The notes below the pieces were generated by a model. The model saw nothing but the letters and a program-made list of their open reading frames with translations. It was not told the DNA's origin and made no database searches. The position numbers and the translations under genes are program-made. Positions 1 through 36,821 of a stretch of DNA of 36,821 nt are shown one piece after another (positions within the stretch are counted from its first letter, which is position 1; the number at the start of each line of letters is the position of its first letter). Source of the stretch: Pirellulales bacterium (GTDB lineage: Bacteria > Planctomycetota > Planctomycetia > Pirellulales > JAEUIK01); NCBI GenBank assembly GCA_019745975.1, contig JAIESQ010000172.1, positions 1 through 36,821 of the forward strand, given 5' to 3'.

Positions 1-48
1 TCTTGCAACCGCAGCATGAAGGGAGAGCCGTTTTTCATGGAATACCAG

Positions 49-279
49 TTACCGACGATTTCTCAGAAAGTGCAGGTTGGACTTCAGCGACAATGAATCA
101 AGTTCTACACCGGTGCCCGGAAACGCCACCGTATTCGTGGATTCGTATGTGAAAACGCCACCGTCGCCACTTAGATTGAAGGTGGTGCCCGCTCGGACAT
201 CGAGCGTAGACACGGCTGCACCGACTATCACGAAAGCAATTCGAGACAACTTGGAAAACACTGGCACGCTCCCCGTCAA
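49..279 (-). CDS. possible short or truncated secreted protein
   Basis: A 76-residue minus-strand frame whose first 29 residues look like a signal peptide: basic start, then a hydrophobic stretch FVIVGAAVSTL ending near VRA. A short Ser/Thr/Gly-rich stretch follows, of the kind seen at the N-terminus of PEP-CTERM surface proteins. It ends abruptly in a basic tail, so it may be a gene broken by a frameshift or early stop. The only start in reach is TTG at 277-279. It lies in the same direction as, and downstream of, the PEP-CTERM gene at 380-2329. No family recognised; it could be a chance frame. Confidence 0.3.
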   Translation of the reverse strand: MTGSVPVFSKLSRIAFVIVGAAVSTLDVRAGTTFNLSGDGGVFTYESTNTVAFPGTGVELDSLSLKSNLHFLRNRR

Positions 280-379
280 AAGTGGTGTGACAGATACGTG
301 CCCACGCTCGCGTAAAAAGCGAGTGCGTCAACCTATCTGCCTTAATATCGACCAATCGACGACAATCACTCTGTTGGGC

Positions 380-2329
380 TCACCAGCGACCCCTTTCGGC
401 ACGCCTTGCGGTCAGGCTCACGCAAATCACAAGCAGTGCGATCGCCGCGAGCACGAGCGTCGAGGGCTCGGGAACCGTGGCGATCCAGGCTTCGGTGTTG
501 CCGTCTGGATTCGTTCCGTAGCCAACAATCGTACGACCGTCGGCCGAGACACCGGTTGCGTTCAGCAGATTCCAACCAGTCAGTTCGCCGCCCGACCCCA
601 GATCGACTAGGACCTGTTGAAGGTTCCGCATCCCATAGGCCGAATCCCATATAAACGCGGCTTGGCCGGTGTCAGTAGTGCCATATCCTACGACGACTTC
701 CCCGTTCGACGACGTCGCGGATGCCTCGCTTAGAAAAGTACCGCCGGGCAGATCGCTCAGCCCCACCATGCCCGTCGCTTGCGTCCATCGGAACGCTTCG
801 TAGAGAGGCGACGGTGCGTTGCTTGAGTTACTGAAGCCCACGATCACATTGCCCTCGGGCGAGATTCCCAAAGCGGAGGCGTCAAGGTAAGTTCCGCCAG
901 CCAGGTTACCGAGACCAACCATGCCGGTGGCTTGGGTCCATATAAAAGGCTCGTTGCCGAGAGCGGATTTAGCTCCGCCGGCGATCACAGAGCCGTCCGC
1001 CGAGACTGCTCTCGCTCCGCTGGAGCCGTCGCCACCTGGCAAGCCACCAAGTCCGACCATGCCTGTCGGCTGGGTCCAACGAAATGCTTCGTAACTGCGG
1101 CCGGTGCCGACAATCGTTGAGCCGTCCGCCGAGATCGCAAAGCCTTCGCTGTACGGCTCCGCAGTCAAGTAGCCGAGACCCTCGATGCCCGTGGGATCCG
1201 TCCAGCGGAAAGCCTGAACTGGAATCGCTTCAGGCGATGATCCTGATCCGACGACAATCGACCCGTCGCCGGAGACGCCAAATGCGTAGCTCCCGCGTCC
1301 GTTCGGGTTGAGGTTGCTGTCTGGAAAATCTCCAAGCCCGACCATGCCGGTTGAAGCAGTCCAGCGAAACGCTTCGCCGTTGGAATAGGTCTTGGTCACA
1401 TCAACGTTGCCAGCACCCACCACGGTCGTGCCGTCGGCCGAGACCGAGTTGGCACGACTGCTGAAGGCCCCGCCTGGCAAGTCGCTAAGTCCCTGGAAGC
1501 TTGCGGCCTTCGTAGGACGCGACGTATTTAACACGCAGCAGACCACGACCAGGATCGAAACGAGACGTTGCCACCTTCGAGCAAATGCAAGCAGTTGAAT
1601 TGAGTGCTTTGAAGAGCACACGAGGAGAGTGACAAAGCCAACAAATAACAGCACGCCTGCCGGTGGCTCCGGCACGGGCGTGGCGGTCAAATCGAGACTG
1701 AACGAGCCGCCCGCCACGCCGCCGGGAAAGGAACCAAACGGCGGAAAGATCCCAGCAGTTGTTGCGGCCGCGGATAGGCTGTACTGCCCAGCTGGTAGGT
1801 ACAGCGTGTACGTATTGTTGAGGCTTCCATCGCTGAACCCTCCGATTGAGTTGCCGACGATCAATGCATTCGCATTATCGACCAGGCTAAAGCCCGCAGT
1901 CGCCGGCGGCATTCCGGATCCTGATGCACTCAGTGATACGCCCACGAGGAGCTTGCTGGCCTCAACGAGATTGAATGTCACAGCGAACGAAGTGCTTCCC
2001 GAATATCCAGGGGTCGGTGGGATATCAAACTTCACATTGCCCGCTGACCCGCCCCAGCTTGCTGCACCACCGACGACTTTGAGCTGACTCGAATCGATGT
2101 GCGAGGTTTGGGATGCTCCTGGAAGTGATGCCGTGAAGTCGGAGAAATCCGCCGCGACGAATGCCGACTCCCCGATACTCGACACGGATCGAGCTTGGCT
2201 CACTGGCGAGATCGGTCCCGCCCAAGTAAATGATCCCGAAGCGGCAAGAAGCAGGAAACTTGCGATCCCCGCAACTACTTGCCGCCTGACCGCACGCCGA
2301 GTGCCATTAACTTTGCCCATTTCGCTCAT
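380..2329 (-). CDS. two PEP-CTERM surface proteins in one frame (HAF-repeat type at the C-terminus)
   Basis: Predicted exported, sorted surface protein of about 649 residues. The N-terminal unit has a signal peptide (hydrophobic IASFLLLAASGSFTWA), a beta-rich body, and a PEP-CTERM tag around residues 215-245: VPEP, hydrophobic helix, basic residues. Instead of stopping, the frame runs into a second signal-like segment (SILVVVCCVL). About eight extracellular HAF repeats follow, each with SADG..VVG, EAFRWT and GMVGLG motifs. A second PEP-CTERM ends the protein: VPEPSTLVLAAIALLVI then RR. Known of the family: PEP-CTERM is cut and anchored by exosortase, so an internal tag is unexpected. Either two genes fused after loss of a stop, or the protein is cut internally. 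Start chosen at ATG 2329 after a GAGGCGAG-like ribosome site; ATG 2419 is the far alternative. Divergent from the XRE gene across about 100 bp. Confidence 0.8.
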   Translation of the reverse strand: MSEMGKVNGTRRAVRRQVVAGIASFLLLAASGSFTWAGPISPVSQARSVSSIGESAFVAADFSDFTASLPGASQTSHIDSSQLKVVGGAASWGGSAGNVKFDIPPTPGYSGSTSFAVTFNLVEASKLLVGVSLSASGSGMPPATAGFSLVDNANALIVGNSIGGFSDGSLNNTYTLYLPAGQYSLSAAATTAGIFPPFGSFPGGVAGGSFSLDLTATPVPEPPAGVLLFVGFVTLLVCSSKHSIQLLAFARRWQRLVSILVVVCCVLNTSRPTKAASFQGLSDLPGGAFSSRANSVSADGTTVVGAGNVDVTKTYSNGEAFRWTASTGMVGLGDFPDSNLNPNGRGSYAFGVSGDGSIVVGSGSSPEAIPVQAFRWTDPTGIEGLGYLTAEPYSEGFAISADGSTIVGTGRSYEAFRWTQPTGMVGLGGLPGGDGSSGARAVSADGSVIAGGAKSALGNEPFIWTQATGMVGLGNLAGGTYLDASALGISPEGNVIVGFSNSSNAPSPLYEAFRWTQATGMVGLSDLPGGTFLSEASATSSNGEVVVGYGTTDTGQAAFIWDSAYGMRNLQQVLVDLGSGGELTGWNLLNATGVSADGRTIVGYGTNPDGNTEAWIATVPEPSTLVLAAIALLVICVSLTARRAERGRW

Positions 2330-2428
2330 GAGTCTCGCCTCAGGAAGAGAGAAGCCTATCGACAGTCCATGTTGGACTATTCCGATTCCGACTTTAGCAT
2401 CCGCCTCCACCCCGATCAATCAGGCGAG

Positions 2429-2674
2429 ATGGCGAAGTCTATTTTCACCCCCGAGTACCGTCGTTTTCTCGTTCTATTGCGCGAAACGCGGGAATCAGCA
2501 GGGGTAACGCAAGCGGAACTCGCCGTCAGACTCGGTCAGACGCAATCGCTAGTCAGTAAGTTTGAGCGCGGCGAAATTCGGGTCGACGTAATTCAGTTGC
2601 GAACGATTTGCCAGATTGTTGGCACGACGCTCCCCGCGTTCATAAACTCATTGGAAAAACGATTGGCGAAGTAA
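2429..2674 (+). CDS. XRE-family helix-turn-helix regulator
   Basis: An 81-residue DNA-binding protein. The body is one HTH_3/XRE domain: RETRESAGVTQAELAVRLG, then TQSLVSKFERGE as recognition helix, then RVDVIQLRTICQIVGTT. This is the typical short phage- or island-type regulator with the MxKSIFTPEYRRFL opening. Start chosen at ATG 2429 because AGGCGAG lies just before it and family members begin here; the frame is open further upstream. It faces away from the PEP-CTERM gene and converges on the recombinase at 2747-3868, so it may belong to the integrated element. Target unknown. Confidence 0.85.
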   Translation: MAKSIFTPEYRRFLVLLRETRESAGVTQAELAVRLGQTQSLVSKFERGEIRVDVIQLRTICQIVGTTLPAFINSLEKRLAK

Positions 2675-2746
2675 TGTCTCTGAAACCGTACCGCTTTACA
2701 AAGATTAGCGGTGAGTTTCGCTCGGTTCGTTCGCTCGCCGGAGCCG

Positions 2747-3868
2747 CTACAACGGGGGCAATTTTGCCACTGCCTCGCCGAGCGGCAGCAAACTTCCGTC
2801 GGTGTAGGTCGTCATCGTCAGGTCAAGAGTCGAATGCCGGAGAATCTGCTGGACGACTCGGGGATGCACGCCCTGAATCGTCAACAACGTCGCGCAGCAT
2901 TTTCGGAGCGAATGGAAGTCGGCTCGCCTACCGTCAGCATCTGCGAACGCGATGCCTGCGGCGTTCAAGTCCCCTTTGAAACGACGAAGTATGTCGTGAG
3001 GGATTCGTACAACGGCGTCATTGGGTTCTTTGCTTTGCACAACCACTTGCAACGCCTGAACAAGCCACGGGACAATTGGAATGACCGCATCTTTGCCGTT
3101 CTTAGTATGCTCACCCGGAAGGTGAAGCGTTGGGAGCGAATCGTCAAGGCGTAGGTGCCGCACGCGGAGCGACTTCAACTCGTTTCGGCGCAGACCAGTC
3201 CCCACGGCCAGCCGATACAACAGTGCCCGTGCGGGATTGCGGTGCTCCGCCGTGCGAACTAGCGAAGTAAGTTCGGCGAGCGTCAAGGCACGCCGGAAGC
3301 GAACACCTTTGCCCACGGCCCGCGAGACATTCAGAAGCGGGTTGTTTGGCAGCCGCCCTTTCTTGGCCAGCCAGTTGGCGAAGGCCACCGCTGCCTGACG
3401 GTACGCATTGCGGGTGCGAGGGCTTCGACCGTGCTGTGCCAAGTCGGTCAGGAAACCATCGAACTTCGCCAACGTCAGGTCGTCGAGAGTACGGACACTT
3501 TGCCGTTGGAAGATTGTATCGAGAAGCCGTTTGGCTTCGGCGACGTGCTTGACGCTCCGCCCACGTCCCCGCACGTCGGCAAGATAGTCGGCGACGTGCT
3601 GGGCGATTGACTTTTTCTTATGCTCAGCAAAGTGATCTACGATGCCGAGGTTGAGTCGCCAAAGGTGCCGCTTCAATTCTCGCATCATCCGTCGGGCTTC
3701 GGTCTTCTCCGCCGCAAGCGGGACTTTGACGCGACGACCAGCCTTGGAGAAAACGGCGTAGAACTTGCGGCTATAGTCAATCCGCTTCGTTGCACCGGCT
3801 GTTCCTTTTCGTACCCGCTTTCCGTTCGGCAGGACGTATCTAACAATCCGAATTTTGGTGATGAACAT
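2747..3868 (-). CDS. tyrosine recombinase (phage-type integrase)
   Basis: A complete site-specific recombinase of about 373 residues. The N-terminal arm- and core-binding region includes SIAQHVADYLADVRGRGRS and the SAM-like four-helix part. The catalytic domain shows the first Arg in AVGTGLRRNELKSL, the Lys-containing beta turn near HTKNGKDAV, the HSLRKCCATLL box, and the RHSTLDLTMTTYTDG box with the nucleophilic Tyr. All catalytic positions are visible, so it is probably active. Start chosen at ATG 3868 (MFITKIRIVRYVLP) behind GGGCGAGG; a longer frame begins at 3919. A tRNA 3' half and a second, broken integrase lie immediately upstream, marking an integration hot spot. Confidence 0.88.
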   Translation of the reverse strand: MFITKIRIVRYVLPNGKRVRKGTAGATKRIDYSRKFYAVFSKAGRRVKVPLAAEKTEARRMMRELKRHLWRLNLGIVDHFAEHKKKSIAQHVADYLADVRGRGRSVKHVAEAKRLLDTIFQRQSVRTLDDLTLAKFDGFLTDLAQHGRSPRTRNAYRQAAVAFANWLAKKGRLPNNPLLNVSRAVGKGVRFRRALTLAELTSLVRTAEHRNPARALLYRLAVGTGLRRNELKSLRVRHLRLDDSLPTLHLPGEHTKNGKDAVIPIVPWLVQALQVVVQSKEPNDAVVRIPHDILRRFKGDLNAAGIAFADADGRRADFHSLRKCCATLLTIQGVHPRVVQQILRHSTLDLTMTTYTDGSLLPLGEAVAKLPPL

Positions 3869-3990
3869 GCGGCCTCGCCCTTTGCTAGAAAGGCAAGGCA
3901 ATGGCTGCGGATAGCCCAACCACTGGACTAACCCTCGGACCAGGCGGTCGTAAGTCTTTGTGTGACAATGACTTTCGCCAAGCCACCGTC

Positions 3991-4035
3991 ATTCTCTTAA
4001 TCAGAGGGTTGATGGTTCGAGTCCATCAGGGGGCA
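3991..4035 (+). pseudogene. tRNA 3' half (probable attachment-site remnant)
   Basis: A clean T arm (GATGG, loop TTCGAGT, CCATC at 4011-4027), a 3' acceptor strand AGGGGGC and discriminator A are present. Before them is an anticodon arm with one mismatch and the loop CTTAATC. No matching 5' acceptor strand (GCCCCCT) or D arm is upstream, so only the 3' half exists. The broken integrase at 4001-4570 runs antisense into this piece and stops there, as is usual when an element integrates at a tRNA 3' end. Confidence 0.75.
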
Positions 4036-4570
4036 CCTGCTCGAAACTCGCGACCACGCACGTGGTAGCAACCTCGTGCAAAGCCCCGCAACTCGCGGGG
4101 TTTTTTATTGGCGTCGATTTTTTGTGCGAGCCGTTGCTTGCGGGTGCGGCAGGTTGCTGCATCGCTTTTTGCAGCGCCCCTTCTGTAGGTGACTTGACGC
4201 CACCCTTGGCGGCCCGAGCGAAATGATCGTCGGTGACTTGCAAGTAGTGCTTCGCCGCCACGGATTGCGAGTTCCCCATCCAGGCCGTGACTACGTGCAG
4301 CGGGTGCTCCTCCGCGAGCTCCGTCTCCCTGGTGCTGCGAAGATTCTGAAACAGCTTGGGCCAAGGCTCCAACCCAGCTCGGCGGATGATCCGCTCGAAC
4401 TGGGTTCGCAGATTGGAATCGGAGCTTCGGTAGCGCGTGATGACGAACTCGGTTCGCTCCTTGGCCACTGCAAGCACCTCCTCGAGATACTGGCGCAGCT
4501 CGGGGAATAGGGGAATCTGCCGAGTCGCCTTCCCCTCGTGGTGTTCAGTCTTGGGACTCGGGACGGTCAT
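4001..4570 (-). pseudogene. C-terminal half of a second tyrosine recombinase
   Basis: Recognisable catalytic-domain residues: [59 protein letters not shown], and [19 protein letters not shown] with the nucleophile Tyr. The N-terminal DNA-binding half and the first catalytic Arg are missing. The reading frame is joined at 4566-4570 to an unrelated DUF3987 fragment. The tail [11 protein letters not shown] is only antisense tRNA T-arm sequence. Inactive remnant of an integrated element, different in family from the intact integrase next to it. Confidence 0.8.
4084..4106 (+). terminator. rho-independent terminator
   Basis: CCCCGC and GCGGGG form a 6-bp GC stem around AACTC, followed by six T. 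An AAA/TTT extension is possible. It lies 48 nt after the tRNA 3' half and is probably the original tRNA terminator. Confidence 0.8.
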
Positions 4571-5042
4571 GCATTTCGACAACGACACGTCGGGCGACGC
4601 AGGCAGAGCAGGTCGCGATGCTCAACAAGCCGGCCAGATCGACGGGAGTCTGGGTCGATATGGCCTCTGCTTTGGCCCAATCTCGGAGCGGTTCGGGCAG
4701 CGATTTAATAGGGAATCGCGGCAGTGCCTGCTGCTCGAGCGGCTGGAATTCCTGCCAAACGGATGCCTGCGGTGCAGCTGAAAGGCTCGAAGTAACCTTG
4801 TTGCCTGCTGGGCGTTTCGCATATTGCTTCGCTTTCACCAGAACTTCCTGCAGCTCGCCCTCTTCCAATGGAGGGCGATTCTGCTGATTCCAGCGTTCGA
4901 GCAGCGATTTAGCATCTGAATCGGCTAACCCAAGCGCAGCCGGCGGGACCAAGCTAGCAGGCTGCCAATGTGCGAACTTCCGAACTTTTCGCGAACCCGG
5001 GAAACCCGGCCGGCGTCTAAGAAGTACAGCTTGGACAGGCAC
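4566..5042 (-). pseudogene. truncated DUF3987 / primase-like element protein
   Basis: The N-terminal half carries a PriCT-like helix pair (AKSLLERWNQQNRPPLEEGEL followed by QEVLVKAKQYA). It continues into the opening of a DUF3987 (YfjI-like helicase/primase) domain: FPIKSLPEPLRDWAKAEA then [20 protein letters not shown]. The ATPase core that should follow is gone. The frame meets the second integrase at about 4566-4570 and stops 18 nt later. Such proteins are replication genes of integrative elements and often sit upstream of the integrase. One deletion between the two genes explains the arrangement. The start is uncertain because the first 30 residues do not match the family. Confidence 0.65.
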
Positions 5043-5251
5043 AGCCTGTTCTGTGCCCGACAGCTAGAGCGGATAGACCTTCGATGACTTTCTTACGATC
5101 GAGCTCGTTTCAAGAACGCATAGGTGCGGGTTATTCCGCGCCGCGAGGATGCTCCGCGCATCAAAGTGTGCGATGCAGTTGCCTCGCGGGGAATATGCCC
5201 TCGCCCAAACTGCGCTTGTGACGCTCGGCCGCGACTACACGACGAAATGGC

Positions 5252-5288
5252 AAAGGCCTGGTCTCACAAGGACATCGGGCCTTTTTTT
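5252..5288 (+). terminator. rho-independent terminator upstream of the tRNA array
   Basis: AAAGGCC pairs with GGCCTTT across a 19-nt loop and is followed by a run of seven T. It ends 42 nt before the first tRNA and would isolate the array from upstream transcription, or act as an attenuator in its leader. Nothing recognisable lies between 5043 and 5251. Confidence 0.65.
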
Positions 5289-5330
5289 GTTGGCCGGATT
5301 CGGACGCGCAGCAATCAGAAGGACAACGAC

Positions 5331-5402
5331 GGGTCGGTAGCTGAGACGGTTTAGCGCTTGGCTGAAGACCAGGAGACGAGGATTCGAGCGCCTCCCGACC
5401 CA
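5331..5402 (+). tRNA. tRNA-Phe(GAA)
   Basis: Acceptor GGGTCGG/CCGACCC, anticodon loop CTGAAGA, discriminator A. In the T arm the universal G53-C61 pair is replaced by A-G, and the D stem is only 3 bp. First gene of the array. Confidence 0.85.
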
Positions 5403-5439
5403 CTTGCGCTCAGCGTGCGCGCTGACAGCAAGCACCGAT

Positions 5440-5513
5440 GGCTCGTTCGTCTATCGGCTTGAGGATACTGCCCTTTCAAGGCGGAGAGATGGGTTCGACT
5501 CCCATACGAGCTG
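5440..5513 (+). tRNA. tRNA-Glu(TTC)
   Basis: Close to standard bacterial tRNA-Glu (TTCGTCTA D-arm start, CTGCC/GGCGG anticodon stem, loop CTTTCAA). The acceptor GGCTCGT/ACGAGCT ends in a G1-T72 wobble, with discriminator G; the exact 5' base is uncertain by one. Confidence 0.9.
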
Positions 5514-5525
5514 CTCAAGAAAGAA

Positions 5526-5597
5526 CGGGATGAAGGGGAACGGTGCCCCGCGTGCCCTGGGAGCACGAAACAGTCGGTTCGACTCCGACCTTCCCGA
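5526..5597 (+). tRNA. tRNA-Pro(TGG) with C33
   Basis: C1-G72 as in proline tRNAs, discriminator A, anticodon stem CGTGC/GCACG. The loop is CCTGGGA, so position 33 is C, not the near-universal U. The acceptor has one T-T mismatch at the sixth pair. It is followed after one base by the next tRNA. Confidence 0.85.
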
Positions 5598-5598
5598 C

Positions 5599-5669
5599 TG
5601 TCCGGTGTTGTAACGGGAGCATAGCGATCTGATACGTCGCCAGCGGTGGTTCGACTCCACCTCGGACAA
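5599..5669 (+). tRNA. tRNA-Ile(GAT)
   Basis: Acceptor TGTCCGG/TCGGACA, anticodon stem GCGAT/GTCGC, loop CTGATAC, T arm GGTGG/CCACC. The D stem is weak. Ends are uncertain by one base. Confidence 0.8.
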
Positions 5670-5735
5670 CTCAGAACCGGAGATGAACGATGCAGGGAAC
5701 ACAACGGCTCAAACGCATACGCCCGACTTGCAATT

Positions 5736-5807
5736 GGGGTCGTGGCGTAACGGCAGCGCTTCCGCCTTTTAAGCGGAATGGTAAGGGTTCGACTCCCTTC
5801 GGCCCCA
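5736..5807 (+). tRNA. tRNA-Lys(TTT)
   Basis: Acceptor GGGGTCG/CGGCCCC, anticodon stem TCCGC/GCGGA, loop CTTTTAA, discriminator A. Regular fold. Confidence 0.9.
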
Positions 5808-5810
5808 CAA

Positions 5811-5892
5811 ACAGGCTAGAGGCAACAGGCCACAGGCTCGAGGAAAAAGCCAACCTCTGCTGCTGACCTCTGGTCTCTGGCCTCTGGCCTGT
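5811..5892 (+). repeat. heptamer-repeat hairpin in a tRNA spacer (copy 1)
   Basis: The left arm begins ACAGGC and is purine-rich. The right arm is a tandem heptamer run (CTCTGGT, CTCTGGC, CTCTGGC) ending GCCTGT. The arms can pair imperfectly across the spacer. Related to the repeats flanking the four-helix-bundle gene at 6282-6641. Confidence 0.7.
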
Positions 5893-5925
5893 CTTGTTCT
5901 TTGACAATTCGACCAGTGATTCGAC

Positions 5926-5996
5926 GCGCCCATGATGTAGCGGCAGCCTGCTGCCTTGCCAGGGCGGAAGTGCGGGTTCGACTCCCGCTGGGCGCT
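5926..5996 (+). tRNA. tRNA-Gly(GCC)
   Basis: Perfect 7-bp acceptor GCGCCCA/TGGGCGC, loop TTGCCAG in stem CTGCC/GGCGG, discriminator T as usual for glycine. The only glycine tRNA in the array. Confidence 0.92.
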
Positions 5997-6003
5997 TCGG
6001 CTT

Positions 6004-6078
6004 CGATGTGTGGGGTAGCCTGGAAAGAGCGCGTGCTTCGGGAGCACGAGATCGGCGGTTCGAATCCGCCCGCATCGA
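6004..6078 (+). tRNA. tRNA-Pro(CGG)
   Basis: C1-G72 acceptor CGATGTG/CGCATCG, discriminator A, stem CGTGC/GCACG with loop TTCGGGA (normal U33). The D stem pairs poorly. Confidence 0.88.
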
Positions 6079-6084
6079 CCTTGC

Positions 6085-6158
6085 CAGGGTGTAGCGAAGT
6101 CTGGCATCGCGCAAGCTCGGGGAGCTTGAGATCGCAGGTTCGAATCCTGCCACTCTGA
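6085..6158 (+). tRNA. tRNA-Pro(GGG) with C33
   Basis: C1-G72 acceptor CAGGGTG/CACTCTG, strong D stem GCGA/TCGC, anticodon stem CAAGC/GCTTG with loop TCGGGGA. Position 33 is C. Confidence 0.88.
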
Positions 6159-6165
6159 CTCTGAT

Positions 6166-6240
6166 TGCGGTGGGGCCTGTGCTGGTACAGGCAGGCGCCT
6201 GTTAAGCGCCCCTTCGCCGGTTCGATTCCGGCCGCCGCAG
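6166..6240 (+). tRNA. tRNA-Asn(GTT)
   Basis: Acceptor TGCGGTG/CGCCGCA, discriminator G, stem GGCGC/GCGCC, loop CTGTTAA. The D stem is unusually long (GCCTGT/ACAGGC, 6 bp), and positions 8-9 are GG instead of TA. Confidence 0.9.
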
Positions 6241-6245
6241 CTGCA

Positions 6246-6280
6246 AGAGGCCAGAGGTGAGAGACCAGAGGCCAGAGGGT
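6246..6280 (+). repeat. left arm of the hairpin flanking the four-helix-bundle gene
   Basis: Tandem degenerate heptamers (CAGAGGT, GAGAGAC, CAGAGGC, CAGAGGG). It is the inverted complement of 6657-6690 with about 25 of 28 core positions matching, so the two enclose the gene at 6282-6641 as the base of a long stem. Confidence 0.8.
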
Positions 6281-6281
6281 A

Positions 6282-6641
6282 TTACGCTTCGGCGCGAAGT
6301 GACCGGACAAGGCCGTTGAGGACTTTGCAGGTTTCAACTGCTAAAGCGGACAACTGCTTGGTCGGTTCCGCACCCAAGAATCCAAGTCGATGGGCAAGCG
6401 AGACCTGATATTCAACTTCGTGCGCCGAGCCGTGAGCCATGTCGAGAAATCGAATGTAATCTGCCAACGAGTCTCGGCCACATCCTTCAACGGTATTCGA
6501 TGCCACCGAGACCGCCGCACGTCGCAACTGCGACGTCAGGCCGAACTGCTCTTCGCGAGGAAACGAGCTAGTGTGCTTGTAAACGGCAACTGCGAGTTGA
6601 TCTGCTAGCTCGAAGGCCCTGAGTTTTCTGTGGTCACGCAT
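6282..6641 (-). CDS. four-helix-bundle protein (23S rRNA intervening-sequence type)
   Basis: A 119-residue all-helical protein of the S23/IVP family (TIGR02436-like). Visible marks are the opening KLRAFELADQLAVAVYKHT, FPREEQFGLTSQLRRAAVSV followed by ASNTVEGCGR, and the third helix DYIRFLDMAHGSAHEVEYQV. Known of the family: genes of this type lie inside stem-loops that interrupt 23S rRNA genes; free-standing copies exist and their role is unknown. Here it is the only gene opposite to the tRNA direction, and heptamer inverted repeats (6246-6280 and 6657-6690) enclose it, reproducing the IVS layout in a tRNA spacer. Probably a passenger element, not part of the tRNA function; nucleic-acid binding is only an inference. 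Confidence 0.9.
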   Translation of the reverse strand: MRDHRKLRAFELADQLAVAVYKHTSSFPREEQFGLTSQLRRAAVSVASNTVEGCGRDSLADYIRFLDMAHGSAHEVEYQVSLAHRLGFLGAEPTKQLSALAVETCKVLNGLVRSLRAEA

Positions 6642-6656
6642 GTGCGCAGTCTAACG

Positions 6657-6690
6657 TCCTCTGCCCTCTGGTCTCTACCCTCTGGCCTGT
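6657..6690 (+). repeat. right arm of the hairpin flanking the four-helix-bundle gene
   Basis: Pyrimidine-rich heptamers (CCTCTG, CCCTCTGGTCTCTACCCTC, TGGCCTGT), the inverted counterpart of 6246-6280. It ends 3 nt before tRNA-Gln(TTG). Confidence 0.8.
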
Positions 6691-6693
6691 TCT

Positions 6694-6764
6694 TCGGGGA
6701 TCGGCTAACGGTAGGCTGCCTGGCTTTGAACCAGGTGGTGGAGGTTCAACTCCTTCTCCCCGAA
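6694..6764 (+). tRNA. tRNA-Gln(TTG)
   Basis: Perfect acceptor TCGGGGA/TCCCCGA, stem CCTGG/CCAGG, loop CTTTGAA, T loop TTCAACT, discriminator A. Confidence 0.9.
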
Positions 6765-6802
6765 CTCGACGACGTGGGCAGATGTCGTAAACGCACATAG
6801 AT

Positions 6803-6877
6803 TCCAGAGTAGTTGCTGCTGGTAGTGACGCCTGGCTCTGAACCAGGAGGTCGTTGGTTCGATTCCAACCTCCGGAG
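6803..6877 (+). tRNA. tRNA-Gln(CTG)
   Basis: Stem CCTGG/CCAGG, loop CTCTGAA, T arm GTTGG/CCAAC, discriminator G. The acceptor TCCAGAG/CTCCGGA has one A-C mismatch. Confidence 0.87.
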
Positions 6878-6885
6878 CTTTGGGA

Positions 6886-6972
6886 ACAGGCCAGAGGTAA
6901 GAGGCCAGAGGGCGAGAGAGAAGAACGTCCAATGAATCCACCTCTGGCCTGTCGCCTGTCGTCTCTCGCCTG
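6886..6972 (+). repeat. heptamer-repeat hairpin in a tRNA spacer (copy 3)
   Basis: ACAGGCCAGAGG at 6886-6897 is the exact inverted complement of CCTCTGGCCTGT at 6941-6952. Further heptamers lie on both sides. It holds no gene, only about 40 nt between the arms. Confidence 0.8.
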
Positions 6973-6978
6973 CGCGAC

Positions 6979-7064
6979 GGAAGTCATCCGGCCGGATGAG
7001 GAGCCTGTCTTGAAAACAGGTGGCGGCCTCGCGCCGCTTGTGGGTTCGAGTCCCACGGCTTCCG
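6979..7064 (+). tRNA. tRNA-Ser(TGA)
   Basis: Type II tRNA with a long variable arm; acceptor GGAAGTC/GGCTTCC, discriminator G, stem CCTGT/ACAGG, loop CTTGAAA. Regular serine features. Confidence 0.92.
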
Positions 7065-7069
7065 CCTGC

Positions 7070-7141
7070 GGTCCCGTGGTCCAGCGGCTACGACTCCTGG
7101 CTTACATCCAGGCAACGGCGGTTCGATTCCGTCCGGGACTA
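7070..7141 (+). tRNA. tRNA-Val(TAC)
   Basis: Acceptor GGTCCCG/CGGGACT (G1-T72 wobble), discriminator A, stem CCTGG/CCAGG, loop CTTACAT. Confidence 0.9.
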
Positions 7142-7145
7142 CTTG

Positions 7146-7257
7146 GTTCAGGTACGCCAATTGGCAGAGCGGCTCGGCTCGGGCACCGCGGGGGCACCAC
7201 GCGCAGCGTGGTCCCGTGGTCGCCGCGCGGTTGCCGGTTCGACTCCGGCCCTGAGCA
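7146..7257 (+). tRNA. tRNA-like gene with a ~50-nt hairpin insertion in the anticodon loop
   Basis: Acceptor GTTCAGG/CCTGAGC, T8-A9, leucine-like D arm, T arm GCCGG/CCGGC and discriminator A are intact. The anticodon stem CTCGG (7173-7177) finds its partner CCGCG only at 7223-7227, with one mismatch. The ~45-nt interval starts CTCGGGCACCGCGG, ends CCGTGGTCG and contains a nested hairpin (ACCACGC/GCGTGGT). If the insertion sits after position 37, the anticodon would read CGG, but this assignment is unsafe. Alternatives are an oversized variable arm or a decayed gene. Confidence 0.6.
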
Positions 7258-7264
7258 CACTCGT

Positions 7265-7357
7265 GGCTCGGTAGGCAACTGGCAGACCACCTTGGCTCGG
7301 GCACCGCGGTACTCCGTGGTCGCAGGGATGCTGTGGGTTCGAGTCCCACCTGAGCCA
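7265..7357 (+). tRNA. tRNA-like gene with a ~28-nt hairpin insertion in the anticodon loop
   Basis: Acceptor GGCTCGG/CTGAGCC, T8-A9, D arm GG/CC, T arm GTGGG/CCCAC and discriminator A. Anticodon stem CCTTG (7290-7294) pairs fully with CAGGG at 7323-7327, leaving a normal 5-nt variable loop. The loop is 28 nt and folds as ACCGCGG-TACT-CCGTGGT. It shares both flanks of the insertion (CTCGGGCACCGCGG and CCGTGGTCG) with its neighbour at 7146-7257. Anticodon undetermined. Confidence 0.6.
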
Positions 7358-7373
7358 CTGACAAAAGCAACAA

Positions 7374-7448
7374 GTCCTCGTGGAGCAGCCTGGAGTGCTC
7401 GCCGCCCTGTCACGGCGGAGATCACGGGTTCAAATCCCGTCGGGGACG
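7374..7448 (+). tRNA. tRNA-Asp(GTC)
   Basis: Acceptor GTCCTCG/CGGGGAC, discriminator G, D stem GAGC/GCTC, stem CCGCC/GGCGG, loop CTGTCAC. Confidence 0.93.
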
Positions 7449-7451
7449 CCT

Positions 7452-7525
7452 GGCACGGTACGCAAACGGGCAAAGCGGCGAAGCTCAAACCTTCGTGTCT
7501 GCGGGTTCGACTCCCGCCTGTGCCA
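7452..7525 (+). tRNA. tRNA-Leu(CAA) with a short variable loop
   Basis: Acceptor GGCACGG/CTGTGCC, discriminator A, stem CGAAG/CTTCG, loop CTCAAAC. The variable region is only 5 nt (TGTCT), whereas bacterial leucine tRNAs carry a long variable arm. Confidence 0.85.
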
Positions 7526-7533
7526 CTCGAATT

Positions 7534-7620
7534 GGGTTGTGCTCCTCGCGGCGGCCTGTAAAGCCGTCGTCACAAAACAAGCGAGGTGGACGACGAGAGG
7601 TTCAATTCCTTCACGACCCA
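7534..7620 (+). tRNA. tRNA-Tyr(GTA) lacking most of the D arm
   Basis: Acceptor GGGTTGT/ACGACCC, discriminator A, stem GCGGC/GCCGT with loop CTGTAAA, and a long type II variable region with a CGTC/GACG stem. Only about 10 nt lie between the acceptor and anticodon stems, where about 19 are needed for a D arm. Confidence 0.75.
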
Positions 7621-7624
7621 TTTA

Positions 7625-7697
7625 GGCCCGCTCGTCTATCGGTTGAGGACACCAGCCTCTCAAGCTGGAAAGACGGGTTCGATTCCCGTGCGGGTCA
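7625..7697 (+). tRNA. tRNA-Glu(CTC)
   Basis: Acceptor GGCCCGC/GCGGGTC, discriminator A, glutamate-type D arm (TCGTCTA), stem CCAGC/GCTGG, loop CTCTCAA. Confidence 0.92.
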
Positions 7698-7702
7698 TTC
7701 AT

Positions 7703-7784
7703 GACCAGGTGGTGAAATGGCAGACACGCGACGCTCAGAACGTCGTGCCTTAAAGGCGTGGGAGTTCGACTCTCCCCTTGGTCA
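7703..7784 (+). tRNA. tRNA-Leu(CAG)
   Basis: Normal type II leucine tRNA: acceptor GACCAGG/CTTGGTC, discriminator A, stem CGACG/CGTCG, loop CTCAGAA, 14-nt variable arm. Confidence 0.93.
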
Positions 7785-7788
7785 CTCG

Positions 7789-7884
7789 AGCAGGCACGAG
7801 GGGAGAGACGACAGGCTAGAGGTCGAGCGCAGATGAGTTTTGAGCGCGAACCCTCTCGTCTCTGGTCTCTCTCCTCTAGCCTGC
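7789..7884 (+). repeat. heptamer-type inverted repeat in a tRNA spacer (copy 4)
   Basis: The left part reads GCAGGCACGAGGGGAGAGAC; the right part ends with CTCTGGTCTCTCTCC then TCTAGCCTGCC. An imperfect long hairpin without a gene. Confidence 0.65.
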
Positions 7885-7891
7885 CTACGAC

Positions 7892-7958
7892 GCAGGTGGG
7901 CCAGTGCTCAGCCGAGCCTCATAAGCTTGGACTGCCGGGTGCGACTCCCGGACCTGCA
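7892..7958 (+). tRNA. tRNA-Met(CAT) or Ile2(CAT)
   Basis: Stem CGAGC/GCTTG with loop CTCATAA; the three G-C pairs of an initiator are absent. The acceptor has only six clear pairs (GCAGGT/ACCTGC), the D arm is short, and the T loop is TGCGACT with G55 in place of the universal U. Elongator Met and lysidine-type Ile cannot be told apart here. Confidence 0.75.
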
Positions 7959-7990
7959 ATTTGGCGCGCGTCGGGGCAGGCGCGCCATTG

Positions 7991-8065
7991 GGCCGGGTAC
8001 GCAAACGGAAAAGCGGCGAGGTCGAGAGCCTCGTGATTCTGTGAGTTCGACTCTCACTCCGGTCA
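7991..8065 (+). tRNA. tRNA-Leu(GAG) with C33 and a short variable loop
   Basis: Acceptor GGCCGGG/TCCGGTC, discriminator A, stem CGAGG/CCTCG, loop TCGAGAG with C at position 33, and a variable region of only 7 nt (TGATTCT). Confidence 0.85.
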
Positions 8066-8074
8066 CTCGAAAAC

Positions 8075-8147
8075 GATCCCGTGGTCCAACGGCGAAGACG
8101 CCTGGGTGACAACCAGGAAAGTGATGGTTCGATTCCATCCGGGATCA
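8075..8147 (+). tRNA. tRNA-Val(GAC)
   Basis: Perfect acceptor GATCCCG/CGGGATC, discriminator A, stem CCTGG/CCAGG, loop GTGACAA. Confidence 0.93.
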
Positions 8148-8158
8148 CTATGCGAATC

Positions 8159-8230
8159 GGTCTGTAGGTGTTTTGCGCGGCACACCTCCTCGGTAAGGAG
8201 GAAGACCGGGTTCGACTCCCGGGCGGACCT
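8159..8230 (+). tRNA. tRNA-Thr(GGT) with C33
   Basis: Acceptor GGTCTGT/GCGGACC, discriminator T, D stem GTGT/ACAC, stem CCTCC/GGAGG with loop TCGGTAA, so C33. Confidence 0.87.
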
Positions 8231-8248
8231 CTGCACAACGAATAGCAA

Positions 8249-8319
8249 GGGCTGCTGGTCCAACGGGACGACGCCTGGCCTGCAACCAGGAAATCGGGGT
8301 TCGACTCCCCGGCGGTCCA
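8249..8319 (+). tRNA. tRNA-Ala(TGC) with C33
   Basis: The acceptor GGGCTGC/GCGGTCC includes the G3-T70 pair, the alanine identity mark. Discriminator A; stem CCTGG/CCAGG with loop CCTGCAA, so C33. Confidence 0.9.
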
Positions 8320-8327
8320 CTTGAAAT

Positions 8328-8399
8328 AGCCAAGAGACCACAGGCGAGAGGCCACAGAACACAAACCCTCTGGTCTCTGGCCTCTCGCCTCTGGCCTGA
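8328..8399 (+). repeat. heptamer-repeat hairpin in a tRNA spacer (copy 5)
   Basis: The right arm is tandem heptamers (CTCTGGT, CTCTGGC, CTCTCGC, CTCTGGC); the left arm is its imperfect complement (GAGACCACAGGCGAGAGGCC). No gene inside. Confidence 0.7.
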
Positions 8400-8403
8400 T
8401 TTC

Positions 8404-8487
8404 GGAAGGTAGCCGGATATGGTTTGCCGGGACGTCTTGCTAAGGCGTTTCCCAACTGGGATGAGGGTTCGACTCCCTTGCCTTCCG
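8404..8487 (+). tRNA. tRNA-Ser(GCT)
   Basis: Type II tRNA, acceptor GGAAGGT/GCCTTCC, discriminator G, D stem CCGG/CCGG, stem ACGTC/GGCGT, loop TTGCTAA, variable arm hairpin CCC/GGG. Confidence 0.92.
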
Positions 8488-8492
8488 CTTGC

Positions 8493-8565
8493 GCCTCGAT
8501 GGTGAAAAGGACGATCACTCCTTGCTTCTACCAAGGCATTCCGGGTTCGAATCCTGGTCGAGGCA
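8493..8565 (+). tRNA. tRNA-Arg(TCT)
   Basis: Perfect acceptor GCCTCGA/TCGAGGC, discriminator A, stem CCTTG/CAAGG, loop CTTCTAC. Confidence 0.93.
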
Positions 8566-8633
8566 CTTGGGTCGGCGTGACCGCATGAATCGGGCGGTAA
8601 GCTCGTGGAAGTCGGACCTTTTAGGAGAGACCA

Positions 8634-9311
8634 ATGACAGCCGGTATTCATCAAGCATTCGAAGCTATCGGAGCCGACGTGGTCGTTCAAACGGCCGGCG
8701 ACGTCTTCGAGATCGATGTGCAGCAACAAGCAGGTCGCGAGACCTTCCTGTTGCGCTATCCGTGGTCGGATGTCATCACGGCGGAAGCACTCGACGTTAG
8801 GCCAAAGCACCGCCACTTGGTCTTGGATGTAACGGGTTGGCGCCTGCCGATCAGCAGACGCTTCCTGTGCGGACACGACGAACGGCACTGGTTTGTGGCA
8901 TCGCTGCCGGTGGATCGACAAACGATGACCGTTCGCGGTGCCATGGAGTCGCTTAAGCCAGCACTCGTGCTGCGCGAACAAAAGCGGCTCGGCGTCAAGC
9001 ATCGCAGGCACCGTCGCAAGACGGCTGCGTACGTACGTCAAGGCGAGTGGTTTTTTCTGCCGCGGCCGATGATGCATGTGGGAGATCGGGCTGTCCGCCA
9101 CGGGCAATTGGTGCGCGAAGGTGGAAAGCCCCACCGTGTTGAATGGTTGTATCGTCCTGAAGGCACGGACCAGTCGTTCGTTCGCGGCGCGGTGTCACAT
9201 CCGGACCACGAAACGATTCGACTGCAAGTGTGGCACCGGGTCGTGCAGAACACCGAGGTTCGGCAAGCTCCGGTCGAGAACAAGTTCGCCCGCATGGCGT
9301 ACTTGGATTGA
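8634..9311 (+). CDS. uncharacterised basic protein embedded in the tRNA array
   Basis: 225 residues, no family I can name. Start ATG 8634 follows AGGAGAG at a good distance. The N-terminal half (1-100) is predicted alpha/beta with no clear motif. Residues 122-130 (KHRRHRRKT) are strongly basic. The second half holds motifs that look conserved: RQGEWFFLPRP (135-145), GKPHRVEWLYR (164-174), then SHPDHETIRLQVWHRVVQNT (188-207), with His residues that could bind metal or RNA. There is no signal peptide or membrane segment, so it is cytoplasmic. It is transcribed with the tRNAs, between tRNA-Arg(TCT) and tRNA-His, and is followed by a GC hairpin at 9318-9342. Location and charge suggest RNA or tRNA binding (inference). 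Confidence 0.85.
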   Translation: MTAGIHQAFEAIGADVVVQTAGDVFEIDVQQQAGRETFLLRYPWSDVITAEALDVRPKHRHLVLDVTGWRLPISRRFLCGHDERHWFVASLPVDRQTMTVRGAMESLKPALVLREQKRLGVKHRRHRRKTAAYVRQGEWFFLPRPMMHVGDRAVRHGQLVREGGKPHRVEWLYRPEGTDQSFVRGAVSHPDHETIRLQVWHRVVQNTEVRQAPVENKFARMAYLD

Positions 9312-9317
9312 ACTAGC

Positions 9318-9342
9318 GAGCCGGCAGCGCTGCTGGCGGCTC
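9318..9342 (+). terminator. GC hairpin without a T run, after the embedded gene
   Basis: GAGCCG/CGGCTC plus CAGC/GCTG around a 3-nt loop. Without a T run it is more likely an mRNA-end stabiliser or processing structure than a terminator. Confidence 0.55.
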
Positions 9343-9350
9343 ACATTATG

Positions 9351-9424
9351 GTGTCCGTGGTGTAGCGGTTGCTGCACGTCTGGCTGTGGACCAGAAGGTG
9401 GCGGTTCGACTCCGCTCGGACACC
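9351..9424 (+). tRNA. tRNA-His(GTG)
   Basis: Perfect acceptor GTGTCCG/CGGACAC with discriminator C and a G at the -1 position (9350), both histidine marks. Stem TCTGG/CCAGA, loop CTGTGGA. Confidence 0.95.
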
Positions 9425-9446
9425 CTGTCGAGGAAGGAACGGAACA

Positions 9447-10133
9447 ATGGTCGCCAAGATGCTCGAGCGCCCCACGTTGGTCCTCAACCGCAACTGGCAG
9501 CCGGTGAACGTGGCCACGGTCGGCCGCGCACTGACGCTGTTGTGGAACGAGTCGGCTCGCGTGGTCGATCCGGCCGACTTCCAGCTTTACACCTGGGAAG
9601 ATTGGTCGCGGCTGCGCCCGCGCCAGGGTGCACCGTTCATCCAGGCGGTGCGGCAGCGACTGCGCGTGCCGGAGGTGATCGTGCTGGCCGAGTACGACCG
9701 GCTGCCGACAGCGGCCGTCAGCTTCAGCCGCCGGAACGTGTTCAAGCGGGACCACTGGACCTGCCAGTACTGCGGCCGCCAGGGACGGCAGCCGGTATTG
9801 AACGAGCAGGGAAGTGACAAGCCGGTTTGTCAACCGAACCCGCGCGCCAATAGGAACCGTCTCCGACGGCAGCCCGGCGGCGAAGAGCTGACGATCGACC
9901 ACGTCGTGCCGCGGTCGCAGGGTGGTGTTTCGGCTTGGGACAACTGCGTGCTGGCGTGCATCGACTGCAACAAGCGGAAGGCTGATCGCACGCCGCGCGA
10001 GGCGGGCATGAAGCTCCGCAAGGCGCCGGTGCGGCCGGCCTGGAAGCCGCTGTACGCCCGCCACGAAGTGCGGATTGAAAGCTGGTCGAAGTTCATCAGC
10101 GAGACGTACTGGAATGTCCCGCTGGAAAGTTGA
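9447..10133 (+). CDS. HNH endonuclease embedded in the tRNA array
   Basis: 228-residue HNH-family nuclease. Start ATG 9447 has AGGAAGGAAC upstream; the longer frame would begin inside tRNA-His. The N-terminal part (6-80) carries VLNRNWQPVNVATVGRAL, a module shared by stand-alone HNH proteins. The nuclease core has a zinc-binding CQYC (106-109), the catalytic strand TIDHVVPRSQGG (His152), Asn166 in WDNCVLAC, and CIDCNKRKADRTP with the second Cys pair and the last catalytic Asn/Lys. A ~35-residue basic insert lies between the first Cys pair and the DH motif. No methylase or specificity subunit is nearby. It could be a homing-type nuclease spreading the array, or act on nucleic acid in the system. 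Confidence 0.9.
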   Translation: MVAKMLERPTLVLNRNWQPVNVATVGRALTLLWNESARVVDPADFQLYTWEDWSRLRPRQGAPFIQAVRQRLRVPEVIVLAEYDRLPTAAVSFSRRNVFKRDHWTCQYCGRQGRQPVLNEQGSDKPVCQPNPRANRNRLRRQPGGEELTIDHVVPRSQGGVSAWDNCVLACIDCNKRKADRTPREAGMKLRKAPVRPAWKPLYARHEVRIESWSKFISETYWNVPLES

Positions 10134-10142
10134 GGTTTGAAC

Positions 10143-10173
10143 GCGCCCATCGGCCCCAGCGGCCGGTGGGCGC
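10143..10173 (+). terminator. GC hairpin without a T run, after the HNH gene
   Basis: GCGCCCATCGGCC pairs with GGCCGGTGGGCGC (13 bp, one G-T) around CCAGC. Four nt later tRNA-Trp begins. Same layout as after the 225-residue gene. Confidence 0.6.
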
Positions 10174-10176
10174 TAC

Positions 10177-10246
10177 ACGAGTGTGCTCCTGGGAGAGCAA
10201 GCGGTCTCCAAAGCCGCCCCACGGGGTTCGACTCCTCGCGCTCGTG
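10177..10246 (+). tRNA. tRNA-Trp(CCA)
   Basis: Acceptor ACGAGTG/CGCTCGT with A1 and discriminator G, as in tryptophan tRNAs; stem GCGGT/GCCGC, loop CTCCAAA. Only one base separates the acceptor and D stems. Confidence 0.9.
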
Positions 10247-10328
10247 CTGTGGTGACGAATGCCGGTCATCGCACCCACGACCAAACCGCCTGGGAGCGAT
10301 CATGCGGCTGGCGTCGACACCAAGAAAT

Positions 10329-10402
10329 GCCGACGTGGCTCGACTGAGAAAGGCGCCTGTCTTGTAAACAGGTCAATGCTGGTGCGAATCCAGTCGTCGG
10401 CT
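10329..10402 (+). tRNA. tRNA-Thr(TGT) with G55
   Basis: Perfect acceptor GCCGACG/CGTCGGC, discriminator T, stem CCTGT/ACAGG, loop CTTGTAA. The T loop is TGCGAAT, so the universal pseudouridine-55 site is G. Confidence 0.9.
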
Positions 10403-10413
10403 CTGAAGTCAAC

Positions 10414-10485
10414 GTCCCGATGGTGTAGCGGATTGCATCGGACCCTCCGAAGGTCCAGGCCCTGGTTCGAATCCAGGTCGGGATA
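10414..10485 (+). tRNA. tRNA-Arg(CCG)
   Basis: Acceptor GTCCCGA/TCGGGAT (G1-T72), discriminator A, stem GGACC/GGTCC, loop CTCCGAA. Confidence 0.92.
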
Positions 10486-10499
10486 CTGCGAATGTTGAC

Positions 10500-10572
10500 G
10501 CCTTGCGAGTGTGCCGGATATGCACGGCAGTGTTCGAAGCTGCAAGACGAGGTTCGATTCCTCGGCGGGGCA
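10500..10572 (+). tRNA. tRNA-Arg(TCG)
   Basis: Acceptor GCCTTGC/GCGGGGC with two G-T wobbles, discriminator A, stem GCAGT/GCTGC, loop GTTCGAA, T arm CGAGG/CCTCG. Confidence 0.9.
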
Positions 10573-10584
10573 CTAAAACAGAAC

Positions 10585-10657
10585 GTCCTTGGGGTGTGCC
10601 GGATTCGCATCCGACCCTGCGAAGGTCGAGGACCAGGTTCGATTCCTGGCGAGGACG
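10585..10657 (+). tRNA. tRNA-Arg(GCG)
   Basis: Acceptor GTCCTTG/CGAGGAC, discriminator G, stem CGACC/GGTCG, loop CTGCGAA. The anticodon GCG is very rare in bacteria, which normally use ACG edited to ICG for CGC and CGU. Confidence 0.92.
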
Positions 10658-10660
10658 CTT

Positions 10661-10732
10661 GACGCTGGAGCCAGACGGCACGGCGACCGCCTGCAAAGCG
10701 GTTGGAAGTGGGTTCGACTCCCATCGGCGTCT
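10661..10732 (+). tRNA. tRNA-Cys(GCA)
   Basis: Acceptor GACGCTG/CGGCGTC, discriminator T (cysteine identity mark), stem ACCGC/GCGGT, loop CTGCAAA. Confidence 0.93.
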
Positions 10733-10749
10733 ATTGCGAAGCGTGGGGT

Positions 10750-10772
10750 TTGAATCCCCGAGACTTGAGCAG
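10750..10772 (+). pseudogene. T-arm-like tRNA remnant
   Basis: GTGGGGTTTGAATCCCC at about 10750-10766 is a T arm with no acceptor, D or anticodon arm around it. Probably the debris of a lost tRNA. The spacer to 10938 also holds a pyrimidine-rich stretch (TCAAGCCTCGCGCCTCAAGC) resembling the other repeat arms. Confidence 0.4.
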
Positions 10773-10938
10773 TCGTGCAACGGACTCTCCCTCGAGTCTC
10801 AAGCCTCGCGCCTCAAGCCTATTAAGGCAAGCATCGATTCGGCCGGGCCGGTGGCGCGCGGCGTTCCGTGGTTTTGCGACCCGGTGGGCACAGCGCGTTC
10901 CACGCACGGAATCTGACGAAGGCCGTGTCCGTGCCACC

Positions 10939-11011
10939 ATGTGGTTAGCTCAATGGACAGAGCACCAGACGTTAAATCTGGCTGTTGCAGGTTCGACTCC
11001 TGCACCACCGC
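10939..11011 (+). tRNA. tRNA-like gene, anticodon TTA (UAA reading), G33
   Basis: Clear D arm (TAGCTCAATGGACAGAGCA), stem CCAGA/TCTGG, T arm GCAGG/CCTGC. It resembles a lysine tRNA in the D arm and T arm. The 7-nt loop CGTTAAA puts TTA at 34-36 and G at 33. The acceptor has five good pairs and two terminal mismatches, so charging is doubtful. Last tRNA of the array. Confidence 0.65.
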
Positions 11012-11466
11012 GGCGTGAAACCCGCAAGCGCCTGAAGAGCGCTCCACCCAAGCCCGACGGAGGCGGGCGTCCGTGTGAATCGGCCGTGAGCCGGACAATC
11101 AGCCTCGGCGACGGAGGAGATTCGTAGCGAGCCCCTGTTGGGTCGCTGCGGAGCGAGTCCGTCGTCGATCGGGGTTCGGCGCACGGCAGCACGCACCGAG
11201 GGCCTTGTAGTGCGCAGATACCGCCCTCGCGGCGGTTCGGCCGCCGAGCGACCAGGCGATTCGTGCCAGCCGGCCACCGGCGAGCCCGAATCGACCGACG
11301 CGACCCCGGCGCCGAGCTCAGCGACGACTCAAGCGCACTCCGCACCTTGTGCGTGTGATTCAAGCGGCACGCTGCGCCTCCCGAGGGCATTTTTGTCGCG
11401 AACAAGCGGCGCCCGCGCCGTGTCTGATACCTCTAGAACAAAACGAACGTAAAGGAGGGCAGCCAC
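11012..11466 (+). other. 455-nt non-coding stretch before slipin
   Basis: No convincing gene. GC-rich, with local hairpins such as CGGCGG-TTCGG-CCGCCG at 11230-11246. It could hold the slipin leader or a structured RNA; nothing identifies it. AAAGGAGG at 11451-11458 is the slipin ribosome-binding site. Confidence 0.5.
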
Positions 11467-12594
11467 ATGAACCTGAAGATTCTCAAGCGCGTAAAGGTCC
11501 GCAGCTACGAGCGCGGCCTGTACTTCCGCGACGGCGAGTTCCGCGGCTTGCTGGAGGCTGGCGCGCACTGGTTCGTCGATCCGCTGGGCAAGGTGCGTGT
11601 CGATGTCGTTTCGCTGCGCGAGCCGTGGCTCGTGCACGAGAAGCTCGACGTGATCGTGCGCTCCGGCGCGCTTAACGACCGCGCCATCGTGCTCGACCTG
11701 AAGGACCACGAGCGGGCCTTGGTTTGGATCGAGGGCCGCTTCAGCCACATCCTGCCGCCGGGCCTGTACGCTTACTGGACCGTGCTAAAGGACGTGAAGT
11801 TCGAAGTGGTCGACGCCCGCAGCGTGCGCTTCGAGCACCGCGAGCTGCCGGTGATCAGCCGTTCGCCGCTGGCCGACCGCGTGCTGGAGATCGGCGCGGT
11901 TGAGCCGCACCACCAGGGCGTGCTGTTTATCGACGGCGAGTTCGTCGCGACGCTGCCGCCGGGCCGGTACGCCTTCTGGAAGAACGTGGCCCAGGTCAAG
12001 TTCATCCAGGAGGACCTGCGCGAGGCGATGTTCGACGTGAGCGGCCAGGACATCATGACGGCCGACAAGGTCACGCTGCGGATGAACGCGGTGGTGACCT
12101 ATCGCGTGGTCGATGCCCGAGCGGCCGTCAGCACGGCGGACGACGCCAAGCAGGCCCTATACCGAGAGGCACAGCTTGCCCTCCGGGCTGTAGTCGGCGC
12201 CCGCGAGCTCGACACGTTCCTGACCGACAAGGACGCGGTCGCCACGGAACTGGCCGAGATCGTCCGGCCGCGCGCCCGTGCGCTCGGTTTGGAGTTGATC
12301 GCGGTCGGTATCCGCGACGTGATCCTGCCGGGCGAAATGAAGGACCTGATGAACAAGGTCACGGAGGCCAAGAAAGCCGCCGAGGCCAACCTCATCGTCC
12401 GCCGCGAGGAAACGGCCGCCATCCGCAGCCAGGCCAACACGGCTCGGCTGCTGCAGGACAATCCAACGCTCATGCGCCTGCGTGAGCTGGAGGTCCTGGA
12501 AAAGGTGGCCACGAACTCGAAGCTCAACGTCGTCCTGGGCGACCGAGTCCTTGGAGATCGCGGCCTGGCCGACCGCGTGGTCAACTTGCTGTAG
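11467..12594 (+). CDS. slipin (SPFH/Band-7 family) protein
   Basis: 375 residues with a strong ribosome site (AAAGGAGG). The SPFH/Band-7 domain spans about 165-320 (EDLREAMFDVSGQDIMTADK, VTLRMNAVVTYRVVDARAAV, ELDTFLTDKDAVATEL), then a coiled helix (EAKKAAEANLIVRREETAAI) and the C-terminal tail. Unlike classical slipins there is no N-terminal membrane segment. Residues 1-185 instead contain three related modules (about 14-56, 81-120, 148-185), each with an aromatic G.L..DG.F..LPPG.Y.FW pattern. Known of the family: Band-7/slipin genes recur beside bacterial RNA-repair genes (RtcB, Ro60). Here it follows the tRNA array in the same direction and ends in a terminator, so it is the likely last gene of that locus. 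A scaffold role is inference. Confidence 0.92.
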   Translation: MNLKILKRVKVRSYERGLYFRDGEFRGLLEAGAHWFVDPLGKVRVDVVSLREPWLVHEKLDVIVRSGALNDRAIVLDLKDHERALVWIEGRFSHILPPGLYAYWTVLKDVKFEVVDARSVRFEHRELPVISRSPLADRVLEIGAVEPHHQGVLFIDGEFVATLPPGRYAFWKNVAQVKFIQEDLREAMFDVSGQDIMTADKVTLRMNAVVTYRVVDARAAVSTADDAKQALYREAQLALRAVVGARELDTFLTDKDAVATELAEIVRPRARALGLELIAVGIRDVILPGEMKDLMNKVTEAKKAAEANLIVRREETAAIRSQANTARLLQDNPTLMRLRELEVLEKVATNSKLNVVLGDRVLGDRGLADRVVNLL

Positions 12595-12651
12595 TTCGTC
12601 GGCGGGGCGTCGCGTCAATCTGGCGCGAAGCCCTCGCCGTGACTACGAAAG

Positions 12652-12697
12652 AAAGCTCGAGTGCGGGAGAAATCCTTGCTCTCGGGCTTTTCTTTTT
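12652..12697 (+). terminator. rho-independent terminator of slipin
   Basis: AAAGCTCGAG pairs over 10 bp with CTCGGGCTTT (one T-G), followed by TCTTTTTG. It lies 57 nt after the slipin stop. Confidence 0.88.
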
Positions 12698-13281
12698 GTT
12701 CCGACGCTACTCCGCAGCATGATTCTTGAGCCACCCGCGAATGACCCACGCGGCATTCCAGGCAACGAACGGGGCGAGGGCGGGCCAGCGTAGTGTCGGA
12801 TGAAGTGCGTTGCCGGCAGCATGCGGCACAGACTCGCCGAAGCCGGAAGCTGCGGACTCTCGTCAACGGGCAAAACAGATCCCAGAGCATCAAAGCCGCA
12901 CGCCGTTTTCAACCAGTGACCGAGTTGTGAGCTGACAACAGACGCTGCACTGGTGAACGGAAGTGGCGAAGTGACGGCGCAGATTGCTTCAGCCCTGCGC
13001 TGATCGCCTCGGGAGTTTGCGGCCGTACGGCACGGAAATGCAACAACCCGCGTGCGGAATCGGCGCGGGCACTGGTAAATTCGCACTCGCCACTGTCTGA
13101 CCAGTTTTTGCTGCTTCGGACGAACCAGGCAGCCTGCGGATTTGACCCGCGCGGCGAGAAGCTTGCCCCATCCAGTCTCTCAGTGGTACGTTCTCTACAG
13201 TGCCGCTGATGTTGGCGCATCGGTGAGGCTTGGTTGTCGACCGTTGCTGCCCGTGACTCACGCTCGAGGGAGGCCCAGGCG
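12698..13281. other. 584-nt intergenic stretch, no gene seen
   Basis: Frames here lack family features and good starts on either strand. Presumably contains the promoter of the DUF1501 pair. GGGAGG at 13268-13273 is the ribosome site for the gene starting at 13282. Confidence 0.5.
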
Positions 13282-14748
13282 ATGCTCGTGATTCCTGCCC
13301 GGCCCGATCGTTCCACCTGCGACGGACTCACGAGGCGAGAACTGCTGCGGGTTGGCGGTTCCGCCACGCTCGGGCTGAGCCTGGCGAACCTATTGCGGTT
13401 GCGCAGCGCGGCGGCCGCGGAAACTATTTCGGGTGGCGGCCCTGGCTGGCGGCGGGCCAAGAGCGTGATCCTCCTCTATTTGCAAGGCGGGCCCAGCCAC
13501 CTCGACCTATGGGACCCCAAGCCCGACATGCATGCCAGCATGAAGAGTGTTTTTTCGCCGATCGCGACGCAGACGCCGGGCATTCGCCTGACCGATGCGC
13601 TCCCCAAACTAGCACAGGTGACCGACAAGCTGACTCTGATCCGCTCGATGAGCTACACGCCAGTGGGCCTCTTGAACCACACGGCGGCCATGTATCAGAT
13701 GCTTACCGGCTACACGGCCGACAAGGTAAGCCCGACCGGGCAGTTGGAGCCGCCAAGTCCCAAGGATTTTCCCAATGTGGGGTCGAACGTCTCGCGGCTG
13801 CGGCCCCTCGACGAACCGATGCTTCCGTTTGTCATGCTGCCACGACCGTTGCAAGAGAGCAATGTAATCGGCAAGGCGGGAACGGCCGGCTTCTTAGGGC
13901 GCGCTTACGACCCGTACTATCTCTATCCGCCCGGCAACGATGGCGACCAAGAGAAGTTGGACCATATCTCGGTCGATGACCTTGCCACGCGGCCTGAGGT
14001 CTCGCCGGATCGCCTGGGACGCCGGGCGCGGCTGCGGGAATTGATTGCCCACGGCATGCCGGCCATCGAGAAGGCCACCTCGCATTACGAACTCGATAGC
14101 TACTATCGTCAGGCCCTGGGGTTAGTCTTGTCGGGCAAGGCGCGCGAGGCGTTTAACCTCGCCGCCGAGTCCAGCGCCATGCGCGATCAATACGGCCGCA
14201 ACGCTTTTGGGCAAAGCTGCCTGTTGGCCCGGCGGCTGATCGAGGCCGGCACACGGTTCGTCGAGGTCAATTGGCCGTCGGTGGCCAACTCGGGGGACCC
14301 ACACCGCTGGGACCATCACACCGAACTGTCAAAACAGATTCGCGAGCATGCGGGGCCGATGCTCGACGCGGGTCTGTCGAGCCTCTTGGCCGACCTCGAC
14401 GAGCGCGGGCTGCTAAGCGAAACGCTGGTGGTGGCCGTGGGTGAGTTTGGTCGCAGCCCCAAGCGCGGCGTCAACACGTCGGGCAATGGCAGCTCCGACG
14501 ATGGACGCGATCACTGGCCTTATTGCTTCACGGCTTGCCTCGCCGGGGCCGGTGTGCGGCGCGGATTCGTTTACGGACAATCGGACGCAACCGGCTCCGC
14601 GCCGATTGATAACCCGGTAACGCCGGGTGATCTACTGGCCACGATCTACCATTCGTTGGGCATCGATCCGGCGACAGTCGTCTACAACCACCTCAACCAG
14701 CCGCGGGAGCTGGTCAAGGGGACGACGCCGAAGGGACTGATGGCATAA
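13282..14748 (+). CDS. DUF1501 protein with Tat leader
   Basis: About 488 residues, alkaline-phosphatase/sulfatase-like fold, exported folded. Tat leader [20 protein letters not shown] (R17, R18). DUF1501 marks: [100 protein letters not shown], and [20 protein letters not shown]. Start chosen at ATG 13282 by the GGGAGG ribosome site; the longer frame from 13234 adds a non-Tat extension. Planctomycete DUF1501 genes usually pair with DUF1549/DUF1553 cytochrome-domain genes, absent here. Followed after 26 nt by a second DUF1501 gene, so probably one operon. Substrate unknown. Confidence 0.92.
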
Positions 14749-14774
14749 CATTGGCCGAGCCTGTTTGTGAACGG

Positions 14775-17084
14775 ATGAACCACTGTTGTACTTGGTTACT
14801 CGACCGCGACCTTGGTCGGCGGACGTTTCTGCGTTCCGCGCTGATGGGCACAGGCCTGTTGAGCCTGCCACAGTTGTTGCAATGGCAAGCGCAGGCCGCG
14901 CCGGCCGCTGGTGTGAAGAAGCGTTCGCTGATTCTGCTCTGGCAGGACGGCGGGCCCAGTCATTTCGAGACGTTTGATCCAAAGCCCGAGGCGCCGAGCG
15001 AGTATCGCGGAGATCTGGGCGCCATCCCCACATCGCTGTCCGGTGTCTCGTACTGTGAAGTGCTGCCACGATTGGCACGCCTTGCGCATCGAACGAGCGT
15101 GATTCGATCGCTGCACCAGCCGTCGTCCGATCATGTGGTCGGCTCACACAACGTACTGACTGGATGGGATGGCGAAACGGAGGGATCGAGGTCGCGCTAT
15201 CCCGACCTCGGCGCGGTGATCAGTCGGATGCGCAGCGGAACGGAAGAGTCCGACGTCGCGATTGGCGCTTCGACGGACCCCCGTCTGGCCAAAGGAATGC
15301 GCGGCGCCGGCGGTCGGTTGGTGGCGCGTCACGACCGGCACGCCTTACCGCGATATATTGACATCGGCAATGGCTTGCACCGGGGTGGACCTGCATTCCT
15401 GGGACCAATCGATGGTCCTTTCCAGGTCGCCGGCGACCCGGCAAAGCCCGGCTTCGTGATCCAGAATCTGGAGTCTGTCAGCGACGTCGGGCGCTTTCTC
15501 GCTCGGCAACAGATGCTTACGCGGCTTGATCAATTCGGGCCAACGATCTCCGCCAGCAACACGGCCTACAATCAGCGGTTTCAGGCGCTCCAAGACTTTC
15601 GGCAGCAGGCGATCGATCTCCTGTCGGGCGGCGGCGCGTCCCGAGCGTTCGATTTATCGCGTGAACGCACCGCGGTCCGAGAGCGATACGGTTGGCATTT
15701 GGCCGGACAGCAATGCCTACTGGCGCGGCGACTGGTCGAGGCGGGGGTGGGCGTGGTTGCCATCCGCTTTTCTCCGGACGGGCGAGGCGACTACGATCGG
15801 ACCATGATCGGCTGGGATGATCACGCTGTGCATGGCAACATCTTCGAGATCATGCGGCAGCGCGGGCCCCAGTTTGATCAATCGGTCAGCGCGTTAGTGG
15901 AGGACCTCGACGATCGCGGCATGGCCGACGACGTGCTTGTCGTCGTGGTCGGCGAGTTCGGACGAACACCTCGCATCCACGTCCATAAGGGATGCCCGGG
16001 GCGTGAGCATTGGGGCCCGGCTGGTTGTGCTCTGTTGTATGGTGGCGGGCTGACAATGGGGCAAATCGTCGGGTCGACCAACGACAAGGGAGAGCATCCC
16101 CACAATCGTCCGCTGACGTATCAGTCTTTGCTGGCCACGATCTATCGTGCCCTGGGAATTGACCCAGCTCACACGTTCGTCAACCAAGCCGGCCGGCCCG
16201 TCCCGATCTTACCAACTGGCGAGCCGATCTGGGAATTGACCGGCGAGACTTCCCGGCGCGACGGACGAACGCGATCAAACGCCATTCCGAGCGACGTGCA
16301 ATCGACGCCTGAATCAGCGGCCGTATCTCTCGCCAGCGTGTCGGGCTTGAAGAAGCTCGGGGCGCAAGCCGTGGAGTTGCCTGCCGGGACTACCAACGCG
16401 GAACTCGCCGCCATCGTTGACCGCGGGCATCTGGAGACCCTTGCCCTTCACGACGCGCGGATCGACGATGCCGGGCTGGCGGCACTCGAAGAGCTGAATC
16501 TGACCGGCACGCGGGTGACGGATTCCGGACTCGCGCACCTGCGGCCGCTCGTGCGCCTCATGCGGTTATCGTTCAACGGCACGCGCATCTCGCTCGCCGG
16601 AGTGGTGCGGCTGTTCGTCCACGATCAGCGACGATCACTCGTCGAGGCTCTCAGCGCCCTAGGCCTCGTCACCTTCGGCGACCAGGAAAATGTCGTGGCG
16701 ATTGACGTCGCGGGTACGGCGTTCGGTGACGATGAGCTGCAACATCTGGGGCCGTTGACGACCTTACGCGAGCTGCACCTGGCCGCCACACGTGTCACGG
16801 ACAAAGGAATGGTGCACGTCGGCCGACTCGCGAACCTGCAACGGCTATACCTGGCCAAGTGCGACGTCAGCGACGTCGGTCTCGCGCACATAGCCCAACT
16901 TAACCGCTTGCGGGCCATCAATCTCTATGGCACGAAGCTGACCAGCACCGGCCTCGAACACCTGTCGGGGATGGAGCAACTACGGCTGCTGTCGGTTACT
17001 GATGTCAAACTCCAGCCCGCAGTGGTGGACCGGCTGAAACAGAAGCTGCCCCGGCTGACCGTCACCGACTACACTCCCGTGTAG
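14775..17084 (+). CDS. DUF1501 protein fused to leucine-rich repeats
   Basis: About 769 residues. Tat-like leader (LGRRTFLRSALMGTGLLSLP), then a complete DUF1501 domain to about residue 490: ILLWQDGGPSHFETFDPKPE, RYGWHLAGQQCLLARRLVEA, VVVVGEFGRTPRIHVHKG, TYQSLLATIYRALGIDPAHT. A linker follows, then about 200 residues of leucine-rich repeats of the planctomycete type: GLAALEELNLTGTRVTDSGL, LRELHLAATRVTDKGM, LQRLYLAKCDVSDVGLAHIA, LRAINLYGTKLTSTGLEHLS. The repeats may bind a protein or glycan partner. ATG 14775 begins MNHCC and gives the shortest leader; TTG 14751, 3 nt after the previous stop, would be translationally coupled. DUF1501 proteins normally stop after the phosphatase-like domain, so the fusion is unusual. 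Confidence 0.9.
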   Translation: MNHCCTWLLDRDLGRRTFLRSALMGTGLLSLPQLLQWQAQAAPAAGVKKRSLILLWQDGGPSHFETFDPKPEAPSEYRGDLGAIPTSLSGVSYCEVLPRLARLAHRTSVIRSLHQPSSDHVVGSHNVLTGWDGETEGSRSRYPDLGAVISRMRSGTEESDVAIGASTDPRLAKGMRGAGGRLVARHDRHALPRYIDIGNGLHRGGPAFLGPIDGPFQVAGDPAKPGFVIQNLESVSDVGRFLARQQMLTRLDQFGPTISASNTAYNQRFQALQDFRQQAIDLLSGGGASRAFDLSRERTAVRERYGWHLAGQQCLLARRLVEAGVGVVAIRFSPDGRGDYDRTMIGWDDHAVHGNIFEIMRQRGPQFDQSVSALVEDLDDRGMADDVLVVVVGEFGRTPRIHVHKGCPGREHWGPAGCALLYGGGLTMGQIVGSTNDKGEHPHNRPLTYQSLLATIYRALGIDPAHTFVNQAGRPVPILPTGEPIWELTGETSRRDGRTRSNAIPSDVQSTPESAAVSLASVSGLKKLGAQAVELPAGTTNAELAAIVDRGHLETLALHDARIDDAGLAALEELNLTGTRVTDSGLAHLRPLVRLMRLSFNGTRISLAGVVRLFVHDQRRSLVEALSALGLVTFGDQENVVAIDVAGTAFGDDELQHLGPLTTLRELHLAATRVTDKGMVHVGRLANLQRLYLAKCDVSDVGLAHIAQLNRLRAINLYGTKLTSTGLEHLSGMEQLRLLSVTDVKLQPAVVDRLKQKLPRLTVTDYTPV

Positions 17085-17879
17085 CCGACATAGCCCGCCT
17101 GCTGCTGTCCTGGTCGAGCGAATGAACTTCGGTGTCGACGACGCCATCCCTCGGCACTTTAGCTCGGCGTGCCTTGGCGTCCGCTCGTCTCTGCTAGGCT
17201 GTCCGGTGGAGAAAAACTCCACGCTGTCGATTCAGGCAACGACTGGCCGGATGGCGAGTCCGACCCACTGATACTGCCGCTCTTCTGGTGTGCCATTTGA
17301 CCGGGGCGTAGGCGCATTTTGCCGGATCGAACACCGGCCCGTTGCCCGGAGAACGCCGCTCGAAAGCGGGGCCGCGGCATTTCGCGTGACGTTGCCTTAC
17401 GCTGGAGTTGGTAACAGCGGGGCTCTTTTTGGGACGCGCAAAAGGCACCGATCCATAACGCGCCGCTGCGAACTGCGGACCCAGCCGAAACCTCTTAAGC
17501 CCTGACCGAGCTCAAGCGTCAGGAGCTGTACGCCGACTGTGTGCCACGCCCGCGATCAGGTTGGCAAAGAGCTTCGTATCTCGGGCGTCGGCCTTGCCAA
17601 TAAGTTCCGGCCGCATCGAGTCCCGCAACCGACCCGCGGACACTGGGCGAAAACAGCGGCGGGCGAGGCGAAGAAACGCAAATCTCTGCACCAAGGCTCG
17701 GCAGCCGTGTTTCGATGTCGAGTGGCTGGAAGAAACGCCGGACCTGCGGAACATGCTTTGGCCCAGTTAGGGAGTCGGGGCTAGAATGCTGGCGCTGGCC
17801 GCGAGCAACGGCGGTAGTCCACCTCGCTCGATCGCTTCCGGGCAGGCCGAATGCGAGAACTTCGTCGACGAGTACGGTC
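17085..17879. other. 795-nt intergenic stretch, no gene seen
   Basis: Short frames on both strands show no family features, signal peptides or ribosome sites. It separates the DUF1501 pair from the third DUF1501 gene and may contain that gene's promoter. Confidence 0.5.
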
Positions 17880-19220
17880 ATGCTGACGATTTGGGAATCG
17901 CTCGCCGCTCAGCGACTTCAAATCTCGCGCCGCGCGCTGCTCGGCGTCGGATCGCTCGCGATGGGATCGTTTACGCTGGCAGACCTGTTGCGCTGCCGGG
18001 CTCGGGCCGCCACGTCGGCCGCTTCCACTCCGCCGCCACGTAGCACGAGCGTGATTCACGTCTTCCTGGGTGGCGGGCCCAGCCATATCGACATGTTCGA
18101 TCTGAAACCCAGCGCGCCAGCGGATATCCGCGGAGAGTTTCACCCGATCTCAACTAGTGTGCCAGGCGTTCAAATCTCCGAGCATCTGCCGCAACTCGCG
18201 CGCGAGCTGCATCACGTGGCGATTGTTCGCTCGGTGACGCATGGCGAATCCAGCCATTTGCCCGCCTCGCACTGGATGGTCACCGGTTACCAGCCTCCAC
18301 CATCGACCAGGTCGAACATCAATCCTTACTGCGGCGCGCTGGTCGCCAGAACACGTGGCGCCAACAACGACGGGCTGCCAGCGTACGTGAGCATCCCGCG
18401 GCGCCAGTTGCTGGGCGGAGCCGCCTACCTTGGCCCCGCGTTTAATCCATTCACGACCGAAAGCGATCCCAACTCGGCCGACTATGCGGTTCAGAATCTT
18501 AGGTTGCCCAGCGGGATTGATGCGTCGCGTCTGGAAGACCGCGCGGGGCTGCTGCACAACCTCGATCGCGTGCGGGCGGATATCGATCGGCATGGCGCGT
18601 TCGCCGGCCTCGATCGTTTCTCCCGCGAGGCCCTGGCCATGATCACGGGGCCGCGCGCTCGCGAGGCCTTCGATATCCAGCGCGAGGACCCTGTTACTCG
18701 TGATCGTTACGGGCGCACGCCTGCCGGTCAGCGGTGCCTGCTGGCACGGCGGTTGGTTGAAGCTGGCGTGACGTTCGTGACCGTGCTCTCTGGCGGGGAA
18801 TGGGACACACACACAGACAACTTCTCGATGCTCAAGAACAAGTCGCTGCCGCCGTTTGACCGCGCGCTCTCCGCACTCGTCGCCGATTTGCACCAACGCG
18901 GGTTGGATCGCGACGTATTAGTGTTGGTTTCTGGCGAGTTCGGGCGCACGCCCACGATCAATAGCCAGGCTGGTCGCGACCATTGGCCGGGGGCCATGTC
19001 GATATTGTTTGCCGGAGGTGGTCTGCGGGTTGGCCATGTAATCGGCGCCACGGACAGCCGTGCGGTGCAGCCGATTACGCGCCCCTACTCGCCCGGAGAC
19101 GTGCTGGCCACGGTCTATATGTTTTTAGGCATCGACACGCGCCAGGAGTTCAGCGACTACAGCGGTCGCCCACGGCCCTTGCTAGACGAAGGCGAGCCGA
19201 TCGCCGAACTGTTCTCGTGA
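17880..19220 (+). CDS. DUF1501 protein with Tat leader
   Basis: About 446 residues. Leader ISRRALLGVGSLAMGSFTLA is a Tat signal. Domain marks: VIHVFLGGGPSHIDMFDLKP, ISEHLPQLARELHHVAIVRS, THGESSHLPASHWMVTGYQP, YGRTPAGQRCLLARRLVEAG, VLVSGEFGRTPTINSQAGRD, SPGDVLATVYMFLGIDTRQE. ATG 17880 gives a compact leader of family length; the open frame extends 165 nt upstream but that part is unlike any leader. Same family as the two genes before it but clearly diverged, so not a recent tandem copy. Role in planctomycetes unproven; often linked to degradation of sulfated or phosphorylated polymers. Confidence 0.9.
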   Translation: MLTIWESLAAQRLQISRRALLGVGSLAMGSFTLADLLRCRARAATSAASTPPPRSTSVIHVFLGGGPSHIDMFDLKPSAPADIRGEFHPISTSVPGVQISEHLPQLARELHHVAIVRSVTHGESSHLPASHWMVTGYQPPPSTRSNINPYCGALVARTRGANNDGLPAYVSIPRRQLLGGAAYLGPAFNPFTTESDPNSADYAVQNLRLPSGIDASRLEDRAGLLHNLDRVRADIDRHGAFAGLDRFSREALAMITGPRAREAFDIQREDPVTRDRYGRTPAGQRCLLARRLVEAGVTFVTVLSGGEWDTHTDNFSMLKNKSLPPFDRALSALVADLHQRGLDRDVLVLVSGEFGRTPTINSQAGRDHWPGAMSILFAGGGLRVGHVIGATDSRAVQPITRPYSPGDVLATVYMFLGIDTRQEFSDYSGRPRPLLDEGEPIAELFS

Positions 19221-19430
19221 ATCGTTTGAAGCGGACATCGGTCGTCGCTCAAACGCGACGAGATTTGCAACCGCTGGAATCCTGTCGAGTGGGCCGATAT
19301 CTGCCGCGTCTTGGAAGGGCTCGGCTACGATGTGGCGGGGCGAGCGCGAGAATAGGCGAGTGTCGGCATGATCGTGTAGCATGGACGAGCGATTCCATCA
19401 CCTGATAGCTTCAGTTTCTAAGTTGCGTTG

Positions 19431-20478
19431 ATGTCGACGTCTGAAAGCAGAATTCTCGACGGGACTTGGTCGCGTCCCGGCATCGGCTACTTCGATGTGC
19501 CGAGCGACGTCCTAGGTAGCGTTTTCACGACGGAAGTCCGACAGGGGTGGTGTTCGAAGCCAACGCCGGAATTGATCCGACGGCTCGAGATACTAACAGC
19601 TTCTGGTTCGGAGCCGAGCGATATCTATCTTGCTATGCGAGTGCGACAACTGCGCGCAAAGAAGGCCGCTTGGGAGGCATATCTGCTTACCTCTTTTGCG
19701 TGCGGTCTTTTTCAAACCAGAGACTTACATCAACGATTGACCAGCTCCTCAGCGGACGCTTTTCGCGGTGCGATGGCAGAGTGTATGGCCTGTTGGTTTG
19801 TTGCAGGCAAGATGCGGTTTCCCTTCCGTGCGGTGGTAAGGGGACGCCGAAGTCGTAACTTGGACATGGGAATTCGCATCGGAAGTTCTGAGGTTGGCAT
19901 TGAAGTTAAATCGCCACATCGACCTTGGCCCGAAGAGAACTTCTGGAGCGGCGATGATTCCGATAAGATCGCGAGTGCCATCGCTTCGGCCAATCGCCAA
20001 TTCTCAGACGATCGACCCAACCTGCTTTTACTAGCACCGCACTTGCGATTTCCAGCCTTCCAGAACCGAGAGGACCTGCTGAAGGCGGCGTTTGGACATA
20101 GCGCCGTAACAGCAAAGATCAATATGCTAACCGGGGACATTGTCGGCGAGAGAATGGAATTCCGTCCCAGCGGCCGTTTTCTAAACGCGATCAAAAAAGG
20201 CAGGTTGCTATCGCAGGTTCCCTGGTTACAGGCGAATCAGTGTGATCGTATGCCTCGAAGAGAGGTTCGCCGAGAAACATCCGGCCCCGTCCACGCTTGC
20301 GTTGAGAAAGTCCCTCGCTTCATCCGAAAACCAGATGTGGATCGACCACAATGTTCTGGTATTGCACAACCCGAACGCACATTGTCCCATTCCACAGAGC
20401 GTTTTCAGTGAATATCCACAGCTCATCCCCGAAGGCGGCTACATGAAGTGGACCGACGGAGAGTTGGCACTTGTTTAG
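19431..20478 (+). pseudogene. frameshifted PD-(D/E)XK-like nuclease gene
   Basis: The N-terminal frame (from ATG 19431) shows a nuclease-like core: AMAECMACW helix with Glu, LDMGIRIG with Asp, then VGIEVKSP (E-X-K). The sequence resembles restriction-endonuclease-fold proteins, but no specific family is recognised. At the A6 run 20193-20198 the coherent sequence changes frame. Skipping one A gives ...IKKAGCYRRFPGYRRISVIV and continues to a natural-looking end (NPNAHCPIPQSVFSEYPQLI) at 20478, about 348 residues in total. In the first frame the tail to 20411 is low-complexity nonsense. A one-base insertion in the A run, natural or a sequencing error, explains it. Confidence 0.65.
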
Positions 20479-20838
20479 TAGCTCCTCGGGTTGAATGCTC
20501 AATTCGCCGTCATGTTGTCATCTAGCCCCAACTCCCTTACTAATCGAAAGCAACCGGATACGAACTCAAGCTCGCGAGGTTAATAGGAATCCAACCTTCC
20601 CGCGATCCGCTGCAGGCGGCGGCTCGGCGGCTTGCTCAAGCACTACTACCGCCAGGCGGCGTAGTCGCTCGGCTTCTAGGTTACGGCAGCGGCGCCGATG
20701 CCGCGCGCTCGTGACGCAAAACTCGTCGCCTCGCCGCGGCGGAACTCTTCGTGGCGGTCCGTTGTCGCTTCTTATCAACAATGCCGACCACGCAGCCACG
20801 CGCCGTTCTCAACCCAAGCAATGCGAGTACGCAAACTG
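20479..20838. other. 360-nt stretch, no gene seen
   Basis: Between two convergent genes. Frames are short and arginine- or proline-rich, as expected by chance in GC-rich DNA. No clear terminator. Confidence 0.5.
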
Positions 20839-21591
20839 CTAGGGACGAATAGTGGATTCAGTCGGGCGTACGGGATAGTGCGACCAGATTGCGACCTGGG
20901 GTCGATCGCTGCAGGCGGCCAACACCAGGCGATCGAGTAGCCGACGCGCTTCGGTGTACTCGGCAACTTCAATCTGGCGGATCCGCTCCGCGAGTTCGGC
21001 CTGCAACTTGCGAATCGATTGTTTCAACGCAGCCCGGTCGTGGGAACTCAGACTCAAACCTTGAGTAGTCCAGCAACGCACCAGCGATTCGACTGTCTGG
21101 GCGGCGGCCTGATCAGGGACTTCGATCAACACTTCGGGCCAATGCAACTCACCCGTCTCGGGATTCAACCACTGTTCTAAAGGCGCCAGTGGATCGAAGA
21201 CCGGCTGAATCGACTGGTGGTCGCGAGCCCATCTTCGCCGAGCTTTGGCCTCTTGAACTTTCGCTTCCAGTCGCAGTCGCCTTTCGACGCGCGGCCACAG
21301 CATACGCTCGCGATTGTCGAGCCACAGCGACCGCGCGTGTTCGCCGGCGATCAGGCCGTGCCCGCCGTAGTAGAGTCCGACGCCCAATCCCTCGAACATC
21401 AAGCCCAGACCACGATAGTAGTTGCCCTGAATCGTCGAATCGTGGTGGTAGCATTCGACGTGGTTGTACGCCGGGTAGGGTGCATACGGACCCGGCAACG
21501 CGGCCGGCCCCCACGGTGTCATTTGTTGGGCGCTCACCAATTTCGCGGCGCAAAGTGCGAAGTAGCCCACCAACAGAATCGCAGTCTTCAT
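20839..21591 (-). CDS. secreted protein of unknown function
   Basis: 250 residues. Signal peptide MKTAILLVGYFALCAAKLVS, cleaved near AQQ. A short Pro/Tyr/Gly-rich segment follows (PWGPAALPGPYAPYPAYNH, GLGLMFEGLGVGLYYGGHG), then a charged, probably helical part (residues 90-240). An AGGAGC ribosome site lies before ATG 21591. It has no neighbours in its direction and is divergent from the sigma-factor cluster across 390 bp. No domain recognised; similar short secreted proteins with a Gly/Tyr-rich start are common in planctomycetes. Confidence 0.75.
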   Translation of the reverse strand: MKTAILLVGYFALCAAKLVSAQQMTPWGPAALPGPYAPYPAYNHVECYHHDSTIQGNYYRGLGLMFEGLGVGLYYGGHGLIAGEHARSLWLDNRERMLWPRVERRLRLEAKVQEAKARRRWARDHQSIQPVFDPLAPLEQWLNPETGELHWPEVLIEVPDQAAAQTVESLVRCWTTQGLSLSSHDRAALKQSIRKLQAELAERIRQIEVAEYTEARRLLDRLVLAACSDRPQVAIWSHYPVRPTESTIRP

Positions 21592-21980
21592 CGGTCCAGC
21601 TCCTGGTTGCTCTCAGTAGGTTTGGATGACCTGGTTATGAATCGTGAGTCTGCGTGGGCTGCCACGCGGGTAGTCCTGCCCCGCCAGACGCCAACTGCCC
21701 CGCCCGGCGTCTGGCCGCGGTCGCTTGCGCTGCCCAGCAACTTTCGGGGCAAGGTGGCGGCCGCTCTACCCGCATGGCCCTATGACGCGGCCCGCCACCC
21801 GCGATTCCCTGCGGCTGGCAGGCCCGTGTCGTTGTGGCCCACAAGTTGAGAGATGCGCGGCGCGGCAGGGTGTGACAGAAATTTCGCGGGAGATTTTTCA
21901 CGCCAATTTGGCTGGACTTCGGGGCACAACATGCTGAAGATGAATCTGATTTGATGCGTGGTCATCCGAAGGGGCCGGCG
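21592..21980. other. divergent intergenic region, probable promoters
   Basis: 390 nt between the minus-strand secreted protein and the plus-strand sigma-factor cluster; promoters for both should lie here. I see no reliable -35/-10 boxes. AAGGGG at 21969-21974 is the ribosome site for ATG 21981. Confidence 0.5.
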
Positions 21981-22787
21981 ATGACGCAACCAGCAAGCGT
22001 CGAGCGCACAATTCCTGCCGACTCCACGTCGGAGGGGCCCGCCAGTTCGTTTGCCGGCCGGATCGAACAAGCGCGCGACGGAAACAAAGTCGCGGCCGGC
22101 CAATTGCTCGACGAGAATCGCTCTTGGCTACGGCGCAAGGCCGCGCGGTTGCTGGGAGACCGCCGCGCGGCGCAAGTTGATCCGTCCGATCTTGCCCAAG
22201 ATTGCCTGGCGGCGGCGGCTGAAAATCTCCCTGCGTTCCGCGGCAGTCGGGGCGCCGCCTTTCGAGCCTGGCTAGCGACGATTCTCACGAACAAGTTTCG
22301 CGCTCTGGTGCGCCCCGGCGGCACGCTTGCCAAAGCGGTCCAGTCGCTACCTCAAGACTCGATGGGCCAGCTCGTGCTGGCCGACGACGGCTCTTCCGTC
22401 TTCACGCGCTTGGCGCGCAATGACGCCGCAGCCCTGCTGCGCGCGGGCCTGGCCGAGCTCGATGAAGCCGACCGCACTCTGATCGTCGCCCACTTCGTTC
22501 AGGGAAGCGATTACGCGGCGCTTGCGGTCGAACGTCAAACGACCGCGGCGAATCTACGGCAACAAGCGCATCGCACGCTGGCGCGGCTGCGCGCAGGGTT
22601 ACCGCTGTTGGCAGCGATCGAACGCTCACAAATGCCGCCGCACTATCGCGGCGTGTTGTGCGCCGCGCGGCTACGAAACTGGTCGATTGCGCAAATTGCA
22701 ACCGCGTGGAATCTCACGCCGCGAGCCGCGCGCGCGCTTGTGCAGAGCTCCGAAGACTGGTTGCAACGAACAGGAGGTCGACGATGA
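21981..22787 (+). CDS. ECF-type RNA polymerase sigma factor
   Basis: About 268 residues. Sigma-70 region 2 at about 24-112 (DENRSWLRRKAARLLGDRRA, VDPSDLAQDCLAAAAENLPA, FRAWLATILTNKFRALVR) and region 4 at about 150-205 (LAELDEADRTLIVAHFVQGS, TTAANLRQQAHRTLARLRAG). A further HTH-like segment follows (LRNWSIAQIATAWNLTPRAA), unusual in length for the class. Start chosen at ATG 21981 behind AAGGGG; ATG 21954 is the alternative. The stop overlaps the kinase start (ATGA at 22784-22787), so the two are translationally coupled. No anti-sigma factor is present. In planctomycetes such sigma factors are often paired with a Ser/Thr kinase that may control them. Confidence 0.92.
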   Translation: MTQPASVERTIPADSTSEGPASSFAGRIEQARDGNKVAAGQLLDENRSWLRRKAARLLGDRRAAQVDPSDLAQDCLAAAAENLPAFRGSRGAAFRAWLATILTNKFRALVRPGGTLAKAVQSLPQDSMGQLVLADDGSSVFTRLARNDAAALLRAGLAELDEADRTLIVAHFVQGSDYAALAVERQTTAANLRQQAHRTLARLRAGLPLLAAIERSQMPPHYRGVLCAARLRNWSIAQIATAWNLTPRAARALVQSSEDWLQRTGGRR

Positions 22788-24733
22788 CCACCGAGCCCGA
22801 GGTTGGCCGGCATGCACAGGACGCGCATGCGGATTCCAGTGACGTAGTGGAACTTGTCGAGGCCTACTGCGCCGAGCGCTCGCAGGGCGCGGCCATCGAG
22901 CCGGAAGATTGGCTGCGCGCACGCGGCGGCGATGCCTCGCTCGGCGAGGAGCTGCGTATCATCGATCTGCTGCGCGAGGCCTCGTCACTCATCGAGGATC
23001 ATGCCTCGGTCGACACGACACATTGCTGGCAACCGCCGACGCCACCCACAGCGGCGCCTGCGATGGCTGGCGACCAGCCCGTGTTGTCGCTTGGCGAATT
23101 GCTCGACGCCAAGCTGCGGATTCTCGGCCAGCTCGGGGCAGGCGGGATGGGAGAAGTCTACGTCGCCTGGCATGAAGTGCTCGAGCGCGAAGTGGCCGTC
23201 AAGGTATTGCTCGAAGAACATGCCGCAGACGACTCGTCGATTGGGCGATTTCGCAAGAGCATCGCGATGCAGGCGCGCATCAGCAGTCATCAGCACATAG
23301 TCGGAACGTTGGATGCCGGCGTGCATCGCGGACACATTTATCTCGTGACGGAATACGTGCCGGGGGCCGATCTGGCGGCCATTCTGCAAGCGCGGCACCC
23401 ACTCCCTTGGCGAGAAGTCAGTGAGTGGATTCGGCAAGCGGCTGTCGGACTCGCTCATGCGCACCGCGCTGGCCTCGTGCATCGCGATATCAAGCCAGGC
23501 AACTTGATTCTCGCCCTTGATGGCACAATCAAACTGCTCGACTGGGGGCTCGCGCGCGCCGGATCGAGTGGCGCCGACGATGCCGACGATGGACGCACCG
23601 CGGCCAACGTGGCGCTGGGCACGTTCGATTACATGGCCCCCGAGCAAGCCCGCGATGCCGCCACGGCCGACGCGCGCAGCGATCTGTACAGCCTCGGCTG
23701 CACCTTCTATCAATTGCTGGCAGGACGTGCGCCGTTTGGTCATCACAAGTCGCGGCTGGCCAAGGTGCAGGCGCACGGGTCGGAGCCGCCGCCGCCGTTG
23801 GACACGTTACGCCGCGACGTGCCAGGCCGTGTGCAGTCGGTCATCGGCCGACTGCTGGAAAAGGATCCGGCGCGTCGCTATCCGACGGCGCAGGAGTTCG
23901 CCGACACTCTCGAAGCGATTCTTGCTGGTGATGCGGCGGCCGGAGTAGCGCCGCGAAAGTCGCGACGCCGGTTATTGCTGCCAGTCGTCGCTGTAACGTG
24001 CGCGTTGTTGTTGGTCTTTGTTGGGTGGCAAGTCATAACGCCGCCTGTGCCACCTGCTGTGCCACCGACGTGGACGCAGCTAGAGCTGTTCACTGCTGCC
24101 GATCCGACCGATAAGAGCCAGCCGCACGATCCGGTCTACGTCGTGATTTCCGACGGCTATCGACAGCCACCCCAACGTATTCGCACGTTCGGCGGTCCAG
24201 AGGCCTTTCGGCTCGACGGTCGTTTCAATCGGCCGACGAGCTGGGCCGTGGTATGGATCGACGATCCTCCGATCGCCGACGGCGAGGTGACGGTTGGTGG
24301 CGGAACGGCCGCGAACTTTCATCTCCTCGCGGCTGGTGAGGGCTCGGTGTTCGCATACCCGAAATCGTCCGCCGAAAGTAGCGACTTCATGACAGTCTCT
24401 CCGACGACGACACCCGGCGTACACGATGTCGTGCTCGTACTAGTCATCGATCGCGACGACGACAAGCACCGTGCAGTCGCAACGGGCTTGCTGTCCGAGC
24501 AACTAAACCGCTTGCCGCCAGAGGGCTGGCCCGTACCGCCAGTGGAATTGGACAGCATGGTGTGCACCAATCCTGCGACTAGCGAGGCCGCAATCGCATT
24601 CCGATCCCCTGGTCAACAAGTTGCAGGGCAGACTGCCCACGCGTATTTGCAAAGTATCGAATCGCGATTGCCGGCAGGCGTGCGGCCGCTAGCAGCGTTC
24701 TTTGTGCGGTCCGAGCCGCGCGGCGACGAATGA
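22784..24733 (+). CDS. membrane Ser/Thr protein kinase (PknB type)
   Basis: 649 residues. An N-terminal segment (1-100) contains a helical ECF-partner-like region (VVELVEAYCAERSQ). The kinase domain spans about 110-385: Gly loop LGAGGMGEVY, Lys140, HRDIKPGN (233-240), DWG in place of DFG (253-255), FDYMAPEQAR, DLYSLGCTFYQLLAGRAPFG. One membrane helix follows (about 396-418), then an extracytoplasmic domain of about 230 residues, beta-rich and without a known family, likely the sensor. It starts at ATG 22784 with AGGAGG, overlapping the sigma-factor stop, and ends overlapping the next frame. Position suggests it senses an outside signal and regulates the sigma factor or the CHAT proteins (inference). 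Confidence 0.93.
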   Translation: MTTEPEVGRHAQDAHADSSDVVELVEAYCAERSQGAAIEPEDWLRARGGDASLGEELRIIDLLREASSLIEDHASVDTTHCWQPPTPPTAAPAMAGDQPVLSLGELLDAKLRILGQLGAGGMGEVYVAWHEVLEREVAVKVLLEEHAADDSSIGRFRKSIAMQARISSHQHIVGTLDAGVHRGHIYLVTEYVPGADLAAILQARHPLPWREVSEWIRQAAVGLAHAHRAGLVHRDIKPGNLILALDGTIKLLDWGLARAGSSGADDADDGRTAANVALGTFDYMAPEQARDAATADARSDLYSLGCTFYQLLAGRAPFGHHKSRLAKVQAHGSEPPPPLDTLRRDVPGRVQSVIGRLLEKDPARRYPTAQEFADTLEAILAGDAAAGVAPRKSRRRLLLPVVAVTCALLLVFVGWQVITPPVPPAVPPTWTQLELFTAADPTDKSQPHDPVYVVISDGYRQPPQRIRTFGGPEAFRLDGRFNRPTSWAVVWIDDPPIADGEVTVGGGTAANFHLLAAGEGSVFAYPKSSAESSDFMTVSPTTTPGVHDVVLVLVIDRDDDKHRAVATGLLSEQLNRLPPEGWPVPPVELDSMVCTNPATSEAAIAFRSPGQQVAGQTAHAYLQSIESRLPAGVRPLAAFFVRSEPRGDE

Positions 24734-24747
24734 AGGGAAGCCCAACG

Positions 24748-27700
24748 ATGCTCGAGCCGCGAATCGGCAACAAACTGTGGTTGATGTGCCTCGTGTCGGG
24801 CCTATTTACCGCATTTGCGGTTCCCGTCGTCGCTCAAGATTCGCCGCCTGCAGCGACGACACCCAGCGAACGTGAACAGCGAGTGCAGTCGCTTCATCGC
24901 GAAGTCTCGAAGCTCTTTGCTCAGGGAGACTTCGCACGCGCCGCGGAACGTGCCGAGCTGCTAAAGGAGTTAGTCAAGGAGCTTCAGGGAGAAGAACATC
25001 CCAACTACAGCGCTGCCTTAAACAACCTGGCCGTTTTGTACAAGCTTCAGGGGAAATATCCGCAAGCGGAATCGCTCTTCAAAGAGGCATTGGCGATCAA
25101 GAAAAAAACCCTAGGAGAACGTCACCCCGACTTTGCCACCTCTCTGCTCAACCTGGCTCGGCTCTATGAGATCCAAGGAGATTACCAAGAAGCCGAGCGA
25201 TTAATGCAGCAGGGCGTGGAAATCTATCGAGAGGCATACGGCGAGGACCATCCAGAGTACGCGAATGGTCTTTGTGTGCTGGCCGCAGTGTGCGAAGCCA
25301 AGGCAGATTACTCCCGAGCAGAGACGTTGTTGCAGCAAGCGTTGACGATCTACCGGATGGCTCAAGGCGCGGAACAACCCGGTTACGCGGTCGCTTTGGG
25401 CAGACTGGCTGAGCTGTACCAAATCAAGGGGGACTTTGCCCGCGCGGAACAATCGTACCAGGAGTCACTGGCGGTCAGGCGCCAAACACTGGGCGAGGCG
25501 CATCCCGATACGGCAGCGAATGTGAACAACCTGGCCACGCTTTACGCATCGCAAGCCGACTACGGCCGCGCAGAGCAACTGTATCGGCAAGCGCTAGAGG
25601 CGCTAAGGCGGACCGTAGGAGAGCACCATCCTGATTACGCAGCCACTTTGAATAACTTGGGAGCACTGTTGCTCCAGCAAGGAGATTACGGATACGCGAC
25701 CGTGTTGTTTGAACAGGCGCTAACCATCTACAAGCTAGCGCTCGGCGAGCAACATCCCATGTACGCGAGGATCCTGCAGAACCAGGCTCAGGCTTACCAA
25801 GACATGGATGACCACGGGCGCGCTGAGTCGCTTACTCGTCAGGCATTGGAGATCAAGAAACAGAAGCTAGGCAAAGACCATCCTGATGTCGCCACGACGA
25901 TGAACAACTTGGGGTCGATTTACGAGCAACAGGGAGACTACGATCGCGCGGAGGAACTCTATCGGCAAGCCCTGGCGATTACGAGACAGGTGTTTGGAGA
26001 GGGTCATGCTGACTACGCCACGCGCCTGGGGAATCTCGCCGGTTTGTACATGAAGCAAGCGGAATATGACCGCGCGGAGCCAATTTGTCGCCAGGCCCTG
26101 GAGATAACTAAGCAAGCCCTCGGCGAGAGCCACCCCGACTATGCCCTGCGACTTGACCAACTGGCCGAGGTGTTGAGATTCCAGCGCGACTGGCCAGGAT
26201 CCGAGCAGCTTTATCGCGAGGCGATGGCGACTTCGAAGAAGGCACTCGGAGAAGACCATCTAGATTATTCCACACGTCTCAACAATCTCGCGTCACTTTA
26301 CTTCCTCAGGGGTGACTACGAGCAGGCGGAGCCCTTGTTTCAGCAAGCGCTCCAGATTCGGAAGCGTTGCGTAGGCGAACAGCACACCAAGTACGCTCAA
26401 TCGCTGAACAATCTGGCTTTTCTGTTCGCCGCCAAGAGGGATCGAGCGCGCGCCGAGTCGTTTGCTCGACAAAGCTTGGAGATCACAAAGCATAGTCTGG
26501 CCGTTGCCGCCGCTGCGCAGTCCGGGCGCCAACAGCTGAACATGATGCAGGCGATGCGCCTCTATCTCGACAGCTATGTATCGATCGCCTTTGATGACGA
26601 CGAGTTCAAGCAACGTGCGATTGAAGAGTTGCTCAATTGGAAAGGCGCGGTATTTCGCAGACATCAGCAGTTGCGAGAGGTAAGCAGCAACCCCGCGCTC
26701 GCCCCAACGTTCGCAGAGTTGCAAAGTGTTAGCGCACGGCTTGCTAACCTTGCGTTCTCTGTGCCGCAACCCGCCCAACAGCAGGCCTGGCGCGGCCAGA
26801 TTCGTGAGCTGACGGAGCGGAAGGAAGATCTCGAAGCCAACTTGGCGAAGGCCAGCATGGTCTTCAATGAGATCGGCCGAGTTACCACACTTGGTGAGTT
26901 GCAAAGCGTCCTGCCGAACGATCATGTGCTTGTTGATTTCCTCGTGATCAAAGCACCAAGGTTCACTGGCCGAAAAACGCCTGCCAGCGATTTGGACCTG
27001 CGCCAAACAGCAACGGAGGAGCGGTTAGTCGCCTTCGTGGTTCGTAGCAATTCACTAGTGTCACTCGATTTCGGGTCCGCGGCCACGATCAACAAATGGA
27101 TAACGGCCTGGCGCACCAGTTTCGCTAGCTCGGAACCGGATGACGGCAAAGCCGGGGACGAGGCCGCTCGTGCATTGCGGCGGTTGCTTTGGCTGCCGCT
27201 CGAAAAGCACTTCAAAGGGGTGCACACAGTGCTGATATCCCCTGACGGTCCCTTAAATCAACTTCCTCTCGCTGCGCTTCCTGGTGCCAAGCCCCGTAGT
27301 TTCTTGATTGAAGAGTTTGCGTTCTCTGTCGTGTCGGTACCACAGTTGCTGACGCGCATGTTCGATTCGAACGAAGAAGTGGCGGTCGATGCAAATGATC
27401 ACACGCCTTCACTACTGGTCGTCGGTGACGTCGATTTCGACGGTGACGCAGGCAGGGTGGCGCTGGCTGAGAATTCGGCGCCTGAACGACCTCGCTCGGC
27501 ATTCGGCGCGCACGATGCCAACTATTCGCCGCTGCCAGGAACCCAGGGCGAGTTGGTGGCCATCGCCAAGTTGTTCGCCGCGACGTACCCAAATTCCAAA
27601 GTCAGGCAAATCTTCGGCGCCGACGCAATCGAAGCGCGCTTTCGCGAGGAAGCTCCACAGTATCGCAGCTTGCACCTGGCCACGCATGGATTTTTTGCCC

Positions 27701-28332
27701 CGCCGGAGCAGCGTGAAACTCAGCGGAAACAGCAGGGCGACGATGGTGTGGGAGGCTGGAGCTTCGGCAGTGCCGAGGCGATCGTCGGCGTGCACCCCGA
27801 CTTGCAGTCGGGACTGGTGCTAGCCGGCGCCAACCGCCGACGCTCGACAGAAGAGGCTTTGACCATCGCCGCGCTCGATCGTGTGCCCGACGACGGCATC
27901 CTGACGGCGCTGGAAGTCGGCAATCTCGATTTGCGCGGCACTGAATTGGCTGTCCTCTCAGCTTGCGAGACCGGTCTGGGAGCCGTGGCCGGTGGTGAAG
28001 GAGTACTTGGGCTGCAGCGTGCGTTCCAAATCGCCGGCACGCGAACGACCGTCACCAGCTTATGGAAGGTTCACGACGACGCCACGCGCGTGCTGATGAC
28101 CGAGTTCTATAAGAATCTCTGGCAGCGCAAGCTCAGCAAGCTCGAGGCGCTTCGAGAAGCGCAGCTCAAGATGCTCCACGACTACGACGTCCAGTCGGGC
28201 GTGCTCCGCAGCCCCGGCCAGCTCGTACAAGGCGATCCCAAGCGGCGCGACACCACGCGCAAACCCGCGTCACCCAGCGGTCTGCCGCCCCGCTACTGGG
28301 CCGCGTTCGTGCTCTCGGGAGACTGGCGATAG
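24748..28332 (+). CDS. secreted TPR-CHAT protein 1
   Basis: About 1194 residues. Signal peptide (LWLMCLVSGLFTAFAVPVVA), then about 13 tetratricopeptide repeats of the 42-residue Kinesin-light-chain type (A..LNNLA.LY...G.Y..AE.L...AL.I), a helical linker, and a C-terminal CHAT domain (about 940-1194). The caspase-like dyad is visible: His980 in LHLATHGFFAPPE and Cys1073 in LSACETGLGAVAGGEGVL, followed by RTTVTSLWKVHDDATRVLMT. ATG 24748 chosen because AAGGGAAG precedes it; ATG 24730 overlaps the kinase stop. CHAT proteases cleave partner proteins after TPR-mediated binding; an exported one is less usual. It is paired with a close copy downstream. Substrate not visible here. Confidence 0.92.
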   Translation: MLEPRIGNKLWLMCLVSGLFTAFAVPVVAQDSPPAATTPSEREQRVQSLHREVSKLFAQGDFARAAERAELLKELVKELQGEEHPNYSAALNNLAVLYKLQGKYPQAESLFKEALAIKKKTLGERHPDFATSLLNLARLYEIQGDYQEAERLMQQGVEIYREAYGEDHPEYANGLCVLAAVCEAKADYSRAETLLQQALTIYRMAQGAEQPGYAVALGRLAELYQIKGDFARAEQSYQESLAVRRQTLGEAHPDTAANVNNLATLYASQADYGRAEQLYRQALEALRRTVGEHHPDYAATLNNLGALLLQQGDYGYATVLFEQALTIYKLALGEQHPMYARILQNQAQAYQDMDDHGRAESLTRQALEIKKQKLGKDHPDVATTMNNLGSIYEQQGDYDRAEELYRQALAITRQVFGEGHADYATRLGNLAGLYMKQAEYDRAEPICRQALEITKQALGESHPDYALRLDQLAEVLRFQRDWPGSEQLYREAMATSKKALGEDHLDYSTRLNNLASLYFLRGDYEQAEPLFQQALQIRKRCVGEQHTKYAQSLNNLAFLFAAKRDRARAESFARQSLEITKHSLAVAAAAQSGRQQLNMMQAMRLYLDSYVSIAFDDDEFKQRAIEELLNWKGAVFRRHQQLREVSSNPALAPTFAELQSVSARLANLAFSVPQPAQQQAWRGQIRELTERKEDLEANLAKASMVFNEIGRVTTLGELQSVLPNDHVLVDFLVIKAPRFTGRKTPASDLDLRQTATEERLVAFVVRSNSLVSLDFGSAATINKWITAWRTSFASSEPDDGKAGDEAARALRRLLWLPLEKHFKGVHTVLISPDGPLNQLPLAALPGAKPRSFLIEEFAFSVVSVPQLLTRMFDSNEEVAVDANDHTPSLLVVGDVDFDGDAGRVALAENSAPERPRSAFGAHDANYSPLPGTQGELVAIAKLFAATYPNSKVRQIFGADAIEARFREEAPQYRSLHLATHGFFAPPEQRETQRKQQGDDGVGGWSFGSAEAIVGVHPDLQSGLVLAGANRRRSTEEALTIAALDRVPDDGILTALEVGNLDLRGTELAVLSACETGLGAVAGGEGVLGLQRAFQIAGTRTTVTSLWKVHDDATRVLMTEFYKNLWQRKLSKLEALREAQLKMLHDYDVQSGVLRSPGQLVQGDPKRRDTTRKPASPSGLPPRYWAAFVLSGDWR

Positions 28333-28364
28333 CTGTTGCCAATCAAGGGCAGGAGACTTGGGAG

Positions 28365-31300
28365 ATGGCCCATTCGTTTCAACAGCATGCACGAGAACGG
28401 CTCGCAGTTTGCTGGCTCGTTGGCGCTACCGCATTGTCAGCCGTCTTAGGAATTGCCTGCACGCCCGACTCGCCGGTCGAGGCGCAGTCTGCCGCGCAGA
28501 GGACTAGCGCTCAACAGGCGCGACTTGCCGAGCGGTTCCAATGCCTTGTCAACGCGCGCCAGCTTGCTCAGGGAGGCAAACTCCCCGAGGCAATCGCCTC
28601 GGCTGAGCAAGCTCAGGCGATCGAGCGCGAAGTTTACGGCGCCGCGCACGCCGACATGGAGGAAACGCTCAGACTGCTGATCGAGCTTCACGAGGCGTTG
28701 GGCAATATCGATGCCGCCCTGGCATGCCACCAGCAGGTTCTTACCCTGCACGAGATGTTGCACGGGCCGACCCACTGGCGCGCGAACGAAGCGCGCTGCG
28801 ACCTGGCTTGGCAGCGCAGGTACTTCGCACTGAACGCCGCTGATCGCCGTGAGCTCGATCGCGTGCTGGCGCTAGTCCGCCCAGGCAACGAGCTGGCCTG
28901 GCAAAGGCAACTCGAGCGAGCGCTGGCGATTGAGCAAGAGATCGTCGAAACCTATCAGCGACTGATCGGCAAAGACGATCCGCGCTATGCGACCTATCTG
29001 AATAACCTCGGCTCGACCTTCCGCGGACTGGGAGATCTCGATCGCGCTGAAGGCATTTGCGCTGCCGCCCACGCGATTTTGGTCGCGCAGCTCGGTCCCG
29101 ATCATCCCGACGCCACGCCGCTCAGTCTTGCCCGGTTGGCGATGGCGCGGGGTGATTACGTAAAGGCGTTAGAGGGCCTCAAGGAAACGGCGCGCATCGT
29201 GCGCGACGCGTATGGTGAGAGCGATCAGCGCTATGCCCAGGCCATCAGTTTGCAGGGCACGGTCCATGTCGAGCTGGGCGACTATGCCAGCGCGGAGCCG
29301 CTCATGAGGCGCTACCTGGACATCGAACAGGCGACCGGCACCGACGCCACCACGCGTTTTGCGCGCGGCTTGTTCGATCTTGCTGATCTATATCACCGCA
29401 TGGGAGACTTCGCTCAGGCCAAACCTCTCTACCAGCAGGCAGCAAGCATCTACAAGGATGTTCGCGGGGAGACCTACGAACGGTACCTCGACGTCTTGGA
29501 ACGATTGGGTGAGCTCTATTTGCAATCAGGCGAGCTAGCCCGCGCCGACGAAACACTCAGCGAAGGTCTGCGGATCGTCGAGCGGCTCAATGGCCCAGCC
29601 GCGCCAGGCTGCGTCCGATTTCTGTATAAGCTGGCTCGCGAGCGGAAGTGGCAAGGAGACAATGCCGCGGCTGGCGCGCTGTTGGCCCGAACCCAGCAGA
29701 TCATGGCGGACTCCGGCGACGCGGTGCGGCTCTCCTCGGCCGCGGTCCTGATCGACCTGGCGGAGTTGGCCGGCGATCAACAGCAAGAAAAGCGGGCCCA
29801 GGAGCTTTACGACCAGGCGATTTCGGACACGGTTCGCATCCGTGGCGAAAACCATCCAGACGTGGCGCCGTGTCTCGACTGCCTGGCTGAGCATCTTGTA
29901 CGGCGGGGCCGAGAAGTGGAAGCCGAGCCGCTGCTTCACCGGGCCCTGCGCATTCTGCGCCGGCAGATGGACCGGACGGCCCTGGTCCAATCCGAGCGGC
30001 AGCAGTTGGCCATGTCGCGGCAGTATCGCGCCGGGTTAGATCACTACGTCGCCTTGGCAGCGGCCCAGCCGCAGTTTGTCGAGACGGCGTATCGCGAGGT
30101 CTATCGCTGGAAAGGCGCCGTGTTTTGCCGCCGCCGGCTCGCGCGCCGATCGTCGGACGAACCCGATGTGAACGCCAAGTGGGACGAGCTGACGAAGGTT
30201 GCCAATGAGCTGGCGGCCCTGAGTCTCAATCCACCCGGGCCAGATCATTTTGACGCCTGGAACAGCCGTCTCCGCAAACTGACCGAACAGCAGGACCAAC
30301 TCGAAATCGACCTGGGGCGCGCGGGCGTCGGTGTCGCGCTTCACGATCAGGAGGATGCCGACCCGCTCTTGGCATTGCGGACGACACTACCAGACAATGT
30401 CGTCCTCGTGGACCTGCTGGAAACCGCCGGCGAACATTCGTCTGCTGGCGGGCGCTTGATTGCTTTTGTCGTGCGCGGCGACCAACCGACCACGTTGGTT
30501 GACTTGGGCGCGGCTTTCCAGATCGCCCAGGCCGTCGAGCGTTGGCGCGACGCGATCGTGACCGAGGAACTTGACGAGTCGACAGCGCAACGCGAGATCG
30601 CTCGACTCGTCTGGCAGCCGCTCGCGCAATACACTTCGGGCGCCAGCTACGTGCTGATATCGCCCGATGGCGCAACCAGCCGCTTGCCTTGGTCGGCCCT
30701 CCCTGGCGAAGCGCCGGAGAGCTACTTGATCGAACGACTTGGTTTGGCCATTGTGCCAGTTCCACAACTCTTGCCCGAACTGTTGGCATCGACCGCTGAG
30801 GACGCATCGAAGCAACGACTGTTGGCGGTTGGTGATATCGATTTCGACGCCGGTTGCGCGGCGGCTCAGGAAGGAGTGCCGTCTTCACAGTTGGCGGCCA
30901 ATTGGCGATCGCCACTGCGAGCTGGTGCCGTGGGCAAGCTGCCGCCATTGACCGCCAGCGGGCCTGAGATCAAGGCCGTCATGAAGGCCTGGGCGCCAGG
31001 CGCCCCGTCGCCATTTGATTTACGCAGAGCGGGAGCAACCGAAGCTGAATTCCGCAAGCTGGCGCGTCACAGTCGCTGGATTCATTTGGCGACACATGGA
31101 TTCTTCGCGCCGCCCGCGCTGGTCTCGGCGCTGAGTCCGCGCGAGATGCCACTCGAGATTTACAATCAGGACTTTGTCGGCGCTCCATCCGTCATCGGCT
31201 GGGATCCCAATCTGCTTTCTGGAGTGGCCTTGGCCGGCGCCAATGCCTTGCCAGGTCCGCAAGGCGACGACGGCATCCTCACCGCCGCCGAAGTCGCGGC

Positions 31301-31709
31301 ACTCGATCTGTCCGGCTGCGAGTTGGTCACTCTCTCGGCGTGCGAAACCGGGCTCGGCGCTACCGCCGGGGGCGAAGGCGTACTTGGGCTGCAACGCGCC
31401 TTCCAGATCGCCGGAGCCCGCAGCACCGTAACCAGTTTGTGGAAGGTCCACGACGACGCTACGCGGGCCCTGATGACCGAGTTCTACACGAATCTCTGGC
31501 AGCGCAAACTTGGCAAGCTCGAGGCGCTGCGCCGAGCCCAATTGAAGATGATCGACGACTACGTCATCGCGACGGGTAAGTTGCGTGCCCCCGGAGAACG
31601 CGTGCAAGTCGATCCAAAGATTCGCGAAGCCGAGCGAGAATCAGGAGGACCCGCGGGGCTGGCACCGCGCTACTGGGCGGCGTTCGTATTGGCTGGAGAC
31701 TGGCGCTAG
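28365..31709 (+). CDS. secreted TPR-CHAT protein 2
   Basis: 1114 residues, paralogue of the preceding gene, 32 nt downstream, ribosome site AGGAGA. Signal-like start (LAVCWLVGATALSAVLGIAC, possibly a lipoprotein-type Cys). TPR repeats are fewer and more diverged than in the first copy. The CHAT domain at the C-terminus has His911 in IHLATHGFFAPP and Cys993 in LSACETGLGATAGGEGVLGL, and RSTVTSLWKVHDDATRALMT. The CHAT core is nearly identical to copy 1 while the repeat part differs, suggesting the same chemistry with different binding partners. In the same cluster as the sigma factor and kinase. Catalytic residues are intact, so both should be active. Confidence 0.92.
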   Translation: MAHSFQQHARERLAVCWLVGATALSAVLGIACTPDSPVEAQSAAQRTSAQQARLAERFQCLVNARQLAQGGKLPEAIASAEQAQAIEREVYGAAHADMEETLRLLIELHEALGNIDAALACHQQVLTLHEMLHGPTHWRANEARCDLAWQRRYFALNAADRRELDRVLALVRPGNELAWQRQLERALAIEQEIVETYQRLIGKDDPRYATYLNNLGSTFRGLGDLDRAEGICAAAHAILVAQLGPDHPDATPLSLARLAMARGDYVKALEGLKETARIVRDAYGESDQRYAQAISLQGTVHVELGDYASAEPLMRRYLDIEQATGTDATTRFARGLFDLADLYHRMGDFAQAKPLYQQAASIYKDVRGETYERYLDVLERLGELYLQSGELARADETLSEGLRIVERLNGPAAPGCVRFLYKLARERKWQGDNAAAGALLARTQQIMADSGDAVRLSSAAVLIDLAELAGDQQQEKRAQELYDQAISDTVRIRGENHPDVAPCLDCLAEHLVRRGREVEAEPLLHRALRILRRQMDRTALVQSERQQLAMSRQYRAGLDHYVALAAAQPQFVETAYREVYRWKGAVFCRRRLARRSSDEPDVNAKWDELTKVANELAALSLNPPGPDHFDAWNSRLRKLTEQQDQLEIDLGRAGVGVALHDQEDADPLLALRTTLPDNVVLVDLLETAGEHSSAGGRLIAFVVRGDQPTTLVDLGAAFQIAQAVERWRDAIVTEELDESTAQREIARLVWQPLAQYTSGASYVLISPDGATSRLPWSALPGEAPESYLIERLGLAIVPVPQLLPELLASTAEDASKQRLLAVGDIDFDAGCAAAQEGVPSSQLAANWRSPLRAGAVGKLPPLTASGPEIKAVMKAWAPGAPSPFDLRRAGATEAEFRKLARHSRWIHLATHGFFAPPALVSALSPREMPLEIYNQDFVGAPSVIGWDPNLLSGVALAGANALPGPQGDDGILTAAEVAALDLSGCELVTLSACETGLGATAGGEGVLGLQRAFQIAGARSTVTSLWKVHDDATRALMTEFYTNLWQRKLGKLEALRRAQLKMIDDYVIATGKLRAPGERVQVDPKIREAERESGGPAGLAPRYWAAFVLAGDWR

Positions 31710-31824
31710 CGCGACTCATTTGAACACATGACTTCAGAAGGCGAGTTTTCCCGGCAAAAGCATTGGCGCGGCCATGCCGTGAGGTTATTACCAAGGGAAC
31801 TCTACCAGAGTCGGAGGGCAGACG

Positions 31825-33039
31825 ATGGTGCGAAACCAACGCGGATTCACGCTCGTCGAGCTGTTGGTTGTCATCAGCATCATCGCCATGTTGGCTGGCC
31901 TGATCCTGCCGGCGGTCAATCAGGCGCGCGAGGCGGGTCGCCGCACGGTTTGCCTGAACAACCAGAAACAGCTGTCGTCCGCGGTGCTGCAGTATGAGCT
32001 GAAGCAAGGCTACTACCCTGGGTATGTCAACCCGCAAGCCTTTTCGCACGAAGCCGCGGGCGCCACCCGCCCGATCGGCTGGATGTTCTCGATCCTGCCC
32101 TTCCTGGAGCGCAACGACATTTACGATTTGTACGGTCAGCCGGGCCTGGCGCCGATCGCGTCGGGCAACTCCGCGGCGGTGACGATTCCGCCTTCTGGCA
32201 ACACGCCGGGCGGATTGGCGCCGCTGTTGTTGCCGAACTTTTCTTTGAAAGTCGCGGTTTGCCCAAGCGACGAGCGCGCGCCCACGGTCGGCCAGAACGC
32301 CACACCGGTCGCCGAACAGACGTTCTGCAGTTACGTCGTCAACTGTGGGCTGAAGGATCTGAATCAGAACGCTCCCAGCTTGAACCCAATTACGGGTGCC
32401 GCGGCACCGCGTGATTGGTTGGCCAATGGAGTGTTCTTCTCGCACTTCAATTACATGTATCCGGCCATGGAGTACCGCCAAATCCCCAATCCCACCGTGC
32501 CCAGTGGCGGCAACCTGTTGCCGTGCCCGCGCGTCGAACACGAGCTGCTAGTGAAGATGACGCAGAGTTACATTGGCGGAGTCGATGGCACCGCCACTAC
32601 GTTCATGCTGACGGAGAACGTCGATTGCGGCAACTGGACCGATCCCTGGGAACAAAGCGTGGGCGTGTACTGGCAGCCCGGTTTCGTCGGCAGCACGAAT
32701 GTGCCGGGGCCGAGCGTCAATCAGTACGATTTCCTGCTCGTGCCGCTGAAACGAATCAACGAAAACGCCGGTGGGATCGACAGTGACCCCAATAGCCTGC
32801 CGGCCTACGGGCGGCCGTCGAGCCGGCATCCGGGTCTCGTGGTCGCGACCTTCTGCGATGGCCATTCGCAAACGATCGGCAGCGAGATCGACTACCTGGT
32901 GTACTGCCAGCTCATGACGTCCCGCGGCAAAGAGGCTCAGCCCGCCGGCGCACGCACCTATCAGTACGGTTCGTTCATGAAGATCGGCGGGAACTACAGA
33001 GCGTACACGAACACGCAGCTCAGCGAGGGCAGTTATTAG
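31825..33039 (+). CDS. DUF1559 protein with prepilin-type leader
   Basis: 404 residues. Class III/prepilin leader RGFTLVELLVVISIIAMLAG, cut by prepilin peptidase after Gly and methylated on Phe. The body is the planctomycete DUF1559 (SBP_bac_10) domain: LNNQKQLSSAVLQYELKQG, IGWMFSILPFLERNDIYDLY, VAVCPSDERAPTVG, SRHPGLVVATFCDGHSQTI with the C-terminal DG motif, then a conserved end (YCQLMTSRGKEAQP). The ribosome site GGAGGGC lies before ATG 31825. Planctomycete genomes carry many such pseudopilins of unknown job, probably surface or secretion related. It sits 115 nt after the CHAT pair, possibly an independent unit. Confidence 0.93.
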   Translation: MVRNQRGFTLVELLVVISIIAMLAGLILPAVNQAREAGRRTVCLNNQKQLSSAVLQYELKQGYYPGYVNPQAFSHEAAGATRPIGWMFSILPFLERNDIYDLYGQPGLAPIASGNSAAVTIPPSGNTPGGLAPLLLPNFSLKVAVCPSDERAPTVGQNATPVAEQTFCSYVVNCGLKDLNQNAPSLNPITGAAAPRDWLANGVFFSHFNYMYPAMEYRQIPNPTVPSGGNLLPCPRVEHELLVKMTQSYIGGVDGTATTFMLTENVDCGNWTDPWEQSVGVYWQPGFVGSTNVPGPSVNQYDFLLVPLKRINENAGGIDSDPNSLPAYGRPSSRHPGLVVATFCDGHSQTIGSEIDYLVYCQLMTSRGKEAQPAGARTYQYGSFMKIGGNYRAYTNTQLSEGSY

Positions 33040-33169
33040 AGTTGCTTGGGCTTGGTAGTGGAAGCCCGAAACGTGAGTACATTCCACAGTTGGCTGGATC
33101 GACGAGGAGCTTTACGGCCGCACTCGCCTGACATCAATGTTTGGCATCTAGCAATCAGGGGCCCGATCG

Positions 33170-35470
33170 ATGTTCGCACAAATTCGCAGGCATCTGGCCG
33201 GTTGGCACAAGTCGAGTCGCACGCTTTGCAACTCGCCTGCACCGCGCCGCGGGCGCCACCTGTCGCTCGAACGTCTGGAAGCGCGCCAGGTGCTGGCCAC
33301 GCTGACGCCGGTCCCCGCGGTCACCAACCCCAATATCGTCGTGCCATCGCAGGATCAACTCACGCGCGATCAGCACGGCGCGCAGATCGCCATGAGTCCG
33401 GATGGCAATTCAACTGTGGCCGTTTGGCAGCACGAGACAAACACGGCTGGCACGGCGACGGAAATCCACTTCCAACGCTTTGACCTGAGCGGCGCGCCAC
33501 TGTTCGCCGAGCAGAAGATCGCCGGTTCAGCCTCACGCAGCGATGACCAGGACGCGCGAATTTCAATCGCCGACAACGGCACCTTCGTCATCGCGTGGGA
33601 AGCGACCGTCGGAGTGGGCGGCCAGCAGAACGTGTTCTTTCAGAAATTCGGCGCGAACGGCGCGCCGCTCACGGCGATTCAGGCTGTTCCCAGCGCCGGC
33701 GGCACCAATTCCAATCCCGATGTCATTCAGTATCCCAATGGGCTCGAAGCCGTCGTCGTCTGGCAGCGCAGCGATAGCCCAAACAACTCATCGATTCACA
33801 TGCTGCATTTCGAATTCGACAGCCCCACGACCACAAACGCTCCGCGCCTGCGCCCGGAGAAGATCGTATCCGCAGGCTGGGAAGCCGTCGGGGTGACTCT
33901 GAACACTGATCCGCGCGTGGTTGGCCCGACGAATTTTCCAGGCGGCATTATTACCTTCGCCTGGGTAGGATACGACACGCCAACGCATAGCGATATCCTC
34001 ATGCGCCGGTATGACTCGCTGGATGCAGACGAATTTGACACCAGTCTGGTTCCGCAATTCGGCGGCTATCCGCGCTTCAGTGAATCGAGAAGCGCGCCCA
34101 GCATGAGCGTCGACGCCTCGGGCAACCTCTACATCGCTTTTGCAGAAACCGTGACCATTCCTGGACAGCCGCTGGATCACGATCTTTATTTGGCGCGGCT
34201 AAGGCTCGACACGTGGCCGGTTTCGGCGAATTTCGTCACGCCAATCGATGCAGACGGGACGTCTGGTCTGGGCAGCGCGCGGCATGACGTCGTGAAGAGT
34301 TCGATCTCCGCGACGGCGGCCGGCGAATCTGCTGTCACTTGGCAGATCGAGAATTCGCGGCAGGGCATTCCCACGAATGGTTCAACCTATCTCGAGGCGC
34401 GCCTGTTCGGTATCGATGGCTTGCCCAATAGTCCAATCGTTTCGCCGGTTGATTCTTCGAACGTTCAAAGCTCCGGTCCAGGCAAACAGCTCGATCCTCA
34501 GGTCGCGGTGTCGCCCGACGGACAGCGCATGGTTGTCGGCTGGACGTCGGATGTGAATCGCCGCACAAATGCTCCGGCCGACAACGCCGCGCGCTCTCCC
34601 GGAGATCAAGATCTCGTCCTGCAAGTATTCAGCGCTTCCGGGGTGGTGCCACCGCCGCCGCCCCCTCCGCCCCCGCCGCCCCTGCCACCGGCGCCGCCTG
34701 TTAGTCCCGCCGGCCCCGTTGATTCGCGGGTGATTGCCTCCACCTATCAATTGGCGTTGCGCCGCTCCGCCGATGATCCGGGATTGGCTTATTGGGGTTA
34801 CCAGCTCGCAGGAATGAATCGAGAGCAAGTCGTCCTCGAGCTACTGAAAAGCACCGAGTTCCGCACGCGTGCCATCAACGACGCCTATCAGCAGTTGCTG
34901 AACCGGGCCGCCGATGATGCTGGCCGCAGGTATTGGCTCAGGCAGCTCGAAGCCGGCCAATCATTACAACACGTGATTGCCGGTATCCTTGGTTCTGAGG
35001 AGTACAGGGCGTTGGCTGGCGGCACAAACTTCGGCTTCATCTCCGCTGTGTACCAAGACATACTAGGACGCGCGCCAGACACCCTAGGGAGGTTTTTTTG
35101 GAACGACCAACTCACTCCACACGTCGATCGCGCCACTGGAGTCATTCCCGCGGCCATGGATCGTACCGGCGTCGCACTGGCCATCTTGACGAGTGAAGAA
35201 GCGAGCATCGGCCAGGTCAATGATCTCTATGCAAGTCTGCTGCGGCGATCAGCCGATCCGGCCGGCCGCGCCTATTGGTCCGCGCGGCTGCGCTCCGGCG
35301 CCCACTTCGAGGAAGTGATTGCGGCGTTCCTGGGCTCGGCGGAGTACTGGACCCAATTCCAGTTGTACGTAACTCAAAACGCCCTGACAGGCACCGCGAA
35401 CTCGGACGCCAGGAGTTTTCTGCTAGGTACGGGACGAAATACCTGGAATTGGCTCCGTTCGCTCTTATAG
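33170..35470 (+). CDS. surface protein with DUF4214 repeats
   Basis: 766 residues. The leader region contains LSLERLEARQVLA, the planctomycete LEPR-type export motif. Residues ~45-480 are beta-rich with repeated blades (AQIAMSPDGNSTVAVWQ, ARISIADNGTFVIAWE, PQVAVSPDGQRMVVGWTSD), possibly a beta-propeller. A proline linker of about 16 residues (near 34650-34700) follows. The rest is four DUF4214 units: VIASTYQLALRRSADDPGLA, INDAYQQLLNRAADDAGRRY, FISAVYQDILGRAPDTLGRF, VNDLYASLLRRSADPAGRAY, each followed by YW/FW and an A.LGS.EY tail. DUF4214 is found in adhesin- and S-layer-like proteins. ATG 33170 is the only start giving the leader. Confidence 0.88.
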   Translation: MFAQIRRHLAGWHKSSRTLCNSPAPRRGRHLSLERLEARQVLATLTPVPAVTNPNIVVPSQDQLTRDQHGAQIAMSPDGNSTVAVWQHETNTAGTATEIHFQRFDLSGAPLFAEQKIAGSASRSDDQDARISIADNGTFVIAWEATVGVGGQQNVFFQKFGANGAPLTAIQAVPSAGGTNSNPDVIQYPNGLEAVVVWQRSDSPNNSSIHMLHFEFDSPTTTNAPRLRPEKIVSAGWEAVGVTLNTDPRVVGPTNFPGGIITFAWVGYDTPTHSDILMRRYDSLDADEFDTSLVPQFGGYPRFSESRSAPSMSVDASGNLYIAFAETVTIPGQPLDHDLYLARLRLDTWPVSANFVTPIDADGTSGLGSARHDVVKSSISATAAGESAVTWQIENSRQGIPTNGSTYLEARLFGIDGLPNSPIVSPVDSSNVQSSGPGKQLDPQVAVSPDGQRMVVGWTSDVNRRTNAPADNAARSPGDQDLVLQVFSASGVVPPPPPPPPPPPLPPAPPVSPAGPVDSRVIASTYQLALRRSADDPGLAYWGYQLAGMNREQVVLELLKSTEFRTRAINDAYQQLLNRAADDAGRRYWLRQLEAGQSLQHVIAGILGSEEYRALAGGTNFGFISAVYQDILGRAPDTLGRFFWNDQLTPHVDRATGVIPAAMDRTGVALAILTSEEASIGQVNDLYASLLRRSADPAGRAYWSARLRSGAHFEEVIAAFLGSAEYWTQFQLYVTQNALTGTANSDARSFLLGTGRNTWNWLRSLL

Positions 35471-35614
35471 AACGTCTCGCGCAACCTCAAGCGAATCCAA
35501 GCGCAACGAGACACACCCATTCTCCCCGGGCGAAGACTTGGCGAAAGTGCTAAGCCACTGGCCCATAGGCGCTGTGTACGGTTGGTTCTGTAGAGAACGC
35601 TCGGTTGCCGATCA

Positions 35615-36067
35615 CTACAGCACCAATAGTCCTCTTGTCTCGTAGATCGACCGGCCGCCGTCGTCGAGAGCTCGACTCAGCCCAATGATCGACGCCACGA
35701 TCCCGTCGATGCGGCCGGTACTGTCCTTTTTCGTCGGCACGATATTCTCGTTCTGGTCGTGCCGCACGGCGCAGCGTCCAGCCATCCAGGTCAGGATCGG
35801 ATTGCCGTTGTGACGCAAGCGTCCGGCACGAAGCAGCTTCTCGAACTCAGCGGTGGCCGGACCCATGACCGAAATCGTCTGCCGGACCTCGACCACCTCG
35901 AAGCCGTCTTCCTGCCCAAGCTGCTGATTGCAGAGCAGCTCGGCGTTCCAGGGATCGTAGCCGATCTCGCGGATCGACTGCGCCACGGTATCAACTGCGT
36001 CGTCGTTCAGCCGCGGGTTGTTGGGGTAGGGCTTGAGCTCGGACGTCTTGCGAAGTTCGATCTTCAT
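35615..36067 (-). pseudogene. ParB-like start fused to phage terminase large-subunit end
   Basis: Residues 1-37 (IELRKTSELKPYPNNPRLND, AVDTVAQSIREIGY) are the opening of a ParB/Spo0J-like nuclease. The frame continues without a stop into a phage TerL nuclease C-terminus: DPWNAELLCNQQLGQEDGFE, VVEVRQTISVMGPATAEFEK, NPILTWMAG, then RIDGIVASIIGLSRALDDG with the acidic residue, ending IYETRGLLVL. The terminase ATPase and the rest of ParB are missing. A deletion joined two prophage genes in frame at about residue 37. Prophage remnant, not functional as terminase. Some phages pack parB near terL, making one deletion sufficient. Confidence 0.75.
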
Positions 36068-36206
36068 GGCGTGTCGCTCCGTCGGTCGCGAAAGTTGTAG
36101 AAATCAGATTGGTGAAGACGTTGCCGACGTTCGCGACCTCCGCGACGCCCGCCTGGCCAGCGCAAAGCGGCCTGTGCGATTGTTGGCGAAGTGGATAGCG
36201 ATACGT

Positions 36207-36599
36207 CTAACCACGGCCACCTCCCGCCGCGTCGACGAGCGCGAGCAAAGCGGCTTTGATGGGCTCGGAGAGAGATGGCCACGCGTCGATCACGCGGGCG
36301 AGGTCGGCAACTACGGGCGTAGCGGCGGGAGTTCTGTCAGTTCTGTCACGCTCGCTGGCGAGTTGGCGGGAGGTTTCGTCGCCATTGTCACCGTCGCCAC
36401 TGGTGTCGGAGTTCAGCGCAAGGTGGGTCGCATTCACAGCAGGCCGCACGGTGTCGCAACTAGGCGGATTTGCAGCGGAGTATTCGGCCCGAGCGCCAAG
36501 TGCATCGCATTTCGCAGCGCGTCGAGATCGCTGTTTTCGTAAACGCCTTGTGTCGTCGCGAGTCGCGGTAGTGTCAGTCGGCGCTTGAAAACCAGCCAC
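36207..36599 (-). pseudogene. possible C-terminal tail of an element recombinase-type protein
   Basis: The last ~30 residues (VVADLARVIDAWPSLSEPIK, AALLALVDAAGG) resemble the tail seen in planctomycete integrase-like and related element proteins. The part before it is polar, with no catalytic residues. It lies beside prophage debris in the same direction. It may be a degraded gene end or a free small gene; starts are uncertain. Confidence 0.35.
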
Positions 36600-36623
36600 T
36601 CATCGGCGCTTCAAAACCAGCCA
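36579..36623 (+). repeat. 20-bp imperfect direct repeat
   Basis: CGGCGCTTGAAAACCAGCCA at 36579-36598 recurs as CGGCGCTTCAAAACCAGCCA at 36604-36623 (one mismatch, 25-nt period). It sits at the edge of the phage debris and could be a protein binding site or attachment-site remnant. Confidence 0.6.
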
Positions 36624-36690
36624 GCCTTTGAAGTGTGATCTTCCTCTTAGTTGATACGATTCGCAAGTTGCGCGCGAGCGCTGGGTCCGT

Positions 36691-36819
36691 TTATGCCGGG
36701 TTTGCTCCAGGGTTTGCGGCGGCGGTTGCCGGCTTGCGCCGCGGTTTGGCGGACGAGGCGGCGCGAGCCGCGTCGTTGACAGGCGCCGATTCGCCAAGTT
36801 CATCATCCGCGGCGCCGGG
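36691..36819 (-). CDS. C-terminal end of an unidentified gene (runs off the window)
   Basis: A minus-strand frame open from the window edge for 42 residues, then TAA at 36691-36693. The composition is acidic, then Ala/Pro/Lys-rich (SSAKPRRKPATAAANP), as in disordered protein tails. It is too short to identify, and chance openness is possible in DNA this GC-rich. Confidence 0.35.
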   Translation of the reverse strand, partial: PGAADDELGESAPVNDAARAASSAKPRRKPATAAANPGANPA

Positions 36820-36821
36820 GG

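Follow-up and report, generated by a model that had tools for sequence, protein, structure and literature searches.

The role of large bacterial tRNA arrays is an open question, and the locus described here raises it directly: what could a second tRNA set, packed on one strand beside a complete set of host tRNAs, do for a bacterium? The window, the stretch of DNA analysed, is a whole contig of 36,821 nucleotides (36.8 kb) from a Pirellulales bacterium and carries an integrase and a DUF1501 gene. We compared its array with the tRNAs of the host genome and with related arrays, and searched for its leader and protein families in plasmid, phage and virus-classed records.

A second tRNA set and its companions

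The array, its leader and the neighbouring genes are arranged as follows:

2747-3919, minus strand: tyrosine integrase, upstream of the array, and followed at 4001-4588 by another integrase piece of smaller size
5211-5290, plus strand: attenuator leader before the first tRNA (Phe), with the anti-terminator segment at 5211-5230
5253-5288, plus strand: leader terminator, with 5' arm 5253-5265, loop 5266-5270, 3' arm 5271-5283 and a T-run to 5288
5331-11011, plus strand: tRNA array of 32 ARAGORN tRNAs, Tyr and two interrupted Leu genes
6282-6641, minus strand: S23/IVP four-helix-bundle ORF flanked by inverted-repeat arms, in the Ser-CGA/Gly-TCC slot of relatives
about 7146-7257, plus strand: Leu-TAA slot, with a hairpin insert instead of the anticodon, aligned with Leu-TAA of six relatives
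about 7265-7357, plus strand: Leu-TAG slot, its anticodon replaced by a shorter version of the Leu-TAA-slot hairpin
about 7536-7621, plus strand: tRNA-Tyr(GTA), loop CTGTAAA, in the Tyr slot of relatives and unseen by ARAGORN
8634-9311, plus strand: P225, a 225-aa protein whose family has no name, encoded ahead of His within the array
9447-10133, plus strand: HNH endonuclease of the array-associated type (Pfam HNH, 2.9e-13)
11467-12594, plus strand: slipin (SPFH/Band_7), downstream of the array

ARAGORN called 32 plus-strand tRNAs within these 5.7 kb, a density of about 6 per kb, and overlooked three genes, Tyr-GTA and the two interrupted Leu genes. Together they make the 35 genes that the sequence-only reading had counted as 33 foldable and two interrupted tRNAs on one strand. 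All 20 amino acids are covered, as that reading also held, once the gene labelled '???' at 9351 is read by eye as His-GTG (loop CTGTGGA). The covariance-model check that it had proposed bears the array out, with 22 matches to the Rfam tRNA model in the window at the gathering score and 24 there when the whole genome was searched. Because of this density and the same gene order in relatives, the array is genuine and not a product of chance. The window holds at least 20 packed tRNA genes, the threshold for an array unit in the accessible part of PMC5966550, and an embedded HNH endonuclease gene. Two further ARAGORN calls were set aside: a spurious tmRNA at 8116-8488 that overlaps array tRNAs, and a Cys tRNA called beyond the array, at 27763 within the long ORF 24730-28332. 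The last array gene, 10939-11011, was called 'Stop' (anticodon TTA) but is not a credible ochre suppressor since it has G33 in place of U33.

Elsewhere in the genome lies a full, dispersed set of 48 ARAGORN tRNAs at 49 places, with 44 anticodons that are nearly all single-copy, so the array is an extra set. The sequence-only reading of a backup beside scattered ordinary tRNAs would have fallen had the array been the only source of most tRNAs; the host set is complete without it. The array is a second, redundant set that nearly duplicates the host decoding capacity, and its anticodons repeat chromosomal ones with the exception of Arg-GCG, for which the host has ACG. This redundancy bears on the idea of a codon-supply operon serving foreign or island genes, as proposed for the Ile-UAU tRNA of planctomycete clusters in the accessible text of PMC4807772. 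By simple wobble rules the host already reads 60 of 61 codons and presumably reads the remaining one, ATA, with its lysidine Ile-CAT, and we consider codon supply very unlikely.

The same rules give 52 of 61 sense codons for the window array and all 61 for L031, the most complete relative examined. Erosion is evident in the window, where the anticodons of two Leu genes are gone and slots have been lost to hairpin or S23 insertions. The S23/IVP ORF is an insertion into the array and lies outside the proposed function. Both Leu-slot hairpins share a 16-nt piece of which the genome has no other exact copy. Introns are not supported in these two genes, since the anticodon bases are missing and would still be missing after excision; an insertion or decay is the likelier origin.

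Relatives, protein families and virus-classed contigs

The array recurs in many related bacteria, and one tRNA order is common to the arrays of relatives. Slipin is present at 8 of 18 arrays, a count that excludes the arrays cut by contig ends (L076, L080, L081 and L086) and the remnant L036; one shared tRNA order, with slipin at these eight arrays, was not met in the open literature. The window slipin is 63-84% identical to slipins of eight other loci, seven of which are array loci. Its HNH protein has about 30 extra residues that are missing from 16 aligned relatives. Among plasmids, 69 records gave an HNH match, and of seven regions examined three carry arrays (Nostoc L168, Acidiphilium L170 and Frondihabitans L173) and four do not. 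The two plus-strand protein genes among the tRNAs and the slipin downstream lie where the sequence-only reading had placed them. The check that it had proposed, for HNH, the 225-aa protein and slipin with such arrays elsewhere, showed that they do recur beside arrays in other genomes; all three are seldom found together.

P225 has no Pfam or NCBIfam match, no PADLOC match at E<=0.01 and one weak match in PHROGs (E 0.096). Its AlphaFold2 model (pLDDT 84) gave nothing at E<=0.001 with Foldseek against PDB and BFVD and a best Z of 3.1 with VIA-align, and the sole PDB sequence match had an E of 0.96; no fold could be named from these comparisons. Homologs occur within the arrays of several phyla as well as on virus-classed contigs, and are frequently found without tRNAs. 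Around such solo genes, no family occurred in more than four loci apart from P225 itself and overlapping frames. Proteins directly upstream of the plasmid-array HNH genes were considered as distant P225 candidates and rejected, as hhalign found nothing. A P225 family of tRNA arrays was not met in the open literature.

The occurrence on virus-classed contigs points to another reading, in which such arrays are anti-defence cargo of phages or integrative elements, replacing tRNAs destroyed by host defence nucleases, with the bacterial array as a resident copy. At least five tRNAs accompany 34 of 80 P225 loci and 33 of 71 HNH-relative loci on these contigs. A terminase match was present in nine of the 35 P225 records searched (eight above the cut-off), which comprise 30 of the 34 loci with at least five tRNAs, after four look-alikes were dropped, and five loci from long contigs. 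The tRNAs were listed for eight of these nine (all but G116; five of the eight had been preselected for tRNAs), and in each of the eight some of the tRNAs listed share the strand of P225 and stand within about 5.5 kb of it. On one virus-classed contig, L255, leader, HNH and slipin accompany a planctomycete-type array, and integrase genes (Pfam Phage_integrase, 3.4e-18 and 3e-07) lie upstream of the window array. Furthermore, anticodon-loop changes of phage tRNAs have been proposed to resist anticodon nucleases (PMC10264068, as far as its accessible text goes). However, among virus-borne tRNAs near P225, Leu-CUN usually retains G37 (A37 in 6 of 28) and long arms prevail, in contrast to bacterial arrays, so a recent prophage origin does not by itself account for the bacterial arrays. 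No P225 query found a match among 72,556 plasmid and 50,697 phage records, although planctomycete phages may be scarce in these collections, and three arrays of one genus share their flanks. We regard the cargo reading as rather doubtful.

More specifically, arrays L026, L032 and L034 of genus g35 keep two DUF1501 genes at similar distances, a flank that looks inherited. The claim that the set was transferred is therefore only partly upheld: the upstream integrase agrees with it, as does the lack of matches to six other window flank proteins beside the same-family arrays L067 and L069, whereas the shared g35 flanks speak against it.

Array tRNAs and the attenuator leader

The stems of the array tRNAs are compensated. 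Pairs changed on both sides number 14 of 21 in Leu-GAG (with 97.1% of alignment cells paired), 10 of 21 in Trp and 7 of 20 in Phe, and the covariation score of each was reached by none of 500 shuffles. The G3:U70 pair of Ala is present in 31 of 33, and discriminator bases match the host pattern for most amino acids. These features weigh on the view of the array as a genomic parasite in decay, in which a degenerate tRNA cluster and its homing HNH gene have been spread by recombination and kept without benefit. Planctomycete clusters are indeed called degenerate in the accessible part of PMC4807772, the array tRNAs score below most host tRNAs with Rfam, the window array has insertions and lost slots, leader copies exist without arrays, and in remnant L036 of G004 only Phe and Glu are left, along with pieces of P225 and HNH. 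Nevertheless, the compensated stems, the retention of anticodons and synthetase determinants, and the conserved leader upstream of the arrays point to selection on the tRNA products, and we consider a parasite without benefit unlikely.

Several bases of the anticodon loop require modification enzymes, namely G37 (m1G37), A34 of Arg-ACG (inosine 34) and C34 of Ile-CAT (lysidine 34). At such positions array and host tRNAs differ. Leu-CUN has A37 in 40 of 40 tRNAs of planctomycete arrays and in 0 of 9 from three hosts; Arg has the anticodon GCG in 20 and ACG in 1 of the former, against 0 and 3 in the hosts, and Ile-TAT is another difference. Pro keeps G37 in 32 of 33 planctomycete array tRNAs. 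In arrays of other phyla or plasmids, Leu-CUN A37 recurs (15 of 18). Asp-A37 and Arg-GCG are not general in other phyla, where position 37 of Asp is G in five, A in three and T in one, and Arg is GCG in five and ACG in eight. The Leu-CUN pattern could stem from ancestry instead of selection. For these counts, duplicate sequences and tRNAs without a 7-base loop were dropped, and the host sets exclude L385, L399 and L422 (array tRNAs), L467 and, in G004 and G087, some places with low scores. Array Leu tRNAs are mostly short-armed. As to initiator or elongator identity, a GGG/CCC anticodon stem occurs in none of nine array Met tRNAs, nor in the host candidates, and the window Met tRNA has C1:A72. 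The combination of compensated stems, altered anticodon loops and short-armed Leu tRNAs was not met in the open literature.

Upstream of the arrays, the leader can form two alternative hairpins. One is an intrinsic terminator before the first gene, backed by covariation, with 98.1% of alignment cells paired and double changes in 5 of 13 pairs. The other is a mutually exclusive anti-terminator, for which the pairing is clear and the covariation modest. It pairs in 80.5% of cells, against 22-43% when slid, and 15 of 16 leaders pair more strongly here than 297 or more of their 300 letter shuffles; double changes occur in 3 of 16 pairs, a number equalled or exceeded in 37 of 500 shuffles. Leaders have a slight edge in pairing with their own segments over those of other genomes (mean -22.8 versus -21.1 kcal/mol). 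The alignment comprises 16 of 19 upstream regions (L076, L089 and L256 were left out), including the terminator of L069, which the script overlooked and which was added by eye. In L032 and L256, outside the alignment, both arms have changed together. The terminator stem of the window copy is imperfect and was not called by a simple terminator scan, and the fold of this leader is no better than those of its shuffles (z -0.95, against -3.0 to -4.6 in four other leaders).

In 97 genomes a model of the leader gave 40 matches of at least 45 bits, and 35 of these are followed on the same strand by an ARAGORN tRNA within 113 nt (22 of 27 outside the training set). The other five have no ARAGORN tRNA close downstream, and one of them is in this genome (C128:22889-22966). 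The model R1 was run on 142 loci, leaving out the P225 virus loci L175-L254, and since its matches in arrays of other phyla are weak, we claim the leader for this order only. Window positions 5000-5340 match no T-box or other leader family in Rfam at E<=1, and no sigma-54 or sigma-70 consensus was found by regex in 19 upstream regions or by scan in the window. The leaders have no clear leader peptide, candidate ligand or sensor protein. By eye, a three-codon leader ORF (NTG CGC NNG TGA) is tempting; it has no evident Shine-Dalgarno sequence and is absent from some leaders. We did not meet a conserved attenuator leader before tRNA arrays in the open literature.

Proposed function and known systems

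On balance, we lean towards reading the array as a conditionally expressed redundant tRNA operon, attenuated, released under translational stress, and working when host tRNAs are cleaved or undermodified. That an accessory module might restore or protect translation after damage to host tRNAs was the inference of the sequence-only reading, to which the attenuator and the altered anticodon loops add two clues from sequence. Transcription would begin upstream of or near 5211, and RNA polymerase would read through or stop at the terminator just before tRNA-Phe, the outcome being set by pairing of the conserved upstream segment with the terminator 5' arm. When translation is impaired, the anti-terminator would win, and a precursor would be made and cut into about 33 tRNAs that host synthetases could charge. 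These tRNAs may carry translation on when host tRNAs are cleaved or undermodified, because their loops depart from those of the host at positions that depend on modification or are read by anticodon nucleases. HNH, P225 and slipin would be accessory genes of the same module.

A more specific version is put forward tentatively from the same sequences: an emergency decoding kit, widespread among planctomycetes, in which the leader might sense failing translation and release an almost full tRNA set that evades modification needs and nucleases, with P225 assisting. The bases avoided would be those of m1G37, inosine 34 and lysidine 34, together with nuclease-recognised loops, and P225 is shared with tRNA-rich viruses and several phyla.

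The leader offers a direct handle, as the short terminated RNA and read-through into the array are measurable under drugs or toxins. The loop pattern turns into a sharp, testable claim that the tRNAs do without modification or resist nucleases. P225, conserved but unnamed, is often encoded within arrays of different phyla and also on virus-classed contigs.

Upstream RNA regions that answer translation stress include leader elements able to sense ribosome-targeting drugs. They precede protein genes, whereas the window leader precedes a tRNA array and has a candidate leader peptide only.

Among tRNA systems, the trn operon and TrcR regulon of Anabaena sp. PCC 7120 likewise have a large redundant array beside a full chromosomal set, with HNH and slipin genes, as here with HNH inside and slipin downstream (PMC10272220, accessible text, also for what follows). 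This cyanobacterial array is silent until translation is inhibited and is co-repressed with HNH, slipin and RtcB. It is plasmid-borne under a ribbon-helix-helix repressor, whereas the window array has a leader attenuator and P225; its induction is known, that of the window array proposed. Array units of mycobacteria and of their phages and plasmids also have at least 20 tRNAs, redundant anticodons and an embedded HNH, and their tRNAs differ from chromosomal ones as those of the window do; P225, slipin and an attenuator leader are not described in the accessible parts of PMC5966550 and PMC12803027. The planctomycete 'degenerate tRNA gene clusters' belong to the same phylum and are the same kind of cluster, with Ile-UAU noted; the accessible part of PMC4807772 portrays them as partly degraded and dispensable and does not describe order, leader, protein genes or compensation. 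Phages rich in tRNAs share with the window array anticodon-loop changes against the host, in virus genomes and judged against known nuclease sites, with no leader or P225 described in the accessible text of PMC10264068. Arrays of tRNAs, their clusters in planctomycetes, HNH genes as companions and a cyanobacterial array induced by stress have all been published.

Array content and redundancy with the host tRNA set

The sequence-only reading described 35 tRNA genes, a count that was borne out: ARAGORN identified 32 plus-strand genes at 5331-11011, a Tyr-GTA gene (~7536-7621) was added from sequence reading and alignment with relatives, and two Leu slots are interrupted. With the Rfam tRNA model, 22 genes of the window pass the gathering score, and the whole-genome run gave 24.

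Interrupted Leu slots, placed by alignment with relatives
7146-7257, plus strand: Leu-TAA slot, anticodon replaced by a hairpin
7265-7357, plus strand: Leu-TAG slot, anticodon replaced by the same hairpin as in Leu-TAA

A 16-nt piece common to both hairpins has exact copies at these two places only in the 6.98-Mb genome.

The window is an entire contig of an assembly that is 99.94% complete, and the host set was taken from the other 49 tRNA places of the genome, each of which was fetched. Here ARAGORN identified 48 scattered tRNAs, nearly all single-copy, with 44 anticodons. Because these 49 places already provide all 20 amino acids, the array is a second tRNA set beside that of the host, as its earlier description as a backup set had proposed. 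By strict wobble rules, 60 of the 61 sense codons can be read by the host set and 52 by the window array; the array of L031, the most complete relative examined (42 tRNAs), covers all 61. The sole codon missed by the host, ATA, is presumably decoded by a lysidine Ile-CAT.

Three slots were aligned across arrays and compared with 500 shuffles each. Leu-GAG (15 sequences, short-armed) had 97.1% of cells paired and both-side changes in 14/21 pairs, Trp (23 sequences, three of another type) 92.1% and 10/21, and Phe (17 sequences) 99.7% and 7/20; no shuffle equalled the covariation score in any slot. G3:U70 is kept in 31/33 array Ala tRNAs, and discriminator bases are mostly as in the host. The array genes for Leu-CAA, -TAA, -GAG and most -TAG lack a long variable arm, since they span only 74-80 nt (hosts 83-87), while Leu-CAG, Ser and Tyr remain long.

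Several arrays close, after Cys or the last Arg, with an odd single tRNA (window 10939-11011, L031, L068, L073, L077, L078, L091, L148, L509) whose anticodon varies (TTA, ATG, ACG, CAC, AGG, AAC). In the window it was called as a 'Stop' tRNA, but its G33 makes it no credible suppressor. The tRNA spacers of the window also hold inverted repeats of CAGAGGCCAGAGG-like units (5809-5925, 6242-6693, 6879-6978, 7786-7885, 8321-8403, 10760-10826), some of which occupy slots holding tRNAs in relatives; the rest of the genome has weak copies too. An S23/IVP ORF lies between the arms of one such repeat, and L073 and L078 have S23 relatives in the Ala-TGC/Ser-GCT spacer.

Arrays and their protein genes in other genomes

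Across 97 genomes (the window's own and 96 relatives), the 225-aa protein of the array (P225) is present in 12 and an HNH relative in 92, 33 of these at E <= 1e-40. Six of 13 20-kb stretches around P225 hold 9 to 42 tRNAs and one a remnant (L036); of 29 HNH loci of ~3 kb, 13 contain at least 4 tRNAs. The arrays share a common order: Phe, Glu, Pro, Ile, Lys, Ile, Lys, Thr, Gly, Pro, Asn, Ser, Gly, Gln, Gln, Ser, Val, Leu, Leu, Asp, followed by Leu, Tyr, Glu, Leu, Met, Leu, Val, Thr, Ala, Ala, Ser, Arg, (P225), His, HNH, Trp, Thr, Arg, Arg, Arg, Cys. Which slots are lost differs from genome to genome. The association of array, HNH, P225 and slipin noted from the sequence recurs in other genomes, with relatives of each of the three proteins beside arrays, though rarely all together; a slipin 72-83% identical to that of the window lies downstream in 7/17 array loci with enough flank (8/18 counting the window), and slipin is also found at L091, L140 and L148 from the GTDB scan. 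At L033, slipin adjoins P225 and there are no tRNAs. Away from its main array, G087 has another small cluster of tRNA matches (C1:6297306-6297948, L467), most of them low-scoring. In the window HNH, ~30 extra residues (nt 9777-9866) separate the CxxC pair from the HNH core; they are missing in 16/16 aligned relatives.

Beyond the order, GTDB contigs were scanned with the P225 alignment and 80 of 205 relatives were kept, 16 of which have at least 5 tRNAs near P225, several of the loci being short. These 16 comprise Planctomycetota and records titled Verrucomicrobiales/Verrucomicrobia (L106, L115, L124, L149), Limisphaerales (L150), Rhodothermia (L107), Phycisphaeraceae/Phycisphaera (L117, L127), Chloracidobacterium (L143) and Calidithermus chliarophilus (L159); several have HNH and slipin relatives, and tRNA order differs. 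In IMG/VR, at least 5 tRNAs occur at 34/80 P225 loci and 33/71 HNH loci. As viral classing there is fallible, 35 P225 records were searched for terminase, which matched in 9 (8 above cut-off). In eight of these nine, checked for tRNAs, P225 lies on the same strand as the tRNAs listed, adjoining them or within ~5.5 kb, a biased test because five of the eight had been chosen for tRNAs. L255, a 94-kb contig classed as viral, has a planctomycete-type array (36 tRNAs) together with leader, HNH and slipin, and may be a prophage, a virus or a misclassed contig. P225 members gave no convincing match in Pfam, NCBIfam, PADLOC or PHROGs (best PHROGs E 0.0042); the structure model is good (pLDDT 84) and resembles no known fold convincingly.

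A putative attenuator upstream of tRNA-Phe

Nineteen arrays share the same layout 5' of tRNA-Phe: a segment around TGCGCTTGTGACGCTCGGCC (altered in L256), a spacer, a terminator of the form AAGGCCCGGTGTC..GACACCGGGCCTT and a T-run, ending 0 to ~60 nt upstream of the tRNA. The TGCGCTTGTGACGCTCGGCC-type segment is complementary to the terminator 5' arm and loop. Across 16 leaders, the terminator has 98.1% of cells paired and both-side changes in 5/13 pairs. The candidate anti-terminator is 80.5% paired, compared with 22-43% when slid, with both-side changes in only 3/16 pairs, a number reached by 37/500 shuffles. Its duplex, close in energy to the terminator, is stronger than at least 297/300 letter shuffles in 15/16 leaders (265/300 in L090). 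Segments paired across genomes are nearly as strong (mean -21.1 vs own -22.8), a control that cannot separate coevolution because conserved segments are expected to pair so. In two leaders outside the alignment, both arms are altered together (TTATGAC with GTCATAA in L032, GGTAACAC with GTGTTACC in L256). The window hairpins are among the weaker (z -0.95 vs -3.0 to -4.6 in four others); a simple terminator scan missed the window terminator, and Rfam gave no match at 5000-5340.

A leader covariance model containing no tRNA sequence matched 56/97 genomes at E <= 0.001, many weak matches probably being ordinary terminators. All 40 matches of at least 45 bits, spread over 30 genomes, were inspected: a same-strand ARAGORN tRNA lies within 113 nt downstream in 35, mostly followed by further tRNAs. 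Thirteen came from the training alignment; a tRNA follows in 22/27 of the others, and in 18/23 once four with arrays already seen are set aside. The five matches without a nearby ARAGORN tRNA are L506, L507 (nearest 444 nt), G049:C231:31953, G004:C21:103635, which has a weak Rfam tRNA match 47 nt downstream, and a second copy in the window's own genome (G000 C128:22889-22966; L469, L478) with no tRNA in ~10 kb downstream. The G049 copy (C231:31953-32027, L510) likewise has no array close downstream. The G000 and G049 copies may be remnants or may lead something else.

Anticodon loops, proposed function and known systems

The reference set for the anticodon loops was 143 tRNAs of three genomes (G000, G004, G087), all lying outside their arrays. 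In planctomycete arrays, A37 occurs in all Leu-CAG (11/11), Leu-GAG (15/15) and Leu-TAG (14/14) genes, against G37 in 9/9 in the hosts. The same shift is seen in Arg-TCG (14/16; host G 3/3), Arg-CCG (17/20; 2/3), Asp (19/19; 3/3) and His (21/21; 3/4), and less clearly in Gln (12/12 and 16/17; 3/4 and 1/3). Pro retains G37 in 32/33 genes, and Phe is opposite in direction (array G37 11/18; host A 3/3). Arg-GCG (20) stands in place of Arg-ACG (1), hosts having ACG only, and for Ile-TAT the count is 13 in arrays against one in host sets. In the 13 array loci from other phyla and plasmids, A37 is present in 15/18 Leu-CUN genes but in only 3/9 Asp, with Arg GCG 5 and ACG 8; virus tRNAs have A37 in 6/28 Leu-CUN genes.

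TrmD recognizes G37 in Leu-CUN, Pro and Arg-CCG, TadA is needed for ACG, and TilS for Ile-CAT. Except in Pro, the array avoids the sites of all three enzymes, and we infer that this avoidance may have caused the loop pattern. Resistance to anticodon nucleases, argued for phage tRNAs in the available text of PMC10264068, would predict loop changes too, and common ancestry of the array tRNAs is a possible source of the pattern. We propose that the array is shut off at the leader in the normal state, that failing translation releases it, and that it then supplies charged tRNAs that survive or dispense with host modification and cleavage sites. The HNH protein may drive array exchange.

In the open papers searched, we found no counterpart of the attenuator leader, the loop pattern of bacterial arrays or P225. 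The arrays themselves are known (PMC5966550, PMC12803027 and PMC6333295, in the portions available), as is their accompaniment by HNH, and planctomycete tRNA clusters are termed degenerate in the accessible part of PMC4807772. The Anabaena array, as the available sections of PMC10272220 describe it, is silent until translation inhibition and repressor-controlled, and the repressor regulon also includes HNH and RtcB as well as neighbouring genes for a hypothetical protein and a slipin; the window's genome carries an RtcB gene elsewhere.
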